Assembly (NCBI GenBank): GCA_030692565.1
Contig: JAUYAO010000057.1
Span: 1-64,000, forward strand
From: Nitrospira sp.
GTDB lineage: Bacteria > Nitrospirota > Nitrospiria > Nitrospirales > Nitrospiraceae
Length of the DNA: 64,000 nucleotides
Reading direction: 5' to 3'
In this document: positions 1-64,000 of the stretch, one piece after another
Layout: the number at the start of each line of letters is the position of its first letter
Position numbering within the stretch: the stretch's first letter is position 1
Program-made: the position numbers and the translations under genes
The notes under the pieces: generated by a model
What the model was told of the DNA's origin: nothing
The model's input: the letters and a program-made list of their open reading frames with translations, nothing else
Database searches by the model: none

Positions 1-141
1 CCCCCAAACCGATCACAATTCCACTCATTGGCACACGTATCGGCCACACCCTTCGGCGGCGGACCGAATCGCTGCTGGTCCTGCCGTGAATCTACGTCTT
101 GTCACGCATGGTCAGCCATTACTCGGACAGGCTCCTAGCCG

Positions 142-660
142 ATGAATTTTTCATGGTTCCGCAAAAAGCCTGATCCGCTCCTTGAAAGGGCTGAAAATTT
201 AATCAATGCAGCAAACATACTCGGAATTGGCTCCTACACAGATTTGAGCGCCAAGCTCCCGATCGTCAACAACATCGACACGGAACAATGGGATTGGGTC
301 TTCACCATCGCGGGAGTCTTTGTTGCTGTTAATCGCCTTAACTCTAATGCTAACAGGATTGAAGCCTCTACGAAGGAAGAGATTCATGATGTCGTCACGC
401 AAAAGCTAGCTGCTTGGAAGCCTGACGGACTCGGAGGTCTCCAAGATTGTCAGGCATTTTTCAAAAAGACCTATGAACAACTCTCCACACTGGATTCTTA
501 TAAGTCTGACCCAAGCCTCCTTATTTCGGACTCCCTTGGAATGTGGATGACATGGAATCTCATAAAACATGCTCCTGAATCTGAAGATGAACGGAAACTA
601 GCCCGCATGACTGGAGCCTTCGCGTTTCACGCATTCGTTAACTGGTGGAAGATAAGTTAG
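142..660 (+). CDS. Unrecognised 172-aa cytosolic protein
   Basis: I do not recognise a family. The protein has no signal peptide or membrane segment. It starts with a short Lys/Phe/Trp stretch, looks mostly helical and ends in a Trp-rich tail (NWWKIS). The ATG at 142 is the first in-frame start and has no clear Shine-Dalgarno sequence. The coding sequence is visibly AT-richer than the rest of the window, with many AAA, AAT and TTT codons. That suggests a recently acquired gene. It stands alone: no partner overlaps it, and the next 240 bases hold nothing I can name before the palindromic elements begin. It is an intact open frame, so a real gene is likely, but its function is unknown. Confidence 0.6.
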   Translation: MNFSWFRKKPDPLLERAENLINAANILGIGSYTDLSAKLPIVNNIDTEQWDWVFTIAGVFVAVNRLNSNANRIEASTKEEIHDVVTQKLAAWKPDGLGGLQDCQAFFKKTYEQLSTLDSYKSDPSLLISDSLGMWMTWNLIKHAPESEDERKLARMTGAFAFHAFVNWWKIS

Positions 661-904
661 GCGCTGCACTCCTCAGTCCGTTTTATCATCCGAACCTGCT
701 ACACTCTGCTACCGGAACAGGCAAGCCCATCCCCTGCCATCAGGAGAATGGGTCTACCGAATCGTGAGCTTTTCGTGGCGTTAGCTCTTCGTGGGTCTGG
801 TCAGATTCGGCTGGCTTGGATCGAGCCTGTAATCTGCGGGTAATGCCTCACAAGACTAAATCGGTCCATAGGCTTCTAAATCTTTTCCAATCCCCTACTC
901 CCTT

Positions 905-1020
905 GGGTGCAGTCTGCTCCATCTTCCCTGCGCGCATTGACCGAGCACAGCCACTAATTTCACATACCAATAGATCCCCTGTGCGCGGGCAGCGAGCAAG
1001 AAGACGGCGTCGACCGCTCC
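905..1020. repeat. Variable-arm palindromic element, copy A (long core)
   Basis: Arms lie at 905-926 and about 999-1020. They pair at roughly 16 of 22 positions, the weakest of the full copies. The left arm begins GGG and ends CTTC; the right arm begins GAAG. Between them is the long core, which starts CCTGCGCGCATTGACCGAGC and ends GCGGGCAGCGAGCAA. Inside the core, GCACAG near 945 pairs with CTGTGC near 980. The equivalent pair in copy D is GCACCG/CGGTGC, so both sides have changed together. Open frames that run through this region are shadows of the repeat. Confidence 0.75.
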
Positions 1021-1060
1021 CTAATCCTACGCATTTTCCGACATCCCTCTCCTCCCCCAA

Positions 1061-1154
1061 GGGTGTGCCCCGGTTGGTTTTCCCTGCGCGCATTGAGCGA
1101 CCGCCGGTTCATCGCGGGGGCTCAGCGAGCAAGAAAACCGACCGGGGCGCACCC
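1061..1154. repeat. Variable-arm palindromic element, copy B (short core)
   Basis: The 22-base arms are at 1061-1082 and 1133-1154. They pair at 20 of 22 positions, and both exceptions would be G-U pairs in a plus-strand RNA. The 50-base core starts CCTGCGCGCATTGAGCGACC and ends GGGGGCTCAGCGAGCAA, with an inner TGAGC/GCTCA stem. It sits about 50 bases upstream of the DUF433 antitoxin gene. It could be a structured RNA, a ssDNA-active element or a strong terminator. Confidence 0.85.
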
Positions 1155-1204
1155 ACAAGCCTCTTTACTTGCAGCGGTTCCACGAATCGGGTAGGCTTCT
1201 TCGC

Positions 1205-1426
1205 ATGGTGCTAGACCGAATCCATATCGATCCGCAGGTCTGTGGGGGCAAGGCAACGATCCGCGGTCTCCGCATGACGGTAGACTTTGTTCTACGGTTG
1301 TTGGGAGAGGGCTATACCGCAGCTGAGATCGTGACGGAATATCCTGAATTGGTCCTTGAGGATGTCTATCAGGCAGCGAAATATGGCGCATGGCTGGCTG
1401 GAGAACAGACATCCGCGGCCTCATGA
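1205..1426 (+). CDS. DUF433-family antitoxin of a type II toxin-antitoxin pair
   Basis: A 73-aa protein that matches the short DUF433 pattern: DRIHIDPQVCGG, then KATIRGLRM, and a helical C-terminal part with EYPELVLEDVYQAAKY. DUF433 proteins have a winged-helix DNA-binding fold and usually neutralise a DUF5615 PIN-like toxin while repressing their own operon. I chose the ATG at 1205 because the DUF433 pattern starts at once; the earlier TTG at 1169 only adds repeat-proximal sequence. The stop overlaps the next start by four bases (ATGA), so the two genes are translationally coupled. The pair is flanked on both sides by palindromic elements. The family call is strong from motif and context; activity is untested. 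Confidence 0.85.
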   Translation: MVLDRIHIDPQVCGGKATIRGLRMTVDFVLRLLGEGYTAAEIVTEYPELVLEDVYQAAKYGAWLAGEQTSAAS

Positions 1427-1806
1427 GGCTGCTGGCCGATCTCCACATCGCCCCTCGTACCGTTCAATTCCTTCGCTCCCTCGGTCATGATGCCCTTCGC
1501 GTGACCGATCTTCTCCCCGCAACCGCCTCCGATGAATCTATTGTCGAACGGGCCGCGCAGGATCAACGAATCATCCTGACCCAGGACCTCGACATGACGG
1601 CGATCATCGCCCTGTCGCGACGCCAATATCCGTCACTCGTCACCCTTCGTCTGAGCTCCGCACGAGTCGAGTTCGTCAACTCCATCCTCCAACGGACCCT
1701 CCCGGTGCTGGAGCACGATCTGCTGCAGGGCGCACTCGTCACAATCGAAGACTCCCGCGTTCGTCTCCGGCGCCTCCCACTGGCCGTCCAAGACAATTCC
1801 ATCTGA
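1423..1806 (+). CDS. DUF5615-family PIN-like toxin (putative RNase)
   Basis: A 127-aa protein starting MRLLADLHIAP, the hallmark of DUF5615 (Mut7-C-like PIN fold). The acidic residues expected at a metal-dependent RNase site are visible: Asp in LLADLHI, Asp/Glu in SDESIVERA, and Asp in TQDLDMTAI. The partner of the upstream DUF433 gene overlaps it by ATGA. I chose the start at 1423 rather than the in-frame ATG at 1390 because the family begins with this motif and the overlap is typical of such operons. The expected role is RNA cleavage when free of antitoxin, most likely stabilising or stress-linked. All acidic positions appear intact, so it is probably functional. Confidence 0.85.
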   Translation: MRLLADLHIAPRTVQFLRSLGHDALRVTDLLPATASDESIVERAAQDQRIILTQDLDMTAIIALSRRQYPSLVTLRLSSARVEFVNSILQRTLPVLEHDLLQGALVTIEDSRVRLRRLPLAVQDNSI

Positions 1807-1826
1807 CGCAAAGAATCAGCACGCAA

Positions 1827-1870
1827 CTGATGCGCGGGCAGCGAGCAAGAAGACTGCGCCGACAACTCCC
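1827..1870. repeat. Half copy of the variable-arm palindromic element
   Basis: Only the right side is present: the end of the long core (GCGCGGGCAGCGAGCAAGAA) and a right-arm-like stretch ending CTCCC. No matching left arm is found in the preceding 150 bases, which are toxin coding sequence. It lies about 20 bases after the DUF5615 stop. The left half may have been lost when the toxin-antitoxin pair arrived. Confidence 0.6.
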
Positions 1871-1904
1871 CTCCCAATCATTCTCCGATGCTACCCTCCC
1901 CCAA

Positions 1905-1998
1905 GGGTGTGCCCAGGCTGGCTTTCACTGCGCGCATTGAGCGACCGCCGTTTTATCGTGGGGGCTCAGCGAGCAAGAAAGCCACCTGGGCCACGCAG
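1905..1998. repeat. Variable-arm palindromic element, copy C (short core)
   Basis: The left arm is at 1905-1926 and the right arm at 1977-1998. The inner 15-16 bases pair with a single bulge (GCCCAGGCTGGCTTTC against GAAAGCCACCTGGGC). The core is close to that of copy B, but both arms differ from those of B in step. Like copy B it is preceded by CTCCCCCAAG. It is part of the gene-free stretch between the toxin gene and the folB fusion. Confidence 0.8.
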
Positions 1999-2026
1999 AC
2001 GCAATCATCTCCCCCTCCTCTCTCAA

Positions 2027-2143
2027 GGGTATGCGTCGGCTGCCTTTCCCTGCGCGCATTGACCGAGCACCGCCAATAATTTCACATACAGGTTGCTCCC
2101 CGGTGCGCGGGCAGCGAGCAAGAAAGGCAGCCGACGCATACCC
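2027..2143. repeat. Variable-arm palindromic element, copy D (long core, perfect arms)
   Basis: The 22-base arms at 2027-2048 and 2122-2143 are perfectly complementary. The arm sequence is unlike those of copies B and C except for the GGG start and TTTC end. The long core matches that of copy A, with GCACCG/CGGTGC as the inner stem. It ends 43 bases before the folB start and could also terminate transcription coming from the toxin-antitoxin side. Confidence 0.85.
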
Positions 2144-2186
2144 GCCCTCCTTGACTCTTTGAAATCCGATCCTCGACAATGCCCGC

Positions 2187-3128
2187 ATGTCAGCACACAT
2201 CATCCTTGAGCGGTTGGAATTCCGTGGCCGCTGCGGCGTCACAGCAGAAGAACGGGCGAAGCCTCAGCCGCTGGCCGTGGATGTGGAATTGGATGCGCCC
2301 CTCGATCCGGCCGGCCACTCAGACAATCTCGTCGACACCATTGACTATGCAAAGATTGCGCAACGCCTCGTGGAGATCGGCACAACGCAGGAGGCCTGCT
2401 TACTGGAAACCATGGCGGAGCGATTTCTCGCTATGCTGTTTGCAGACTTTCCCATTACGAAAGCAAATCTCTGGATCCGAAAACTCCATGCTCCCATCAG
2501 CCAGGTGACCCGCTCCGTCGGCATCAGGGTCGAACGCACCAGGCTCGCGCAACAACTGAGTTGCCTTGAACCGAAGCCAGCCCCGTTTCTGGTCGAACAG
2601 CTGCACCGTCTTCCCAAAGGCCGAGTCCTGGATGTGGCAGCAGGCGGAGGGCGACACTCGCTCTTTCTCGCTGCTCGCGGGTATCACGTCGATGCGATCG
2701 ACCGCGACGAAGCCACCCTTACCCAGCTTGCTGCATCCGCTGCGGTAAAAGCACTCCCCCCGATCAAGACCAGGACGATCGACTTGGAGCAACCGGCGCC
2801 GTTCGACCCTGGATTCGGCCATGAGACGTATGATGTGGTCATCGTCTTTTTCTATCTCCATCGATCGCTCTTTCCGTTTCTCATCGATACGCTCAAACCC
2901 GGCGGCGTGTTGATCTATGAGACCTTTACGATCGATAACTATACGCATCACAAACATCCGCGCCGGTGGGAGTTCTGCCTGTCCCACAATGAACTGTTGC
3001 GCATGACGTCGACGCTTCAAACCCTGCATTACGACGAAGGGCCGCACGACGGTGTCGAAGGCCCTCGCTCGACCTATACCGCTCAGATGGTGGCCCAGAA
3101 GCCGCTGCGATCGGCTCACTCGACATGA
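2187..3128 (+). CDS. folB: Dihydroneopterin aldolase (FolB) fused to a SAM-dependent methyltransferase
   Basis: Two domains in one 313-aa frame. Residues 1 to about 118 look like FolB (7,8-dihydroneopterin aldolase, folate synthesis): E21/E22 in GVTAEERAKPQPL, TIDYAKIA at 51-58, LLETMAERF at 72-80, and the catalytic-type Lys at 99 in IRKLHAP. Residues of about 130-305 form a class I methyltransferase with motif I at 147-155 (RVLDVAAGGG) and an acidic residue at the end of strand 2 (AIDRDE); it resembles TehB/UbiE-type enzymes. No frameshift or stop separates the halves. The next gene overlaps it by ATGA. The aldolase role is well supported; the methyltransferase substrate is unknown, and a pterin-related substrate is only a guess from the fusion. 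Confidence 0.8.
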   Translation: MSAHIILERLEFRGRCGVTAEERAKPQPLAVDVELDAPLDPAGHSDNLVDTIDYAKIAQRLVEIGTTQEACLLETMAERFLAMLFADFPITKANLWIRKLHAPISQVTRSVGIRVERTRLAQQLSCLEPKPAPFLVEQLHRLPKGRVLDVAAGGGRHSLFLAARGYHVDAIDRDEATLTQLAASAAVKALPPIKTRTIDLEQPAPFDPGFGHETYDVVIVFFYLHRSLFPFLIDTLKPGGVLIYETFTIDNYTHHKHPRRWEFCLSHNELLRMTSTLQTLHYDEGPHDGVEGPRSTYTAQMVAQKPLRSAHST

Positions 3129-3973
3129 GCCGCATCGATCTCCATCTGCACACCACTCATTCAGACGGCAGCCAGACACCCGCTGAAGTCGTCCGGCTTG
3201 CCCATGAGGCAGGCGTCTCCGCCCTGGCCATTACCGACCACGACATCACCACCGGCATTCCTGAGGCCATGGCGGCAGGACAGGCACTCGGCATTGAGAT
3301 CATCCCCGGAATTGAAATCAGCTCGCGCCACGGTGCATCGGAACTGCATGTGCTGGGCTATTTCCTCAGATGGGAAGATGCCCAACTCAACGAGCGCCTG
3401 CTGACCCTTCGAGAGAGCCGTCACCGCCGCAATCCCAAGATCATCGAACTGCTGCAAGCCACGGGTATCGACATCACCTACGATGAAGTGCGGGCCGTCG
3501 CCGGGAGTGATTCGGTGGGCCGTCCGCATATCGCCCGCGTCCTCATGGACAAGAAGGTCGTGACGACCGCCAAAGAAGCGTTTGACCGGTTCCTGGCTGA
3601 AGGTAAGGCCGCCTATGTGCCGCGCGATCTCCCCGCCCCTGCCGATGCGATCCGCTGGATCAAGGATGCAGGCGGGCTGGCGGTCCTCGCACACCCCACC
3701 TGGGTCAAGACGACCGAAGGTACGCTGACCGACTTAGCCCGTCAGCTGAAAGAGCATGGGCTGGACGGAGTCGAAGTCCACTACAGCACTCACACACCTC
3801 GACAGACCCGCACGTATTTGAGTCTCGCCAAACAACTGGGCTTGTTGGTCACAGGCGGCAGCGACTTTCACGGGATGACCAAACCCGATATCGAGGTCGG
3901 AACCGGGAAGGGCTCGCTGCATGTTCCGGATCATCTGCTCCCGAAACTCAAGGACGCCGTCGCCCAGCTCTAA
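3125..3973 (+). CDS. PHP-domain phosphoesterase, RNase AM/YciV (TrpH) family
   Basis: A 282-aa PHP protein with the metal-binding motifs in order: HLHTTHSDG at 7-15, ITDHD at 36-40, IPGIEIS around 60-66, VLAHPTW near 190 and GGSDFHG near 250. Length and motif layout fit the E. coli RNase AM (YciV/TrpH) group, 5'-3' exonucleases that trim rRNA 5' ends and degrade short RNA or 3',5'-nucleotide bisphosphates. It starts four bases inside the folB fusion and is probably co-transcribed with it. A 123-base palindromic repeat begins at the base after the TAA stop. The metal-dependent phosphoesterase call is firm; the exact substrate is inferred from the family. Confidence 0.85.
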   Translation: MSRIDLHLHTTHSDGSQTPAEVVRLAHEAGVSALAITDHDITTGIPEAMAAGQALGIEIIPGIEISSRHGASELHVLGYFLRWEDAQLNERLLTLRESRHRRNPKIIELLQATGIDITYDEVRAVAGSDSVGRPHIARVLMDKKVVTTAKEAFDRFLAEGKAAYVPRDLPAPADAIRWIKDAGGLAVLAHPTWVKTTEGTLTDLARQLKEHGLDGVEVHYSTHTPRQTRTYLSLAKQLGLLVTGGSDFHGMTKPDIEVGTGKGSLHVPDHLLPKLKDAVAQL

Positions 3974-4096
3974 CAGGGTGCTGAAAAAGTCCGCCAGCGG
4001 CGTTCTCGCTTCACGAAGAAGCTCAACGTACCAACCTGGTACGCCTCGCCTCTTCGCTCACTGCGGCCTTGCTGGACGGCCCTTTTGAGCATCCTG
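3974..4096. repeat. 123-base palindromic repeat, copy 1
   Basis: This begins CAGGGTGCTGAAAAAGTCCG directly after the PHP stop codon and ends TTTTGAGCATCCTG. The outer ends are inverted repeats of each other, and the centre has GGTACG/CGTACC-type pairing around a short loop. Copies 2 and 3 at 48193 and 59348 have the same ends and the same CGTAC/GTACG centre with different loop bases. It is probably a non-autonomous mobile or structured repeat that may also end transcription. Confidence 0.85.
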
Positions 4097-4205
4097 TGGT
4101 TGTTGAAGCCGCGATACCGAAGAAGCATCATTGCCACGTTTACTTATTCACCGAGTTTCTCTGCAACCTGCTAACCCGCTCTTCCTGTGCGATTCCCGCT
4201 ATTCG

Positions 4206-4233
4206 TTGACTCTCCCGGCCTATCCGCTAGACT
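4206..4233 (+). promoter_or_regulatory. Predicted sigma70-type promoter of the kinase-phosphatase pair
   Basis: A -35 TTGACT (4206-4211), a 16-base spacer and a -10 TAGACT (4228-4233). Transcription would begin near 4240, which argues against the TTG start at 4234 and for the ATG at 4261. Predicted by eye only. Confidence 0.5.
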
Positions 4234-4260
4234 TTGGGCAGCTTCTCACTGAACCTATCC

Positions 4261-5661
4261 ATGACACACGCATCTGGCTGGCTCATTCAGTTCGCGATCG
4301 TCTCATTCGTGGCCCTGTTTGCAGGACCGCTCCTGAGCAAGCTGCCGTTTGCCGAACACTTTCCGCTGACCCTCCTCGGTTTGACGGGTCCGCAAACAAT
4401 TCGTCTCATCGCTGAGGGCACCGGCCTCCTCACACTCTGGCTCCTGGCCTTTCATGCCTTCCGCAATATGCCGGACAACGGGCGAGGATTCACCTTTGTC
4501 AGTCGCATCGTCCTTCCTCTGACCACGATCGTGGTCCTCATTGTCGGGGACAAGACCATGCAAGTGGTCGGACAATCGCTGATTGAAGACTTCGGCATCC
4601 AGCGATACAGCCTCGGCTATGCCGCCACTCTGGTCGTTGCCGGACTCTGGCTGACTGTGGCGTGGCTACTCAACATCGACGCCCTCCATCACTACTTCAC
4701 CGCCCCTGCGCCGACACGCAGTCGGAAGAAGACGCCTCAGACCGTCGACGAGAGTCATGACGTGCAGGAACGCTCCGGTCCTTCCGAATCTTCTGACTCA
4801 GTATCCGCAGATTCGCCCAACAATGGATCTCCCCCCGCAATGCTTGGACGGTACAAAGTCCTGAAGGAACTCGGACGCGGAGCCATGGGGGTCGTGTATC
4901 TGGGCAAAGATCCCACGATTCAACGATTCGTGGCCATCAAGACCATGCGGTTGGACGAGATCGACGATGCGGAGAAGCTCCAGGAAGTGAAGACCCGGTT
5001 TTTCCGTGAAGCGGAATCGACCGGCCGGCTCACACACCCCAATATCGTCACGATTTACGATGCGGGCGAAGAACAGGATCTCGGCTACATCGCCATGGAG
5101 GTCTTGGAGGGCACGACGCTCAAACACTGGTCGCGCAAACCCAACCTGCTGCCCCTCGACAAACTGATTCCGATCATTGCCACCGTCGCCGACGCCCTGG
5201 ACTACGCCCACCAGCAAGGCGTCGTGCACCGCGACATCAAGCCGGCCAATATCATGATCACCAAAGGCGCGACGGTGAAAGTCATGGATTTTGGCATCGC
5301 AAAGATGGCCTCGTCGTCGAAGACGCAAACCAACATTGTGCTCGGCACCCCTACCTACATGTCGCCGGAACAAATTGCCGGGAAAAAAGTCGACGGGCGA
5401 TCCGACATCTTCTCGCTGGGAGTCGTCCTCTATGAAATGCTGAGCGGCCGTCCCCCATTCACTGCGGATAACTTATCCGCCTTGCTCTTTGCGATTGCCC
5501 ATAATCCCCACCCCTCTATCAAGGTCATCCGTCCGGACATTCCTCCGGCTCTCCAACACGTGCTCAACCAAGCACTCGAAAAGGATCCGGCTATGCGATT
5601 CCGACGGGCGGCCGAGTTTGCCCAGGAACTGCGCGCTTGCCTGCAAGGCCAGACCGTCTAA
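4261..5661 (+). CDS. Membrane-anchored Hanks-type Ser/Thr protein kinase
   Basis: The N-terminal part (about residues 1-145) carries four hydrophobic segments. A Ser/Pro-rich linker follows, then a complete eukaryotic-like kinase domain from about residue 196: glycine loop GRGAMGVVY, catalytic Lys in VAIKTM, HRDIKPANIM, DFG in VMDFGIAK, and the activation-loop end GTPTYMSPEQ. The kinase is therefore cytosolic and tethered to the inner membrane by an unusual N-terminal rather than C-terminal anchor. There is no PASTA or other recognisable extracellular sensor domain. The PP2C phosphatase follows 12 bases downstream, so the pair likely forms a reversible phosphorylation switch. An alternative TTG start at 4234 would add nine residues but overlaps the promoter -10 element. 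Confidence 0.9.
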   Translation: MTHASGWLIQFAIVSFVALFAGPLLSKLPFAEHFPLTLLGLTGPQTIRLIAEGTGLLTLWLLAFHAFRNMPDNGRGFTFVSRIVLPLTTIVVLIVGDKTMQVVGQSLIEDFGIQRYSLGYAATLVVAGLWLTVAWLLNIDALHHYFTAPAPTRSRKKTPQTVDESHDVQERSGPSESSDSVSADSPNNGSPPAMLGRYKVLKELGRGAMGVVYLGKDPTIQRFVAIKTMRLDEIDDAEKLQEVKTRFFREAESTGRLTHPNIVTIYDAGEEQDLGYIAMEVLEGTTLKHWSRKPNLLPLDKLIPIIATVADALDYAHQQGVVHRDIKPANIMITKGATVKVMDFGIAKMASSSKTQTNIVLGTPTYMSPEQIAGKKVDGRSDIFSLGVVLYEMLSGRPPFTADNLSALLFAIAHNPHPSIKVIRPDIPPALQHVLNQALEKDPAMRFRRAAEFAQELRACLQGQTV

Positions 5662-5673
5662 CTTGAGGAGCCC

Positions 5674-6489
5674 ATGCCGCTGGCCGTCACCCATAGCGCC
5701 CTCTCCGATATCGGTCGCAGACGATCGCATAATGAAGATCGTTACTGCACCGACACCACCTTAGGGCTCTTCATCGTCTGCGACGGCATGGGCGGCAGCA
5801 AGGCCGGCGAGATTGCCAGCGGCCTCGCGGTCGAAACTATCCATCGCCATATCAATGAAGCGTCACAGAACCCTGCGTTCCCGTTGATCGGCCAATCCGA
5901 CCCCACCATGTCGCTCTCGGGGAATCGCCTCCTCAGCGCGACTCGCGATGCCAATCGCGTCATTCATCGTGAGGGGCGCAGAAATCCGGACTGGGCCGGG
6001 ATGGGAACGACCGTCGTCGCGGTGCTGCTTGCAGACCGGCTGATGTCGTTCGCCCATGTCGGTGACAGTCGCCTCTACCTGGTCCGCGCCCACGCCATCC
6101 AACCCCTGACAGCCGATCACTCATGGGTGGCCGAACAGGTGCGCTCCGGCCTGATGACTGAAGCCGAAGCCGAGCGATCGCCACAGCGCAACATCGTCAC
6201 CCGCGCCGTGGGAGTGGCACCGGATGTCGACATTACCATCGGCGAGGCGGAGCTGCAGGTAGGTGACCGTCTCTTGCTCTGTTCGGATGGGCTGACAAAA
6301 TACGTCGGGACAACGAGGCTCCTCAATGTCCTCACGCAAACCGATGACCTGAACGACGCAGCCCGGCAACTGGTCGCCCTCGCCAATGATGCCGGCGGAG
6401 ACGATAATACGACGGTCATCACCGTGGCGGTCCATGAGGCCATGGAGCAGCCGATGTGGAATCGGCTCCGTCAACGACTGGCCATGTAG
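5674..6489 (+). CDS. PP2C-family Ser/Thr protein phosphatase
   Basis: A 271-aa PPM/PP2C phosphatase without membrane segments. Metal-coordinating motifs are present in order: RRSHNEDRY near residue 15, CDGMGG at about 36, GMGTTVVAVL near 109, HVGDSRLYL near 128, CSDGLTKYV near 203 and DDNTTVITV near 250. The start follows a clear GAGGAG ribosome site and lies 12 bases after the kinase stop. It should dephosphorylate the kinase upstream or its substrates; the fused order of these genes is a common bacterial arrangement. The gene ends at an imperfect hairpin (6489-6515) that may terminate the operon. Confidence 0.92.
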   Translation: MPLAVTHSALSDIGRRRSHNEDRYCTDTTLGLFIVCDGMGGSKAGEIASGLAVETIHRHINEASQNPAFPLIGQSDPTMSLSGNRLLSATRDANRVIHREGRRNPDWAGMGTTVVAVLLADRLMSFAHVGDSRLYLVRAHAIQPLTADHSWVAEQVRSGLMTEAEAERSPQRNIVTRAVGVAPDVDITIGEAELQVGDRLLLCSDGLTKYVGTTRLLNVLTQTDDLNDAARQLVALANDAGGDDNTTVITVAVHEAMEQPMWNRLRQRLAM

Positions 6490-6515
6490 CGACACCTCAC
6501 CAGCCGAGATGTCGC
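6489..6515 (+). terminator. Possible hairpin terminator after the PP2C gene
   Basis: An inverted repeat GCGACACCTC / GAGATGTCGC with one mismatch and a 7-base loop, at the stop codon of the phosphatase gene and in the gap between two convergent genes. There is no T-tract, so this is a weak call. Confidence 0.35.
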
Positions 6516-6575
6516 GTGACCCCGGTTCGAGTAGTCTGGGATCTGGAATAGATATCGTCGAGTGATCGAGACTGG

Positions 6576-7196
6576 CTAGTTCCTGAGGGTGAGTGCGCCT
6601 TTAGGTAACGTTGCGTAACATCCGTCCGACACGTCCTGAGCGTGATCCTGCAAGCACTGCAACATCTGCCCCTCTCCTGACGGCACCTCGCGACAGAAGC
6701 GTTTGACATCATCCGCACAGGCCACCGCATGGCCGGACCGTTCCTTCCACCGCACGAGCTGCTGGCGAATCATCGACTGACAAGGGGACGGAAGCTGCTT
6801 GGCCCGCTGCTCCATGCAACGTCGGCGATCCTCGCCTTGCAGGCTATCGGGACAGGCCTGCTGCAGTTCGGCCTCACATTTCATCTCCGCGATTTGCCTT
6901 GCGCGGGGATCTAATGCAACGACTGCCCCCCCCAGGCCCTGCTCGGGTTGAGGTATCTCCGCCCCATTGACGACGACTCGATGCGAGCCCGGTGCATCCG
7001 GCGCCGGCACCCCTGGAATGCTCAGGTCCAGCGCGGGCGTCGGAGGAGTGGCGTTCATCGATCGAGACGAAACGCCGGATGCATGGAGCTGATCTTTGGT
7101 GGGCATATTGGCCCAGACCAGTCCCCACACCAATCCCAACCCGACAATGGTCACAAGGATGGCCGTCAGACGGCTTGATGATGATGGCTTCGGCAT
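6576..7196 (-). CDS. Membrane-anchored protein with cysteine-rich GLG1-type repeats
   Basis: A 206-aa protein with one N-terminal hydrophobic segment (about residues 10-30: AILVTIVGLGLVWGLVWA), a Pro/Ser-rich linker and a Cys-rich C-terminal half. The last 60 residues (CADDVKRFCREV, GEGQMLQCLQDH, VSDGCYATL) fit the Golgi apparatus protein 1 (GLG1) Cys-rich repeat, PF00839, with C..D..RFC and CL..H spacing. An earlier degenerate repeat is visible (CEAELQQACPD, CMEQRAKQLPSPC). The Cys-rich part should lie outside the inner membrane. The gene is convergent with the phosphatase gene. GLG1 repeats occur in environmental bacteria without a defined role, so function is unknown. Confidence 0.7.
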   Translation of the reverse strand: MPKPSSSSRLTAILVTIVGLGLVWGLVWANMPTKDQLHASGVSSRSMNATPPTPALDLSIPGVPAPDAPGSHRVVVNGAEIPQPEQGLGGAVVALDPRARQIAEMKCEAELQQACPDSLQGEDRRRCMEQRAKQLPSPCQSMIRQQLVRWKERSGHAVACADDVKRFCREVPSGEGQMLQCLQDHAQDVSDGCYATLPKGALTLRN

Positions 7197-7286
7197 GATG
7201 TAGGCCTAGGATAGGACAACATCTGAAGAAAAGCACCGAAAGGCGAGATTCTGAACAGTGCGCAAGAGAGAACTCTCTGGGAGAGA

Positions 7287-8300
7287 CTAGTTCTCCGACG
7301 TCTCGACGATATGATTTTCGAACCTCGTACAGCCCTCTGCCAGCAATCGATTGGTCAGCATTTCGCCGGGCCATTCGATCGGCAAGTCGGCAGTGAACAC
7401 CCAGACATCCGGAGACGTCCAGACCGGTCCATGCTCCTCCGGCAGTTCCGGATCGAACAGATCGGTCCACACGGGCATATAGACGCCGTTGCCGCATTGC
7501 GTATGCAGGTGTACGACCGTCCGCGACCGGACCAAGGGATCGAGATCCCGCCACACTGCCGCCGTTTCATCGGCCAGATGATGGATACGCACCGCATTCT
7601 GCGCATCGAACATCGCATAGGCCGCATAGACCGGGACCTCGATGGTATCCGGCGCCAGCGCCAATTCAGGGCACTGCTCGACCAGACCTTCAAGAATCGC
7701 CCGCCGATGCCGATCCTCCCAGGAATCAGGCAGCCCGGGATCGGACGCGCCGATAATTTCAAACAGCAAGAACGCGGTATTTTCCACCGGCGGGTACAGT
7801 CGTGCGGCGATCGCTTGCGTCCGCTCCGAGTCTGCCACCGAGGTCAAATGGTCGTGCAGCATCTGGAGATTGAGCGGCTCCAGCGTCGCGTCGGTCAGCA
7901 GTCTCGATTCCACCCGCACCACCGTGCCGGCCGACAAGCACAGATGCCGGTGGAGCAACTCCGCGGTGGCTATAGGATCAATTTTGAGCTTGAGCGGGGC
8001 CGTGAGGTTGGCTTGCAGGGGAAGCTCCAAGGCCGCCATCGTGGCGTAGACCGGTTTTTCTTCCGTCGATTCATCCAGCGCCAACGTACAACTGGCTTCC
8101 GCCAGCAGATCGAACAACCATTCGGCCATTTCTTCATCGAGCGCAGCCAGAACGGTCAGCAGGTCGGACTCGCGCCCCTGCTCTAGAAAGGCTTGCAACG
8201 TATCGATCGCCGCGTCGGTGTCGCCGTGATCATGGCGACGCGCATTGATCAAGTGGATGAGGTCGCGGGTGAGCGGATCGGGACGAGACCAAGCCAACAT
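7287..8300 (-). CDS. Unrecognised 337-aa acidic cytosolic protein
   Basis: I do not recognise a family. The protein is acidic and soluble, with no signal peptide or membrane segment. The N-terminal third is helical (leucine-rich, DLIHLINARRHDHGDTDAAIDTL). The middle and C-terminal parts alternate strands and helices and include a His-rich stretch (VHLHTQCGNGVYMPVWTDLFDPE). It is followed on the same strand by the Cys-rich protein gene about 90 bases later, possibly as an operon. The frame is long, intact and GC-typical, so a real gene is very likely. Confidence 0.65.
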   Translation of the reverse strand: MLAWSRPDPLTRDLIHLINARRHDHGDTDAAIDTLQAFLEQGRESDLLTVLAALDEEMAEWLFDLLAEASCTLALDESTEEKPVYATMAALELPLQANLTAPLKLKIDPIATAELLHRHLCLSAGTVVRVESRLLTDATLEPLNLQMLHDHLTSVADSERTQAIAARLYPPVENTAFLLFEIIGASDPGLPDSWEDRHRRAILEGLVEQCPELALAPDTIEVPVYAAYAMFDAQNAVRIHHLADETAAVWRDLDPLVRSRTVVHLHTQCGNGVYMPVWTDLFDPELPEEHGPVWTSPDVWVFTADLPIEWPGEMLTNRLLAEGCTRFENHIVETSEN

Positions 8301-8445
8301 CAGACGCTCCTCAAATTGCCGGAAAAGGACTCTTGCTCACCGACATGGCACGATCTCCATGTTGCCAAAGAATCTACGCAGGAGCAAGGGCGAAGACAGT
8401 TCCTGCGACCGGACTTCCGGCACCAACGGCGGGATACAGCACTCA

Positions 8446-8859
8446 TCATTCACCAATCACTTTCACCAGCACACGCTTTCTTCGCCGCCCGTCAAATTCA
8501 CCGTAGAAGATCTGTTCCCAGGGGCCGAAATCAAGCCGCCCATCCGTCACCGCCACCACGACTTCACGCCCCATTAGCTGGCGCTTCACATGGGCATCGC
8601 CGTTGTCTTCGCCGGTCTCGTTATGCCGGTACACCGCGTCGTGCGGCGCCAGTCGTTCGAGCACGTCGTCGTAGTCTCGGAGCAGTCCCGGTTCGTCGTC
8701 GTTAATATAGACGCTGGCGGTGATGTGCATCGCGTTGACCAGCACCAGCCCTTCCTTCACTCCGCTCGCGTTGAGAACGGCTTCGACCTGAGGCGTGATG
8801 TTGAGATAGGCGCGGCGCGTCTTGGTCTCGAACCAGAGTTCCTCTCGATACGACTTCAT
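8446..8859 (-). CDS. YjbQ/UPF0047-family protein (thiamine phosphate synthase-like)
   Basis: A 137-aa protein that carries the family signature almost throughout: [21 protein letters not shown]...[13 protein letters not shown], and the C-terminal [19 protein letters not shown]. Members are small trimeric enzymes. The E. coli representative YjbQ has weak thiamine phosphate synthase activity that rescues thiE mutants, but the natural reaction is unsettled. Conserved His and acidic residues of the putative site are intact. It is divergently arranged from nrdJ with about 120 bases between, which must hold both promoters. Confidence 0.9.
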
Positions 8860-8971
8860 CGGCCCAACCTATTCGTGCGTGTCTCGACGGGCATTCTGCC
8901 GAACGGTCCGCCCGAGATTCAAGTGGCAGGCGAGAATCAGCGACTCGATTCGCCCCGCACCCGAAACGGAC

Positions 8972-8977
8972 TATAAT
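8972..8977 (+). promoter_or_regulatory. -10 element TATAAT, consistent with a leaderless nrdJ mRNA
   Basis: A perfect TATAAT overlaps the ATG at 8976, with a weak -35 (TTCGCC, 17 bases upstream). Transcription would start around 8984-8985, exactly at the next in-frame ATG. If this is the promoter, the mRNA begins with its start codon. Confidence 0.45.
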
Positions 8978-8984
8978 GAAGATC

Positions 8985-10736
8985 ATGACCGAGAGGCCAC
9001 CACGCGCATTACCGCAGCCACTCTCCGCCAACGCCACCACCGTCTTGGCACAGCGGTACCTCGCAAGAAACCTGACGGGCACCGTGGCCGAAACACCGGC
9101 GCAGCTCTTTTGGCGCGTCGCGCACGATATCGCCCAAGCCGAACGCACCTACCCGCCTCCGACCAGACAGCCGCATCTCGCGCGGCGGTTCTTTGACCTG
9201 ATGGCTCGCCTCGACTTCCTGCCGAATTCGCCGACCCTGATGAACGCGGGGCGTCCGCTGCAGCAACTGTCGGCCTGCTTCGTCCTTCCGGTTGAGGATA
9301 CGCTCGCGTCGATTTTCGATGCCGTGAAGTATCAGGCCTTGATTCACCAATCGGGAGGGGGCACGGGGTTTTCCTTCAGCCGGCTTCGCCCGCGGGCTGA
9401 CCGCGTCGCCACAACCAACGGAGTCGCCTCCGGTCCGGTCTCGTTCATGCAGGTTTTCAACCTCTCGACCGACGTCATTAAACAGGGCGGCACCCGGCGC
9501 GGTGCAAATATGGGCATTCTACGGGTCGATCACCCGGATATTCTTGAATTCATCGCCCTCAAGCAGAACCAGTCTGAGATGACCAATTTCAACCTGTCTG
9601 TCGGCATCACCGATCGATTCATGCAAGCCCTGACACGTCAGCAGGCGATTCCGCTCATCAATCCTCACACAGGCCAAACCATTCGCCGCGTGGCGGCGCA
9701 AGCCATTTTCGATCAACTGGTCCAGGCAGCCTGGCAATCCGGAGAGCCCGGCATCGTATTCTTGGATACGATCAATCGAGCGAATCCCACCCCTCACCTG
9801 GGTGCAATCGAAGCCACCAATCCCTGCGGAGAGCAGCCCCTCCTTCCTTACGAGTCCTGCACGCTCGGCTCCATCAACGTCGCCAACTTTGTGGTGACCC
9901 GCTCAGGAAAACCGGCGATCGACTACGATCGATTGCATCGCACCATTCCAACTACGGTGCGATTTCTTGACAACGTGCTCGATCGCTCCCATTTCCCCTT
10001 GCAGGCCATCAAGGACCAAACCGCGCTCACCAGAAAGATCGGCCTCGGCATCATGGGCTTTGCCGATCTGCTGATCCATCTCGGCATTCCGTATAACTCG
10101 GACGAAGCCTTGACGGTCGCAGAAGAACTGATGAGTGTCATCCAAACCCAGGCTCACGAAGCGTCGACTCAGCTGGCACGCGAGCGCGGGGTGTTCCCCG
10201 CCTATCGCGGCAGCCGCCTGCAAACACACCGACAACGTTGGCGCAATGCCACGGTCACAACCATCGCTCCCACCGGCACGATCAGCATCATTGCGGACTG
10301 CTCTGCCGGAATCGAGCCGCTCTATGGCATCCACCTCGTACGCACGGTGATGGACGGCATGGCACTCGCCAGCCTTCATCCTGCATTCGTACGACACGCC
10401 GAAACGCACGGCCTGGCGCTCCCGTCGCTCCAACGTGAGTTGGAACAGAGCGCCTCAATCCAACACCTCACCCAGCTGCCGGCGTCCCTGCGACAGCTCT
10501 TCATCACCGCCCACGACGTGTCGCCGTCGCATCACGTACGAATGCAAGCAGCCTTCCAACGCCATAGTGACAGCGGCGTCTCGAAAACGATCAACCTGCC
10601 CCCCTCGGCGACGCCTCAAGACGTCGCCGGGGCTTTCCAGCTCGCCCATCGCCTCGGCTGCAAAGGGCTCACCGTATTTCGTTCCGGGAGTCGACGCGAT
10701 CAGGTCCTGTCCTGCTCACAGCAACAATCCTGCTGA
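8985..10736 (+). CDS. nrdJ: Adenosylcobalamin-dependent (class II) ribonucleoside reductase
   Basis: A 583-aa enzyme that reduces ribonucleotides to deoxyribonucleotides with a B12-generated radical, independent of oxygen. Visible hallmarks: NSPTLMNAG at about 75-85, LSACFVLP with a substrate-site Cys, GGGTGFSFSRLRP, NPCGEQPLLPYESCTLGSIN carrying active-site Asn/Cys/Glu, and APTGTISIIADCSAGIEP. The C-terminus ends CSQQQSC, the redox-active Cys pair. It is shorter than many class II enzymes and has no ATP cone at the N-terminus. An ATG at 8976 would add three residues but overlaps a TATAAT box. Its B12 need fits the cobalamin-binding protein gene at 12485. Confidence 0.93.
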   Translation: MTERPPRALPQPLSANATTVLAQRYLARNLTGTVAETPAQLFWRVAHDIAQAERTYPPPTRQPHLARRFFDLMARLDFLPNSPTLMNAGRPLQQLSACFVLPVEDTLASIFDAVKYQALIHQSGGGTGFSFSRLRPRADRVATTNGVASGPVSFMQVFNLSTDVIKQGGTRRGANMGILRVDHPDILEFIALKQNQSEMTNFNLSVGITDRFMQALTRQQAIPLINPHTGQTIRRVAAQAIFDQLVQAAWQSGEPGIVFLDTINRANPTPHLGAIEATNPCGEQPLLPYESCTLGSINVANFVVTRSGKPAIDYDRLHRTIPTTVRFLDNVLDRSHFPLQAIKDQTALTRKIGLGIMGFADLLIHLGIPYNSDEALTVAEELMSVIQTQAHEASTQLARERGVFPAYRGSRLQTHRQRWRNATVTTIAPTGTISIIADCSAGIEPLYGIHLVRTVMDGMALASLHPAFVRHAETHGLALPSLQRELEQSASIQHLTQLPASLRQLFITAHDVSPSHHVRMQAAFQRHSDSGVSKTINLPPSATPQDVAGAFQLAHRLGCKGLTVFRSGSRRDQVLSCSQQQSC

Positions 10737-10867
10737 CGTCGCGACTCGATCCAGAAGCTCCGTCGCCTGGTAGAATTTCCCCACAAAATTGACTCCATCG
10801 GACCTTGGTGATAAGTACTTTCACAGAATATGATCGTTTGCCGATGATCGCTACAGGGAGGTGCCCG

Positions 10868-11638
10868 ATGTTCGCAGTCGCTGGGGGTCCGTCGTTCGCA
10901 GGCAGTGCGCTCTCCAATCTGTTTTTTGCCCGCCAACCGGAGCCGGATTTGGAATTCACTGAAGAAGAATTGGAACAAACCACGAACACCCGTTCGTCCT
11001 CTCCCATGAAATCACCGAAGAAATCAGGTGGACGTCCCGTTCTCTGGGTTCTGCTCGTAGCCCTCATCGGTGGTGGCGCCTATGTGGCGATGGAACCGGA
11101 AATGGTGATGGACTGGGTCAATCAACTACTGGGCGAGACCCCGGCACCGCAGCCGCCGCAGATGGCGACGAGGCCGGCGCCGATCGCACAACCAGCGCCG
11201 GCATCGCCTGATGCGCCAGCGCCGATTCCGGCTGCTCCACAGGCCAACACGCCGATGACTGCGACTCCGCCGCCGGCATCGCCAATGACCTCGGCCCCTG
11301 CACCCGTCGGAGCACCGGTCGCACCCAGTGCAACACCGGCTCCGCCTGTGATGCCGACGAGCCCGGCAATGGCGACTCCCCCCGCACCCGCGTCACTGTC
11401 TCCGATGTTCGGAGAAGGTCAACGCGTCACGGTGGCGGTCGACCCTGCCCTCGCCGGCGGGATGATCGCGTTATCCCAAGATCCTGCCGGGACGAAGCCG
11501 GGCCCGGCCGTTCGTCCCGGGACCGGACTCACCATTCTTGACGGTGATCTCCAACAGAACGGATGGGTCTATTCCGTCCGTAGCGACGATGGCGTCAAGG
11601 GATGGATCGCGGAGAAGCGCCTCCGCTTGAAACCGTAA
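10868..11638 (+). CDS. Single-pass membrane protein with Pro/Ala-rich stalk and SH3-like domain
   Basis: 256 aa. The order is: a short acidic N-terminal part (EFTEEELEQT), one membrane segment near residue 58-75 (VLWVLLVALIGGGAYVAM), a stalk of about 90 residues made mostly of Pro, Ala, Met and Thr, and a C-terminal bacterial-SH3-like domain (QRVTVAVDP, GTGLTILDGD, WVYSVRSDDGVKGWIAEKRL). I chose the ATG at 10868 because GGGAGG lies at the right distance; a GTG at 10805 has none. SH3-like domains of this kind often bind cell-wall peptide. The stalk would carry it through the periplasm. Function is unknown beyond that. Confidence 0.7.
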   Translation: MFAVAGGPSFAGSALSNLFFARQPEPDLEFTEEELEQTTNTRSSSPMKSPKKSGGRPVLWVLLVALIGGGAYVAMEPEMVMDWVNQLLGETPAPQPPQMATRPAPIAQPAPASPDAPAPIPAAPQANTPMTATPPPASPMTSAPAPVGAPVAPSATPAPPVMPTSPAMATPPAPASLSPMFGEGQRVTVAVDPALAGGMIALSQDPAGTKPGPAVRPGTGLTILDGDLQQNGWVYSVRSDDGVKGWIAEKRLRLKP

Positions 11639-11679
11639 TCTTCTGACTCGCATACTTCGGGTTCATCATCGGGTTCATC

Positions 11680-11715
11680 AGAGGGCGGCGATACAATCCT
11701 GTATCGCCGCCCTCT
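11680..11715 (+). terminator. Perfect 16-bp hairpin after the SH3-like gene
   Basis: AGAGGGCGGCGATACA and its reverse complement flank a 4-base loop. There is no T-run after the stem, which may reflect Rho-assisted or bidirectional termination. A promoter starts right behind it. Confidence 0.65.
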
Positions 11716-11716
11716 G

Positions 11717-11725
11717 TGCTATAAT
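11717..11725 (+). promoter_or_regulatory. Extended -10 promoter (TGCTATAAT) of the HAD gene
   Basis: A TGnTATAAT extended -10 with no good -35, directly after the hairpin. It gives a leader of about 40 bases before the ATG at 11773. Confidence 0.6.
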
Positions 11726-11772
11726 GCGCCCCGCTGTTTCTCCGACACATTCAACCGGGATTCAAACTCGAC

Positions 11773-12471
11773 ATGCAGACGCTGCGCGCCATCCTGTTCG
11801 ATTTCGACGGTGTCATCGCGAATACAGAGCCGCTTCACTTTGCCGGACTCCGCCGCACGCTGGCCGACATCGACATTACCCTCACCGAATCGGATTACTA
11901 CGCCAACTATTTGGGCTTCGACGATCGCGGCTGCTTCCTTGCGGCCCTGCAGGCCAATGAACGACCGATCACCCCCGCGATCCTCCACGACCTGATGACG
12001 AAAAAAGCTATCGCCTATCTCGCTTCGGTTCGTGATCATCTCGTCATTTTCCCCGGTGTGCGGGAGTTCGTCGAACAGGCCGCCGCCCGGTATCCCTTGG
12101 CGATCGCCTCCGGCGCCCTCCGTCCGGAAATCGAACTCATTCTCGAACAAGCCGGCCTCAGGAAGGCGTTCCTCCATATCACCAGCGCGGAAGATGTCAG
12201 CCACGGCAAGCCGGACCCCCAACCCTTTCAATATGCATTGGCCGGCTTGACTCACGTACGCCCGAATCTCGGATTGGATGCGGCGTCGTGCCTGGTCATC
12301 GAAGATTCGCTGCCCGGCATTCGATCGGCCAAATCCGCCGGGATGAAAGTGCTCGCTGTCGCCAATACCCACACCACGCAAGATCTGCATGAAGCCCATG
12401 CCATCACCCACAGCCTGGCCGAGACCAGCCTGGACGACCTGCAAACCCGCCTATGGCCAATCGCACAATGA
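11773..12471 (+). CDS. HAD-family phosphatase, beta-phosphoglucomutase/phosphoglycolate phosphatase-like
   Basis: A 232-aa class IA haloacid dehalogenase hydrolase. Motif I is FDFDGVIANTEP near residue 10, motif II is AIASGALR, the Lys motif III is GKPDPQPF, and motif IV is CLVIEDSLPGIRSAKSAGMK. A helical cap follows motif I (residues 20-85). Such enzymes remove phosphate from small metabolites, most often 2-phosphoglycolate or sugar phosphates; the residues seen do not pick the substrate. It has its own extended -10 promoter and is followed within 14 bases by the cobalamin-binding protein gene, so it may lead that operon. Confidence 0.88.
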   Translation: MQTLRAILFDFDGVIANTEPLHFAGLRRTLADIDITLTESDYYANYLGFDDRGCFLAALQANERPITPAILHDLMTKKAIAYLASVRDHLVIFPGVREFVEQAAARYPLAIASGALRPEIELILEQAGLRKAFLHITSAEDVSHGKPDPQPFQYALAGLTHVRPNLGLDAASCLVIEDSLPGIRSAKSAGMKVLAVANTHTTQDLHEAHAITHSLAETSLDDLQTRLWPIAQ

Positions 12472-12484
12472 GGATCAGACCGTA

Positions 12485-13420
12485 ATGCGTATCTGCTCGT
12501 TGGTCCCCGGCGCCACAGAAGTCGTTGCTGCGCTCGATCTCACGGACCAGTTGGTGGCCGTGAGCCACGAGTGCGACTATCCGGAATCCATCCGCCACGT
12601 CCCGTCAGTCGTTGAGTCGGTGATCGATCAGCACAGCCTCTCCAGTGACGCCATTGATCGAGCCGTCAAACAACTTGTGAGTGCCGGTCAACGACTCTAT
12701 CGTCTCAACGAGCAACGTCTTCGTGAGACTCGACCGGACGTGATCTTGACTCAGGATCTGTGTCATGTGTGTGCCGTCACACCCGATCAATTGACACAGG
12801 CCATAACCTCACTCCCCTCCGAGCCACGGCTCGTGACGCTGAATCCGACGTCAATGGAAGATATGCTGCTCGACGTTGTCCGCATCGCACAGGCGGTAGG
12901 AGCGGCTGACCGCGGGCAGGCACTGCTCCAATCTCTACGTGCGAGACTTGATCACGTGTCCACCACCAAACGGGCCATCCGCCCTCGCGTGGTCTGCCTG
13001 GAATGGCTCGACCCGCTCTATATCGCCGGCCACTGGGTGCCTGAAATGGTGGCGCTCGCAGGAGGAGCGGATATTTTGGGTCGCAAAGATCAGCCGTCCC
13101 GTGAAACCACGTGGAAGGAAGTCACGGACGCCAACCCGGACATCCTGCTCATCATGCCCTGCGGATACTCCGTTCAACGAACCGTGGATGAACTCGGCCG
13201 TCTTGAGAGCAGTCGGACGCCATGGTCCGCGCAGCTTGCCCGCTGGCCCGAAACCTATGTCCTCGATGCCAATGCCTATTTCAGCCGTCCCGGGCCGCGG
13301 CTCGTTGACGGCGTCGAGCTGCTCGCCTCGCTCTTTCACCCGATGCCATCCCATGATCTGAACCCGTTACAGGCCGTCCGCCTGACGACATCTTTGCTCA
13401 CCGTGGAGTCCCGCGTATGA
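12485..13420 (+). CDS. Cobalamin-binding protein, BtuF-like but without a signal peptide
   Basis: A 311-aa protein of the periplasmic-binding fold. It starts MRICSLVPGATEVVAALDL and has HECDYPES, DVILTQDLCHVCAV and WLDPLYIAGHWVPEMVALAGG, the pattern of the unsecreted BtuF-type group commonly annotated as cobalamin-binding. GAGGA at the end of the HAD gene serves the ATG at 12485. No signal sequence precedes it, so a cytosolic role is likely rather than ABC import; no btuCD genes are adjacent. It overlaps hpnD by ATGA. The link with the B12-dependent reductase at 8985 is circumstantial. Confidence 0.8.
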   Translation: MRICSLVPGATEVVAALDLTDQLVAVSHECDYPESIRHVPSVVESVIDQHSLSSDAIDRAVKQLVSAGQRLYRLNEQRLRETRPDVILTQDLCHVCAVTPDQLTQAITSLPSEPRLVTLNPTSMEDMLLDVVRIAQAVGAADRGQALLQSLRARLDHVSTTKRAIRPRVVCLEWLDPLYIAGHWVPEMVALAGGADILGRKDQPSRETTWKEVTDANPDILLIMPCGYSVQRTVDELGRLESSRTPWSAQLARWPETYVLDANAYFSRPGPRLVDGVELLASLFHPMPSHDLNPLQAVRLTTSLLTVESRV

Positions 13421-14277
13421 CCGTCGATGAAGCCCAGGCCTATTGCACCGCCCTCACCAAAGCAAGCGGCAGCAATTTCTACTACTCATTTCTCTTTCTC
13501 CCCAAAGCACGCCGCAGCGCGATGTATACGGTCTATGCGTTCTGCAAAGCGGTCGATAGTGCGGTGGATGAACCGCCCGCCGGCAGTCAGCCGCAGGAAG
13601 AACTCGTCAAGTGGCGCGCGGAGCTGGACGCCGCCTATCACGGCACACCGACATGGCCGATCACCATCAGTTTGGCGCATCACGTGAAAGCACTCTCGAT
13701 CCCCAAGGTCTATTTTGAGGAATTGATCAAGGGCGTGGAGATGGATTTGCACAACAACCGCTACGTCACCTTCAACGAGCTGTCGTCCTATTGCTACCGC
13801 GTCGCGTCCGTCGTGGGCCTCATCTGCCTGCACATCTTCGGTGCGACCTCGGCCCGGGCACAGGACTACGCCGTGGATCTCGGCATGGCCTTCCAGCTGA
13901 CCAACATTCTGCGGGACGTGGGCACCGACGCGGCGCACAACCGCATCTACCTCCCGCTTGAAGACCTGAAAGCCTGCAAATATTCGGAAAAAGCGCTGCG
14001 GCAGCAAACCTACTCACCGGAGTTCCAGAAGTTGATGCAGCATGAAGCCGCCCGGGCCAGGCAGTACTATGACAAAGCCCGGGCGGCCCTGATGGCTCTC
14101 CCTCCCCACGAGCGCCGCGCCCTGACGGTGGCGGAGATCATGCGCGGGATCTACTCCAGAATTCTAAAGAAGATCGAAGACTCCGAGTACCAGGTATTCG
14201 GCCCGCGCATCCGTCTGACCACCAGTCATCGCCTGGCGATTGCCGCAGGAATCTGGCTTCGCTCCCGATTCTCGTGA
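13417..14277 (+). CDS. hpnD: Presqualene diphosphate synthase, HpnD-type
   Basis: A 286-aa squalene/phytoene synthase family protein. Both Asp-rich metal sites are seen: DSAVDE near residue 47-52 and DVGTD near 167-171. The pattern SGSNFYYSFLFLP, YAFCKAVDSAVDE, MDLHNNRY and QLTNILRDVGTD...IYLPLEDL agrees better with HpnD than with CrtB. HpnD condenses two farnesyl diphosphates to presqualene diphosphate, the first step to squalene and hopanoids. Translational coupling on both sides (ATGA upstream, GTGA downstream) puts it with an HpnE-like gene. No hpnC or squalene-hopene cyclase is in the window. Confidence 0.87.
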   Translation: MTVDEAQAYCTALTKASGSNFYYSFLFLPKARRSAMYTVYAFCKAVDSAVDEPPAGSQPQEELVKWRAELDAAYHGTPTWPITISLAHHVKALSIPKVYFEELIKGVEMDLHNNRYVTFNELSSYCYRVASVVGLICLHIFGATSARAQDYAVDLGMAFQLTNILRDVGTDAAHNRIYLPLEDLKACKYSEKALRQQTYSPEFQKLMQHEAARARQYYDKARAALMALPPHERRALTVAEIMRGIYSRILKKIEDSEYQVFGPRIRLTTSHRLAIAAGIWLRSRFS

Positions 14278-15596
14278 CCACTCCATCCGCAGAATCTGTT
14301 GTCATCCTCGGTACCTCGCTCGCAAGCCTGGTCGCGGCCTGCGAACTGGCCCGTCTGGGCTATCACCTGACGCTCATCGAACACCCCAGTTGGGCCGACG
14401 ATCTCTCGGCGTCTGAGCATATGCTTGGCTGCCATCGAGAACTACAAACCTTGCTCAGGGCTCTCCCAGAATCGGAGCCCCCGGCACGAACCCCGGCCAC
14501 CCCGCTTGAATTTTTCTTGCCTGACGGACGCATCGCCTCCTACAGGCCGACGACACTTCCCGGATCACTCCATTGGATCGCCGGACTCGTTCGGTTTCGC
14601 GGCCTGTCCTGGAGCGATCGCTGGCAGCTCCTCTCCTACCTCGAACGAATCTGGGAACAGGAGCTCGCTGCCCCGACCACCCTGGACCAGCGCACCGCCG
14701 ACGCCTGGCTGGCATCGATCGGACAGAGCCCATCCGCACGTGACCACATCTGGTCGCCTCTCATTCGATTCCTCACGGGCAACGCACTGACCGATCTCTC
14801 GGCCGCCTCCTGTGCACGAGCCTTGACGCCCCCCTTTCTCACCGACGCGCGCGCATCCTCCTGCACCAAACTCAGCAGCGCGCAACGCCAAGGCCTGCAT
14901 CGCCAATTAAAAACCGTCTTATCAACACTGGGCATACAAGTCCTGGCGCAAACGGACCTCCCCCACATTCAATTTGGACAGCATCGTATCGAGCATGTCC
15001 GCCTGGGCGATGGGCACAGCCTCCTAGCGACCTGGTACCTGTCCGGCATACCGCATCACGCGCTCCTGAAGCTGCTCCCGGATCGGCTGCTCACCCGGTA
15101 TGGCTATTTCTCGCAACTGAGCGACTTGACGGACCTCTCCGCCATCTCCGTCCATCTGACAGGGTCAGCCCCGGCGGCCGGACCGCGCCTCGTGCTCTTG
15201 CCCGGACAGGGATTCCAATCTGTGTCAGTCTCCACGGGGGATCCCTCAACTGCCCTCTATGAATTGTCGGTGGTCGGCGATGTCCCGTTTATTGAACGGA
15301 CAGAGGCCGATCTCATCGGCCTGGCCAAACAAGAACTCCAGCGCCTATTTCCTGCCCTCCAGGCAGTTCCGCTGCACTCGACCGCGCTCCATCGACACCC
15401 ACGGGCTGCGCTGTCGCTCACATCCGGATCACCGATCCTCCGTCCGATCCAGCAAAGCCCCGTGCAGAACCTGCTGGTCGCCGGCTCCTGGACCGATACC
15501 GGCTGGCCCACCTCGAGCGAGAGCGCCATCGTCAGCGCACGTCGATGCGTCGCCGCCATCACCGGCTCCCGTCTTGACCCCATCTCCTTCACCTGA
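14274..15596 (+). CDS. HpnE-like FAD-dependent squalene-pathway oxidoreductase (divergent)
   Basis: A 440-aa protein with an N-terminal nucleotide-binding strand-helix-strand (VVILGTSLASLVAACELARLGYHLTLIE). By position after hpnD and by its C-terminal FAD-type end (NLLVAGSWTDTGWPTSSESAIVSARRCVAA) it is probably hydroxysqualene dehydroxylase (HpnE). The usual GxGxxG is GTSLAS, and the GGR segment that normally follows strand 2 is not seen (DDLSASEHMLG instead). FAD binding may be altered. The GTG start at 14274 overlaps the hpnD stop. The family assignment is likely; the exact reaction is inferred. Confidence 0.72.
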   Translation: MTTPSAESVVILGTSLASLVAACELARLGYHLTLIEHPSWADDLSASEHMLGCHRELQTLLRALPESEPPARTPATPLEFFLPDGRIASYRPTTLPGSLHWIAGLVRFRGLSWSDRWQLLSYLERIWEQELAAPTTLDQRTADAWLASIGQSPSARDHIWSPLIRFLTGNALTDLSAASCARALTPPFLTDARASSCTKLSSAQRQGLHRQLKTVLSTLGIQVLAQTDLPHIQFGQHRIEHVRLGDGHSLLATWYLSGIPHHALLKLLPDRLLTRYGYFSQLSDLTDLSAISVHLTGSAPAAGPRLVLLPGQGFQSVSVSTGDPSTALYELSVVGDVPFIERTEADLIGLAKQELQRLFPALQAVPLHSTALHRHPRAALSLTSGSPILRPIQQSPVQNLLVAGSWTDTGWPTSSESAIVSARRCVAAITGSRLDPISFT

Positions 15597-15609
15597 TACG
15601 TATAAATTC

Positions 15610-15924
15610 ATGCTCGCTCACACCACGGCCATGCTGGCCTTAGGAGTCACGCTGATCGGCCTCTCCGGCTGCGCCTCACATCCCTATGATCGTGGCGGCC
15701 ATCCCTCCGGATATAACCGAGCCGACGTGGATCGGGATTATATGGAGTGTGAATACAAAGCCCGGCTGGCCAACGAACAACATTTCTACAGCCAGAGCTC
15801 TCCATTTCCCTTCGGCTCAGGCCCGCAGAGCCCCGCTGACCATGCGCGTGCGCTGCACGGTCTCTCGACGATCAACGCGATGCGCGATACCTGTCTGGCA
15901 GCCAAGGGTTATCGAGTGGAGTAG
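15610..15924 (+). CDS. Small lipoprotein, unknown function
   Basis: 104 aa with a signal sequence and a lipobox (LIGLSGC, Cys near residue 21), then a hydrophilic domain with two more Cys (MECEYKAR and [12 protein letters not shown]). The pattern CEYKAR ... CLAAKGY is seen in many small outer-membrane lipoproteins of proteobacteria and Nitrospira. The start at 15610 lies 13 bases after the HpnE-like stop, so it may be the last gene of that operon. The mature protein should be attached to the outer membrane. Function is unknown. Confidence 0.75.
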
Positions 15925-16041
15925 CGTGAGACCTGCGACTTATTTCGAGCCATGCTCCATAGGCTCTGCGCCCGTCCTGGCGCATTGACATCCCGCAGCG
16001 GCCTTCCTAAGATATCGCCTCCAACTGGTTCCGAGGCCATC

Positions 16042-16692
16042 ATGACCGCCACCCCGCTCCAGGATCTCGCCAAGTCTCTCCACAACTGCCAGCGCTGCAA
16101 ACTGGCCAAGCTGGGGCGCAGCCAGGTCGTCTTCGGCGTGGGAAACCCGCATGCCAGCATCATGTTCGTGGGGGAAGCCCCGGGGGCCAATGAGGATTTG
16201 AAGGGCGAGCCGTTTGTCGGCGCGGCGGGGAGAATTCTCAACGACCTCCTGCAGTCGGCCAATCTCTCACGCGATGATATTTACATTGCCAATGTCATCA
16301 AGTGCCGGCCGCCTGAAAACCGTGATCCCGAACTCGATGAAGTGGAAATCTGCAAGCCGTTCCTCCTGCAGCAAATTCAGCTGATTCGTCCGAAATTGGT
16401 CTGCACGTTGGGGAACTGGGCGACGCAAACGCTGCTGGAGCGGAAAGTCGGCATCACGAAGGTCAAGGCGCAGGCCTTCTACATGAAAGACTTTGTGCTG
16501 TTCCCGTTGCTCCACCCGGCGGCGGCACTGCATCAGGGTGGACTGCTCGACACGTTGAAAGCGGATTTCAAAAAGCTGAAGGAATTTCTCGACCGGAACA
16601 CGAAACCGGCCGAGCCCACATCGCCCGCGTCACCGACAGCGCTGACTCTACAGATCGATCCGCCGCACCCGACACAAATGGATCTCTTCTAG
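16042..16692 (+). CDS. Uracil-DNA glycosylase, 4Fe-4S family 4 type
   Basis: A 216-aa glycosylase that removes uracil from DNA. Motif 1 is [17 protein letters not shown] at 44-60 and motif 2 begins LLHPAAALH at 157. The four iron-sulfur Cys are visible: C16 and C19 (CQRC), C88 (VIKCRPP) and C104 (EICKPF), as in the thermophile family 4 enzymes. The C-terminal 35 residues are a Pro/Ser-rich tail ending MDLF. I chose the ATG at 16042 because the family starts a few residues before the CxxC pair. It stands alone, convergent with the minus-strand gene at 16737. Confidence 0.9.
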
Positions 16693-16736
16693 AGCGTTCC
16701 CCATCAGCTCACAGGTTGGCACGGCGGATACACCGA

Positions 16737-17201
16737 CTACGCTTTAGAGGATTGCCCCTCTGTCGTGGCGGCAGACTCGGCATGCTCCGCCTCATCTGCT
16801 TCTTCTTCGGCAGGTTGCTCTTCTTCCGGCACATCGAACCATTGCACCAGCATCTCATCCCACCAGCCCTCGGTCACCTCGTCGCCGGGATCGGTGCCCA
16901 GGAACGCGACGTCCTCTTTCTTCACATCGTGACCGACGAGCTGAGGCTGGAACTTCGCGCGATCGATCACTTCTTTCGTCGCATATCCGCCGATGATCCA
17001 GGCATCCGGATCAGCACGGCGCGACTTGTACGCCTTGAGTCCGATTTTTAAATACATGAACAGCTGTTGTTGGATCGGATCGGCGACACCGGACTGAGGC
17101 AAGCTCAAGGTCTTCTCGATCTTCTTCCGCCAATGCCGATCGTCATAGCGTGACGTGATCAGCTGCAACATTTGCTTTCCCAATTCAGCATCAAGCGCCA
17201 T
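16737..17201 (-). CDS. Conserved-looking acidic protein, unknown
   Basis: 154 aa, soluble. The N-terminal 120 residues are well ordered (LGKQMLQLITSRYDDRHWRKKIEKTL, DAWIIGGYATKEVIDRAKFQ, VAFLGTDPGDEVTEGWWDEMLVQWFDV). The C-terminal tail is very acidic and low in complexity (EEEQPAEEEADEAEHAE). I chose the ATG at 17201; upstream in-frame starts would run into the neighbouring PEBP gene. It follows that gene by 52 bases on the same strand. No family recognised. Confidence 0.6.
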   Translation of the reverse strand: MALDAELGKQMLQLITSRYDDRHWRKKIEKTLSLPQSGVADPIQQQLFMYLKIGLKAYKSRRADPDAWIIGGYATKEVIDRAKFQPQLVGHDVKKEDVAFLGTDPGDEVTEGWWDEMLVQWFDVPEEEQPAEEEADEAEHAESAATTEGQSSKA

Positions 17202-17253
17202 CTGTTGTCCCTTCACACAAACCGTCGTGATCTTGTCTGCGCTGTCTTCTGAC

Positions 17254-17811
17254 TTACCGACCGTACATGGCCGTGAATGAGGCTTTTGCCAGAGCATTTT
17301 GCTTCAGATAATAGCCGACCATCGCCCCCGAAGCCTCCTGCTTCAGCGGAAGCTGATCCACTTTCAACGCGTAGAGCGTGAAGATATAGCGATGCGGCTT
17401 ATCGCCCTGTGGCGGGCAGGGACCGCCATACCCGGGCTGGCCGAAATCCGTCATGCTTTGAATGCTCCCCTGCGGGGCGGATGGACTGTCAGCCTTGCCG
17501 GCTCCAGCAGGCAGCGAAGCCACGGTGGGGGCGATGTTGAAAATGACCCAATGCCACCAGCCGCTGCCGGTCGGGGCGTCAGGATCATAGACCGTCAAGG
17601 CAAAGCTCTTGGTGTCCTTCGGGGCATGCTCCCACTGCAGAAGCGGGGAGACATTCTGCCCCGTGCAGCCAAACCCGTTGAACACATGGTCATTGCCGAT
17701 CGTACTGTGATCCTTGATCGTCGGACTCGTCAGCGAAAATTCTGCGGCCACGCCCGCGTTAGGAAATGCCAGTGCGGCCAGAATCATCATGCCCCATACC
17801 AGAAATTGCAT
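17254..17811 (-). CDS. Periplasmic PEBP/YbhB-YbcL family protein
   Basis: 185 aa with a signal peptide (MQFLVWGMMILAALAFPNAGVAA). It has the phosphatidylethanolamine-binding (Raf kinase inhibitor-like) signature: SPTIKDHSTI, NVSPLLQWEHAPKDTKSFALTVYDPDAP, WWHWVIFNI, and GYGGPCPPQGDKPHRYIFTLYAL. The anion pocket residues (DPDAP, H in HWVIFNI, GPCPP, HRY) are intact. I chose the ATG at 17811 because GAGGGAG lies at the proper distance and gives a normal signal peptide. Ligand and role are not known for bacterial members; likely periplasmic. Confidence 0.9.
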   Translation of the reverse strand: MQFLVWGMMILAALAFPNAGVAAEFSLTSPTIKDHSTIGNDHVFNGFGCTGQNVSPLLQWEHAPKDTKSFALTVYDPDAPTGSGWWHWVIFNIAPTVASLPAGAGKADSPSAPQGSIQSMTDFGQPGYGGPCPPQGDKPHRYIFTLYALKVDQLPLKQEASGAMVGYYLKQNALAKASFTAMYGR

Positions 17812-17833
17812 GGTCAGCTCCCTCTTCATCATC

Positions 17834-19201
17834 CTAATTCCCCGCCACCATCAACTCGCCCAACTTCAGGCTCGGACTTGCAATCCGGCTACGAAACACC
17901 AGGTCGCTTCCCACCGTTTCAATGTCGGTGAACATCTGTTTCAAATTGCCGGCGATCGTAATCTCTTCGACGGGATACGCGAGCTCTCCGTTCTCGATCC
18001 AAAATCCGCAGGCCCCGCGGGAATAGTCCCCGGTCACCATGTTGATCCCAAATCCGATCAGCTCAGTCACGTACAGCCCCTCCTTAACCGACCCGATCAT
18101 CTCCTGCAGTGTCTTCGTACCGGGAACCAGATAGAAATTCGTCGGTCCGACCGATGGACTCTCCCCCACACTCCGCGAGGCATTCCCGGTCGACGGCAGG
18201 CCCAACTTTTTGCCGGAATAGGAATCAAGCAGATAACTCTTCAGGACCCCCCGTTCGACGATCGTGTTCTTGCGTGTGGCCAACCCTTCGCCGTCAAATG
18301 GACGGGAGCCCAGCCCGCCTGCCATACGGCCATCATCGTAGATCGTGAGATGCTCCGACGCGATCCGATTGCCGAGTTGATCGAGGAGGAATGAGGCTCG
18401 TTTGTAGAGCGAATAGCCTGAAATTGCACTACAAAGATTACCGAGGAGACTTCCGGCGGCATCCTGATCGAAAATCACCGGCACCCGCTTCGTGGACACC
18501 TTGCGACCGCCAAGGCGGCGTAACGTCCGTCGCGCGGCTTCCTGGCCGATCGACTCGGGGGATGCCATCAGGCTGAACTTGCGCTGCACTTCATACCATG
18601 CATCCCGTTGCATCCCGCCGGTTGCGGCATCCGTGGCGATGGGAGAGACCGAAATAGAAAAGCTCGAGCTGCGGTACTCACCGACAAATCCATGGCTGTT
18701 GGCCAATACGACTCGGCCGGACGACGAGTCAAACTCGCCCCCCTCCGAATTCGTCATGCGCGGGTCCGCCGACAGGGCCGCAGACTCCGCCCGCTTCGCC
18801 AGATCGATCTGCCGATCGGTCCCAAGCTTGGTGCTGTCATAGAGGTCGAGATCCGGCCAGTCGGTCGCCATCTGCGACGCCTCGGGCAACCCCGACACCT
18901 CATCCGGCACCACCGCCTTTGCCAGCGTGCAGGTCTCATCGACCAGGCGATGCAATGAGTCGACAGAAAAGTCAGAGGTCGAGGTCGTTGCGGACCGCTT
19001 CCCGACAAACACCCGCAATCCCAACCGCTTCTCGCGAGCCTTGCTCAAGCGATCCACCACGCCGACACGCACCTGGACGGAAAAGGTTTCTCCGTCGGCA
19101 ACCACGATGTCGGCCTCCATCGCGCCGCACTGTTTGGCCCGGGCGAGCACGTCCGCGGCCAATTGCGCATACCCGTTGGGCTGTTGCGGTAAGTTATTCA
19201 T
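17834..19201 (-). CDS. pmbA: TldE/PmbA, metalloprotease-partner subunit
   Basis: A 455-aa TldD/TldE family protein without the HExxxH zinc motif, so it is the TldE (PmbA) subunit. Recognisable parts: VQVRVGVVDRLSKAREKRLGLRVF, the middle VPVIFDQDAAGSLLGNL, and the C-terminal GACGFWIENGELAYPVEEITIAGNLKQM. With TldD it forms a heterodimer that degrades unfolded short peptides and processes modified peptides such as microcins. The start lies one base after the tldD stop, which implies translational coupling. The N-terminal extension to 19237 would overlap tldD and is not used. Confidence 0.92.
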   Translation of the reverse strand: MNNLPQQPNGYAQLAADVLARAKQCGAMEADIVVADGETFSVQVRVGVVDRLSKAREKRLGLRVFVGKRSATTSTSDFSVDSLHRLVDETCTLAKAVVPDEVSGLPEASQMATDWPDLDLYDSTKLGTDRQIDLAKRAESAALSADPRMTNSEGGEFDSSSGRVVLANSHGFVGEYRSSSFSISVSPIATDAATGGMQRDAWYEVQRKFSLMASPESIGQEAARRTLRRLGGRKVSTKRVPVIFDQDAAGSLLGNLCSAISGYSLYKRASFLLDQLGNRIASEHLTIYDDGRMAGGLGSRPFDGEGLATRKNTIVERGVLKSYLLDSYSGKKLGLPSTGNASRSVGESPSVGPTNFYLVPGTKTLQEMIGSVKEGLYVTELIGFGINMVTGDYSRGACGFWIENGELAYPVEEITIAGNLKQMFTDIETVGSDLVFRSRIASPSLKLGELMVAGN

Positions 19202-19202
19202 A

Positions 19203-20633
19203 TTATCGCTGCGTCCCGCCGACGGTGATTTCATCAATCTTCAAGGTCGGCAATCCCACTCCGACCGGCACAGACTGGCCGTCCTTCCCGCAAGTCCCAA
19301 TCCCATTATCCAACTTCAAGTCATGCCCGACCATCGAGACCTTCGTCAGGATTTCCGGACCGTTGCCGATCAGCGTCGCTCCTTTGACCGGCTTGGTAAT
19401 TTTCCCGTCCTCAATCAAATAGGCTTCGCTCGCCGAGAACACAAACTTCCCGCTAGTGATGTCCACCTGCCCGCCGCCAAAGGATACGGCGTACAGCCCG
19501 CGCTTGACCGATTTCACAATATCGTCAGGATCCGATTCGCCGGCCAGCATGAATGTATTCGTCATCCGGGGGAGCACAATGCTTTGATAGCTTTCCCGCC
19601 GTCCATTACCGGTCAACGGAATGCCCATCAGCCGCGCGTTCAGTTTATCCGTGATGTAGCCGCGAAGAATCCCCTTCTCGATCAACACCGTGCGTCCGGT
19701 CGGCGTCCCTTCATCATCCATATTGAGCGAGCCGCGACGAAACGGGAGCGTGCCATCATCCACAATGGTGCAGACGTCGGAGGCCACACGCTTGCCGATC
19801 AAGTTGGAAAAAGCCGAGGTCTTCTTCCGATTGAAGTCTGATTCGAGTCCATGGCCGATCGCCTCATGCAGCAAAATGCCCGGCCATCCTCCTCCAAGCA
19901 CCACCGGCATGACCCCTGCCGGCGCATCCACCGCAGAAAGATTCAGAATCGCCTCGCGAGCCGCTTCCCGGGCATATCCCAAATACCGACCCTCTTCCTG
20001 ATAGAACTCAAATCCAACCCGCCCGCCCCCGCCGAAGGATCCCACCTGCCGATTGCCGTTTTCTTCGGCAATACAGGTGACTTGAAGTCGGGACAACGGC
20101 TGCACATCTCCGATCAACGTGCCATCCGATGTCGCCACGGCCACCACTTTATATTCCGTATTAAAGGAGGCCAGTACATTTTTGATACGCGGGTCGTAGC
20201 GCCGCGCCTCAGCGTCGATCGCATTGAGCAGCGCCACTCGATCCGCAGTCGCCACCTCGGCCTTCGCCCGTTCGACGGGATAGAGATCCCGCGTCGGCCG
20301 CCGCTGCGTCGGCACAGGCAGGCTGCGATCACCTTTGGGAGAATTTGCAATATAGCGAGCGGTATCGGCAGCGACTTCCAAATCTTTCTTCGTCAACTCG
20401 TCTGAGTAGGCAAATCCGGTTTTTTCTCCGGCTGTCGCCCGCACCCCGACGCCCTGGGAAATACTTTTCGACGCCCGTTTGACGATGCCCTCTTCCATGG
20501 AGACGGATTCCGACACCCGCGACTCGAAATAGAGATCGGCATAGTCCACGTCCCGGACATTGAGCCGGTCAAGGGCCTGGAATACTTCCAAGTCCGTCAT
20601 GCCGAATTTTGCGAGCTGCCCGGAATCAGCCAT
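19203..20633 (-). CDS. tldD: TldD zinc metalloprotease
   Basis: A 476-aa catalytic subunit of the TldD/TldE protease. The zinc motif HEAIGH lies in ILLHEAIGHGLESDFN, and a further ligand region is SFGGGQVDITSGKFVFSASEAYLIEDGKI. Length is normal for the family. The ATG at 20633 follows AAAGGGGCG; a TTG one codon upstream is possible. It is the first gene of the tldD-tldE unit; an acidic orphan and the PEBP gene follow on the same strand. The gene is divergent from uppS, with about 200 bases between. Confidence 0.94.
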   Translation of the reverse strand: MADSGQLAKFGMTDLEVFQALDRLNVRDVDYADLYFESRVSESVSMEEGIVKRASKSISQGVGVRATAGEKTGFAYSDELTKKDLEVAADTARYIANSPKGDRSLPVPTQRRPTRDLYPVERAKAEVATADRVALLNAIDAEARRYDPRIKNVLASFNTEYKVVAVATSDGTLIGDVQPLSRLQVTCIAEENGNRQVGSFGGGGRVGFEFYQEEGRYLGYAREAAREAILNLSAVDAPAGVMPVVLGGGWPGILLHEAIGHGLESDFNRKKTSAFSNLIGKRVASDVCTIVDDGTLPFRRGSLNMDDEGTPTGRTVLIEKGILRGYITDKLNARLMGIPLTGNGRRESYQSIVLPRMTNTFMLAGESDPDDIVKSVKRGLYAVSFGGGQVDITSGKFVFSASEAYLIEDGKITKPVKGATLIGNGPEILTKVSMVGHDLKLDNGIGTCGKDGQSVPVGVGLPTLKIDEITVGGTQR

Positions 20634-20752
20634 CAATCACGCCCCTTTGTTTCTGTATGGGAACAAGCGCGGAGTATAGCCCATTCATTTCCGCAGCCGC
20701 AATGCAACGCATCTTAACTATTGACAGACCAAGGGCTTTTACTAAATAGCGT

Positions 20753-20781
20753 TTGACATTACCTACCCTCGTCAGTAAACT
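20753..20781 (+). promoter_or_regulatory. Sigma70-type promoter of the uppS-cdsA-dxr cluster
   Basis: TTGACA (20753-20758), a 17-base spacer and TAAACT (20776-20781). Transcription would begin near 20788, about 45 bases before the uppS ATG. This is one of the best promoter matches in the window. Confidence 0.65.
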
Positions 20782-20831
20782 TTGGACACCTGCCATTGAG
20801 TCTTCACAGAAAGGACATCGATTCGTTTCCC

Positions 20832-21620
20832 ATGTCACAAACACCGTCTTCATCCAACCTCGAAAGCCTTTCCGAGCAGGAATTGACGAGCAAATTAGAG
20901 CTGGAGCTCTTGCCCAAACACGTCGCCGTCATTATGGATGGCAACGGACGCTGGGCCGAGTTTCGCAGTCTGCCCCGCATTGCCGGTCATCGGGAGGGGA
21001 TCAATTCCGTCCGCGAAATGATCACGCTGTCTCTCGAACTGGGCATTCAACACCTGACCATTTACGCATTCTCACAGGAGAATTGGAATCGACCGACACA
21101 AGAGATTTCCGCTCTAATGGGCCTCCTAGAGCATTACCTGTCCACCGAGCGAGCCAGCCTCATTGAGCAAGGCGTTCGCTTCCGCGCAATCGGACGACTC
21201 GATGCGCTTCCAGAGAGCGCCCGGCGGTGGGTCCGGACAACCGAACAGGAAACCGCGCATCTGAGCAAGCTGCATCTGACTGTGGCGCTCAGTTACGGTG
21301 GACGAACCGAGATCGTCGACGCCGTTCGCAGCATCGTGAAGGATGCACAGGCTGGATCGCTTCGGCCTGACCAGATTGACGAAACGCTGCTATCCCGCTA
21401 TCTCTACACCCACCCGCTTCCTGACCCCGACCTGTTGATTCGCACCAGCGGCGAGACCCGCATCAGCAACTTCCTCCTCTGGCAACTGGCTTATACCGAG
21501 CTCTACTTCACCTCAACACCCTGGCCTGATTTTCGGCGACGTGAGTTTCTGCTTGCGTTGATCGAATATCAACGACGCGAGCGCCGTTTCGGCCGAGTCT
21601 TGAGCACCGTGTCCTCCTAA
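20832..21620 (+). CDS. uppS: Undecaprenyl diphosphate synthase
   Basis: A 262-aa cis-prenyltransferase that makes the C55 lipid carrier precursor for the cell wall. Signature motifs: VAVIMDGNGRWA near residue 38 with the catalytic Asp, GHREGINSVREM, YAFSQENWNRP, VALSYGGRTEIVDA and RTSGETRISNFLLWQLAYTELYFT. The N-terminal 35 residues before the motif are somewhat longer than usual. I chose the ATG at 20832; a TTG at 20796 would only add residues close to the promoter. It is first in the order uppS-cdsA-dxr-rseP-proS, a standard bacterial cluster. Confidence 0.95.
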   Translation: MSQTPSSSNLESLSEQELTSKLELELLPKHVAVIMDGNGRWAEFRSLPRIAGHREGINSVREMITLSLELGIQHLTIYAFSQENWNRPTQEISALMGLLEHYLSTERASLIEQGVRFRAIGRLDALPESARRWVRTTEQETAHLSKLHLTVALSYGGRTEIVDAVRSIVKDAQAGSLRPDQIDETLLSRYLYTHPLPDPDLLIRTSGETRISNFLLWQLAYTELYFTSTPWPDFRRREFLLALIEYQRRERRFGRVLSTVSS

Positions 21621-21626
21621 CCGCAC

Positions 21627-22520
21627 GTGGATAATCTCAGCCCAGTAGATGTGCATGGCAACCGGGGAACAGGACCGACTGCGCCAGCCTCCACGCCAGC
21701 TCGCCGCTTCGATGCCCGGCGTGTCTACACCGCACTGATCGGCATTCCGATCGTCTATGCCATCATTCGCTATTTGCCGCCATGGGGTTTGACCCTGTTA
21801 GTGGTCATAGGCGGAGCTATCGCTCTACTTGAGCTCACGCGCATGGGCTTCGGTGATCGTCGCAATCCGGCGCTGACCGGACTCGCGCTTGGACTCACGG
21901 CGCTCTTGATCGTTCGTCTCCACTGGGCGTTTTCGATAGAGGCCATCCTGCTATCGGGTCTCGCCGGCGCGCTGCTGGCGATGCTCTGGTCCTCAAATGT
22001 CATCACGTCCCGTTTCCACGATACAGCCGTCGCCCTATTCGGCCCCCTCTATATCGGACTCACACTCAGCACGCTTGTTTCAACACGCACCCTGCCATCC
22101 GGCGAATGGCTGATTGTGTTTATTGCCCTGGTGACCTGGGCCAGCGACATCGGCGCCTACTATGCAGGCACTCTTTGGGGACGCCATCCCCTGGCCCCGT
22201 CGATCAGCCCCAAGAAATCCATTGAAGGCCTGGCGGGTGGATTAGCCCTGGCCATGGCAGTCGCCCTCCTGACACAAATCTGGCTGGTCCCGCAGTTGAC
22301 CATGGTTCACGCCGCGATGCTGGGCCTGCTGATGACCGGTACGGGCCTCGTAGGGGACCTCTGCGAATCGGCACTGAAACGCGCGGTGGGAGTGAAGGAC
22401 TCCGGCGGCATTCTCCCCGGTCACGGCGGCATGCTCGACCGTTTAGATAGTCTCTTGTTCACCGCCCCCACCTTCTACTACTATGTGACATTAGTCTGCG
22501 GCCTTTCGCCGCTCCCTTAG
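21627..22520 (+). CDS. cdsA: Phosphatidate cytidylyltransferase
   Basis: A 297-aa integral membrane enzyme that makes CDP-diacylglycerol from phosphatidate and CTP. About seven or eight hydrophobic segments are visible. The family signature is present near the C-terminus: GDLCESALKRAVGVKDSGGILPGHGGMLDRLDS. The GTG at 21627 starts six bases after uppS. The N-terminal 30 residues are hydrophilic and rich in Pro and Ala, a little longer than typical. Inner membrane; phospholipid synthesis. Confidence 0.93.
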   Translation: MDNLSPVDVHGNRGTGPTAPASTPARRFDARRVYTALIGIPIVYAIIRYLPPWGLTLLVVIGGAIALLELTRMGFGDRRNPALTGLALGLTALLIVRLHWAFSIEAILLSGLAGALLAMLWSSNVITSRFHDTAVALFGPLYIGLTLSTLVSTRTLPSGEWLIVFIALVTWASDIGAYYAGTLWGRHPLAPSISPKKSIEGLAGGLALAMAVALLTQIWLVPQLTMVHAAMLGLLMTGTGLVGDLCESALKRAVGVKDSGGILPGHGGMLDRLDSLLFTAPTFYYYVTLVCGLSPLP

Positions 22521-22531
22521 CAGGAGACGTT

Positions 22532-23692
22532 ATGAAGACCATCATCATCCTGGGCTCCACCGGTTCGATCGGCACGAATACCCTCGATATTGTTCAACGA
22601 TTCCCCGATGAGTTTCGCGTTGCCGGACTCACCGCCGGCAACAATATCGATAAGCTGGAAGAACAGATTCGCACGTTCACCCCACGAGTGGTGGCCGTGT
22701 CACACGAAACCGCCGCAGCGACGTTACGGCAGCGCTGCGCGGGTCTGCCTGTCGAGATTCTGTCCGGCGAAGCAGGCATCGCTCAGGTCGCCTCCCTGCC
22801 GGAGGCCGAACTGGTGATCTCCGCCATTGTCGGAGCCGCCGGACTAGTGCCCACCCTCACCGCGATCCGCTCAGGAAAACATATCGCCTTGGCCAATAAG
22901 GAACCGATGGTCATGGCGGGCAAGCTGATGCAGGAGGAAGCCCACACACATGGCGTCAGGATCTTCCCGGTCGACAGCGAACACAGTGCGATCTTTCAGT
23001 CACTGGAAGGCCATCGCCTTGAAGACGTCCGTCGATTGATTCTCACGGCGTCCGGCGGAGCGCTCTGGACCGTGGCGAAAGAGGAGTTGCAACAGGTCAC
23101 ACCCGAGCGAGCGCTCAAGCACCCCAATTGGAAAATGGGCTCGAAGATTACCATCGACTCCGCCACACTGATGAATAAGGGCCTCGAAGTCGTCGAAGCC
23201 CGCTGGCTGTTCGACATCCCAGAATCCCGTATCGAAGTGATGGTGCATCGGGAAAGCATTATTCATTCGCTGGTCGAGTATGAAGACCGCTCCATGATCG
23301 CCCAATTGGGATTGCCGGACATGCGAACGCCGATCTCTTATGCGATGCGATACCCCGAACGGCTGCCGCTCGATCTGCCTTCGCTCGATTTGACGGAGAT
23401 CGGCACGCTCAGTTTCTGCAAGCCGGACCATGACCGGTTTCCCTGCCTCAACCTGGGCTACGAGTCCCTCCGGACGGGGGGAACCATGCCGGCTACGATG
23501 AACGCAGCGAATGAGGTGGCCGTCGATGCCTTTTTGAACGGCGGCATCCGATTTACCGAGATCGCTGAAGTCATCCGCCAGACGATGGACGCCCATACGC
23601 CCAAAGCCGTGTCCTCTCTGGAGGACGCCCTGGAGGCCGATCGGTGGGCCAGAGAAAAAGCGGAATCTCTGGTCCATGCCCTCCCCCGTTGA
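22532..23692 (+). CDS. dxr: 1-deoxy-D-xylulose 5-phosphate reductoisomerase
   Basis: A 386-aa enzyme of the MEP isoprenoid route; it converts DXP to MEP with NADPH. Motifs: GSTGSIGTNTLDI at 8-20, ALANKEPMVMAG, FPVDSEHSAIFQ with the metal Asp/Glu, LTASGGA, SATLMNKGLEVVEA and MVHRESIIHSLVEY. A clear GGAGA ribosome site precedes the ATG, 11 bases after cdsA. Its product feeds both UppS upstream and the squalene genes at 13417. Confidence 0.96.
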   Translation: MKTIIILGSTGSIGTNTLDIVQRFPDEFRVAGLTAGNNIDKLEEQIRTFTPRVVAVSHETAAATLRQRCAGLPVEILSGEAGIAQVASLPEAELVISAIVGAAGLVPTLTAIRSGKHIALANKEPMVMAGKLMQEEAHTHGVRIFPVDSEHSAIFQSLEGHRLEDVRRLILTASGGALWTVAKEELQQVTPERALKHPNWKMGSKITIDSATLMNKGLEVVEARWLFDIPESRIEVMVHRESIIHSLVEYEDRSMIAQLGLPDMRTPISYAMRYPERLPLDLPSLDLTEIGTLSFCKPDHDRFPCLNLGYESLRTGGTMPATMNAANEVAVDAFLNGGIRFTEIAEVIRQTMDAHTPKAVSSLEDALEADRWAREKAESLVHALPR

Positions 23693-23760
23693 AACATCGT
23701 TTTGAAAATCGGGCAATGAGTGTTAAGTTGATTCTGGCGTTACACATTCACCTCTAGATA

Positions 23761-25164
23761 ATGAGTACACCCATGATGTTCGCATTCACCTGGTCTCCCG
23801 ATACCCTCTGGATCCTGATGCAAAAAGCCTGGTGGTTCCTGGTCGTACTCGGCGTCCTCGTCGCATTCCACGAGCTCGGACACTTCTTGGCGGCCCGCTG
23901 GGTGGGCGTGAAAGTCCTCAAATTCTCTCTCGGGTTCGGCCCGAAAATTTTCGGGCGCCAGGTCGGCGAAACCGAATACCTCCTCTCGGCCATTCCCTTG
24001 GGTGGATACGTCAGACTGTTCGGCGAAGACGAAACGGAAGCGGCCACCCCGGAAGACCAGCGGCGATCATTCGCCCATCAGGGGTTATGGGGGAAAGTGT
24101 TGATCGTGGCAGCCGGCCCCGGTTTCAACTTCATTCTGGCCTATCTCATTTTTGCCGGATGGCTCTCGACGGGAGCGCCCTTGTTCGTTCCGACCTTCCG
24201 CGATCTCAGCCCGGACATTGAGGCGCTGGTGCCTGGCTCGCCTGCATCCGCAGCCGGCATGGAGATCGGCGACCATATTACCAAGGTGAACGGGAAAGAA
24301 ATTTCCACGAGAACGGAGTTATTGGATGCGGTGGCTCACAGCAAAGGGGAAGCCCTTTCGCTGGAAATTAAACGCGGGGCACAAGTAAAACCGCTTTCCG
24401 TTATCCCGGTTCCCCTGCAAGGTCAGCCGACTCAGGCTGACGAGCCGATGTATACGATCGGGATTGAGGAGACTCCCCCTCTGGTTACCTCAGTCATGCA
24501 CGGGTTACCGGCTGCCGTGGCAGGATTCCAGGCAGGAGATCGGGTCATCGGCATCGACGGCCAAACCATCTATACCTGGCTTCAGATGACGACGATTGTA
24601 CGGGATAGCCCGAACAAATCGCTGCACGTTGATGTGCTACGTAATGGCCAACGCATCCCACTGGTCGTCACCCCAAGCGCTGAGAAAGCAACCGTCAACG
24701 GCCAATCCGTGGAGGTAGGCAAGATCGGCATCTCAGGACCTGGCCGGTCACTTATGCATGCGGACAATCCTCTCCAGGCCGTCTACCAAGGGCTCGATGC
24801 CACATGGGGATGGACCGAGCTTACCGCCATCGGGCTCTATAAGATGGTTGTCGGAGACATCTCGAGCAAGAACATCGGCGGCCCGTTGACGATCGCGAAC
24901 ATTTCAGGGGAAGCCGCCTCCCAGGGCGCCTCCAGCGTCATTTTCTTGATCGCCATTCTGAGCATCAATCTCGGCGTCCTGAATTTGCTTCCGATTCCGA
25001 TTCTGGACGGAGGACACTTGCTCTTTTTCCTCATTGAAGGCATTCTGCGCAAACCGCTTGGCGACCGGCAGCGGGAAATTGCACAGCAAGCCGGGCTGGT
25101 CTTATTGGTTGGCGTGATGATCTTCGCCTTTTGGAATGACCTCGAACGTATCTTCCTCCGTTAA
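23761..25164 (+). CDS. rseP: Site-2 intramembrane protease RseP
   Basis: A 467-aa zinc metalloprotease of the inner membrane. HELGH is at about 37-41 in the first membrane segment; two PDZ domains follow (ALVPGSPASAAGMEIGDHITKVNG and GLPAAVAGFQAGDRVIGIDG). The third metal ligand is in NLLPIPILDGGHLLFF near the C-terminus. It cleaves membrane-bound regulators such as anti-sigma factors and remnant signal peptides. The ATG at 23761 is used; an ATG four codons later is possible. It has the normal position between dxr and proS. Confidence 0.95.
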   Translation: MSTPMMFAFTWSPDTLWILMQKAWWFLVVLGVLVAFHELGHFLAARWVGVKVLKFSLGFGPKIFGRQVGETEYLLSAIPLGGYVRLFGEDETEAATPEDQRRSFAHQGLWGKVLIVAAGPGFNFILAYLIFAGWLSTGAPLFVPTFRDLSPDIEALVPGSPASAAGMEIGDHITKVNGKEISTRTELLDAVAHSKGEALSLEIKRGAQVKPLSVIPVPLQGQPTQADEPMYTIGIEETPPLVTSVMHGLPAAVAGFQAGDRVIGIDGQTIYTWLQMTTIVRDSPNKSLHVDVLRNGQRIPLVVTPSAEKATVNGQSVEVGKIGISGPGRSLMHADNPLQAVYQGLDATWGWTELTAIGLYKMVVGDISSKNIGGPLTIANISGEAASQGASSVIFLIAILSINLGVLNLLPIPILDGGHLLFFLIEGILRKPLGDRQREIAQQAGLVLLVGVMIFAFWNDLERIFLR

Positions 25165-25170
25165 CACCCT

Positions 25171-26895
25171 ATGAAAACATCGCAACTCCTGATCCCCACG
25201 TTACGGGAAGCCCCCGGTGAGGCTGAAACAGTCAGTCACCGGCTCATGCTGCGCGCCGGCTTGATTCGAAAGGTCGCGTCCGGCATCTATACCTATCTCC
25301 CCCTCGGCCTGCGTGTCATCCGCAAGGTGGAACAGATTATTCGTGATGAAATGAATCGCGCCGGGGCGCAGGAACTTCTGATGCCCATGGCCTCGCCGGC
25401 AGAACTCTGGAAAGAAACCGGCCGGTGGGACTTCTACGGGAAAGAGCTGTTGCGTTTCAAAGACCGGCACGAACGGGATTTCTGCCTGGGCCCCACACAT
25501 GAAGAAATCATCACAGACCTGTTTCGGCGGGAAGTAAAGTCCTACCGGCAGCTCCCGCTGAATTTCTACCAAATCCAGACCAAGTTTCGCGACGAGATCC
25601 GCCCGCGCTTCGGCCTGATGCGGGGCCGCGAGTTCTTGATGAAAGACGCCTACAGTTTCGACCGTGATGAGGCCGGAGCACGCGAAAACTATCAAAAGAT
25701 GTACGACGCCTACCACCGGATCTTTACCCGATGCGGCCTCACATTTAGAGCCGTCGAGGCGGACACCGGGCTCATCGGAGGGAATTCCTCTCATGAGTTC
25801 ATGGTCCTTGCGGCGACCGGCGAAGAGACGGTGGTCTATAGCGACAGCGGCACCTTCGCTGCCAATGTCGAACGCGCCGACGTCTTGCCTCCAGAGAGCG
25901 TGGACAGCACTGCCCCCCTTCCTCTCCGATCTGTCTCCACGCCGAATTGCCGCAGTATCGAAGAAGTGGCTGCATTTCTGAACATTCCGGCACACCGGCT
26001 TATCAAAACGCTCTTGTACTCGACCGGGAAAGAGACCGTAGCCGTACTGGTCCGCGGCGACCATGCAGTCAACGAGATCAAGCTCAAGAAAGCGCTGGGA
26101 GTCCCTGAAATCGAACCGGCAGGACCGGCAACAGTCGAAAAAGCCACCGGAGCACCGGTCGGATTTGCCGGACCCGTCGGCCTCAAGGGAATCAGAATAT
26201 TTGCAGATCAGGCCATCCCCGCCCTCAAGAACGTGGTGGTCGGGGGCAATCAGCTCGACACCCACTATGTCGACGCTAATTGGGGCCGCGACTTTACGGC
26301 CGATCAGGTCCTCGATCTTCGGAACGCCCAGGCCGGCGATCCCTCACCAAAGAAAGACGGCACCCTCAAATCCACCAAAGGGATTGAGGTCGGCCATGTC
26401 TTCATGCTCGGCACTAAGTATAGCCAGACGATGAACGCAACATTTCTGGACGCGCAAGGGAAAGAATGCCTCGCCGTCATGGGTTGCTATGGGATCGGTG
26501 TCGGACGGTCCGCGGCAGCCTCTATTGAGCAGAACCACGACGAACGCGGAATTATCTGGCCCTACCCGATTGCTCCGTTCCATATCCACTTGATCCCCGT
26601 CAGCCAATCGGACAAGACAAATGAGATGACCATTCGTCTCTATGCCGAACTACAGGCAGCGGGATTCGAGGTCCTCTGGGATGATCGTGACGATCGGGCC
26701 GGAGTCAAATTCAATGATGCCGACCTCATTGGCGCCCCATTTCAAGTCGTCGTCGGAGACAAAGGCCTCACGGAAGGCGTCGTCGAGGTAAAAGTCCGGC
26801 GCACCGGCATCAAGACGCGCGTCACGCCCGCTGAGCTTGTCCAGCATCTCCATAGCGCTGTCCCTCACATCGATGCTGCCCCAGGCCCTCACTGA
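25171..26895 (+). CDS. proS: Prolyl-tRNA synthetase, bacterial type with editing domain
   Basis: A 574-aa class II synthetase. The catalytic core is at both ends (MLRAGLIRKVASGIYTYLPLGLRVI; FRDEIRPRFGLMRGREFLMKDAYSF; MGCYGIGVGRSAAASIEQ). The INS editing domain lies between at about residues 235-395 (VAAFLNIPAHRLIKTLLY, AVLVRGDHAVNEIKLKK). A C-terminal anticodon-binding domain follows (GFEVLWDDRDDRAGVKFNDADLIGAPFQVVVG). Length and layout are those of the bacterial form. It starts six bases after rseP. Confidence 0.96.
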   Translation: MKTSQLLIPTLREAPGEAETVSHRLMLRAGLIRKVASGIYTYLPLGLRVIRKVEQIIRDEMNRAGAQELLMPMASPAELWKETGRWDFYGKELLRFKDRHERDFCLGPTHEEIITDLFRREVKSYRQLPLNFYQIQTKFRDEIRPRFGLMRGREFLMKDAYSFDRDEAGARENYQKMYDAYHRIFTRCGLTFRAVEADTGLIGGNSSHEFMVLAATGEETVVYSDSGTFAANVERADVLPPESVDSTAPLPLRSVSTPNCRSIEEVAAFLNIPAHRLIKTLLYSTGKETVAVLVRGDHAVNEIKLKKALGVPEIEPAGPATVEKATGAPVGFAGPVGLKGIRIFADQAIPALKNVVVGGNQLDTHYVDANWGRDFTADQVLDLRNAQAGDPSPKKDGTLKSTKGIEVGHVFMLGTKYSQTMNATFLDAQGKECLAVMGCYGIGVGRSAAASIEQNHDERGIIWPYPIAPFHIHLIPVSQSDKTNEMTIRLYAELQAAGFEVLWDDRDDRAGVKFNDADLIGAPFQVVVGDKGLTEGVVEVKVRRTGIKTRVTPAELVQHLHSAVPHIDAAPGPH

Positions 26896-26949
26896 TTCAT
26901 ACTTCGTCGACAGCGGGCCTGATTCGCACCTAACAAACTTGCCTTTTCC

Positions 26950-26991
26950 TTGCCTTCTCATTTGATTGGGCTACACTCACTCTCTAGAGAG
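26950..26991 (+). promoter_or_regulatory. Predicted pilB promoter with a palindrome at the start site
   Basis: TTGCCT (26950-26955), a 16-base spacer and TACACT (26972-26977), followed at the expected start by the 12-base perfect palindrome CTCTCTAGAGAG (26980-26991). The palindrome could be an operator or the 5' end of the leader. Confidence 0.4.
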
Positions 26992-27083
26992 ACCGCCGCG
27001 TCATAACCGGCACTCGCAGCCATCAGATCGCTGCCACGCCTCGATTACATCGGATCACGAGCTGAGCGAAGAGGGAATCAGGA

Positions 27084-29414
27084 ATGCAGGCCAAGCCGAT
27101 GCCCAACAATCTCCAGGAGTTGCAACAAAAAGGCGAGTTCGCGGAACACGTCAAGAAGATCACCGCTCAAATTAACGCGGCCAGCGATCTCGACCAAATT
27201 CTTCTCGACCTGCATAAAGACATCCTGGGCCTGTTCGACGCCGAGGACCTCACCCTCTTTGCATTCGACTCAGAGAAGAAAGAAATCTTTTCCAAAGCCC
27301 TCCAAGTCGATGGCGTCCAAGAAGTCCGCATTCCCATCTCCGAACAAAGCCTTGCCGGTTTTTGCGCAAAATATCTCCGCCCGGTCAATATCGCCGATGC
27401 CTATAATATGGCCGAGCTCCAAGGCATCCACCCGGCCCTCCTTCATGACACATCTTACGACAAGAACACCGGGTTCAAGACCAAACAGGTCTTGACCTAC
27501 CCGATTGTCGCCGACAACAAATACCTCATGGGCGTCCTCCAGCTGCTGAATAAAAAAAGCGGCAGCCGCTTTACCAGAAAAGATGAAGAGTCGGTCGCCG
27601 AGATCGCCAAGGCCCTCGGCATTGCCTTTTTCAACCTACGGAAGTCCACAAAGAAGAATCCCACAAAATTCGACCACCTCATCGGCAGCGGAAAGATTAC
27701 GCAGAACGACCTGGAAAACGTCCTCGCTGAAGCGCGCAAAGGCACCAGCGATCTCGAAAGCATCCTGATCGAAAAATATAAAGTGCCGAAACTCGACATC
27801 GGCAAATCGTTCGCTCAATTCTACAAGTGCCCGTATATCGAGTTCAGCGAACGCACCCTGGTCGACATCGAACTCCTCAAGAATCTGAACGTCGACTACC
27901 TGAGAAAAAATCATTGGATGCCGCTGAAACGCGATCGCACGGCCATCGAGATTCTGACTGATGACCCCGGCGATCTCGACCGAGTTCAAGACATTAAGCG
28001 AACATTCCCCGGCTTAAACATCCGCTTTGCGGTCAGCTTACGGCGGGACATCGCACAGTTCCTGGCTTCCGCCACCGGCCAAAGCGATGCAGGAGGGAGC
28101 GGCGGAGGCCGAAAACTCGACGAAAACGTCTCAGACATTCTCGGCGAGCTCGTCACGGAAGCTCAAGCCGAAGCCATGGAAGATGCGTCGGCCGGGGGTG
28201 GCCTTGATGAAAACGACAGCGCCATCGTTCGTCTTGCCAACCAGATCATCGCTGACGCCTTCAGACAGAACGCCTCGGATATTCATATCGAGCCCTACGG
28301 GGAAAAACGCGAGACACTCGTCCGGTTCCGTGTCGACGGCGATTGCTTCGAATACATGAAAATCCCCCAGAGCTACCGGCGCGCGATCGTGTCCCGCTTG
28401 AAAATCATGGCCAGCTTGGACATCGCCGAACGGCGCAAGCCGCAGGACGGCAAAATTAAGTTCAAGCTCAGCGAGACCAAAGAGATTGAGCTCCGCGTCG
28501 CCACCATTCCGACATCCGGATATAACGAAGATGTCGTCATGCGTATCTTGGCCGCCAGTGAACCCTTGCCGCTCGACAAGATGGGGTTCTCGGACCGCAA
28601 TCTCAAAGGCATTAAAGATATTTCTGAAAAACCCTACGGCATCATTCTCTGCGTCGGACCGACCGGATCAGGAAAAACCACCACGCTCCATTCCGTGCTG
28701 GGGAATATCAATACTCCGGACATTAAGATCTGGACCGCCGAAGACCCCGTCGAAATTACCCAATATGGCCTGCGCCAGGTCCAAGTTCAGCCCAAGATCG
28801 GCTTTACTTTTGCCACTGCGATGCGGGCCTTCCTCCGCGCCGACCCCGATGTGATCATGGTCGGAGAAATGCGCGATAAAGAGACCGCCGATACCGGCAT
28901 CGAAGCCTCGCTCACCGGACACTTGGTGCTCAGCACCTTGCACACCAACAGCGCCGTGGAAACCGTGACCCGTCTCCTGGACATGGGCTGCGACCCCTTC
29001 AGCTTTGCCGATGCCATGCTCGGTGTGCTCGCCCAGCGGTTGGCTCGGCGCATCTGCAAAGATTGCAAAGAACAGTATGTGGGTTCGCCCGAAGAATACG
29101 AAGAGCTTCGGCAGGGCTATGGCGCCGAGCGCTGGGACAAACTGGGCATTAAGCAGGACAACACGTTCCGTCTTTCTCGCGGGAAAGGGTGCGAGGTCTG
29201 TAATCGCACGGGCTATAAAGGACGCGTGGCACTCCACGAACTCCTGCTTGGATCGGACAACATTAAGCGGATGGTCCAGCAGAAAGCCCGCACCGAGGAC
29301 ATGCTGCACTGTGCAATGGATGAAGGCATGACGACCCTCGTCCAGGACGGCATCCAAAAAGTATTGCTCGGTCAAACGTCCTACAAAGAAGTCAAAGCCG
29401 TCGCTATCAAGTAG
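27084..29414 (+). CDS. pilB: Type IV pilus assembly ATPase PilB with an N-terminal GAF domain
   Basis: 776 aa in four parts. A GAF sensor domain (about 20-190; VRIPISEQSLAGFCAKYLRPVNIADAYN, YPIVADNKYLMGVLQLLNKK). An MshEN/T2SSE N-terminal domain (about 200-320). A secretion ATPase with Walker A GPTGSGKTTTL, Asp box TAEDPVEI, Walker B DPDVIMVGEMRD and His box. A zinc site CKDCKEQ...CEVCNRTG. PilB powers pilus extension in the cytosol. The GAF domain could tie extension to a small ligand or redox state. Usual T4P partners (pilT, pilC) are not next to it. Motifs are intact; the GAF fusion is a Nitrospira/Deltaproteobacteria-like variant. Confidence 0.92.
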   Translation: MQAKPMPNNLQELQQKGEFAEHVKKITAQINAASDLDQILLDLHKDILGLFDAEDLTLFAFDSEKKEIFSKALQVDGVQEVRIPISEQSLAGFCAKYLRPVNIADAYNMAELQGIHPALLHDTSYDKNTGFKTKQVLTYPIVADNKYLMGVLQLLNKKSGSRFTRKDEESVAEIAKALGIAFFNLRKSTKKNPTKFDHLIGSGKITQNDLENVLAEARKGTSDLESILIEKYKVPKLDIGKSFAQFYKCPYIEFSERTLVDIELLKNLNVDYLRKNHWMPLKRDRTAIEILTDDPGDLDRVQDIKRTFPGLNIRFAVSLRRDIAQFLASATGQSDAGGSGGGRKLDENVSDILGELVTEAQAEAMEDASAGGGLDENDSAIVRLANQIIADAFRQNASDIHIEPYGEKRETLVRFRVDGDCFEYMKIPQSYRRAIVSRLKIMASLDIAERRKPQDGKIKFKLSETKEIELRVATIPTSGYNEDVVMRILAASEPLPLDKMGFSDRNLKGIKDISEKPYGIILCVGPTGSGKTTTLHSVLGNINTPDIKIWTAEDPVEITQYGLRQVQVQPKIGFTFATAMRAFLRADPDVIMVGEMRDKETADTGIEASLTGHLVLSTLHTNSAVETVTRLLDMGCDPFSFADAMLGVLAQRLARRICKDCKEQYVGSPEEYEELRQGYGAERWDKLGIKQDNTFRLSRGKGCEVCNRTGYKGRVALHELLLGSDNIKRMVQQKARTEDMLHCAMDEGMTTLVQDGIQKVLLGQTSYKEVKAVAIK

Positions 29415-29431
29415 GATGACGCCCCTCTCAT

Positions 29432-29463
29432 GCGGAGCCGCTTGCGCACGCAAGCGGCTCCGC
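29432..29463 (+). terminator. 14-bp perfect hairpin after pilB
   Basis: GCGGAGCCGCTTGC and its complement around a 4-base loop, 17 bases after the pilB stop and 50 before the next gene. No T-tract follows. Confidence 0.55.
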
Positions 29464-29513
29464 AACCCCCTCCCCCACTTTCTGCCTTCGACAAAATCAG
29501 GTACACTAGCGCC

Positions 29514-30764
29514 ATGAATCCCCCTGCATCGATATTAAGGCTGCTCGTTTTGCCCATGGCTCTCTCCGCCTCGGGCTGTGAGACCGCCGATCACGTCCTG
29601 ACAAGTGCCGAAAAGGTGCTCGGTAGCCAAACGGGAAAAACCGTCGTCAGCATTGCCGGAGGCAAAGACCCCAAACAAGTCCTCAAGGAACACACCGACG
29701 CATATCAGCGCGACCCTGAATCCGTCTTGCGCGATATACGAACCTTGCAGCGCGACTTCGAGACCATCATGGCCGCTTTGACCGGTCGGGTCCGCCAAAC
29801 ATGGGGGGAGAAAGAAATAAAGGTTCCGGAGCAGAAGAAATACGTCAAGTACACCCAGAACTATATGAGCCGAGCAGTCGTCGACTTTGATAGCGGGACG
29901 ATCGTGATTGAAACACTGGACGACAAGGCTCCCAAAGACAGCCTGAAAAATGCCCTCGTCACCACACTCCTGACCCCCGATGATCCTCGATCCGTCGATC
30001 TCTTTTCCGACAAGGCTGTCACGCTCACCAGCGACAAGCCGCCTTACCTCCTAGGCCTGGTTGTGGACCAAGAGGGGCGAGCGATCAAGACTCCGGCGCA
30101 AGCGGAAGCCTTTGCGACGTTTACGGTCGAAAACCACGCAAAGCTGCGATCGATTGATCAGAACGGCGTAGCCAAACAGGCCCTCCTCGCAGAAATTAAG
30201 ATGGTCGCCAACTTCTCGAACAGGCAGGCTGAAAAATACCGCAGCACGGTCATCCGGTATGCCGAACAGTTCAAGGTCAGTCCCAGCTTGATCTTTGCGG
30301 TGATTCGCACAGAAAGCAATTTCAACCCCTTTGCCGTCAGCTCCGCACCGGCCTTTGGGCTCATGCAGCTCGTGCCCAGCAGCGGGGGACGCGATGCCTA
30401 CAAGAAAGCCAAGGGCAAAGACTCCATTCCCTCTCGAGACTACCTCTTCGACCCCGAGAACAATATCGAGCTGGGCAGTGCCTATCTCAATGTCCTGTCC
30501 TATAACCTGCTGGAGCGCATCGAGAACCAGGTGGCCAGAGAATATTGCGTGATTTCAGCCTATAACACCGGTCCGCGCAACGTGTTCAAATCATTTGCTC
30601 AGGATCAAACCGCTGCCATCAACCAAATCAATTCACTTCAACCTCCGGCCGTCTATGACCGGCTACGAGCGAATCTGCCCTATCAAGAAACCCGCGACTA
30701 TCTCGCCAAAGTCGTCGGCTTTCGCAAGCAATTTATTGCCGTATCCGGAGAAGGCGTCAAGTAA
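29514..30764 (+). CDS. Lytic murein transglycosylase, MltC-like lipoprotein
   Basis: A 416-aa lipoprotein: signal peptide with lipobox LSASGC near residue 20, then an MltC-type N-terminal domain (DUF3393-like; YVKYTQNYMSRAVVDFDSGTIVIETLD), then an SLT domain from about 260 with the catalytic Glu in AVIRTESNFNPFAVSSAPAFGLMQLVP and the AYNTGPRNVFKSF motif. It cuts peptidoglycan glycan strands from the outer membrane. I chose the ATG at 29514 for a proper signal sequence. It is downstream of pilB; pilus passage through the wall is a plausible but unproven link. Confidence 0.9.
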   Translation: MNPPASILRLLVLPMALSASGCETADHVLTSAEKVLGSQTGKTVVSIAGGKDPKQVLKEHTDAYQRDPESVLRDIRTLQRDFETIMAALTGRVRQTWGEKEIKVPEQKKYVKYTQNYMSRAVVDFDSGTIVIETLDDKAPKDSLKNALVTTLLTPDDPRSVDLFSDKAVTLTSDKPPYLLGLVVDQEGRAIKTPAQAEAFATFTVENHAKLRSIDQNGVAKQALLAEIKMVANFSNRQAEKYRSTVIRYAEQFKVSPSLIFAVIRTESNFNPFAVSSAPAFGLMQLVPSSGGRDAYKKAKGKDSIPSRDYLFDPENNIELGSAYLNVLSYNLLERIENQVAREYCVISAYNTGPRNVFKSFAQDQTAAINQINSLQPPAVYDRLRANLPYQETRDYLAKVVGFRKQFIAVSGEGVK

Positions 30765-30840
30765 GCAGCGCCTGTCCATACCCCTGCAAGCTCGGAGGGG
30801 CCCCACTCTCCATACGAATGTTACGGGTGACAATCCAAAT

Positions 30841-31260
30841 CTAGCGAGGCTGCCGTTCAGATGTGCCTGCACCTGGGGACAGTGACGAAGCAGATGCTCC
30901 ACGGCTAACACACTTGTCCAACCGTGTCGCTGCGACCGGTGAGAGTAAAGAGAACTCGACCCCGAAGACGGAATCCTTCACCCACCGAACCGTCGCCCGA
31001 TCGATAAAGGTTGATACCCGCTGATGCGGCAATCGTAAACTGATCGCAATCTCATCACCCGGAGCCACCACTGCCTCACTCAACATTCTGGCACCTGCAA
31101 CTGAGAGATCGCACACCACCCCAAGACCGCCACGATTGACCGTCGCCCATTTCTTCAGTCCGACCAAGGCATAGGAGCAGGGAAATGGAGCTGAAACTCG
31201 GAGACGTGGGTTGCGCCGCCGTGAGGAAATCTCATGTGTCGTGATCCGGGAATTCGCCAA
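30841..31260 (-). CDS. PilZ-domain protein 1
   Basis: 139 aa. The c-di-GMP binding pattern is present: an RxxxR-type motif in SSRRRNPRLRVSAPF near residue 14-24, and D-L-S-x-x-G in VVCDLSVAGARML, followed by the PilZ barrel end (TVRWVKDSVFGVEF). A Ser-rich tail of about 25 residues follows the barrel. It is the second gene of a two-gene minus-strand unit, 12 bases after its paralogue. It probably acts as a c-di-GMP receptor for a nearby surface or stator system. Confidence 0.85.
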   Translation of the reverse strand: MANSRITTHEISSRRRNPRLRVSAPFPCSYALVGLKKWATVNRGGLGVVCDLSVAGARMLSEAVVAPGDEIAISLRLPHQRVSTFIDRATVRWVKDSVFGVEFSLLSPVAATRLDKCVSRGASASSLSPGAGTSERQPR

Positions 31261-31272
31261 GGCCGACCTCGC

Positions 31273-31653
31273 TTATCTGATCCCTCTTGAGAACACCGTC
31301 ATATATCGTCGAAGCCGCCCATGGGAGGTACTCGACAACCGCTGAAAGGCCAGTCCGTATATCTGATCTTTCGCCCAGCGAACCGTGGCAATAGCAATCT
31401 CCGCAGGAGCCGCTTGCCGCGGCAACCGAACCAGCAACGACACCTGGTCGCCAGGCTTGATGGGGGCTTCCGTACTGACCCGCATTCCCCGCAATGAAAG
31501 GTCGTACACAACACCCGGACCATGAACAGACTTTCCAAACCAGCGCTGCTCATCACGCCAGGCAAGTTCGCAGGCAATGGGGGTAGGAATACGCACTCGA
31601 GGGTGCCGACGAAACTTGTTCAGCATCGAAGGGCGTGATGTGCTCGTCGGCAT
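31273..31653 (-). CDS. PilZ-domain protein 2
   Basis: 126 aa, a paralogue of the downstream PilZ gene with the same signature: KFRRHPRVRIPTPIACEL for the Arg motif and VVYDLSLRGMRVS for the D.S..G motif, ending TVRWAKDQIYGLAFQRLS. Both ligand motifs look intact, so c-di-GMP binding is likely. It is divergent from the ZorA/ZorB-like pair with about 250 bases between. It has no extra domain. Confidence 0.88.
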   Translation of the reverse strand: MPTSTSRPSMLNKFRRHPRVRIPTPIACELAWRDEQRWFGKSVHGPGVVYDLSLRGMRVSTEAPIKPGDQVSLLVRLPRQAAPAEIAIATVRWAKDQIYGLAFQRLSSTSHGRLRRYMTVFSRGIR

Positions 31654-31906
31654 AACTGAAACCTCTCAATTGACTGTATCTCACCCTCTTCTCCCCTCAA
31701 ATACTTTTTTTGAATCTCACCATCCTCCAAGATTCTGTCCTGCCCCTCACGCTGAGAATACCGTGCGACAGCAGACCTGAAGGCCGCATGAACCCGGCAG
31801 AAACTTCCGCCTGAGGGAACAATATGCTCTGCCCTTCGCAAGTCCATCGACAATTGCGCCAATCGGCGTGCATCTCCGACACACCGTAGTGGCACGAAAG
31901 TTGGAC

Positions 31907-33193
31907 ATGATGCCGCCCATGATCATCCAACATGCCATTCAACTGTTGACCCAGGACGTTGCCCCTCTGGGTGCTCTCTCCGCTCCTCTTGTCAGCTGGT
32001 ATGGCTCTACAGGCCTGACGATATTCTTCCTTTGGCAAGTCGCCCGGCTGTATCAGCTATCGACACAGACCGCGCAACCGTTCGCGCGTGTGACACGCTG
32101 CTTAGATAAACTGGCCCAAGAACGCTTGCAACTCGACCAGGACGGATTGACGCTCAACCCTCCAGGAGCCTTGAAAAGCAGAACGCAAGAACCGCCGCCA
32201 CACTTGGACCGACGGGACGGGAAGGATTTTCAGCTTATCGATACGACATTTCAGCGAGAGCCCTGGCTATCCCCTGCCTGGAAGCAATACCGGAAGACGC
32301 TCGTGACGGAACAGGTCGCCTGGTACATCGAACCCCGCATATTTAGCTCTCGTTCCGCCCAGGAACTCTTCTCGCTTGAAACCATCTTTCGAGGAAAGCT
32401 GAATCTCGCCTGGTATCAACAAGTGCCGTCCCTCCTGACAGGGATCGGCCTCCTACTCACATTTATTGCGCTCCTCGTAGGCCTTAGCAAGCTACACGCC
32501 GACGGTCACGGCATTGCCGGAATTCAAGGCCTCATCAACGGGCTCGCCGGAAAATTCCTGACCTCGATCGTCGGGCTTGTCTGCGCAACCGCCTTTACCC
32601 TGATAGAGAAGCCGCTCATGTTTCGCTTGTTCTCGGCCCACCAGCAATGCACTCACTTGATTGATGATCTGTTTCCGCGAAAAACACTGGAACAGATCCT
32701 CGAAGGAATGACGGGGACCCTGCGTCGACCCTCTTCGCTGGAACAGGGATCGAAATATGCTCCCCCCCTACCCTATCAGCCAGCAACTGACACACTCACC
32801 CAACCCTTGAAGGCAATGACGAAATCGGTGGATGCCCTGACGCAAGAAATTCGCGCGCACCTACAGGCCGGGAGCGCGCCGCCAGCCACCTATCCAATCG
32901 ACTCCATCGCCAAAGCTTTCGCTCCGCTTATCCAACAGCTCGCGCTCGCATTGGCGCAACTGCCGCAACGATCTGAGCCTCCACCAGCCCAGCGTTTGTC
33001 TTTACCCCAAGGGGTCGATGATCTGGTGGATGATTTAACCTCCAGAATCACTCAGACGCCCCATTCCACAACGGGAGCGCCAGCTCGCCAGCCGCAAGGA
33101 TGGCTGCAGCGACTCCGCACCTCGACACATCGACTCGCGCCTCTTTCAGGAATCACACAAAGTAGAACTATCAAATCCCGTGATCCACGATGA
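31907..33193 (+). CDS. ZorA-like MotA/TolQ/ExbB-family proton-channel subunit
   Basis: 428 aa. One N-terminal membrane segment (TGLTIFFLWQVARLY) is followed by a hydrophilic region of about 100 residues. Then come two adjacent membrane segments with the family pattern QVPSLLTGIGLLLTFIALLVGLSKL and LTSIVGLVCATAFTLIEKPL. The long C-terminal part (about 190 residues) is cytosolic and helical, with a Pro/Ser-rich end. This fits anti-phage ZorA better than flagellar MotA. I chose the ATG at 31907 because a GTG at 31868 only adds a polar stretch. It is followed by the ZorB-like gene after 41 bases. No ZorC, ZorD or ZorE gene is in the window. Confidence 0.72.
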   Translation: MMPPMIIQHAIQLLTQDVAPLGALSAPLVSWYGSTGLTIFFLWQVARLYQLSTQTAQPFARVTRCLDKLAQERLQLDQDGLTLNPPGALKSRTQEPPPHLDRRDGKDFQLIDTTFQREPWLSPAWKQYRKTLVTEQVAWYIEPRIFSSRSAQELFSLETIFRGKLNLAWYQQVPSLLTGIGLLLTFIALLVGLSKLHADGHGIAGIQGLINGLAGKFLTSIVGLVCATAFTLIEKPLMFRLFSAHQQCTHLIDDLFPRKTLEQILEGMTGTLRRPSSLEQGSKYAPPLPYQPATDTLTQPLKAMTKSVDALTQEIRAHLQAGSAPPATYPIDSIAKAFAPLIQQLALALAQLPQRSEPPPAQRLSLPQGVDDLVDDLTSRITQTPHSTTGAPARQPQGWLQRLRTSTHRLAPLSGITQSRTIKSRDPR

Positions 33194-33234
33194 GATGTCC
33201 CCGGACTTCCTAAACCACTGAGAAGACATTCCCC

Positions 33235-33948
33235 ATGTACCCGAATAACCCCGGCTCCCATTCGACAATTTCCCACACGACGACCAACGGGCTCATGGAC
33301 TTGATGACGTCACTCGCCATTATTTTCGTCCTACTCCTTGCAGCCTCACTCGCACCACAAGCAGCCCAGGACGCTCCGACCCACACACCAACGCCTCCCC
33401 AAACTACCGTCGCCGACCCCGCGACGCCGCTCACGAGCAACGTTCAAACCTTGCTCTACGAGCACTTCGCGCAATTCGGACTCTCCGTGGACAACGACCC
33501 GCATGATCCACTGCTCATGAGGATCGTCATCCCCGAAGATCTGCTCAATTTCGACTCTGGGAAAAGCACCTTGACGCCGCAGGCTGATCGATTTCTCACC
33601 GACATGATGCCACGCTATGCCGTCCTCGTATGCGGGCCGCTTGAGTCCCATGTCGACTCAGTCGTGATTGAAGGACATACCGATGATCGCGGCGACGACG
33701 CGATGAACTTGCGATTGAGCCAAGAACGCTCCTTCCGCGTGATGACGAAGGGCCTCGAGGTCATCGACCGCACAGAGCCAACCGTCTCACCGTGCTTCCA
33801 ACGGCTGACATCGGCGAGTGGCCGAGGCCGGCAAGACCTCATCGCTGATCCTGCGACCGGAGTGGATCGAGAGAAAAGCCGCCGCGTTATCTTCAAACTT
33901 CGTCTCCGGTCCGCTCCGATACCACACACTCTTCCACATACATCCTAG
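33235..33948 (+). CDS. ZorB-like MotB/OmpA-family channel subunit
   Basis: 237 aa with one N-terminal membrane segment preceded by Asp (NGLMDLMTSLAIIFVLLLAASLA). This matches the DLMSxL pattern of ZorB, in which the Asp is the likely proton carrier. A Pro/Thr-rich linker leads to a C-terminal OmpA-type peptidoglycan-binding domain (FDSGKSTLTPQADRFL, VVIEGHTDDRGDD, LSQERSFRVM, EKSRRVIFKL). Partner of the upstream ZorA-like protein in a membrane motor/channel complex. An 18-base gap separates it from the promoter of the next small gene. Confidence 0.78.
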   Translation: MYPNNPGSHSTISHTTTNGLMDLMTSLAIIFVLLLAASLAPQAAQDAPTHTPTPPQTTVADPATPLTSNVQTLLYEHFAQFGLSVDNDPHDPLLMRIVIPEDLLNFDSGKSTLTPQADRFLTDMMPRYAVLVCGPLESHVDSVVIEGHTDDRGDDAMNLRLSQERSFRVMTKGLEVIDRTEPTVSPCFQRLTSASGRGRQDLIADPATGVDREKSRRVIFKLRLRSAPIPHTLPHTS

Positions 33949-33965
33949 TCGGTCGAGATGCCGCT

Positions 33966-33994
33966 TTGACTGAGTCTCCGCATCGTGGTACGGT
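33966..33994 (+). promoter_or_regulatory. Predicted promoter with long leader for the KR-rich micro-protein
   Basis: TTGACT (33966-33971), a 17-base spacer and TACGGT (33989-33994). Transcription would start about 185 bases before the ATG at 34187. The leader holds CTGCGTGTCTG followed by CCCCGGCC (34098-34118), which resembles the motif in the leaders of the genes at 40128 and 45197. The longer open frame that crosses this leader (33966-34439) is considered spurious. Confidence 0.5.
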
Positions 33995-34186
33995 ACATCA
34001 CGATCTCCGAGAGGCAGCTACATCGCTCTCCTTCACGCCGTACCCTATCAAGATGTCGGTTTGCGTGAGTGAGTTAGGTGGCTCCACACAGAATCGGCTG
34101 CGTGTCTGTGCCCCGGCCGATACCAGCCCTATCTCACTGACGAGACGACCAAGGAGGACACTATCGCACGCGCAGGAAAAACAACG

Positions 34187-34351
34187 ATGGCGAAACGCGA
34201 CCGTGAGAAGTCGCTTCAAACGAAGCGGAAAGAAAAGGAAGAAAAGCGTGCGCAGCGGAAAGGTGAAAAAGACGACCGCACGTCAATTCCTGCAGGAGAA
34301 GATCCGGATTTGGAAGGATTGCAGTGGGGGCCGCAGCCGCCCCTGTATTAG
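34187..34351 (+). CDS. Lys/Arg-rich 54-aa micro-protein, family copy 1
   Basis: 54 aa (starts MAKRDREKSLQTKRKEKEEK) with a strongly basic helical half and an acidic-proline end (PAGEDPDLEGLQWGPQPP). It is a paralogue of the protein at 41527, which has the same basic half and EDPDLAG. The ATG has AGGA at a good distance. Bases are used as in a coding frame, and the paralogue supports it as a real gene. The basic half could bind RNA or ribosomes. Function unknown. Confidence 0.65.
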   Translation: MAKRDREKSLQTKRKEKEEKRAQRKGEKDDRTSIPAGEDPDLEGLQWGPQPPLY

Positions 34352-34362
34352 CACGGGAGCAT

Positions 34363-34388
34363 GCGCGGGCCGTACAGACGGCCCGCGC
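34363..34388. terminator. Bidirectional hairpin between convergent small genes
   Basis: GCGCGGGCCGT and its complement with loop ACAG, placed exactly between the ends of the plus-strand micro-protein and the minus-strand WVRIPDGT gene. Confidence 0.65.
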
Positions 34389-34394
34389 CGCGCC

Positions 34395-34733
34395 TTAGGC
34401 AGGACGGACAAACCGATCGTCGCCAAGTGCCCCCCGTAACCGCTGGGTCACAAGTCGACGGAACTCTACTTTCTGTTTCAGAATCAGCGCCAAGCCCTCC
34501 GCATCCACTAACACCAGCAGATCATCCTCAACGACCAGCGTTCTCGCTTGATCCCCGAGATTGACGCGATACTGCGTGCGGCCATCGGGATTCCGGCCGG
34601 TCCCCGTGACGAGTTCGGTAAGCCCATCAATGACACCCTCCTGATTGTCCGTCCGCAACCGCACCTTGGTTCCATCAGGAATTCTGACCCACGGTGCGCT
34701 GGGCTTGACCGGGAGGCTTTGCGTCTCAGGCAT
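34395..34733 (-). CDS. WVRIPDGT-family protein, copy 1 (unknown function)
   Basis: 112 aa. A predicted beta-rich N-terminal half (WVRIPDGTKVRLRTDNQEGV, IDGLTELVTG, RNPDGRTQYRVNLG) is followed by a helical end (LALILKQKVEFRRLVTQRLRGALGDDRF). It is clearly a paralogue of the protein at 40883: both share WVRIPDGT, EGVIDGLTE, RNPDGRTQYR and DRF at the C-terminus. I do not recognise a named domain; the N-terminal part resembles a small SH3/KOW-like barrel by strand pattern only. The ATG at 34733 follows AAGGGAA and gives the same length as the paralogue. It is downstream of the helicase gene on the same strand. Confidence 0.75.
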   Translation of the reverse strand: MPETQSLPVKPSAPWVRIPDGTKVRLRTDNQEGVIDGLTELVTGTGRNPDGRTQYRVNLGDQARTLVVEDDLLVLVDAEGLALILKQKVEFRRLVTQRLRGALGDDRFVRPA

Positions 34734-34790
34734 GACGTTCCCTTCCAATAGTAGATTGATCAACGAGCGATCCATTCGCACACTCTGGCT

Positions 34791-36068
34791 CTAATTCCCT
34801 GTGGCGCCTTGAATAGGCTGCGCCGGTCTGTGCGTTCCATGGCTCATCGGCCTGCGTTCGCGAAACCCTGCCGGACGCCCTTGAGCCGGCCGCGCTGGCC
34901 GCTGCGCAGGACGTCCCTGCCCGCGCGGATCCAACGATGGCCGTGCACTCCCCGCGGCGACCGGCACGGCATGTCCCAACAACTGCTCGATCGCCCGCAA
35001 CTGCAAACCATCCTCCGACGTGACAAAGCTTGTGGCTCGTCCGGTCGTTTTCATGCGAGCCGTGCGGCCGATACGATGCACATAGTCTTCCGGGCAATTC
35101 GGCAAGTCAAAATTGATGACGTGCCCGATATTCGCCACATCAATCCCTCGCGCAGCAATATCCGTTGCCACCAGAATGCGGAACGTGCCGCGCTTAAATC
35201 CATCGAGGGCCGCACGGCGCTGGGAGAGACTCCGGTCACCATGGAGAACGGCCACTTTATGCCCCTCTTGCCCCAACACCCGGCCCAACTTGTCCGCTCG
35301 ATGTTTTGTGCGTGTGAAGACCAAGACCGTTTCCTGCTCCTGTCCGAGGAGCGACACCAACAAGGAAGCCTTGCTGTCGTGGGTGGTGTGATGCAACGCC
35401 TGGGTCACGCCATCGGCCGTCGTGGCTGACGGACTTACCATGACACGCACAGCATTATGTACGCTGACCTGGACTAACCTGGTAAGGTCGGCCGGCAATG
35501 TGGCAGAGAACAACAACGTCTGCCGTTCGACCGGCAACGCATCGAGGATCTGGTTGATCTGCGGAGCAAATCCCATGTCCAACATGCGATCAGCCTCGTC
35601 CAACACCAAAATCTTGATCGGAGCCAGGTTGATCGTGCCGTTCCACATATGATCGAGCAATCGACCGGGAGTCGCCACCAGAATATCCGGCTGTTGCCGG
35701 AGCCCGCGAACCTGCGCCTGCATATCAGCGCCGCCCATAATCACCGTGGCGGAAATGCGACGGCCACGCCCGAGCTTATCGATCGTGGCAAGAATCTGTA
35801 ACGCCAATTCTCTGGTAGGCGCTAAAATCAGCGCTTGCGGCTGCCCCTTCGGCAATGCCGCCAGTCGCTCAATCATCGGAATGGCAAACGCCGCGGTCTT
35901 GCCCGTGCCCGTCTGCGCACACCCGATCACATCTCGCCCGGCAAGCGCAGGCGGAATCGCTTGCATCTGAATCGGGGTTGGTGCCGTGTACCCGGCCTTA
36001 ATAAGATCCTGCAACATCGCCTCAGACAAGCCGAGACCCTGAAAACTCTCGTGAACAAACGTATCCAC
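34791..36068 (-). CDS. DEAD-box ATP-dependent RNA helicase
   Basis: 425 aa with all helicase motifs: Q motif (FQGLGLSEAMLQDL...PTPIQ), I AQTGTGKT, Ia PTRELALQ, Ib TPGRLLDH, II DEAD, III SAT, IV LVFTRTK, V ATDIAARGID, VI HRIGRTAR. The C-terminal 55 residues are Arg/Pro/Gly-rich. It fits the RhlE subgroup, used for ribosome assembly and mRNA unwinding, often cold-induced. The GTG at 36068 follows AAAGGAT. A predicted promoter at 36263-36235 gives a leader of about 160 bases, like cold-shock helicase mRNAs. It shares the gap with desaturase 1, which is divergent. Confidence 0.95.
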   Translation of the reverse strand: MDTFVHESFQGLGLSEAMLQDLIKAGYTAPTPIQMQAIPPALAGRDVIGCAQTGTGKTAAFAIPMIERLAALPKGQPQALILAPTRELALQILATIDKLGRGRRISATVIMGGADMQAQVRGLRQQPDILVATPGRLLDHMWNGTINLAPIKILVLDEADRMLDMGFAPQINQILDALPVERQTLLFSATLPADLTRLVQVSVHNAVRVMVSPSATTADGVTQALHHTTHDSKASLLVSLLGQEQETVLVFTRTKHRADKLGRVLGQEGHKVAVLHGDRSLSQRRAALDGFKRGTFRILVATDIAARGIDVANIGHVINFDLPNCPEDYVHRIGRTARMKTTGRATSFVTSEDGLQLRAIEQLLGHAVPVAAGSARPSLDPRGQGRPAQRPARPAQGRPAGFRERRPMSHGTHRPAQPIQGATGN

Positions 36069-36234
36069 TACACTATCCTTTCAGTTTGATCGCATTATGA
36101 CGGGATCAGAGAACCGAGGGGAGAGAGCACCAGAACGATGCAGCTCCAAACTGGACCTGGTCGCGATGCGATCGCGAAGTCCGTTATGGTTTGAGCAGTG
36201 ATTCGCCGGACTACTACGAGATCAATGTAGGCAC

Positions 36235-36263
36235 ACCATACAGCATGCCTCTTCAGGCGTCAA
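36235..36263 (-). promoter_or_regulatory. Predicted helicase promoter with a long leader
   Basis: On the minus strand: TTGACG (36263-36258), a 17-base spacer and TATGGT (36240-36235). It leaves about 160 untranslated bases before the helicase start. It is similar in form to four other predicted promoters of this island. Confidence 0.5.
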
Positions 36264-36354
36264 CTTCTTGCACCCAACCGGCACCGATGCGCCCGCATGC
36301 CGACCCGATACCAGCGTTCGCCATCGCGGCCTATCTATGCTATCGTAAGTGATT

Positions 36355-37263
36355 ATGAATGCGGGTTCTATCGAGAAACAGCCAATGACGACGGACATAC
36401 AGGCACTGCGTCTGGCTCGCCGTTATCATGTCGGCTGGACCGTCGTCCTCTTCCTCTCCATCGTGGTGGGGGCACTCCTCGCAATCCCAACCTATGCCTA
36501 CTTCTACGATTACTCCTGGCTAGATTGGACATTGTTCGGCATCCTCTACCTCATCAGCGGCCTTGGAATCACCGTAGGCTATCATCGCCTTATGTCGCAC
36601 CGCAGCTTTGATTGCCCTAACTGGGTGAAAGGCGCGCTGCTTATCGCGGGCGCGTGGGCGCTGCAAAACAGTGCCATCAAATGGACGGCAGACCACCTTC
36701 GCCACCATGCCCAATGCGATCAGGAAGGCGACCCCTATAATGCGAAGCTAGGATTCTGGCATAGCCACTGCGGCTGGCTCTTTGCGGAGCGGAAGTATGA
36801 TGACGTGCAGTATGCCTCCCGCGTCGCGCAAGATCCGGTAGCCATCTGGCAACATAAATACTACGCACTCATCGTGCTGAGCGGCCTGGCTCTGACATTT
36901 GTCATCGGATTCATGGCGAACGGGCTGGTCGGCGGCATCGGATGCTTTCTGCTCGCCGGCGTAGGAAGGACCTTCGCGGTCCTCAACTCCACTTTTTGCA
37001 TCAATTCCATTTGCCACATCTGGGGCCGTCAACCCCATGGAACGAAGGATTCCAGCCGCGACAGCTGGTTTGTCTCCTTGATTACGTTCGGAGAGGGATA
37101 CCACAACTACCATCACATGTATCCGAGCGACTACCGCAACGGACACAATTGGTACGACTTTGACCCGTCAAAATGGCTCATTTACGTGTTGTACCTGCTC
37201 GGACTTGCCAGCGGGCTCCGAACAGCATCGGCTGCGGAGAACAGCCCGTCACGGCAACCCTAA
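36355..37263 (+). CDS. Fatty-acid desaturase, acyl-CoA/delta-9 type, copy 1
   Basis: A 302-aa integral membrane di-iron desaturase. The three His boxes are visible: HRLMSHRSFD (HxxxxH), HLRHHAQCD (HxxHH) and GEGYHNYHHMY (HxxHH). At least four hydrophobic segments are present. It introduces a double bond in membrane lipid acyl chains, a standard cold-adaptation response. It is a paralogue of the gene at 42366 with most core residues shared. Start is uncertain: ATG 36355 or ATG 36385; neither has a strong ribosome site. It is divergent from the DEAD-box helicase gene. Confidence 0.92.
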   Translation: MNAGSIEKQPMTTDIQALRLARRYHVGWTVVLFLSIVVGALLAIPTYAYFYDYSWLDWTLFGILYLISGLGITVGYHRLMSHRSFDCPNWVKGALLIAGAWALQNSAIKWTADHLRHHAQCDQEGDPYNAKLGFWHSHCGWLFAERKYDDVQYASRVAQDPVAIWQHKYYALIVLSGLALTFVIGFMANGLVGGIGCFLLAGVGRTFAVLNSTFCINSICHIWGRQPHGTKDSSRDSWFVSLITFGEGYHNYHHMYPSDYRNGHNWYDFDPSKWLIYVLYLLGLASGLRTASAAENSPSRQP

Positions 37264-37310
37264 TCTCCCTCGCAGACTCGGCTTCTGTCGTCTTTCCCTC
37301 GCCACGCAGT

Positions 37311-37339
37311 TTGACTCAGACCAGGCCGCGTGCTACAGT
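37311..37339 (+). promoter_or_regulatory. Predicted promoter with a leader of about 215 bases
   Basis: TTGACT (37311-37316), a 17-base spacer and TACAGT (37334-37339). The leader before the gene at 37561 contains a small hairpin (GACAGT/ACTGTC, 37449-37463) and CCCGTCTCCGCGCG, loosely like the leader block at 40356 and 45316. The stretch 37264-37560 holds no other gene. Confidence 0.5.
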
Positions 37340-37560
37340 GACAATCCGTACGAGCTCCCTTTCCCGTTGCGCGCTTCACTCCCCTCACTCCCGTCTCCGC
37401 GCGATCGTTCCTGTAACCTGACCGCTCTTACGCCCCTATCTCCAGAGGGACAGTCTCACTGTCTCCCGAGGGGGGATCACCGACCCCAATCGCGGAACCA
37501 GCACCGTCGACGATGTAGGACCCTGAGAACAGTCCCGTAGCCCAGCACAAGGAGTACGCC

Positions 37561-37842
37561 ATGAAAATCTCGACAGTGTGGAAAGGTCGCAAGACCGGCA
37601 AGAAGAAAAACCGGGCCGTGTTGAAACCGAAAATCCGGTGGCAACTCCTGGGACTCACCGATCCGAAGCTGACCGAGCAGTCCTCTTCCATCGAAACCAT
37701 ACGCCGGGAAGTGTCCTCACTGGCCAGCTCAGGATTCGGACCGGCCACACGTTCGCGGGTGACGGCGCAAGAAAGCAAATCACAGGGAAGAAACAACCGG
37801 CCGGCAGAGAGCCGACCCAGACGTCGCGGCGCGACCGAATAA
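37561..37842 (+). CDS. Small basic protein, unknown
   Basis: 93 aa, strongly basic at both ends (VWKGRKTGKKKNRAVLKPKIRW and RNNRPAESRPRRRGATE) with a short hydrophilic helix between (ETIRREVSSLASSGFGPATRSR). A good AAGGAG ribosome site precedes the ATG. It has a clear predicted promoter of its own. The basic ends suggest nucleic-acid or ribosome binding, but no family is recognised. Confidence 0.65.
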   Translation: MKISTVWKGRKTGKKKNRAVLKPKIRWQLLGLTDPKLTEQSSSIETIRREVSSLASSGFGPATRSRVTAQESKSQGRNNRPAESRPRRRGATE

Positions 37843-37875
37843 CCAGCGCATCGACAGGTCGAGAGGCAGAGAATC

Positions 37876-38004
37876 ATGATTCCGATGCAGCATCTCATGC
37901 ACTGGCTGACACAGAATCCCCTTGGAGCGGCCACACTGCTGTATATGGCAAGCGTGGCAGGAGTGCTCATCTATGCCTACTTTGAGCCGCGCGACCAGCA
38001 TTAG
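37876..38004 (+). CDS. 42-aa single-pass membrane micro-protein
   Basis: 42 aa, starting MIPMQHLMHWLTQNPLGAAT, with one membrane segment (about residues 16-35: LGAATLLYMASVAGVLIYAY) and a short charged tail (FEPRDQH). It starts 33 bases after the upstream basic protein, with a GAG-rich sequence before the ATG. Its pattern (N-terminal amphipathic residues, one helix, short tail) is typical of regulatory membrane micro-proteins. No homologue recognised. Confidence 0.6.
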   Translation: MIPMQHLMHWLTQNPLGAATLLYMASVAGVLIYAYFEPRDQH

Positions 38005-38054
38005 CCTACTGAGCGTACCGTCTCAGTACTTCAAAAGAACTGCGCAGGGGGATC

Positions 38055-38318
38055 GTGGGAAAGCGTGTCGTATACGTCGGGGGACTGACCGAGTCTGTGT
38101 CGGATAACGGACTACGCGACCTGTTTAACAAATACGGTACGGTCGCCCGTGCCTATATTGTGCGTCACAAAAATACCGACATCTCAGCCGGCTACGGCTT
38201 TGTGGAAATGGCATCTGCCGAACAGGCGTTGAAGGTTGTCGTCGCCCTTGAGGGCGCACTCCTCGACGGTCAATGCCTCCGGCTCTACGTCACACCCCAC
38301 GCGTCCCACGCCGCCTGA
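38055..38318 (+). CDS. RRM-domain RNA-binding protein, copy 1
   Basis: An 87-aa single RRM. RNP2 is VYVGGL at 6-11 and RNP1 is AGYGFVEM near residues 48-55, with the usual strand-helix spacing. The GTG start has GGGGGA before it. Small single-RRM proteins in bacteria are cold-inducible (Rbp type) and bind single-stranded RNA as chaperones. Unlike the second RRM gene at 41968 it lacks a glycine-rich tail. It sits among micro-protein genes on the same strand. Confidence 0.88.
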   Translation: MGKRVVYVGGLTESVSDNGLRDLFNKYGTVARAYIVRHKNTDISAGYGFVEMASAEQALKVVVALEGALLDGQCLRLYVTPHASHAA

Positions 38319-38348
38319 CACTGAGCCGCACCACTAATCGGAGGACAT

Positions 38349-38642
38349 ATGGGCCGAACGAATCTTGACCTCCTTATGACGTTTCCAGACGGATCACACC
38401 TGGTCATCAGCACCCAATGCTCGCGGGATGGAGAATTTTCCTGCGCGCTCTATACCGCCAAGATCGGAGAAGATGATCACGCGGACTTTCAAGTCATCTC
38501 CAACCATCTGTCAGCGCCGACCTGTCAAAGCGCACAAGCGCACGCGTACGACTACGCTATCCGGCATTTTCCTCGCGCAGACGCGCTGAAGAAACCCCCC
38601 TATCTCATATGGGCCGGCCCCCCCTCAGCGGTTGTTCAATAA
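38349..38642 (+). CDS. Unrecognised 97-aa protein
   Basis: 97 aa, soluble. A strand-rich N-terminal half (LDLLMTFPDGSHLVISTQCSRDGEFSCALYTAKIG) is followed by a helix with several Ala and His (CQSAQAHAYDYAIRHF). GGAGG precedes the ATG. The pattern of two or three strands and a helix is loosely like the 83-aa protein at 41279, which may be a distant relative, but I cannot show homology. Real gene likely from the ribosome site and codon use. Confidence 0.6.
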   Translation: MGRTNLDLLMTFPDGSHLVISTQCSRDGEFSCALYTAKIGEDDHADFQVISNHLSAPTCQSAQAHAYDYAIRHFPRADALKKPPYLIWAGPPSAVVQ

Positions 38643-38695
38643 TTTTTGAGTGTAGTGAATTGGAATGTAGCGGACATTAACCTAGGAGATTTGTC

Positions 38696-38860
38696 ATGAC
38701 ACCAGCAGAACAGATTACGAAGATGACCGCCGCGATTAAACAAGCGATCAAGGTGATGGGAGATCGGTTCGGGTCGACTGAAACCGACGTGGCGAAGGCG
38801 ATTGAAGATCTTAAGGCCTCAATGCAGTCCGACAGCACCAAGGCGACACCACTCTCCTGA
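38696..38860 (+). CDS. 54-aa helical micro-protein
   Basis: 54 aa (starts MTPAEQITKMTAAIKQAIKV), predicted as amphipathic helices (KMTAAIKQAIKVMGDRF; DVAKAIEDLKASM). AGGAGA lies at the right distance from the ATG. The gene-like codon use and spacing after 38642 support it. No family recognised; the helices suggest a protein-protein partner. Confidence 0.55.
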   Translation: MTPAEQITKMTAAIKQAIKVMGDRFGSTETDVAKAIEDLKASMQSDSTKATPLS

Positions 38861-39103
38861 TCTCCGTCTCATTGCCCGTGATCTGAGCGGCACGTCACGC
38901 CGCCGTTCAGATCATGACGAAGCACTCTCACCACTCAAGGCCGATAGACTGGAATCTCACTCGCAGGGGCTACGCGGGCGCGCAGTTGGGATACTGCTAT
39001 TTCAACAGGCGGTTCTTCTGACCCCCGGCCACCGTGTCATTGCCAGCGACGGGCTTGGATCCGCATGGCCCGTTGATTCCTAGCGAGCTCCTGCAACACT
39101 CCA

Positions 39104-39316
39104 TTAACGCGAACGGTTCAGAAAATCGGATCGGCCTGGACCTGGCGTCGCTGCTTGCATCTGATTCATGTGCTGCTGCAACTCTCTCAGTGCCTGACCG
39201 ATCTGCTTCACTGAACAATGACGCAGCGCATGGATATTCTTCCCCGTCCAGATCCGCATCCCCTTCCGGGATGGAGAATTCATTGTCAGGACAAACGTCT
39301 GCGATGTGTTTTTCAT
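39104..39316 (-). CDS. 70-aa basic micro-protein
   Basis: 70 aa starting MKNTSQTFVLTMNSPSRKGM, rich in Arg, His and Gln (KNIHALRHCSVKQIGQALRELQQHMNQMQ). GGGAGA precedes the ATG at 39316. A longer frame up to 39382 has no ribosome site. Possibly the last gene of a minus-strand unit with the genes at 39477 and 39835. No family recognised; a coding call rests on ribosome site and context. Confidence 0.45.
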   Translation of the reverse strand: MKNTSQTFVLTMNSPSRKGMRIWTGKNIHALRHCSVKQIGQALRELQQHMNQMQAATPGPGRSDFLNRSR

Positions 39317-39476
39317 TTTGTCTCCCGTCACGCGTGCGGCCCGCCATCTTGCTTTCGAACCGGCCATCGATTGCGATATCATCCCAACAACCCTTTCAGA
39401 CTGCTTGAAATACCATAAGTAGATCTTTCAACACCCAGGTTGTTTGCTCCACAATTCAAACGCCACGTCCCCACCC

Positions 39477-39689
39477 TCAACCTCCTCCTCTTCCAGTCCT
39501 CGCGGTCGATGACCCGGGAACTCGCGCCCGGGTCCGAACAGACGGAGGAGGAACCGCCCTATTGGCTTCGATTCCCGGGTCCGTCGCCTCACCGCAAAGG
39601 AGGCAGCGCCACCCCACCACCGCGTCGGCACAAAATGGTTCGTTCATCGACGTAATGATCATCAGGCCCTGACAACGTGGACATTTCAT
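39477..39689 (-). CDS. 70-aa zinc-ribbon protein
   Basis: 70 aa starting MKCPRCQGLMI, with a four-Cys zinc ribbon (CPRC at 3-6, CLLC near 31-34) and a disordered Arg/Pro/Gly tail. GGGGGG precedes the ATG. Similar small CPRC-CLLC zinc-ribbon proteins are common in Nitrospira-type genomes without a known role. The ribbon is complete. It may bind RNA or a transcription partner. Confidence 0.7.
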   Translation of the reverse strand: MKCPRCQGLMIITSMNEPFCADAVVGWRCLLCGEATDPGIEANRAVPPPSVRTRARVPGSSTARTGRGGG

Positions 39690-39834
39690 AGTACCCCCCA
39701 TCAGATGACGGCATGGCAGAAAAGCGTGTACCGCATGCACAGCCACTTGCTCTCCAAAAATCGGACCGTCACCGAGCCGATCCGCAGCCCCTTCAGGGGC
39801 TGCAGAAGGACTTCCGATCCCAGTGGCCATGCGC

Positions 39835-40128
39835 TCAATACTGGGAAGCGCCTTGGCTCGTACTCCTTGTCCGCTCTGCGCCCTGGCAGCTCTGCTCAGC
39901 CAAGAGTCGCTGTCCGGCACTCGCGTCCTTTGGAATTCTCGCCAGACACGATTTCAGTGTGTCCTCCACTGAGCCCGATGCCAGGACATTCATCTCGCCC
40001 GTAGCGATCGGAGCGGCCGACTGCATCTCACGAGGATCTGCCGCTTGGCCCTCGCCGGTCGGCCCTATCGCACTCACCACCAGACATCCCGTCAAAACAA
40101 GTTGCTTCATGAACAACTGGATTTTCAT
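39835..40128 (-). CDS. Small secreted protein under the shared stress-type promoter
   Basis: 97 aa with a signal peptide (MKIQLFMKQLVLTGCLVVSA, cut probably after GQA). The mature part of about 65 residues has two Cys (LKSCLARIPKD, AEQSCQGAER) that could form a disulfide. GAGGAGG gives a very strong ribosome site. The gene has a predicted leader of about 310 bases that shares a block of about 125 bases with the CsbD gene leader. Function unknown; periplasmic stress role inferred from shared regulation. Confidence 0.7.
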   Translation of the reverse strand: MKIQLFMKQLVLTGCLVVSAIGPTGEGQAADPREMQSAAPIATGEMNVLASGSVEDTLKSCLARIPKDASAGQRLLAEQSCQGAERTRSTSQGASQY

Positions 40129-40345
40129 GGTTTCTTCCTCCTCGGTCGGATTGTGTAGGGCCCTTGGTGGCGCTTCATGCCGGGCCCGCTCACTGAAGCG
40201 CAGATGACGATTGCCCCGGTCTCGTTTCCCTATCGTGAGCCTGGGTGCTCTGCCGCCGGACAGATGTCGACCGCACAACAACCGCGGAATTCGACGCACC
40301 CACGCCTACCCAATATGAAGGAATGAAACCAGACCGTCTTTCTAG

Positions 40346-40474
40346 AAGCGGTGGAGACCGGGGAATCAGACGCGCAGAAAAGAAAAATAGACGGGATGCG
40401 CGAGGGATGGGACAGTCGGCGTCACTCACACCGCCATACATTCACCCTACGAGCCGCATCGGCGAGAGTCAATG
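40346..40474 (-). promoter_or_regulatory. Shared promoter-leader block, copy 1
   Basis: Read on the minus strand: TTGACT (40472-40467), a 17-base spacer and TAGGGT (40449-40444). A leader block follows with GACTGTCCCATC, CTCGCGC and CTGCGCGTCTGATTC (40377-40363), then CCGGTCTCC. Copy 2 at 45306-45431 has the same boxes, spacing and block order. The stretch 40129-40882 holds no gene beyond this control region, a palindrome at 40518 and the upstream region of 40883. Confidence 0.7.
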
Positions 40475-40517
40475 CACGGATAATGCGAAGGCCTCGCAAC
40501 AAGGCGATTCCGTGAGC

Positions 40518-40531
40518 AGAATAATTATTCT
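40518..40531. promoter_or_regulatory. 14-bp AT-rich perfect palindrome, possible operator
   Basis: AGAATAATTATTCT is a perfect palindrome in otherwise GC-rich DNA, about 45 bases upstream of the copy 1 promoter and 350 before the plus-strand gene at 40883. A dimeric regulator site is plausible. Confidence 0.35.
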
Positions 40532-40882
40532 TCCTGAGATTCCAATCCACGTCCAAGCTGAGATATCTTGGCGTTTTCGACAATGCCCCTCGTCACAGCT
40601 AGCGCCCTCGGGCACCGATAGCGCACGTGCACGGAACGTGGAAGAAGAAGCGCGTAGCCTGGAAAGGCAGAGTCGTTCGCTATGTCGGCAGAAGCGTGCT
40701 AAACTTATTTTGTACAGACTTCTGATAGCTTCCTATCTGTTTCGTCAGCGATCCTGCTCACTCCGTCCTTCGCAATCGATCCGGCAGTTGTCATTGTGCT
40801 TCCGTCCGGAACTCTGAGCATCACCCATTCATCGGCCGACTCGTGGACGCCACTAGTCCGCGTCCGCAAAGGAGACTCCTGT

Positions 40883-41224
40883 ATGACACAGAAACCCACC
40901 TCGCAGGCTCAACCCCTCGCATCAGATTGGGTCCGCATCCCTGATGGCACCAGGGTTAAACACCGCCTCGAAGGGCACGAAGGAGTGATTGACGGGTTAA
41001 CCGAAATGGTTTCCGGCGCGATGCGGAATCCGGACGGGAGAACCCAGTACCGGATGAATATTGGAACCTCGACCCGGCAACTCGTCACCCAAGACGACCT
41101 GAATATTCTCCTCGATCGTGAGAATCTGGTCATCATGGTCCGCCAAAAAGAGCCGTATCGACGCTCTGTCACTGAGCGATTACACAGCATCCTTAGCGCG
41201 GACCGATTCATCAAATCCGCGTAA
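40883..41224 (+). CDS. WVRIPDGT-family protein, copy 2 (unknown function)
   Basis: A 113-aa paralogue of the protein at 34395: WVRIPDGTRVKHR, EGVIDGLTEMVSG, RNPDGRTQYRMNIG, then LNILLDRENLVIMVRQK and a C-terminal helix ending ADRFIKSA. AAAGGAG serves the ATG at 40883. The best-conserved part is the N-terminal 50 residues; the family has no recognised domain. It leads a plus-strand unit with the genes at 41279 and 41527, then the RRM and desaturase genes. The invariant Arg and Asp residues suggest a binding protein rather than an enzyme. Confidence 0.75.
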   Translation: MTQKPTSQAQPLASDWVRIPDGTRVKHRLEGHEGVIDGLTEMVSGAMRNPDGRTQYRMNIGTSTRQLVTQDDLNILLDRENLVIMVRQKEPYRRSVTERLHSILSADRFIKSA

Positions 41225-41278
41225 CACAGGGTTCGAAGGCAACGCATTATTGCCGAGCACTTACACAGAGGAGGCGTG

Positions 41279-41530
41279 ATGGCTGAGACCTGCTACTCGC
41301 AAGGCAAGAAAATCCTCCTCATGCCCGAACAACAGCCCAATGGCACGTGGCGATGTCGCTTCGTGATTCCCGGACTCCTCGAGTCCACCATGGGCACCTC
41401 CGTCGACGCACCGCTGGGGAGATACAAGTCCGAATGGGATGCCAAGACCGCAGCCTTTTCGTTAGCCAAGAAAGCCATTGATAACTCGTGTGCAGCGCGT
41501 GAAAGCAGTCCGCCAGGGAGAAAAGCATGA
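41279..41530 (+). CDS. 83-aa protein, unknown
   Basis: 83 aa, soluble, with strands (KKILLMPEQQPNGTWRCRFVIPGLLES) and a helix (SEWDAKTAAFSLAKKAID). GGAGG precedes the ATG at 41279; a GTG one codon upstream is possible. It overlaps the next micro-protein gene by ATGA, so the two are coupled. No family recognised. Confidence 0.65.
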   Translation: MAETCYSQGKKILLMPEQQPNGTWRCRFVIPGLLESTMGTSVDAPLGRYKSEWDAKTAAFSLAKKAIDNSCAARESSPPGRKA

Positions 41531-41715
41531 GCACGACCATCAAAAAGCGCCATCGTGAACAGACCAGACAAGAGCGGCAACAGAACAAAGATGCACGCAG
41601 GGCTCAGCGCAAGACCGAGAAACCCGTATCGGCCCATTCGGACAGTCAGGAAGACCCCGACTTGGCCGGCATGGTCGCCGGCCCTCAAGACCCCGTCGTT
41701 GCGTTCACCGGCTAA
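41527..41715 (+). CDS. Lys/Arg-rich micro-protein, family copy 2
   Basis: 62 aa (starts MSTTIKKRHREQTRQERQQN) with a basic helical half and an acidic end (SQEDPDLAGMVAGPQDP). It is a paralogue of the protein at 34187, with the same order of basic helix and EDPDL. It overlaps the upstream gene by four bases. It may bind RNA or ribosomes through its basic half; no assigned function. Confidence 0.65.
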   Translation: MSTTIKKRHREQTRQERQQNKDARRAQRKTEKPVSAHSDSQEDPDLAGMVAGPQDPVVAFTG

Positions 41716-41805
41716 GTACTTCTAGACCCCTTCGCAAGACAAGTGGCTATTTCAATAGAGGTGTGTTAGTCTCTCAATGTTCGACGCGGCGGGCCTCGCG
41801 TGGAA

Positions 41806-41811
41806 TATAAT
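41806..41811 (+). promoter_or_regulatory. TATAAT -10 box upstream of RRM protein 2
   Basis: A perfect TATAAT without a good -35. It would give a leader of about 150 bases before 41968, again long for a bacterial mRNA and typical of cold-shock leaders. The interval 41716-41967 holds no gene. Confidence 0.4.
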
Positions 41812-41967
41812 GATCGAACGGCCCATCACCGATGTTGTTCTCACCGAGATTCTGATCGGAAGCCTGACCTAAGCCGCCTCACTGATAGCGTCTTCGGCCC
41901 TCTCCTTCCCCTCGGGAAGTTGTTCTCGCGTCCCAGACAATGTCACTTTCCGGAAGGAGGAACCCCC

Positions 41968-42294
41968 ATGGGTTCAAAACTTTATGTCGGCGGGTTGCCT
42001 TATGCGGCAACTGAATCACAGCTCACCACCTTGTTCGCCGCGCACGGCACAGTCGAATCTGCGCGCGTGATCGCGGACAAGTTCACGGGACAATCACGGG
42101 GCTTCGGCTTCGTCGAGATGTCGACACCAGAAGAAGCCAAGGCAGCTATTACTGCATTGAACGGCTCACAGATGGATGGACGCCCGTTGACGGTCAACGA
42201 AGCTAAGCCCCAAGAACCGCGCACGGGCGGCGGTGGTGGCGGCGGCGGTCGTTTCGGCGGCGGCGGCGGCGGCGAGAAGCGCGGCCGGTTCTAG
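41968..42294 (+). CDS. RRM-domain RNA-binding protein with glycine-rich tail, copy 2
   Basis: 108 aa. An RRM with RNP2 LYVGGL at 5-10 and RNP1 RGFGFVEM near 44-51 is followed by a Gly/Arg tail of about 28 residues (long Gly runs ending EKRGRF). This matches the cyanobacterial Rbp and plant GRP type of cold-induced RNA chaperone. AAGGAGG is a strong ribosome site. The desaturase gene starts 72 bases downstream, so the two may be co-transcribed, which fits a cold response. Confidence 0.93.
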   Translation: MGSKLYVGGLPYAATESQLTTLFAAHGTVESARVIADKFTGQSRGFGFVEMSTPEEAKAAITALNGSQMDGRPLTVNEAKPQEPRTGGGGGGGGRFGGGGGGEKRGRF

Positions 42295-42365
42295 TTCAGT
42301 CGATGCAAGGAGGAGCGCGTCATTGCGCTCCTCCTTCTCCCTCGCTCCCACAAGGAGACTTCCTC

Positions 42366-43223
42366 ATGCCCACTCCCCCAACATCAGCCACACACCCAGC
42401 CGTTCCGAACTATTTGACGACGGCGCTCTTTGGTATTGTCACGGCTGTCGCCATGGTCGGCGTGCCGGCGTTCGGCTATTTCTACGGATATAGCTGGGTC
42501 GACTGGACGTTGTTCGGAGTGCTCTATGTGGTCACAGGGTTGGGGATCACGGTGGGGTACCATCGACTGCTCTCGCACCGCAGCTTTGAATGCCCGAATT
42601 GGGTGAAAGCCGTACTCTTAGTGGCCGGAGGATGGGCGCTAGAAAACTCTGCCCTGAAGTGGGCGGCCGACCATATTCGCCATCATGCGGCCTGCGATCA
42701 GGACGCTGATCCCTACAATGCGACTAGAGGATTTTGGTACAGCCACTGCGGATGGTTGTTTTATAAAGACGCGAACGCGAACGACAAATACGCATCCCGA
42801 TTACGCCAGGACTCGGTTGTCATGTGGCAACATCGCCACTATTGGATGATCGTGCTCTCCGGCCTCGGACTCACGTTTGCCGTGGGCTTTCTCTACAACG
42901 GCTGGATGGGCGGGCTGGGATGCTTTCTGCTCGCGGGCGTCGGTCGCGCCTTTGCTGTGCTCAACTCAACCTTTTGCATTAATTCAGTCTGTCACCTCTG
43001 GGGACGTCAGCCGCATAGCCAGGCAGATTCCAGCCGCGACAGCTGGTGGGTATCCTTGCTGACATTCGGCGAGGGATACCACAATTACCACCACACGCAT
43101 CAAAACGATTACCGCAACGGCCCCCGGTGGTACAACTTCGACCCGTCGAAGTGGCTGATCTTCACACTGTCAAAACTGGGCCTGGCCTCATCGCTCAGGA
43201 CCGCGGCCTCTTCCGCACGCTAG
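42366..43223 (+). CDS. Fatty-acid desaturase, acyl-CoA/delta-9 type, copy 2
   Basis: 285 aa, an integral membrane di-iron desaturase. His boxes: HRLLSHRSFE, HIRHHAACD, GEGYHNYHHTH. It is a close paralogue of the gene at 36355; long stretches are the same (for example FCINS[IV]CH[IL]WGRQPH and SRDSW). AAGGAG serves the ATG at 42366. It follows the RRM gene on the same strand. Like copy 1 it would make membranes more fluid in the cold. The two copies may differ in substrate or trigger. Confidence 0.93.
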   Translation: MPTPPTSATHPAVPNYLTTALFGIVTAVAMVGVPAFGYFYGYSWVDWTLFGVLYVVTGLGITVGYHRLLSHRSFECPNWVKAVLLVAGGWALENSALKWAADHIRHHAACDQDADPYNATRGFWYSHCGWLFYKDANANDKYASRLRQDSVVMWQHRHYWMIVLSGLGLTFAVGFLYNGWMGGLGCFLLAGVGRAFAVLNSTFCINSVCHLWGRQPHSQADSSRDSWWVSLLTFGEGYHNYHHTHQNDYRNGPRWYNFDPSKWLIFTLSKLGLASSLRTAASSAR

Positions 43224-43254
43224 CCGTCACAACTGACGACGACTCTCCGCCCGT

Positions 43255-44046
43255 TCACGTTCCGGAAGCCGGCTTCCAACCGGCGAGCACGCATCGTTGC
43301 GCGATCAACGGGCGCACGCCGTGGAGATCTTCCGATACCCGCGTCATAACACGTTCGGCTAGTAGTTGATCATCAAAACATTCAAATACGTCGTCAAGGA
43401 ATCCGCCTCGCAACAGCGGATGATGCAAGAGCTCCTGGCCTGGACCGGTCGCTACCTCCAGCGGATACTCCGCCACCTCAAGACGGTGGAGACCGGCTCT
43501 ATCGAGCCATTCCCTCCCCTCCTCCGCTGACGGCCGCTCCGCGATATAGGCTTCGAGACGTCGGCGCTCTGTGAGCAGCCCTAGCCTCGCCATCTCCTGA
43601 TCGACCCGACGCCATAAGGAATCGAAGGTGCCGAGCGATGGAAACGTCAGAACCATCTGGCCGCCTGGATTCAGGTGAGCTACCAACCCTTGGATGACGT
43701 CGAAGCGATGCGGGCGAAAGAACATCACGGACAGATTGCCGGTGATGCGATCATAGGCGGGAAGATCCGCCGGCAATGCACGGAGGTCGACACACTCAAA
43801 TTGCAGCCAGGGAAGGTGGGAGCCCTGGATCGATCGCGCACGCGCCACTTGTCCGAGACTCACATCGATACTGAGCACCCGGCCACCGGGGCCAACCTGC
43901 TCGGCCACGTAGAACGCCGGAATACCATGGCCGCCCGCTACATCAAGAACCGTGGCGCCGGGACACAGATCGAGATGGCGCAACAACGACTCGGCAAACG
44001 GCGTGGACCAGTAATCGTGCAGAGGAAGATGCCAACGGGATGTCAC
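43255..44046 (-). CDS. Class I SAM-dependent methyltransferase
   Basis: 263 aa with motif I VLDVAGGHGIPAFYVAEQVG near residues 33-52, an acidic end of strand 2 (VLSIDVSLGQ), a post-I motif (ECVDLRALP) and motif IV region (DRITGNLSVMFF). The C-terminal half is helical and may bind substrate. It is related to UbiE/small-molecule methyltransferases but the substrate cannot be named. It is convergent with desaturase 2, with 31 bases between. Confidence 0.82.
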   Translation of the reverse strand: MTSRWHLPLHDYWSTPFAESLLRHLDLCPGATVLDVAGGHGIPAFYVAEQVGPGGRVLSIDVSLGQVARARSIQGSHLPWLQFECVDLRALPADLPAYDRITGNLSVMFFRPHRFDVIQGLVAHLNPGGQMVLTFPSLGTFDSLWRRVDQEMARLGLLTERRRLEAYIAERPSAEEGREWLDRAGLHRLEVAEYPLEVATGPGQELLHHPLLRGGFLDDVFECFDDQLLAERVMTRVSEDLHGVRPLIAQRCVLAGWKPASGT

Positions 44047-44155
44047 AGTATATTCTCGATGAAATCTGGTGCAGGCGCAGGCTACCGGCCGAACCGCATC
44101 CTGTCAATGCAGCAGCCCTCGCGTCTGACGGCATTACCCGATGCGTTCGTTACTT

Positions 44156-44395
44156 CTACTTCCTGTTGGACTTAGAACTGGGCGAGGATTTCCGTTCTGC
44201 AGTGTTCGTCGCAATTTGCTCAGCGGATTCGTCGGCACCGTCATTGTCCGTTTCGGACTCAGTCGTTTCTCCTTCAGCGAGGAGATCCTCGATTTGCCCT
44301 TCCGTGCAGGTCAACTCTTGCGGGCTCGAGACTGAAGGCGCATGAGTTGCCGGCGAGTTCTTCTCCAGCGTCGGTTTCCGAAGATCGTCTTTCAT
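44156..44395 (-). CDS. 79-aa acidic disordered protein
   Basis: 79 aa starting MKDDLRKPTLEK. The middle is strongly acidic and Thr/Ser-rich (GQIEDLLAEGETTESETDNDGADESAEQ) and the end basic (ERKSSPSSKSNRK). It is probably disordered. AGGGAA precedes the ATG. Likely third gene of the csbD-like operon (44946, 44534, 44156). Unknown function. Confidence 0.5.
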   Translation of the reverse strand: MKDDLRKPTLEKNSPATHAPSVSSPQELTCTEGQIEDLLAEGETTESETDNDGADESAEQIATNTAERKSSPSSKSNRK

Positions 44396-44533
44396 CATTT
44401 CCCTGCTTCCAATCCTGCGCACATTCGATGCGGCTCGCCTAGCAAGACCGCTCATTCACCGGGTTCGGGATCTGCTACATGCGGTACAGCGGCACACCAG
44501 CGTCCTCGTGAAGACACTGGCATGCCCTACCGC

Positions 44534-44878
44534 TCAGCACCACGTACGATGGACTTCGCTCACCCGTTCGGTGCCGTCCACCAGGTTAATTTCCCATTTC
44601 ACATCGTCCGGGATGGACACCACTTTGAGGTCAGCGCAATGACCGTTCGCTTCGGATGCCAGCTCCTCGACGACCCGCACGAGATGCTGATCATCCCGCG
44701 GAATCATCATCCCGCACTGATTTAAACTGGGTTCGCGCACGGCCGCTGCATTCGGCCAATACACCCCGGGATCGGACTCTCCCAAGGCCTCCGCCTGTCC
44801 CAATTCACGCAACCGTACAAATGCTTTATGGCTCACACAGAAGTTTTCGTAGCTCGTATTGATCACGATCTTTTTCAT
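44534..44878 (-). CDS. Unrecognised 114-aa protein of the csbD-like operon
   Basis: 114 aa starting MKKIVINTSYENFCVSHKAF. It has a short strand-helix N-terminus, a middle with GVYWPN and CGMMIPRDDQHLVRVVEELASEAN, and strands at the end (LKVVSIPDDVKWEINLVDGTERVSEVHR). GGGGGTGAG serves the ATG at 44878. Its placement 67 bases after the CsbD-like gene suggests an operon driven by the shared stress-type promoter at 45429. No family recognised. Confidence 0.65.
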   Translation of the reverse strand: MKKIVINTSYENFCVSHKAFVRLRELGQAEALGESDPGVYWPNAAAVREPSLNQCGMMIPRDDQHLVRVVEELASEANGHCADLKVVSIPDDVKWEINLVDGTERVSEVHRTWC

Positions 44879-44945
44879 GATACTCACCCCCGCTTGATAG
44901 GACTCATACGACTGAGACAGCCACTCACTCTTGAGGCAACGAGAC

Positions 44946-45197
44946 CTAGGAGCTTGCTGCCTTCGGTTCAGGATCCTTGTAACCGATATAGTTGCCAGTC
45001 CATGTTGAATAGCGGCGATTCGCCCAGGTGCTGACTTCTTCTTTCTGCACTTCCCCATACCGCTTCTGGAGCACCGTGCCGAACTTCGCCACATCGCCCG
45101 CGATCTCGACGAGATCTTCGTCTGTGATCTTGCCCCACGTTGTCTTGAGCGGTTTCTTCAGTTGTAGCCAAAATTGTCCGAACTGTTCCTGATTCAT
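44946..45197 (-). CDS. CsbD-like stress protein
   Basis: 83 aa. The pattern WLQLKKPLKTTWGKITDEDLVEIAGDVAKFGTVLQKRYG fits the CsbD/YjbJ family (WxQxKGxxKxxWGKLTDDDLxxIxGxxDxLxGxxQxRYG), small helical proteins strongly induced by general stress in many bacteria. A C-terminal part of about 30 residues is additional (STWANRRYSTWTGNYIGYKD). GGGGG precedes the ATG. The promoter-leader block at 45306-45431 lies about 110 bases upstream and matches the one before 40128. Function of the family is unknown at the molecular level. Confidence 0.8.
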   Translation of the reverse strand: MNQEQFGQFWLQLKKPLKTTWGKITDEDLVEIAGDVAKFGTVLQKRYGEVQKEEVSTWANRRYSTWTGNYIGYKDPEPKAASS

Positions 45198-45305
45198 CGG
45201 GTCCCCCTTGGTATGTGGATAGTCAACCCCGGCATCTGCAGGAAACAGACGACGGGCGCAATGCGCGACCGCATTCGGTCAGTAGAGACGGAAGTACCGG
45301 CGTAA

Positions 45306-45431
45306 AAGCGGCGGAGACCGGAGAATCAGACGCGCAGAAACATTGCAGGGAAGGAGGCGCGAGAGATGGGACAGTCGACGAGGCTCGCTACGTCATCTAC
45401 ACCCTACAGGGCCTCAGGGGGAGAGTCAATG
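45306..45431 (-). promoter_or_regulatory. Shared promoter-leader block, copy 2
   Basis: On the minus strand: TTGACT (45429-45424), a 17-base spacer and TAGGGT (45406-45401). Then follow GACTGTCCCATC, CTCGCGC and CTGCGCGTCTGATTC (45337-45323) with CCGGTCTCCGCCGC. The same order and spacing occur at 40346-40474. It drives the csbD-like gene with a leader of about 195 bases. No gene lies in 45198-45512. Confidence 0.7.
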
Positions 45432-45512
45432 GCAGACCGGCGCTGAGAACCGGGTAACGCCGCGCAGTCAGCCGCACTCACACCCCGTCGCGATGAGCTC
45501 CTGCCAGACCGA

Positions 45513-46871
45513 TTAGGCGTGAGGCTTTTCAGCCTGCAGCTTCTTATGAAGATATTTCCGGCTCAGCGTGGTGATGAGGAACGCGAGGCCGACGGCAACC
45601 GGGACAAACACGGCAGAGGCTACGTTCGGGTTATGCATCCACCCCAGTTCATGGAGGCCCTTGAAGATATATCCGGCAAGCCCGCTGAGATAGTACGCGA
45701 TCACAATCACCGACAGCCCTTCAACGGTATGCTGAAGGATTGCCTGGCTCTTCGTCGTCTTGTCGACACTCATCAACAACGCCAGATTCTGAGATTCCAG
45801 CATCAAATCGACACGGGTTCGGATGATGGCAATCATCCCCTCAAACCCGCTACTCAACGTCTCGATCCGCTTTAACAACTGTTGATACCCGTCCGCCACG
45901 CCGGTCACACCGCTCAGGATGTAATCGGACAGCGGCCGATGCGGAGCATAGGGCCGCTCGACCATGGACGCGAGGGTGGCATGCACGATCTTGTCGTACG
46001 GCACCGCCGCCGACAATTCAAAATGGAGCTTCCCGGCCAGCCGATTGGTCTTCAACAGATCTTGCGTCAAACTGTTCAACCACCGCTGCAACGCCAGCGC
46101 GTCAGCATGGCTGATATGCCCGGTGATGATTTCCCGCTGCTTGAGATGGACTTGCTCGAACTTGTAGACCGAATCGATCGCGGCTGAAAACAGCGGTTTC
46201 TGCATAAGCAGCAAGTGATAGTACGTCTCGATCCTCACCACGGCGTCCACGATATTCTTGATGTGCGACACATCAATGCGTGTGGACCCGACACTCACCA
46301 GATACCGCTCCCGCCGATGTTCATCGGGCGTAAAACTGGTCACCACCGTCGTCTCGTCGTCGAAAATCCGGCTGCCATAGGCCACCGGGCCCGGCAGAAT
46401 CTGATGTAATTCATCACGCGAGGGAATCGCCTCGGCGCTCAGCACAATATCCAACCGGCAGACCTCGGTCCCCAGCGGGGTAATCGAAAACCGATAGTCG
46501 GGAAAGGTCAACGGTCCGAACGTCAGCTGACTGCCTGGCGTTCCAGGCAAATGCCACAATTGATAGCTGTAATATTCTGTATGCGCCTGCCACACGACGA
46601 TCAAGCGATCCCCGTTGGCCGCGACCTTCACCGCGTAGCCGAACGTCTCCCGCAACACCGTATGGTTCGGCGCCATCTGAAATGATTCAACCAGACGGCG
46701 AAACTCTTCCCGGCTCGCCGGGCGCTGCGTCGGAGGATCGGCCATCCGAAACGCCTTGTAGTGCACGTGGGCCGGCACCCGCAGCCACTCCGTCAACGGA
46801 ATCTGCGGCCGCTCATGCAACTTGTGAATGAGGTCTTCGTGAGATGACTGGTCGATGTCCGGCTGTTCCAT
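45513..46871 (-). CDS. DUF3422-family membrane protein
   Basis: 452 aa. A long soluble N-terminal part (LHERPQIPLTEWLRVPAHVHYKAF, then a strand-rich region) is followed by helices and two C-terminal membrane segments (about residues 385-440: LSVIVIAYYLSGLAGYIF and VASAVFVPVAVGLAFLIT). This is the DUF3422 architecture, related in layout to CorA-like channels with C-terminal membrane helices, but its function is unknown. Length is typical for the family. Inner membrane, mostly cytosolic. It stands alone, with a GGAGG-like site before the ATG. Confidence 0.85.
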   Translation of the reverse strand: MEQPDIDQSSHEDLIHKLHERPQIPLTEWLRVPAHVHYKAFRMADPPTQRPASREEFRRLVESFQMAPNHTVLRETFGYAVKVAANGDRLIVVWQAHTEYYSYQLWHLPGTPGSQLTFGPLTFPDYRFSITPLGTEVCRLDIVLSAEAIPSRDELHQILPGPVAYGSRIFDDETTVVTSFTPDEHRRERYLVSVGSTRIDVSHIKNIVDAVVRIETYYHLLLMQKPLFSAAIDSVYKFEQVHLKQREIITGHISHADALALQRWLNSLTQDLLKTNRLAGKLHFELSAAVPYDKIVHATLASMVERPYAPHRPLSDYILSGVTGVADGYQQLLKRIETLSSGFEGMIAIIRTRVDLMLESQNLALLMSVDKTTKSQAILQHTVEGLSVIVIAYYLSGLAGYIFKGLHELGWMHNPNVASAVFVPVAVGLAFLITTLSRKYLHKKLQAEKPHA

Positions 46872-46980
46872 GCACCCTCCTTGGAGGTCGGCATTCTAAC
46901 GCAATCCCTATCGCCTTCGCCAATCACGCGGTACGAACCATTCACGACCCACTACTCAAACATCCGGCACACTGTGGCAC

Positions 46981-48168
46981 TCACGAAGCAAGAATCTCCC
47001 GATAGTAGGAATCGAGGAGTCCCTTGCGGGCAGGCTCAACCACGATAAGTTGCCGCTGATCAAAGGTGTTGGCACAATAGAGATATACCTGCCCTTCGGC
47101 CGATCCGAGTTCGACATGCAGTTGCCTACCATCGGGCTCCCGGCGAGTCTCTTCCTGGTGGACCAGGCGATCCGCAAGCGATTCCCACGCCCGCTGCGCT
47201 GACGGCCAATGATTTTCATACAGCGGCATGTCCGGATCTTGCGGATCACGTGAGACTGATCGACGCATCGGTCGATCGAACGGCAAGCCTTCGTCAGGTT
47301 CCGGCGCTTCGTTCCACGCATGAGGCAGTGCACGTCCCTTTTGCACCACATAGAACGGCCCGTCGTCGGCAACCTCCTCGACAAGGCGATACCGTATCGG
47401 TTCAGGATGCTCGACCAATTGCAGACCCCGTCGAGCCAGCGCCCGTTGAAAGGGCACCAGCCGGGCGAGTTGGCGGGTCTTCTCGAAGATAACCATGCAT
47501 CCACCCGGACTGAGCACCTCGCTGAGCCGATCGAGCCGCACATCGATGCCGGTCCGCTGCTCAAACGCATCCTGCTGCCGTTCATCGTGCACCCGCTCGA
47601 AGGTGGTCCAGTCACGGCTCGGCATTCCCGGATCTTGCTCAGCCTGAACCAGCGCATGGGTTGCGGTGATCAGATCATACGATCCGCGAAGCGCTTCCAC
47701 CTCCACATCACGGCATTCGAAGCGGACATTGCTCAGCCCCAATTCACTGGCTTTCGATTGCGCCACGGCAATCGACCTGGAGGAGCGATCGATCCCAACA
47801 AACTGCGTCGCCGGGCAATGCCTCGCATAGAGCGTGGTGAGAATCCCCACCCCGCATCCGTAATCCAGGACCGTGGCCGCCGCGCCGATTCGAGGCACCA
47901 CACGGCGGCCGATCTCCATGAAGTATTCATAGCGCTGGCTGTAGAGGACGGGAAGAATATGAGCTTCCGCCGTCAGATCGTAGAAGGCGATTTCGCCCTG
48001 ACGATCGCCGCTGCGCTTCCGCTCGACCTGCGCATTGAGCCGATTCAGATCCGCCGCAGACAGCGTCGCTCGCTGCCAGGCGAAGTAATCCGCATCGGAC
48101 GAGAACGATCGAAGGCCCCAGTGGGCGAGGTGAGCATGAAGGGAGGCTTGCGGAGAATCGATCGGCAT
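46981..48168 (-). CDS. SAM-dependent methyltransferase, large form
   Basis: 395 aa. The methyltransferase fold is in the middle: motif I ATVLDYGCGVGILTTLYARH near residues 97-116, strand 2 end FVGIDRSSRSI, motif II FECRDVEVEALRGSYDLITATHAL. N-terminal 90 residues are a helical extension (QASLHAHLAHWGLRSF...FYDLTAEAHI). The C-terminal 140 residues form an extra strand-rich domain (LHVELGSAEGQVYLYCANTF). Target is unknown. The gene lies upstream of nothing on the same strand except DUF3422, 109 bases on. A 123-base repeat separates it from proA. Confidence 0.8.
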   Translation of the reverse strand: MPIDSPQASLHAHLAHWGLRSFSSDADYFAWQRATLSAADLNRLNAQVERKRSGDRQGEIAFYDLTAEAHILPVLYSQRYEYFMEIGRRVVPRIGAAATVLDYGCGVGILTTLYARHCPATQFVGIDRSSRSIAVAQSKASELGLSNVRFECRDVEVEALRGSYDLITATHALVQAEQDPGMPSRDWTTFERVHDERQQDAFEQRTGIDVRLDRLSEVLSPGGCMVIFEKTRQLARLVPFQRALARRGLQLVEHPEPIRYRLVEEVADDGPFYVVQKGRALPHAWNEAPEPDEGLPFDRPMRRSVSRDPQDPDMPLYENHWPSAQRAWESLADRLVHQEETRREPDGRQLHVELGSAEGQVYLYCANTFDQRQLIVVEPARKGLLDSYYREILAS

Positions 48169-48192
48169 ACCTGATCAGCAGAACGAAATCGG

Positions 48193-48315
48193 CAGGATGC
48201 TCAAAACGGCTGTCCAGCAAGGCCGAAGCCAGCGCAGAAGCGACGCGTACTCACAGCAGTACGTGGAGCCCTGCGCGCCGCGAGAACGCCGCAGGCGGGC
48301 TGTTTCAGCATCCTG
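48193..48315. repeat. 123-base palindromic repeat, copy 2
   Basis: Same ends as copies 1 and 3 (CAGGATGCTCAAAA ... TTTCAGCATCCTG) and the same GCGTAC/GTACG centre. On the minus strand it begins at the base after the ProA stop codon (TAG at 48318-48316), exactly as copy 1 does after the PHP stop. Confidence 0.85.
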
Positions 48316-49683
48316 CTAAGCGCGCTTCAGCATGATGGCATCTTCGTACGTATCCGGCACCGGATGCGGATAGCGCAACTGCCCACCGCCGAACGCCACA
48401 TACTTCTCGTTCGTCAGCTGTTCGAGGCCGATCGGCCCTTTCGCCTGCACGCGAGACAGATTGAGACCGATGTCCGGCCCCATCCCATACCCGTCGCCGG
48501 AGTTGAGCCGCGTCGAGGCGTTGACCATCACAGCCGTCGCATCCACCTCTCGCGAAAACCGCATCGCGGAATTATAGTCGGACGTGGCAATCACGGCCGT
48601 CAGACAGGGTCCATGGTCGGCAATGTGCGCCAGCGCCTCATCGAGCCCCGCCACCATCTTGATCGCCAAGACCGGCGACTGGAACTGCCGGTCCCAGTCT
48701 TCGTCGGTGGCCGGAGTGACCGCTTCGTGTCCGGTCATCGCCATTTGTCCCATGAGCGCCACGGTTTTCGGACAGCCGATCACCTGAATCTTATATTCTT
48801 CAAGCAGACGGCGAATGAGCGCCGCCAAGAACGGCCGCGCCATCCCCTGCTGCACTAACAGGGTATCAATAGAGTTCGTGGAAGTCGCATGCTGAATCTT
48901 TGAATTGATGACGACGTTCTGCGCGATAGGGATATCCACGTCCGCATCGACGTAGGCATGGCTGATCCCGTAGTCGTAGCAGAGGATCGGCATCTTCGCC
49001 TGCTCATGCATGGCTTTGCGAAGGCCGGGCCCGCCGCGAGGCACGATCGCATCCACGCTCTTCCCGGCGCGCATGATTTCCAGCGCCACTTCCTTCTCGG
49101 GCCGGTCGACCAACAACCAGGCGCCTGAGGGAATCCCTGCGCGCTCCGCCTCTTCACGCATGCGCGATTCAATGGCCTGATGCGTCCGATTCCATTCGAA
49201 CGCCGGACGAAAGACACACACGTTTCCGGACTTGAGACAGAGGGCCAGGGACTCCACGGTAATCAACGGTTTCATTTCTGAAATCACGCCGACCACCCCG
49301 ATGGGCACGCGGACCCGGTTTACTTGCAACCCGTCAGGCCGCTCCCACCGCTTGGTCACCGCACCGACCGGATCGGGCAAATCCGCGATCAGACGAAGCC
49401 GGTCGGCCAACTCCTTCACATCATCCGGCATCATCCGCACGCGCGTGACCGCTTCTTTCACCCGCTCTCCCCGCAACCCTTCCCCAAGCAGCGTCTTGCC
49501 CACGGCATCGACATCCAGCACGTTCGCCGCAAAAATCTGTTCCTCATCCGCTTGCAACCGGTCCGCCATAGCACGCAGCGCGCGATCCTTCACGGGGCCC
49601 GAGAGCAACGCCAAGGGACGCTGCACATCGCGGCATGTTTTCAACAACTTATCGATGTACATCTTAACGGGAACTTCCGGCAT
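48316..49683 (-). CDS. ProA-like aldehyde dehydrogenase-fold protein lacking the catalytic Cys
   Basis: 455 aa, clearly related over its whole length to glutamate-5-semialdehyde dehydrogenase (ProA): RVRVPIGVVGVISEMKPLITVESLALCLKSGN, MDAIVPRGGPGLRKAMHEQ-type segment, YVDADVDIPIAQNVVINSKIQ, and VNASTRLNSGDGYGMGPDIGLNLSRVQAKGPIGLEQL. In E. coli ProA the active-site segment reads NAKTQRPSTCNTVETLLV. Here it is NSKIQHATSTNSIDTLLV, with Thr at the Cys position. So proline synthesis by this protein is doubtful. The start at 49683 follows GGGGGG; 49845 has no support. Confidence 0.75.
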   Translation of the reverse strand: MPEVPVKMYIDKLLKTCRDVQRPLALLSGPVKDRALRAMADRLQADEEQIFAANVLDVDAVGKTLLGEGLRGERVKEAVTRVRMMPDDVKELADRLRLIADLPDPVGAVTKRWERPDGLQVNRVRVPIGVVGVISEMKPLITVESLALCLKSGNVCVFRPAFEWNRTHQAIESRMREEAERAGIPSGAWLLVDRPEKEVALEIMRAGKSVDAIVPRGGPGLRKAMHEQAKMPILCYDYGISHAYVDADVDIPIAQNVVINSKIQHATSTNSIDTLLVQQGMARPFLAALIRRLLEEYKIQVIGCPKTVALMGQMAMTGHEAVTPATDEDWDRQFQSPVLAIKMVAGLDEALAHIADHGPCLTAVIATSDYNSAMRFSREVDATAVMVNASTRLNSGDGYGMGPDIGLNLSRVQAKGPIGLEQLTNEKYVAFGGGQLRYPHPVPDTYEDAIMLKRA

Positions 49684-49724
49684 GTGACCCCCCGTGATAA
49701 ATGAACCGTCGCGCGAGCGTGCAA

Positions 49725-49753
49725 CTATAACATGCGATTTTTTAGGGAGTAAA
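49725..49753 (-). promoter_or_regulatory. Predicted promoter of the ProA-like gene
   Basis: On the minus strand: TTTACT (49753-49748), a 17-base spacer and TTATAG (49730-49725), about 40 bases before the ATG at 49683. Confidence 0.5.
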
Positions 49754-49926
49754 GACGACCGTTTACCGCGGTGCCGGTGTATGGACAGAATAAAGTTCTT
49801 ACCACCCTGCCATATACAGGATCGGCAAAGAGGTTTCTCCGCCATTCCTCCTGATGGCGTTTTTCTCGTAGAAATATAAAACTGGTTCTCTTCAGGTAAT
49901 AGTCAAGCACACCAGGAGGGCGAGTC

Positions 49927-51054
49927 ATGTTTGACGAACAATCTCATGGTATCAAGATATCGCGCCAAACCCTGTACGGCCAAGTCTGGTCCACGCCCAT
50001 GACCAAGCTAGCCAAGGAGTATGGAATTTCAGACGTGGCGTTGGCCAAGATCTGCAAGAAACTGAACGTTCCCTACCCAGGTCGCGGCTACTGGCGGAGA
50101 AAGGAGACCGGCAAAGCCGTCAAGCGGCCTCCCCTCCCACCCAACTCAGATCCAGCAAAACAGGCTGTGACGATTCATCCTACTATTCGACCTGCCTCTC
50201 TAGAACCGGCTTCAGAAGAAACCACTCAACGGATCACGGCTGAGCAGACTCCCGAACAAAAGATCGAGGTACCTGATCGTCTCGGCAAAACGCATCGACT
50301 GCTGAGTGGACAGCTAACCCAGTGGCGATCGGCCTCGGTTGATGAGTATGGTGCAATCCGGTCAGGTAGTTTGAGGCAGCTCAATATTCGGGTAAGCCCA
50401 CAACACCTCTCTCGGGCGGTACGCATCATGAACGCCCTCTTCCTCGCGTTGGAGGCTCGCGGTCATCAAGTCGGCATTCAGGCCGGGTATAAGAAAACAC
50501 TGGGCGTTCGTATCGACGGACAGCCCGTTGAGTTTGGGCTCGAAGAGAAATTTCAACGAAGTGAACGTTCAGAAGAGAAGAATCGAAAACAGGATCCTTG
50601 GGGATACCGTCGGTATGAGTACGTCTCCACCGGGACGCTGATGTTGAAGATCACCGAATGGGGAGCCGATGGACTGCAGAAGACCTGGAGCGATGGCAAA
50701 ACCACCAAACTTGAAAACTACCTGAACGACTTTGTCGTGGGACTATTGAGGGTTGCGGAAGCGGTCAAGGCTCGTAGGCGGAAGCAGGAGCAAGAGGAAC
50801 AGCTTCGACGAGAAGCCGAACGCCGACGTCAGGAAGAAGCGATCAAGCGGCAAGAAGAGTTGGCCAGACTGCAGGCCTTGGAGCAGGAAGCCGCGAATTG
50901 GGCAAAGGCCCAGCAACTAAGAACCTACCTGTCAGCCCTCAAGGACATGCTAACCATCAAACATGGCGAGATTCAGCCAGGAAGCCGTGCAGATCAATGG
51001 CTTACCTGGGCGCATCAACATGCGGATCGGCTAGATCCACTGGTAAACAGCTGA
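49927..51054 (+). CDS. HTH-like N-terminal and coiled-coil protein beside the restriction locus
   Basis: 375 aa. The N-terminus (ISRQTLYGQVWSTPMTKLAKEYGISDVALAKICKKLNVPYPGRGYWRRKETGK) looks like a helix-turn-helix and is shared with many unnamed proteins on mobile and defence islands. The middle is a strand-rich domain (LNIRVSPQHLSRAVRIMNALFLALEARGHQ). A long Arg/Glu/Gln coiled coil follows (about residues 275-330), then a short tail (GSRADQWLTWAHQHADRLDPL). AGGAGG precedes the ATG. It lies 96 bases before hsdR on the same strand. A regulator or accessory of the locus is possible; no function is known to me. Confidence 0.7.
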   Translation: MFDEQSHGIKISRQTLYGQVWSTPMTKLAKEYGISDVALAKICKKLNVPYPGRGYWRRKETGKAVKRPPLPPNSDPAKQAVTIHPTIRPASLEPASEETTQRITAEQTPEQKIEVPDRLGKTHRLLSGQLTQWRSASVDEYGAIRSGSLRQLNIRVSPQHLSRAVRIMNALFLALEARGHQVGIQAGYKKTLGVRIDGQPVEFGLEEKFQRSERSEEKNRKQDPWGYRRYEYVSTGTLMLKITEWGADGLQKTWSDGKTTKLENYLNDFVVGLLRVAEAVKARRRKQEQEEQLRREAERRRQEEAIKRQEELARLQALEQEAANWAKAQQLRTYLSALKDMLTIKHGEIQPGSRADQWLTWAHQHADRLDPLVNS

Positions 51055-51150
51055 ATTTACACTTACTTCCCCTCCCAAGTTGGGATGCATTCTTAGAAGG
51101 AAACGGGTATTCTGCGGCGGCAAATCCTTTAGCAGCCAGGGTCTTGGTAT

Positions 51151-53529
51151 ATGGCAGAACTGGACAAGAAAGCTCTCACCGAACGAGATATCTGCACCAA
51201 GTTTATTACGCCCGCACTAGTCGGTTCAGATACTGCCAAGTGGAATGTGATGACCCAGCTTCGCGAGGAGTATTACTTCACCAAGGGCCGGGTTATTGTT
51301 CGCGGGAAGACGGTGAAACGAGGTGAGGCGAAGAAAGCGGACTATCTACTCTTCTATAAGCCAAACATTCCCATCGCCATCATCGAAGCCAAGGACAATA
51401 ACCACTCAGTAGGCGCTGGGATGCAGCAGGCATTGGAATATGCCGAGACTCTCGATGTCCCGTTTGCCTACAGCTCTAACGGTGATGCCTTTCTAGAGCA
51501 CGATCGTACGTCTACATCCGAGACGGTGGAGAGGGAAATCCCCCTCAGTGACTTTCCATCGCCCGAAGAGCTCTGGGCACGTTTTTGCCAATCCAAAACC
51601 TATACTGCCAAGCAAGCACATGCGACTACACAGGATTATTTTGATGATGGCTCGGGGAAATTGCCTCGCTATTATCAGCTCATCGCTATCAATCGAACCG
51701 TCGATGCAATTACCCGTGGTGAGAACCGCATTCTGCTTGTCATGGCTACCGGCACAGGGAAGACCTACACGGCGTTCCAGATCATCTGGCGCTTGTGGAA
51801 GTCAGGAGCGAAAAAGCGCATCCTCTTCCTCGTCGATCGCAACATCCTCGCCGACCAAACCAAGACCAACGATTTCAAACCGTTCGGTCAAGCGATGACC
51901 AAGATCACCAAGCGCACGGTTGATAAAGCATTCGAGATTTACCTCTCGCTGTACCAGGCCGTCACGGGCACCGAGGAAGAACAGAATATTTACAAGCAGT
52001 TCTCCCCGGATTTCTTTGATCTTGTCGTCGTGGACGAGTGCCACCGAGGCAGCGCGGCCGAAGATGCCAACTGGCGCAAGGTGCTGGAGTATTTCTCTTC
52101 GGCTACTCAGATCGGCATGACGGCCACACCCAAGGAGACGAAGGATGTCTCCAACATCGAATACTTCGGCGACCCGCTCTACACCTACTCACTCCGGCAG
52201 GGTATCTCCGATGGCTTTCTCGCGCCATACAAGGTGGTCCGTATTGGCATTGATAAAGACTTGGAAGGGTGGCGGCCAGAAAGGGGTAAAACGGACAAGT
52301 ATGGTCAGGTGATCGAAGATCGCGAATACAATGTCACCGACTACGACCGCAATCTCATCCTTGAAAAGCGGACGGAACTGGTCGCCGCGAAGATCACCGA
52401 GTTCTTAACGGCGACCGATCGCTTCGCCAAAACGATCGTCTTTTGCGAAAACATCCCCCATGCTGAGCGGATGCGTCAGGCGCTGGTCAACGCCAATCCA
52501 GACCTGGCTGCGGCCAATAGCAAGTATGTGATGAGGATCACCGGCGACAATGAAGAAGGAAAGGCCCAGCTCGATAATTTCATCGACCCTGAATCCACGT
52601 TTCCAGTCATCGCCACGACCTCGCAGTTGATGTCCACCGGCGTAGATGCTCAAACCTGCCATCTCATCGTGCTGGATAAGACCATCAATTCGATGACGGA
52701 GTTCAAGCAAATCATCGGTCGTGGGACGCGCATCAATGAAGACTACAATAAGCTCTTTTTCACCATCATGGATTTCAAACGAGCCACGGCGCTCTTTGCG
52801 GATCCAGACTTCGATGGCGAGCCCGTTCAGATCTATGAACCTCGCCAGAATGAGTCACCAGTTCCTCCTGATGAGATGGAGGGGCGGGATGAAGTGCACC
52901 CTGATGACTATGCTGATCTTGGTTCGGAGGGTGATGAAGAGCCGCCTGCGGTCCATGAACGTCCGGCGAAGTACTACGTGAACGATGTAGAGGTGACCGT
53001 TGCGACGGAGCGGGTTCAATATCTTGATGAACATGGCCAACTCATTACGGAGTCGCTCAAAGACTACACGCGCAAGACCGTACGGAAATCCTACACGTCG
53101 CTCGACGCCTTCCTGAACGCCTGGAAGGATGCCGACCGCAAGCAGGCCATCGTTGAAGAGCTTTCAAGCCGTGGCGTGTTTCTGGATGAACTCGCTGAGC
53201 AGGTCGGTCGAGACTACGATGCCTTTGACCTCATCTGCCATGTCGCCTTCGACCAGCCACCGCTCACACGCCGCGAGAGAGCCGACAAGGTCAAGAAGCG
53301 GCATGTCTTTGCCAAGTATGGCGCAAGCACGAGGGCTGTGCTCGAAGCCTTGCTTGAGAAGTATGCCGATGGCGGCATTAAGAGTGTGGAGTCTCTTGAA
53401 ATCCTCAAAGTCGATCCACTGACGCACTTCGGAACGCCCATCGAAATCATCAATCTATTCGGGGGAAAGAATCACTACATAGCCGCCATCCGAGAACTCG
53501 AAACGGCCCTCTACCAGAAAGCTGCCTAG
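51151..53529 (+). CDS. hsdR: Type I restriction enzyme R subunit (EcoEI-type)
   Basis: 792 aa. The N-terminal nuclease domain has Asp in KADYLLFY and EAK in IAIIEAKDNN (PD-(D/E)XK). The SF2 translocase motifs follow: Walker A MATGTGKTYTAF, DECHRG (motif II), TATP (III), IGRGTRINEDY (VI). The C-terminal domain is EcoEI-type and interacts with HsdM/HsdS. It cuts unmodified DNA after translocation. Start at 51151 is an ATG without a strong ribosome site. It is followed by hsdM after three bases. Confidence 0.95.
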   Translation: MAELDKKALTERDICTKFITPALVGSDTAKWNVMTQLREEYYFTKGRVIVRGKTVKRGEAKKADYLLFYKPNIPIAIIEAKDNNHSVGAGMQQALEYAETLDVPFAYSSNGDAFLEHDRTSTSETVEREIPLSDFPSPEELWARFCQSKTYTAKQAHATTQDYFDDGSGKLPRYYQLIAINRTVDAITRGENRILLVMATGTGKTYTAFQIIWRLWKSGAKKRILFLVDRNILADQTKTNDFKPFGQAMTKITKRTVDKAFEIYLSLYQAVTGTEEEQNIYKQFSPDFFDLVVVDECHRGSAAEDANWRKVLEYFSSATQIGMTATPKETKDVSNIEYFGDPLYTYSLRQGISDGFLAPYKVVRIGIDKDLEGWRPERGKTDKYGQVIEDREYNVTDYDRNLILEKRTELVAAKITEFLTATDRFAKTIVFCENIPHAERMRQALVNANPDLAAANSKYVMRITGDNEEGKAQLDNFIDPESTFPVIATTSQLMSTGVDAQTCHLIVLDKTINSMTEFKQIIGRGTRINEDYNKLFFTIMDFKRATALFADPDFDGEPVQIYEPRQNESPVPPDEMEGRDEVHPDDYADLGSEGDEEPPAVHERPAKYYVNDVEVTVATERVQYLDEHGQLITESLKDYTRKTVRKSYTSLDAFLNAWKDADRKQAIVEELSSRGVFLDELAEQVGRDYDAFDLICHVAFDQPPLTRRERADKVKKRHVFAKYGASTRAVLEALLEKYADGGIKSVESLEILKVDPLTHFGTPIEIINLFGGKNHYIAAIRELETALYQKAA

Positions 53530-53532
53530 CCT

Positions 53533-54996
53533 ATGCCTAACGTTTCGAACATCGTGAAAACCATCCAAGACATCATGCGCAAGGACGCCGGGACTTATGG
53601 CGACGCGCAACGACTCGAACAGCTCGGCTGGATGTTCTTCCTCAAGATATTTGACGATAGCGAGAGGCAGAGGGAGCTTTTCGACGACGCCTACAAATCT
53701 CCGCTTCCAAAACATCTCCGCTGGCGGACGTGGGCTACCGACGCTGAAGGGATCACAGGCGAGGCCCTCCTGGATTTTGTCGATAATACGCTGCTGCCAA
53801 AGCTTGAGAATCTTTCGGGCGGTGCTGACAAGATTGCGGGACTGATCCGCATGACGTTCAAAGACGTCAATAACTACATGAAGAACGGCACGTTGATGCG
53901 CCAGGTCATCAACAAGATCAACGACATCGATTTCAATGCGTCCGATGACCGCCATATGTTCGGCGATATCTACGAGAAGCTCCTCAAGGATCTACAGTCT
54001 GCCGGTAACGCAGGTGAGTTTTATACCCCACGGGCCGTGACGCAATTTATCGTTGAGCAGGTGAACCCCAGCCTGAAGAAGCGCGAAACTATCCTTGACC
54101 CGGCCTGTGGCACGGGAGGCTTCTTGGTCTGTGCCATTGAGCATTTGCGTAAACAGGCCAAGACCGAAGCCGATGAAGCCTTCATTCAGGAGTGTTTTTC
54201 TGGCATCGAAAAGAAACACCTGCCGCACGTCTTGTGCATGACAAACTTGCTGCTGCACGGCATTGATGTGCCTTCCAACGTGCGGCATGACAACACGCTG
54301 GCGCGCCCGCTGCGCGACTGGTCGCCCAAAGAGCGAGTGGACGTCATCGTCACGAACCCGCCGTTCGGTGGCATGGAGGAGGACGGCATCGAATCGAACT
54401 TTCCCTCAGAGTTCCGCACCCGCGAGACCGCCGATCTCTTCCTCGTGCTCCTCATGAAGATCCTCAAGCCCGGCGGCCGCGCCGGACTCGTGCTGCCTGA
54501 CGGCACGCTGTTCGGCGAAGGCGTCAAAACACGCATCAAGGAAGCGCTGCTCAACGAGTGTAACCTGCATACCATCGTTCGGTTGCCCAACGGCGTCTTC
54601 AATCCCTACACCGGCATCCGTACGAATCTATTATTCTTCACCAAGGGCCGGCCTACGACAGAGGTCTGGTACTACGAGCATCCATATCCACCTGGCGCCA
54701 AGAGCTACAACAAGGGTAAACCTATCCGCATCGAGGAATTCGAAGGCGAGCGCGCCTGGTGGGGCATCGAGGCAGACGGCTTCAAAGCCCGCGTGGAGAA
54801 CCAGCAGGCCTGGCGCGTCTCCATCGACACCATCAAGGCCGGCAACTTCAACCTGGACCTGAAAAACCCGCACAACCCCGACACCGGCCCCGGCGACGTG
54901 GACCACCTGCTGCCCGAGTACGAACAACTCCTCGCCCAAATCGCCGAGACACGCGCACAGTTGAAGGCTCAGCTCATGGCGGCGCTGACCCGATGA
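53533..54996 (+). CDS. hsdM: Type I modification methyltransferase M subunit
   Basis: 487 aa adenine-N6 methyltransferase. An N-terminal HsdM_N helical bundle (KTIQDIMRKDAGTYGDAQRLEQLGWMFFLKIFDD) is followed by motif I DPACGTGGFLV, and motif IV NPPFGG (VIVTNPPFGGME). It protects host DNA and is needed for both methylation and cutting. It overlaps the next gene by ATGA. All motifs are intact. Confidence 0.95.
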   Translation: MPNVSNIVKTIQDIMRKDAGTYGDAQRLEQLGWMFFLKIFDDSERQRELFDDAYKSPLPKHLRWRTWATDAEGITGEALLDFVDNTLLPKLENLSGGADKIAGLIRMTFKDVNNYMKNGTLMRQVINKINDIDFNASDDRHMFGDIYEKLLKDLQSAGNAGEFYTPRAVTQFIVEQVNPSLKKRETILDPACGTGGFLVCAIEHLRKQAKTEADEAFIQECFSGIEKKHLPHVLCMTNLLLHGIDVPSNVRHDNTLARPLRDWSPKERVDVIVTNPPFGGMEEDGIESNFPSEFRTRETADLFLVLLMKILKPGGRAGLVLPDGTLFGEGVKTRIKEALLNECNLHTIVRLPNGVFNPYTGIRTNLLFFTKGRPTTEVWYYEHPYPPGAKSYNKGKPIRIEEFEGERAWWGIEADGFKARVENQQAWRVSIDTIKAGNFNLDLKNPHNPDTGPGDVDHLLPEYEQLLAQIAETRAQLKAQLMAALTR

Positions 54997-56150
54997 AAAA
55001 GAAGCCCGTCGTCGCTACACGAACCGCCGTGGCCAAGACTACGCCCGACAGCCTCGCTCCGCTCATGACGGAGGTGCGCAAGCTCATCCAGTCCGCCCGC
55101 CGAGGAGTTGCTTCCGTCGTCGATACGTTTCAGGTGATGACCAACTTCGAGATCGGTCGCCGCATCGTCGAGCATGAGCAGAAGGGTGAAAAGCGGGCCG
55201 CGTATGGGGCCGAACTGTTGAAGGAGCTTTCGGCGCGGCTGACGGAGGAGTTTGGGCGGGGGTTTTCTGTGGTGAACTTGTCGAATATGCGGAGATTTTT
55301 CCTCCTCTGGCAGAAGCGGATTCAGATTCTTCAGTCACCGGCTGGAAAATTGAGACTGCCCTCCTCAAAAGGCCGGTCGGCAACCGACCCATCGGCAATT
55401 ATTCAGGCAGTGACTGAAAAATCGAACTCGCCCCCATTTGTCTTGAGTTGGACACATTACGTCGAGCTGCTCGACATCAACGACCCGGACGAACGGAGCT
55501 TTTACGAAATCGAGTCGGCCAACTCAGGCTGGAGCGTCCGCGAACTCAAACGCCAGAAAGCCGCCAGCCTCTATGAACGGCTCGCCCTCAGCCGCGACAA
55601 AGCCGGCATCAAGCGCCTCGCCCGCGAAGGGCAGATCGTCACGAAACCGGAAGACCTCTTCAAGGAACCCCTCGTGCTCGAATTCCTCGGTCTGGAAGAG
55701 CGCGCCCGCTACTCCGAGTCCGATCTCGAATCCGCCCTCATCACCCATCTCGAACAGTTCCTCCTCGAACTCGGCAAAGGCTTTCTCTTCGAGGCGCGGC
55801 AGAAGCGGTTCACCTTCGATGGCGACCACTACTTTCTCGACCTCGTGTTCTACAACCGCCTCCTGCGCTGCTACGTCGTCATTGATCTGAAGCTCGACAA
55901 GCTCACCCACCAGGATCTCGGCCAAATGCAGATGTATGTGAACCACTACGACCGCCAGGTGAAACTGCCGGAGGAAAACCCCACCGTCGGCCTGCTCCTG
56001 TGTAAGGAGAAGAAAGACGCCGTGGTAAAACTCACTCTGCCCAAAGGCGCCAACATCCACGCCAGGGAATACCAGCTCTACCTTCCCTCGAAGGAACTGC
56101 TCAAAGCCAAGCTCCTCGAATGGACCCGTGCTGAAGAAGCCAAGACATGA
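54993..56150 (+). CDS. YhcG/DUF1016-family PD-(D/E)XK nuclease inside the hsd operon
   Basis: 385 aa. The N-terminal half is a helical DUF1016_N domain (LMTEVRKLIQSARRGVASVVDTFQVMTNFEIGRRIVEHEQKGEKRAAYGAELLKELSARL). The C-terminal half is a PD-(D/E)XK nuclease (KRFTFDGDHYFLDLVFYNRLLRCYVVIDLKLDKLTHQDLGQMQMYVNHYDR) with Asp and Asp-x-Lys visible. Starts inside the hsdM stop (ATGA) and ends inside the hsdS start (ATGA), so all three are coupled. Insertion of this family between hsdM and hsdS is a known arrangement of unproven function, perhaps an auxiliary nuclease. Confidence 0.9.
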   Translation: MKKKPVVATRTAVAKTTPDSLAPLMTEVRKLIQSARRGVASVVDTFQVMTNFEIGRRIVEHEQKGEKRAAYGAELLKELSARLTEEFGRGFSVVNLSNMRRFFLLWQKRIQILQSPAGKLRLPSSKGRSATDPSAIIQAVTEKSNSPPFVLSWTHYVELLDINDPDERSFYEIESANSGWSVRELKRQKAASLYERLALSRDKAGIKRLAREGQIVTKPEDLFKEPLVLEFLGLEERARYSESDLESALITHLEQFLLELGKGFLFEARQKRFTFDGDHYFLDLVFYNRLLRCYVVIDLKLDKLTHQDLGQMQMYVNHYDRQVKLPEENPTVGLLLCKEKKDAVVKLTLPKGANIHAREYQLYLPSKELLKAKLLEWTRAEEAKT

Positions 56151-57775
56151 AGCTGGAAACCTTCTTCGAGAAGTTCGACCAGTTCGCCGACGCGCCCGAT
56201 GCGGTGGCGAAGATGCGGAGCTTGATTCTGCGATTAGCGATGCAGGGAAAGCTTTCCGAACCTCACAAAGCCGACGATCCAGTTAGCGAATTGTTGCGCG
56301 ATGTAGAGAAGGACAAAACGCGGCTTGGCCTCGAAAGCTCTGCCAAAGCTACAAACGGAACCTCTAGTATCTTGGGCGATGAACCGGAGGATGTGGTTCC
56401 CGCGAGATGGACTTGGGTGCGTTTCGGTAATATTGCACGCCACAACGCTGGGAAGACACTTGATAAGGGCCGTAATCGTGGGGATCTCCGAGACTACATC
56501 ACGACTTCGAATCTTTATTGGGGATTCTTCCAACTCAATGCGGTCAGGCAAATGCCGATCCTGGACGATGAGCTTGAACGCTGCACGGCGATCAAAGGAG
56601 ACCTCCTCATCTGCGAAGGAGGCGAGGCCGGACGAGCCGCAGTGTGGCCGCACGATCGCGACATTTCCTTTCAAAACCATGTCCACCGAGCGCGATTCTT
56701 CGCAGGGATCAATCCTTACTTTGTTCAGCGCTATTTAGAGAAGCTCAACGCTACCGGCGAGATCGAGAAATATCGGAAGGGCGTAGGCATCTCAAACATG
56801 TCGGGCAAGGCGTTGGCGAGCATACCGATTCCCCTCCCGCCCCTCGCCGAGCAGAAACGGATTGTGGCGAAGGTGGATGAGCTAATGGCGTTGTGTGATC
56901 GGCTGGAGGGGCAGCAGCAGGAACGGGAGACGCGGCACGCCGTGCTCGTCCGCGCAGCGCTGGCCCGCTTTGCCGACGCGCCCACCCCGGCCAACCTCGA
57001 CCTGTTCTCCCACAAGTCCTACAGCATCCCCCCAGCGGACCTCCGCAAAACCATTCTTACTCTCGCCGTCCAAGGCAAACTCGTCCCTCAAGACCCTAAC
57101 GACGAACCGGCGGAGTGTGCGCTTCGTATATGTGGTGTTGATATGAAGCGATGGGATGTCACGAAAGAGGAGGAGCGACAGGATGTCCCGAGTTCATGGA
57201 CTTGGATTAGGTTCGCAGGAGTTGGCGAACAGCGGCTTGGGAAGATGCTCGATGCACAAAAGAACCGTGGGGAGTTGAAGCCCTATCTCAGAAACACTAA
57301 CGTGCAGTGGATGCGGTTCGGACTCGACGATGTGAAGGAAATGCGCGTTGAAGAACGGGAAGAAGAGGAACTTCGGCTAAAGCATGGCGACTTATTGATT
57401 TGTGAAGGTGGAGAGCCAGGTCGGTGCGCCATCTGGCGCGACGAAGTTCCTGAAATGTATTTCCAGAAAGCCCTGCATCGCATTCGTCCATGCAATGCAG
57501 TCCTTTCTGAGCTCTTGGCGCTGAATCTTCAGATTGACTGCCAAAACGGGGTGCTCGCAAACTACTTCACGGGTGCAACAATCAAGCACCTCACAGGGCG
57601 CTCCCTGAGCTCGTATCCAATCCCTATTCCACCCCTTGCCGAGCAACGCCGCATTGTCGCCAAAGTGGATCAACTGATGGTCTTGGTAGACCAGTTGGAA
57701 ATCCAGCTTGCGCATTCTCGTGATACCGCCGAGAAACTCATGGAAGCCGTGGTCACTGAACTGACTGCCCACTAA
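56147..57775 (+). CDS. hsdS: Type I restriction specificity subunit
   Basis: 542 aa with two target-recognition halves. Each half has a TRD followed by a helical spacer ending PLAEQKRIVAKVDELMALCDRLE and PLAEQRRIVAKVDQLMVLVDQLE; these spacers set the distance between half sites. The first TRD is about residues 70-225, the second about 330-500. The two TRDs resemble each other (RWTWVRFG, LICEGGEAGRAAVW; SSWTWIRFA, LICEGGEPGRCAIW), so the bipartite site might have similar halves. ATGA overlap with the YhcG gene. Fully intact. Confidence 0.95.
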   Translation: MKLETFFEKFDQFADAPDAVAKMRSLILRLAMQGKLSEPHKADDPVSELLRDVEKDKTRLGLESSAKATNGTSSILGDEPEDVVPARWTWVRFGNIARHNAGKTLDKGRNRGDLRDYITTSNLYWGFFQLNAVRQMPILDDELERCTAIKGDLLICEGGEAGRAAVWPHDRDISFQNHVHRARFFAGINPYFVQRYLEKLNATGEIEKYRKGVGISNMSGKALASIPIPLPPLAEQKRIVAKVDELMALCDRLEGQQQERETRHAVLVRAALARFADAPTPANLDLFSHKSYSIPPADLRKTILTLAVQGKLVPQDPNDEPAECALRICGVDMKRWDVTKEEERQDVPSSWTWIRFAGVGEQRLGKMLDAQKNRGELKPYLRNTNVQWMRFGLDDVKEMRVEEREEEELRLKHGDLLICEGGEPGRCAIWRDEVPEMYFQKALHRIRPCNAVLSELLALNLQIDCQNGVLANYFTGATIKHLTGRSLSSYPIPIPPLAEQRRIVAKVDQLMVLVDQLEIQLAHSRDTAEKLMEAVVTELTAH

Positions 57776-57781
57776 TCTTCG

Positions 57782-57952
57782 TGGCGGGAGTACCTCCTCA
57801 ACCTGTGCGTTGACGCAAACTTAGACCGTGACGCCATGCGCGTCCATCTCGAAGAGCTTAACGACTATGAAGGGGTGATGAATGACCTCGTGACTGCCCT
57901 CGGCGTGAACCGCTTCAACCCGTCCGTGAAACTGGGGGAAGACCAGTACAAA
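57782..57952 (+). pseudogene. Gene debris after hsdS
   Basis: From 57782 the hsdS reading frame, past its stop, encodes a coherent stretch (WREYLLNLCVDANLDRDAMR, then LEELNDYEGVMNDLVTALG and NRFNPSVKLGEDQYKL). It ends where the carrier gene (57955, minus strand) begins. It looks like the remnant of another protein cut by a junction. I do not recognise the parent. Confidence 0.4.
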
Positions 57953-57954
57953 CT

Positions 57955-59238
57955 TCATTCTTTACATACAGCCTGCTCTCCGCGCTGCAACGCAGCTTCT
58001 TGTCGACCCAGTCTCCAGCCGATCCAGCCCCAGAGCAGCATCATCGGCACCAGCACGCCGGCCAGGATGCCAGTCGTCGCCCCCAGGGCTTTGACCCCGG
58101 ATACCAGCCAGCCGGTCGAGGCATCGCCCCCTCGCGATACGGCCGTATCGATGAAGTTCTTGGCTTTGTACTTGTCCTCACGATTCAACACGGTAAAGAG
58201 CACTTCACGGGCCGGCTTGGCAATGGCATATTCTCCCACCCGCCGCGCCACCGTGAGCGACAGAAAGATTGGCAGCAGAGGACTGACCACAATGGCCGCG
58301 AAGCCCGCCGCCGTCACAACCGGAAGCACCAGCAGCGCCGCTCCCAACCCGTACCTGAGCACCAGCCGATTCGTCACCCACACCTGCATCACGAACGTCA
58401 GGACATTCACGATGAGATCCAGCCCGGCAAACAGGCGAGTCCGGGCTTCAGGCGTGGAGATCTCGCGCCCTACCAGCGCAGTCTGTTCCATATACAGCAC
58501 CGTCGCCGACATCGTGAGGAGGAAGAGATACGCACAGATGCCCAGGAGATAGGGAGAAGCCGCGACCGCCCGAATCCCCGCCCACATGCTGCCGCCCAGC
58601 GGCACATCGGCCGCCGTTTTCCCATAGGGCGCATGAACCGCGGCCCACCGGTCCAGTCGAGCAATACAGACCCCGCACAGCGCCAGCCATCCCGCCGACG
58701 CCAGCATCAACACAGGAATAGGCCATAGGTAGGTAATGCCCGTTGTCGCCAATGGGCCTGCGATCGCCCCCAGACTCCCCCCCGCGGCAATCACCCCGAA
58801 CAGCCGAACGCCCTGCGCCGGGGCAAACACATCGGCCATGAAACTCCAAAACACGGACACCACGAACAGATTGAACACCGAGAGCCAGACGAAGAACGCC
58901 CGGGCGATCCACTCCGGATGCCACTGTGCCGTCATCGCCGCAAAAAACAGCAGCAGATGGCTGATGAAAAATCCATAGACCGACAACAGCAGGCGCGCGC
59001 GCGGCAACCGGGCCGACAAGAATCCAAACAGAGGCGTGGCAACGAGAAGCGTGAGAAACGTCCCGGTCATCATCCAGGGCAAGTGCCGCACGCCGCCTTC
59101 AATGGCCATCTCATCGCGCACCGGCCGCAGCATGTAGTAGCCGCACAACAGGCAGAAGAAATAGACAAACGACCAGAGCAGCGGCACCCGCTCCTCCGGC
59201 TCGGCCTTCACCCATTTCCAGATCGACAACTGCGACAC
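57955..59238 (-). CDS. MFS/ATP:ADP-translocase-like carrier
   Basis: 427 aa with about 12 hydrophobic segments. The beginning SFVYFFCLLCGYYMLRPVRDEM and the RARLLLSVYGFF, VNLF/FNLFVV segments are typical of the NTP/NDP exchange (AAA, NTT) transporter group and its free-living relatives. Substrate is unknown; in free-living bacteria such proteins may move nucleotides or other metabolites. The GTG at 59238 follows AAGGAG at close range; upstream frame from 59292 (TTG) is less supported. Inner membrane. A 123-base repeat lies between it and the divergent aldolase gene. Confidence 0.8.
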   Translation of the reverse strand: MSQLSIWKWVKAEPEERVPLLWSFVYFFCLLCGYYMLRPVRDEMAIEGGVRHLPWMMTGTFLTLLVATPLFGFLSARLPRARLLLSVYGFFISHLLLFFAAMTAQWHPEWIARAFFVWLSVFNLFVVSVFWSFMADVFAPAQGVRLFGVIAAGGSLGAIAGPLATTGITYLWPIPVLMLASAGWLALCGVCIARLDRWAAVHAPYGKTAADVPLGGSMWAGIRAVAASPYLLGICAYLFLLTMSATVLYMEQTALVGREISTPEARTRLFAGLDLIVNVLTFVMQVWVTNRLVLRYGLGAALLVLPVVTAAGFAAIVVSPLLPIFLSLTVARRVGEYAIAKPAREVLFTVLNREDKYKAKNFIDTAVSRGGDASTGWLVSGVKALGATTGILAGVLVPMMLLWGWIGWRLGRQEAALQRGEQAVCKE

Positions 59239-59347
59239 AGTCTCCTTCCGATTCGTCTCCAGACAGTGCCCCACCGCTCTCCTCTCCCGCAAGAGAAAAA
59301 ATTTGCTAGAATGGGCGCGGGATATCTACTACTCACACGCTCATCAG

Positions 59348-59471
59348 CAGGATGCTCAAACAGACTGTCCAGCAAGACCGCAGCGAGCGAAGGACCGAGG
59401 CGTACTTTCTGGAGTACGTTGAGGACCTGAGCGATGCGAGAACGCCGCTGGCAGGTTGTTTCAGCATCCTG
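59348..59471. repeat. 123-base palindromic repeat, copy 3
   Basis: Ends CAGGATGCTC and CAGCATCCTG as in copies 1 and 2; centre GGCGTAC...GTACGTT. It lies in a divergent gap and its right end is only four bases before the aldolase ribosome site (AGGAGG). A frame that starts inside it at 59456 is not the true gene start. Confidence 0.85.
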
Positions 59472-59485
59472 CCTCAGGAGGCCTC

Positions 59486-60514
59486 ATGATCGATCTCCGC
59501 AGCGACACCGTCACGCAACCCACCGATGCCATGCGCAAAGCGATGGCGCGCGCCGAAGTGGGGGACGATGTCTATGGGGAAGACCCGACCGTCAATCGAC
59601 TGCAGGACATGGCCGCCGCCTTGCTCGGCAAACGCGCCGCGCTGTTCGTACCCTCCGGCACCATGGGCAACCAGTTGGCGATCCGTGCGCACACCCAGCC
59701 GGGACAGGAAGTCATCGTCGAGAGCAAGTCGCACATCGTGCGGTATGAACAGGGCGCCGCCGGCGCCCTCGCGGGCGTCCAGTTGCATTGGGTCGTCGGC
59801 GAGCGCGGCATCATGACGGCTGAACAGGTCGAAGCGGCGATCAGACCCACAGATCCGTACTCCATTCCGACGGGACTCATCTGCATCGAAAACACACACA
59901 ACAGCGGCGGTGGCACCATCTATTCGCTGTCGACCATTGAAAAAATTCGCGCCATCGCGACGAAGCACGGAATCCCGATGCATCTCGACGGCGCCCGACT
60001 GTTCAATGCCGTCGCCGCGACGACCCTGCCGGCCGCCACCTATGCGCAACATTTCGAAACGGTGTCCTTCTGCCTCTCCAAGGGTCTCGGGGCGCCGGCC
60101 GGCTCCCTGCTGGTCTCCAGCGATATCCCGCTGATCGAACGCGCCCGCCGCTTCCGCCGCATGTACGGCGGGGCCATGCGCCAGTCCGGCATCCTCGCGG
60201 CCGCCGGCATTCATGCGCTCGAGCATCATGTCGCCCGACTGAAGCACGATCATGACCATGCCAAGAAACTCGCGCGTGCATTGCAGCAGATTCCGGCCGT
60301 ACGCATCGCGCCACAACATGTCGAGACCAACATTGTGATCTTCGATGTCCCCGACCATCGCCTGGCCCCGGCTGATCTCGTGACCCAACTCAAGGACCAC
60401 GGCGTGCTCATCCACGCGATCGGAGGCCGCAGCTTTCGCGCCGTCACCCATTTAAATATTTCAACGAAACAGATCGACGAAGCCGCCGAAGTCTTTGCCC
60501 AAGTCCTCCGCTGA
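59486..60514 (+). CDS. ltaE: Low-specificity L-threonine aldolase
   Basis: 342-aa PLP enzyme that splits threonine (and allo-threonine) to glycine and acetaldehyde. [38 protein letters not shown] at the N-terminus, [10 protein letters not shown] (PLP-binding Asp) near 165 and [16 protein letters not shown] with the PLP Lys near 197. AGGAGG serves the ATG at 59486; the earlier ATG at 59456 lies in the repeat. Length is normal. Confidence 0.95.
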
Positions 60515-60583
60515 CCGCGGCGTCCGTTGACACCTCCTTTCAACGACACATACAATGCGCCCCATCGATCAACAGGAGCCGCG

Positions 60584-60811
60584 ATGACCCTCCAGGTGGT
60601 GTCGTTCCAACAGATCAGCCGCATTCTCGAAGTGACCGACGCGCTGGGGCTCAACCGGGAATGGGTCGAGATCCCGCTTTCCCCGGAAACCCCGGGTGTC
60701 GTGCGCCGCCTGCACAACGGAAAACTCGAAATCATCGTTGACGCCGAACAGCCCTTCGAACAATGGCTCAGTGCATTGCCGCAACACCTTCAACAAGTCC
60801 CCGGAGCATGA
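60584..60811 (+). CDS. 75-aa small protein, unknown
   Basis: 75 aa (starts MTLQVVSFQQISRILEVTDA), soluble, with two helices and a central strand (KLEIIVDAEQPFEQWLSALPQHLQQV). CAGGAG precedes the ATG at 60584. It overlaps the nucleotidyltransferase gene by ATGA, which suggests a functional partnership. No family recognised. Confidence 0.7.
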   Translation: MTLQVVSFQQISRILEVTDALGLNREWVEIPLSPETPGVVRRLHNGKLEIIVDAEQPFEQWLSALPQHLQQVPGA

Positions 60812-61596
60812 TGGACAGTCCCCTCTCCACCCCGGTCCCAACCAGGGAAGAACTGAACGCCGAGCTTCTTGAAGTCCCTGAACCGCCTGAGCAGCCGCCC
60901 ATTCCTGAACCGCCGGGATTCGATGACAGCGTCGAGATGGCGCTCACACACATTCGCGGCCGCCGGGGAGGCGACCTGGTCGGTATTCTCATGGTGGGAT
61001 CCGGTGCGCGCCGCGCCCTCACCCCCCACAGCGATATCGATCTCATCGCCCTCGTCAAGGGTGATCGCGAAGGGCACGAAATTTTGCGGGCCGGCGAACG
61101 GCTGGTGGATATCCGCTACTTTGGGCATAAGCTGGTCGAGGACGAACTCGCCTACTCCACTCGCCTGCCCTCGCTGCTGCGGAAAGCCCGCCTTCTCTTC
61201 GACCATGACGGGATCAGCGCCAAGCTGATCGAAAAAGCCAACCAGCGATTCCGACAAGGCCCCACTCCGGCCTCGATGAACGAGCAAATCCGTCTGAAGG
61301 CCGAATGCCTCCACTTACTGGGCAAGGCTCAGGACGTGACTGAAAAGCCGGCCCTGGCCCAATATCTGCTCACGCTGTTTTTTGAAGAATGCACGATGGC
61401 ATTCTTCCGGATCAGGGGGTTCTGGCTGACCGCCCCGGTCGATATCCACCGGTTCATGTCCTCCCGCGAACCGGCCCTGGCGGAACTGGCGGCTCGATTC
61501 CTCCTCACCGCAAATCTTTCGGAACGACTCAACTTTGGGCGGCAAATTGCCGATCTACTCTTTAAGGACGTCCCGAATCCCGCTCGAATCGATTAG
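60808..61596 (+). CDS. Nucleotidyltransferase-fold protein
   Basis: 262 aa. After a Pro-rich N-terminal 40 residues comes the polymerase-beta-type motif GSGARRALTPHSDIDLIALV (G-S/G ... D-x-D), then VDIRYFGHKLVEDELAY as the third acidic region. The C-terminal half (about 130-260) is helical, HEPN-like in composition (LKAECLHLLGKAQDV, YLLTLFFEECTMAFFRIRG). Possible transfer of a nucleotide to a small molecule, RNA or protein (MNT-HEPN-like). It starts inside the stop codon of the 75-aa gene. Confidence 0.75.
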   Translation: MMDSPLSTPVPTREELNAELLEVPEPPEQPPIPEPPGFDDSVEMALTHIRGRRGGDLVGILMVGSGARRALTPHSDIDLIALVKGDREGHEILRAGERLVDIRYFGHKLVEDELAYSTRLPSLLRKARLLFDHDGISAKLIEKANQRFRQGPTPASMNEQIRLKAECLHLLGKAQDVTEKPALAQYLLTLFFEECTMAFFRIRGFWLTAPVDIHRFMSSREPALAELAARFLLTANLSERLNFGRQIADLLFKDVPNPARID

Positions 61597-61739
61597 CACC
61601 CTCTATCTAGCGGACCGGGACCCCCTGCAGTTGTAAGAATTCGAACCGTCACAGGACATGGGAACGGATCCCTCACGTTCCCGTTATGCATCGATTCACC
61701 GCTCACGTCCGTTCTCGGCACGGATGCCAAGGAGTCGTT

Positions 61740-62633
<894 letters not shown>

Positions 62634-62659
62634 CACCCGTCACGAGGAGCGAGCCCTGC

Positions 62660-64000
62660 ATGCCCACATCACAATCACGCATTGAGATCAGTCCGGCTCA
62701 GGAGACCCTGCCTCCCGTCGAGCCGACGACACTCGTCATCTTCGGAGGATCGGGCGATCTCGCCAAACGCCGATTGATCCCGGCGCTCTACAATCTGCTC
62801 CTCGACGGGCTCATGCCGTCGAACTTTGTCGTGCTCGGACTCGGCCGCAAGTCGATGAGCGACGAAGAGTTTCGCGCGACCGTGCGCGACGGTGTGGTGA
62901 AACACTCCCGCCAGGCGCTCATCGAAGATACGTGGGCCGCCTTTGCCAGCCATCTCTTTTACATGGCCGGTGAAAACGACGACCCGAATACCTATGTCCG
63001 GTTGAAAGCCCGCGCCGAAGAACTCGAGCGCGTGTTTCAGTTGCCGGGCAACCGCATTTTCTACCTCAGTATCCCGCCGAGTTCATTTACCCCAGTATGC
63101 GAAGGGCTCTCTAGTTCCGGGGTGGCCATCAAAGCCAACGGACAAGCCCCCTATGCCCGCATCATTGTCGAGAAGCCGGTCGGACGCGATTTGAAATCGG
63201 CCCAGGAAATCAATGCCGTCACCGGTCGGGTGTTCGACGAATCGCAGATCTTCCGAATCGATCACTATTTGGGCAAAGAAACCGTTCAGAATCTGATGGT
63301 CGTGCGATTTGCGAACAGCATCTTCGAACCGATCTGGAACCACCAGCACATCGACCACGTCCAGATCACGGTGAGCGAGGCCGAAGGCGTCGGAACCAGG
63401 GCCAGCTACTACGAGGAAGCCGGCGCATTGCGCGACATGGTCCAGAACCACATACTCCAACTGCTCTGCCTGGTGGCGATGGAGCCGCCCTACTCGCTCG
63501 ACCCGGATGTGGTCCGCAACGCTAAGATGGAGGTGCTCCGCTGCCTGCGCCCGATCACCGGCAAAGATGTCGAGACATTTACGGCGCGCGCGCAATACAC
63601 CGAAGGGACCGCCCACGGCGAAGCAGTGCCGGGCTATCGTCGGGAGAAAGGCGTGAACCCTACCTCGACCACGGAAACCTATGTGGCGGTGAAATGTTTC
63701 GTCGAAAACTGGCGCTGGTCCGGCGTGCCGTTTTACTTGCGCACCGGGAAAGCCCTACCGCTCCGCGCGAGTGAAGTGGCGGTGCAGTTCAAAGACATCC
63801 CTCAGATTCTCTTCAACGCCAACGGACTATCACCACAGGCACCGAATGTGCTGACCTTGCGCATCCAGCCGGAAGAAGGCCTGTCGCTCCGCATCGTCTC
63901 ACGCGTTCCTGGGACGAGAGCGCAAACCCACCCCGTCGAAATGAATTTCAAATATGGAGAAGTGTTCGGCAGACCGTCACCTGAGGCTTATGAACGGCTG
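62660..64000 (+). CDS. zwf: Glucose-6-phosphate dehydrogenase, cut by the window end
   Basis: 447 codons are present without a stop. The coenzyme motif VIFGGSGDLAKRRLIPALY, the RIDHYLGKE substrate motif, KPVGRDL, and PFYLRTGKALPLR are all in place. A short N-terminal extension precedes the Rossmann motif. It converts glucose 6-phosphate to 6-phosphogluconolactone and works with Gnd just upstream; a 6-phosphogluconolactonase gene is expected next. CGAGGAGC precedes the ATG at 62660. The missing C-terminal portion should be about 40-60 residues. Confidence 0.95.
   Translation, partial: MPTSQSRIEISPAQETLPPVEPTTLVIFGGSGDLAKRRLIPALYNLLLDGLMPSNFVVLGLGRKSMSDEEFRATVRDGVVKHSRQALIEDTWAAFASHLFYMAGENDDPNTYVRLKARAEELERVFQLPGNRIFYLSIPPSSFTPVCEGLSSSGVAIKANGQAPYARIIVEKPVGRDLKSAQEINAVTGRVFDESQIFRIDHYLGKETVQNLMVVRFANSIFEPIWNHQHIDHVQITVSEAEGVGTRASYYEEAGALRDMVQNHILQLLCLVAMEPPYSLDPDVVRNAKMEVLRCLRPITGKDVETFTARAQYTEGTAHGEAVPGYRREKGVNPTSTTETYVAVKCFVENWRWSGVPFYLRTGKALPLRASEVAVQFKDIPQILFNANGLSPQAPNVLTLRIQPEEGLSLRIVSRVPGTRAQTHPVEMNFKYGEVFGRPSPEAYERL

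What the first reader, a model, noticed from the sequence alone, without database searches (positions are those of the whole stretch)
30841..33948. ZorA/ZorB-like motor pair without Zorya effectors, facing two PilZ proteins
The pair matches anti-phage ZorA/ZorB (QVPSLLTG in ZorA; DLM...FVLLL plus OmpA domain in ZorB). No ZorC, ZorD or ZorE gene follows. Instead two c-di-GMP receptor-type PilZ genes face it. In flagellar systems PilZ protein YcgR controls the MotA stator, so a c-di-GMP-gated stator outside the flagellum, for defence or surface movement, is possible.
Basis: partly seen in the sequence, partly recalled or inferred. Interest (0 to 1): 0.6.

Follow-up and report, generated by a model that had tools for sequence, protein, structure and literature searches.

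The report
Effector-less Zorya-type motor in Nitrospira
Almost every Nitrospira genome carries a short-tailed relative of the ion-driven motor that bacteria use in the Zorya anti-phage system, but without the DNA-attacking partners; the two c-di-GMP (PilZ) genes beside it in this window are there by chance of gene order.

Summary
31868-33948 (+) encodes a ZorA/ZorB-type A/B stator pair, no ZorC, ZorD or ZorE follows, and two PilZ genes lie beside it. They are divergent from the pair (pointing away), not facing it. The pair belongs to the Zorya branch of 5:2 motors, not MotAB, TolQR or ExbBD: by profile, fold search and tree. It differs from genuine Zorya I. The ZorA tail is 171 aa (129-192 across relatives) against 381-595 aa; the two glutamates of the E. 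coli ZorA calcium site are replaced in all 35 sequences checked; ZorC and ZorD are absent; it scores below every NCBIfam ZorA cut-off. It is in 31 of 34 other Nitrospira genomes, with a tree broadly congruent with ProS and under purifying selection. Genuine ZorD occurs in 4 of 395 Nitrospirota genomes. The PilZ idea fails: the PilZ pair belongs to an older gspE-slt-PilZ-PilZ-DEAD block, present without the motor in four genomes (one has no such motor at all), while G014 has the motor there without PilZ. Best reading: a Zorya-derived stator kept as a core, probably envelope-related, gene pair; function inferred only. Novelty: new variant of a known kind.

The parts
31868..33193 (+). ZorA-like A subunit (441 aa; start probably TTG 31901, ATG 31907 or ATG 31910): predicted three TM helices (model helices 41-94, 180-211, 220-268), a cytoplasmic domain with two short strands, and a short tail from residue 271
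32405..32671 (+). TM2-TM3 core of the ZorA-like protein (residues 180-268) with invariant P187, T191, T198 and S233 (T198 and S233 align with T147 and S184 of E. coli ZorA)
32678..33190 (+). short cytoplasmic tail (residues 271-441), low-confidence interrupted helices; genuine ZorA1 tails are 381-595 aa
33235..33948 (+). ZorB-like B subunit (237 aa): one TM helix (model helix 17-38) and an OmpA-like peptidoglycan-binding domain
33298..33300 (+). codon of the invariant ZorB Asp22 (DLMTSLA motif), the ion-carrying aspartate by alignment with ZorB of solved ZorAB structures
31273..31653 (-). neighbour, not part of the motor: PilZ-domain protein with RxxxR and DxSxxG motifs; belongs to the gspE-slt-PilZ-PilZ-DEAD block
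30841..31260 (-). neighbour, not part of the motor: second PilZ-domain protein with RxxxR and DxSxxG motifs; same block
29430..30764 (+). neighbour: MltC/SLT lytic transglycosylase, anchor of the older block
34187..34351 (+). small basic ORF (54 aa, MAKRDREKSLQ...), between zorB and the small minus-strand gene; role unknown
34395..34733 (-). small conserved protein, no Pfam match, next to zorAB in the window clade and in G014

Best explanation
The locus encodes an inner-membrane 5:2 ion-driven stator of the Zorya (ZorAB) branch that works without ZorC and ZorD. Inferred mechanism: ions pass the ZorB Asp22 within a ring of ZorA Thr/Ser, the ZorA pentamer turns around a ZorB dimer anchored in peptidoglycan by its OmpA domain, and the short tail couples this to an unknown partner. 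It is inherited vertically as a core gene pair of Nitrospira, most likely in a standing cell-envelope role rather than as a mobile anti-phage system. Shown: branch membership, lack of linked effectors, short tail, loss of the calcium-site glutamates, near-universal presence in the genus, purifying selection, conserved ion-path and peptidoglycan-binding residues. Inferred: stoichiometry, rotation, ion flow and the envelope role.
For: PADLOC ZorA1 and ZorB1 best; only ZorA chains among solved motors by sequence; Foldseek of the model: ZorAB entries 2.3e-8 to 1.6e-5, TolQ/ExbB 4e-3 or worse, flagellar stators 0.06 or worse; ZorB model tops 8vvi and 8qyd. Tree: standalone pairs form one clade (95/99) inside the ZorAB clade (99/95 from MotAB, TolQ, ExbB). 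Tail 129-192 aa against 381-595; calcium-site Glu absent in 35 of 35; T198 and S233 invariant. 31 of 34 genus genomes against ZorD in 4 of 395 Nitrospirota. Distances track ProS (Mantel r 0.88, 18 of 25 splits shared). dN/dS 0.11-0.28 for zorA and 0.06-0.16 for zorB, 0.00-0.02 in the TM core. No plasmid match.
Against: No experiment. The ZorA model is of modest quality (pLDDT 61.5, tail unreliable) and no complex was modelled. No partner gene follows the pair through its different flanks, so an envelope role is inferred from distribution only. The pair moves between genomic sites, which housekeeping genes do less often. Whether it lost ZorCD or never had them is unresolved (AU p 0.09 and 0.14).
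Confidence: 0.5

Rival explanations
1. It is still an anti-phage motor: the pair senses envelope damage during infection and acts alone or through effectors encoded elsewhere in the genome.
For: Nearest kin are ZorAB of genuine Zorya I, including operons in Nitrospirota; ion path and peptidoglycan-binding residues are kept.
Against: Long tail missing and calcium-site residues replaced; tail truncation abolishes defence and ZorAB is not sufficient (PMC11890865, PMC8565338); no ZorD in the own genome, where the best SNF2 hit scores 248 bits against 715 for real ZorD; core distribution; housekeeping neighbours.
Confidence: 0.22
2. It is a non-flagellar motility or adhesion stator (surface movement, pili or appendage assembly), in the manner of AglRQS or GldLM.
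For: The genome has a separate flagellar MotAB and three TolQ/ExbB-type pairs, so this is an additional motor; in the window clade it sits near a GspE/PilB-like ATPase with a MshEN domain.
Against: The pilus-type ATPase belongs to the older block, not to the motor; no motility gene follows the pair in other flanks; it is outside the MotA and TolQ/ExbB branches.
Confidence: 0.13
3. One reading: a stator gated by c-di-GMP through the two adjacent PilZ proteins.
For: Two PilZ genes with intact c-di-GMP motifs, divergent from zorA, conserved beside it in the window clade; a REC-GGDEF gene adjoins the pair in another context.
Against: PilZ pair without the motor in G012, G005, G017 and G021, motor without PilZ in G014; REC-GGDEF block without the motor in G005 and G017; 42 PilZ matches in the genome.
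Confidence: 0.05
4. A decaying remnant of a Zorya operon that lost its effectors and is drifting away.
For: Missing ZorC/ZorD and short tail.
Against: Purifying selection on both genes, invariant functional residues, retention as a pair across the genus and order.
Confidence: 0.02

Closest known systems
Zorya type I ZorAB (E. coli 8QYD, Shewanella 8VVN; Nitrospirota operons L181, L182, L269)
   Same: A/B pair, DLMTS/A aspartate motif, Thr/Ser ion-path residues, OmpA peptidoglycan-binding domain, strands in the cytoplasmic domain, closest in sequence, fold and tree
   Different: no ZorC or ZorD; tail 129-192 aa instead of 381-595; calcium-site Glu replaced; core and vertical instead of patchy
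Zorya type II ZorAB (8VVI) and type III (ZorF/ZorG)
   Same: 5:2 motor branch, OmpA-type B subunit (8VVI is the top PDB hit of the ZorB-like model)
   Different: weaker ZorA2 match (1.6e-8 against 2.8e-22 for ZorA1); no effector-like neighbour (ZorE, ZorF and ZorG models were not run separately); type II ZorA is smaller than type I (PMC11890865)
Flagellar MotAB and its YcgR/PilZ control
   Same: general stator architecture; OmpA-type B subunit
   Different: separate branch of the tree; the genome has its own MotAB beside a CheW-like gene; no conserved PilZ partner
TolQR / ExbBD
   Same: three-TM A subunit, 5:2 motor superfamily
   Different: B subunit with OmpA domain instead of the ExbD/TolR domain; separate branch; own TolQ/ExbB-type pairs present

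Membership tests
Zorya (type I) anti-phage system | ZorA/ZorB stator pair of the Zorya branch | tested here: met
Zorya (type I) anti-phage system | ZorC and ZorD encoded with the pair | tested here: not met
   no such ORF at the locus; no ZorD-grade hit in the genome, 248 bits against 715 in G283; the EH-signature search of the genome was negative but without a positive control
Zorya (type I) anti-phage system | long ZorA cytoplasmic tail, required for defence (PMC11890865) | tested here: not met
   171 aa here, 129-192 in relatives, 381-595 in five genuine ZorA1
Zorya (type I) anti-phage system | calcium-site glutamates (E86 and E89 of E. coli ZorA, PDB 8QYH title) | tested here: not met
   Q/S/V and K/Q/T/M/R in all 35 standalone sequences; variable in some genuine ZorA1 too (E86 kept in 4 of 5, E89 as E or D in 3 of 5), so weak as a criterion
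Zorya (type I) anti-phage system | NCBIfam ZorA curated cut-offs | tested here: not met
   60.8 bits against 100 (NF033915), 42.9 against 750 (NF041794); no phylum member reached the NF033915 cut-off, genuine ZorA1 included, so weak as a criterion
Zorya (type I) anti-phage system | patchy distribution typical of defence systems | tested here: not met
   31 of 34 genus genomes; ZorAB distances follow ProS
Zorya (type I) anti-phage system | protects against phage | not testable with these tools
   needs an experiment
5:2 ion-driven rotary motors (superfamily) | B-subunit TM aspartate and A-subunit Thr/Ser ring | tested here: met
   ZorB D22 invariant; ZorA T198 and S233 invariant
5:2 ion-driven rotary motors (superfamily) | A5B2 stoichiometry and ion-driven rotation | not testable with these tools
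   no complex modelled; needs cryo-EM and ion-flux assays
Flagellar MotAB | places with MotA in tree and profile | tested here: not met
   no PF01618 match; tree
TolQR / ExbBD | places with TolQ/ExbB | tested here: not met
   tree 99/95 split; Foldseek E 4e-3 or worse
PilZ-controlled stator | conserved linkage of PilZ with the stator | tested here: not met

The most novel reading that the evidence does not exclude
A phage-defence motor was domesticated in the ancestor of the Nitrospirales: a Zorya I ZorAB lost its DNA-attacking partners and most of its tail and became a general, vertically inherited envelope stator, a further physiological class of 5:2 motor beside Mot, Tol, Ton and the gliding motors.
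Probability: 0.35. Interest if true: 0.7.

Novelty: new variant of a known kind. Interest (0 to 1): 0.45.

Why it matters
ZorAB is known for defence and was reported to be insufficient without its effectors. A ZorAB-type motor kept as a core gene pair of a nitrifier genus, with the effectors and most of the tail gone, would show either that this motor has a role of its own in the cell envelope or that defence motors can be domesticated. It also warns annotators: such pairs can be named 'anti-phage ZorAB' although the system is incomplete. I found no paper on effector-less ZorAB in the library searched; most subscription journals are not in it.

Tried and rejected
PilZ linkage: rejected by gene order with and without the motor. 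REC-GGDEF linkage in the KsgA context: looked promising with only 7 GGDEF matches in the own genome, rejected because the block is intact without the motor in G005 and G017. Mobile-element explanation for the insertion at this site: no direct repeats of note at the ends and no plasmid match. EH_signature search for ZorC in the own genome was uninformative because nothing rang in the controls; the ZorD search with positive controls replaced it. Test of nested versus sister position to Zorya I: unresolved (AU p 0.09 and 0.14). The 2024 structural paper on E. coli Zorya was not in the library under the DOI I tried, so residue equivalences rest on alignment to PDB chains and PDB titles.

Full report
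What is there. The window lies in contig C57 of a 4.17 Mb genome of the genus Nitrospira; the genus is named by the titles of close relatives found by scan. On the + strand 31868-33193 encodes a 441-aa ZorA-like protein and 33235-33948 a 237-aa ZorB-like protein, 41 nt apart. Two PilZ genes lie upstream on the - strand, pointing away from zorA; both carry the RxxxR and DxSxxG c-di-GMP motifs (read from the sequence). PADLOC profiles give ZorA1 2.8e-22 and ZorB1 1.5e-34. Pfam gives only OmpA for ZorB and PilZ for the neighbours; the ZorA-like protein matches no Pfam family. The four MotA_ExbB (PF01618) hits of the genome are other genes: a MotAB beside a CheW-like gene, and three TolQ/ExbB-type pairs. 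So the genome has at least five stator pairs.

Which branch. A profile of 22 relatives finds, among solved motors, only ZorA chains (8VVN 3.3e-14, E. coli ZorA 4.5e-11 to 2e-9, 8VVI 1.1e-3); the ZorB profile finds 8VVI, 8QYD and 8VVN first. AlphaFold models (ZorA pLDDT 61.5 with an unreliable tail; ZorB 79.5) match ZorAB structures best by Foldseek, with TolQ/ExbB at 4e-3 or worse and flagellar stators at 0.06 or worse. The ZorA model has two strands in the cytoplasmic domain; additional beta structure there is given as a Zorya trait in PMC12505986. In a tree of A core plus B subunit the standalone pairs form one clade (95/99) within the ZorAB clade, which is split from MotAB, TolQ and ExbB with 99/95. 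A-subunit trees put them with the ZorA of genuine Nitrospirota Zorya I (99/95 and 98/95). Whether they are nested within Zorya I or sister to it is not settled (AU p 0.09 and 0.14).

Genuine Zorya I as yardstick. L181 (same family), L182 and L269 (same phylum), two operons of G341 (same genus, L270, L271), a contig of the viral collection (L261) and plasmids (L223, L224, L226, L262) carry ZorA of 607-773 aa with ZorB, ZorC and ZorD (L182 runs off its contig inside zorD; the ZorC and ZorD calls in L261 are my reading of its ORFs). Against five of these, the standalone ZorA tails are 129-192 aa instead of 381-595, and the positions of the E. coli calcium-site residues E86 and E89 hold Q/S/V and K/Q/T/M/R in all 35 (the site is named in the PDB title of 8QYH). 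Genuine ZorA1 vary there too, so this is a weaker criterion. The ion path is kept: ZorB D22, ZorA T198 and S233 are invariant. The OmpA domain keeps the NxxLSxxR motif. In PMC11890865 the ZorA cytoplasmic extension, the ZorB peptidoglycan domain and the aspartate are needed for defence, and the three Zorya subtypes have the differential distribution typical of anti-phage systems. PMC8565338 states that ZorAB is not sufficient for defence.

Distribution. The ZorA-like gene is in 31 of 34 other genomes of the genus, a single copy in all but G001, which has a second weak hit (4e-11); it is absent from G002, G021 and the 54%-complete G015, also by profile. A scan of 84,980 species genomes gives 133 loci; the best 80 are Nitrospirota by title except one Rokuibacteriota MAG and one titled Nitrosospira. 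No plasmid match; one contig of the viral collection carries a genuine Zorya I instead. Genuine ZorD is in 4 of 395 Nitrospirota genomes, and the own genome has no ZorD-grade hit (best 248 bits against 715). ZorAB distances follow ProS distances (Mantel r 0.88, 0 of 2000 permutations as high; 18 of 25 splits shared, the conflicts lying within one subgroup of the genus). Both genes are under purifying selection: dN/dS zorA 0.11-0.28, zorB 0.06-0.16, TM core 0.00-0.02, tail 0.18-0.46.

The PilZ question. The window arrangement (gspE, slt, PilZ, PilZ, zorA, zorB, small gene, DEAD) is found in five fetched close relatives (97-81% ZorA identity), the most distant of which (G022) keeps one PilZ clearly and the second only in part. 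G014 (about 50%) has the pair at the same site without PilZ. In G012, G005, G017 and G021, whose ZorAB is elsewhere or absent, gspE-slt-PilZ-PilZ-DEAD is intact with 87-217 nt between PilZ and the end of the DEAD match. So the PilZ genes belong to the older block and the motor came in beside them. In about 20 fetched genomes the motor instead sits beside a REC-GGDEF gene and KsgA, but anmK...REC-GGDEF-lipoprotein-KsgA is intact without the motor in G005 and G017, and its anmK-REC-GGDEF part in G000, G022 and G030. Other flanks (QueD/sulfatase-modifying-factor-like genes, a hybrid kinase, HflX, FtsX/MscS and more; named by eye) show no adjacent c-di-GMP gene that I recognised; L077 and L078 have a PilZ-like gene a few genes away. 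Only zorA and zorB stay together.

How it works. Shown: a conserved, selected, Zorya-branch A/B stator without linked effectors and with a short tail. Inferred: A5B2 rotation by ion flow, ZorB anchored in peptidoglycan, tail coupling to an unknown partner. Distribution and neighbours favour a standing envelope role over a mobile defence system, but no partner gene was identified and no phenotype is known. My weights: envelope or housekeeping stator 0.5, defence in trans 0.22, motility or adhesion 0.13, PilZ-gated 0.05, remnant 0.02.

Novelty and interest. Effector-less ZorAB was not found in the papers searched; the stator family is known, and NCBIfam and PADLOC models already recognise its relatives as ZorA and ZorB. 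This is a new variant of a known kind. It is of interest because it makes the question 'what does ZorAB do without effectors?' testable in a core gene pair.

Noticed in passing
L261 (IMGVR_UViG_3300042516_006151), 3090-10423: A contig of the viral collection carries what reads as a complete Zorya type I operon (ZorA 639 aa, ZorB, ZorC, ZorD).
   Followed up: partly
   Followed up: partly
window 27084-29414 +: GspE/PilB-like ATPase with GAF and MshEN domains (MshEN binds c-di-GMP in MshE, from memory), next to slt and the PilZ pair: this older block may itself be a c-di-GMP-controlled pilus or secretion module.
   Followed up: no
genome G000: 42 PilZ matches but only 7 GGDEF matches: many c-di-GMP receptors for few cyclases.
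   Followed up: no
window 34395-34733 - and 40880-41224 +: Two paralogous small proteins (WVRIPDGT... motif); the first has no Pfam match and sits next to zorAB in the window clade and in G014.
   Followed up: partly
L128 (Rokuibacteriota MAG), 6998-8639 +: A standalone ZorA (329 aa, still shorter tail) and ZorB in another phylum, next to a CHAT-domain-like TPR protein and a cyclase-domain protein (read by eye); transfer or mis-binning not examined.
   Followed up: partly
L039 (G022), PilZ region: In this close relative the PilZ gene nearest zorA matches only over a short stretch (84% over 96 nt); it may be diverged or broken.
   Followed up: no
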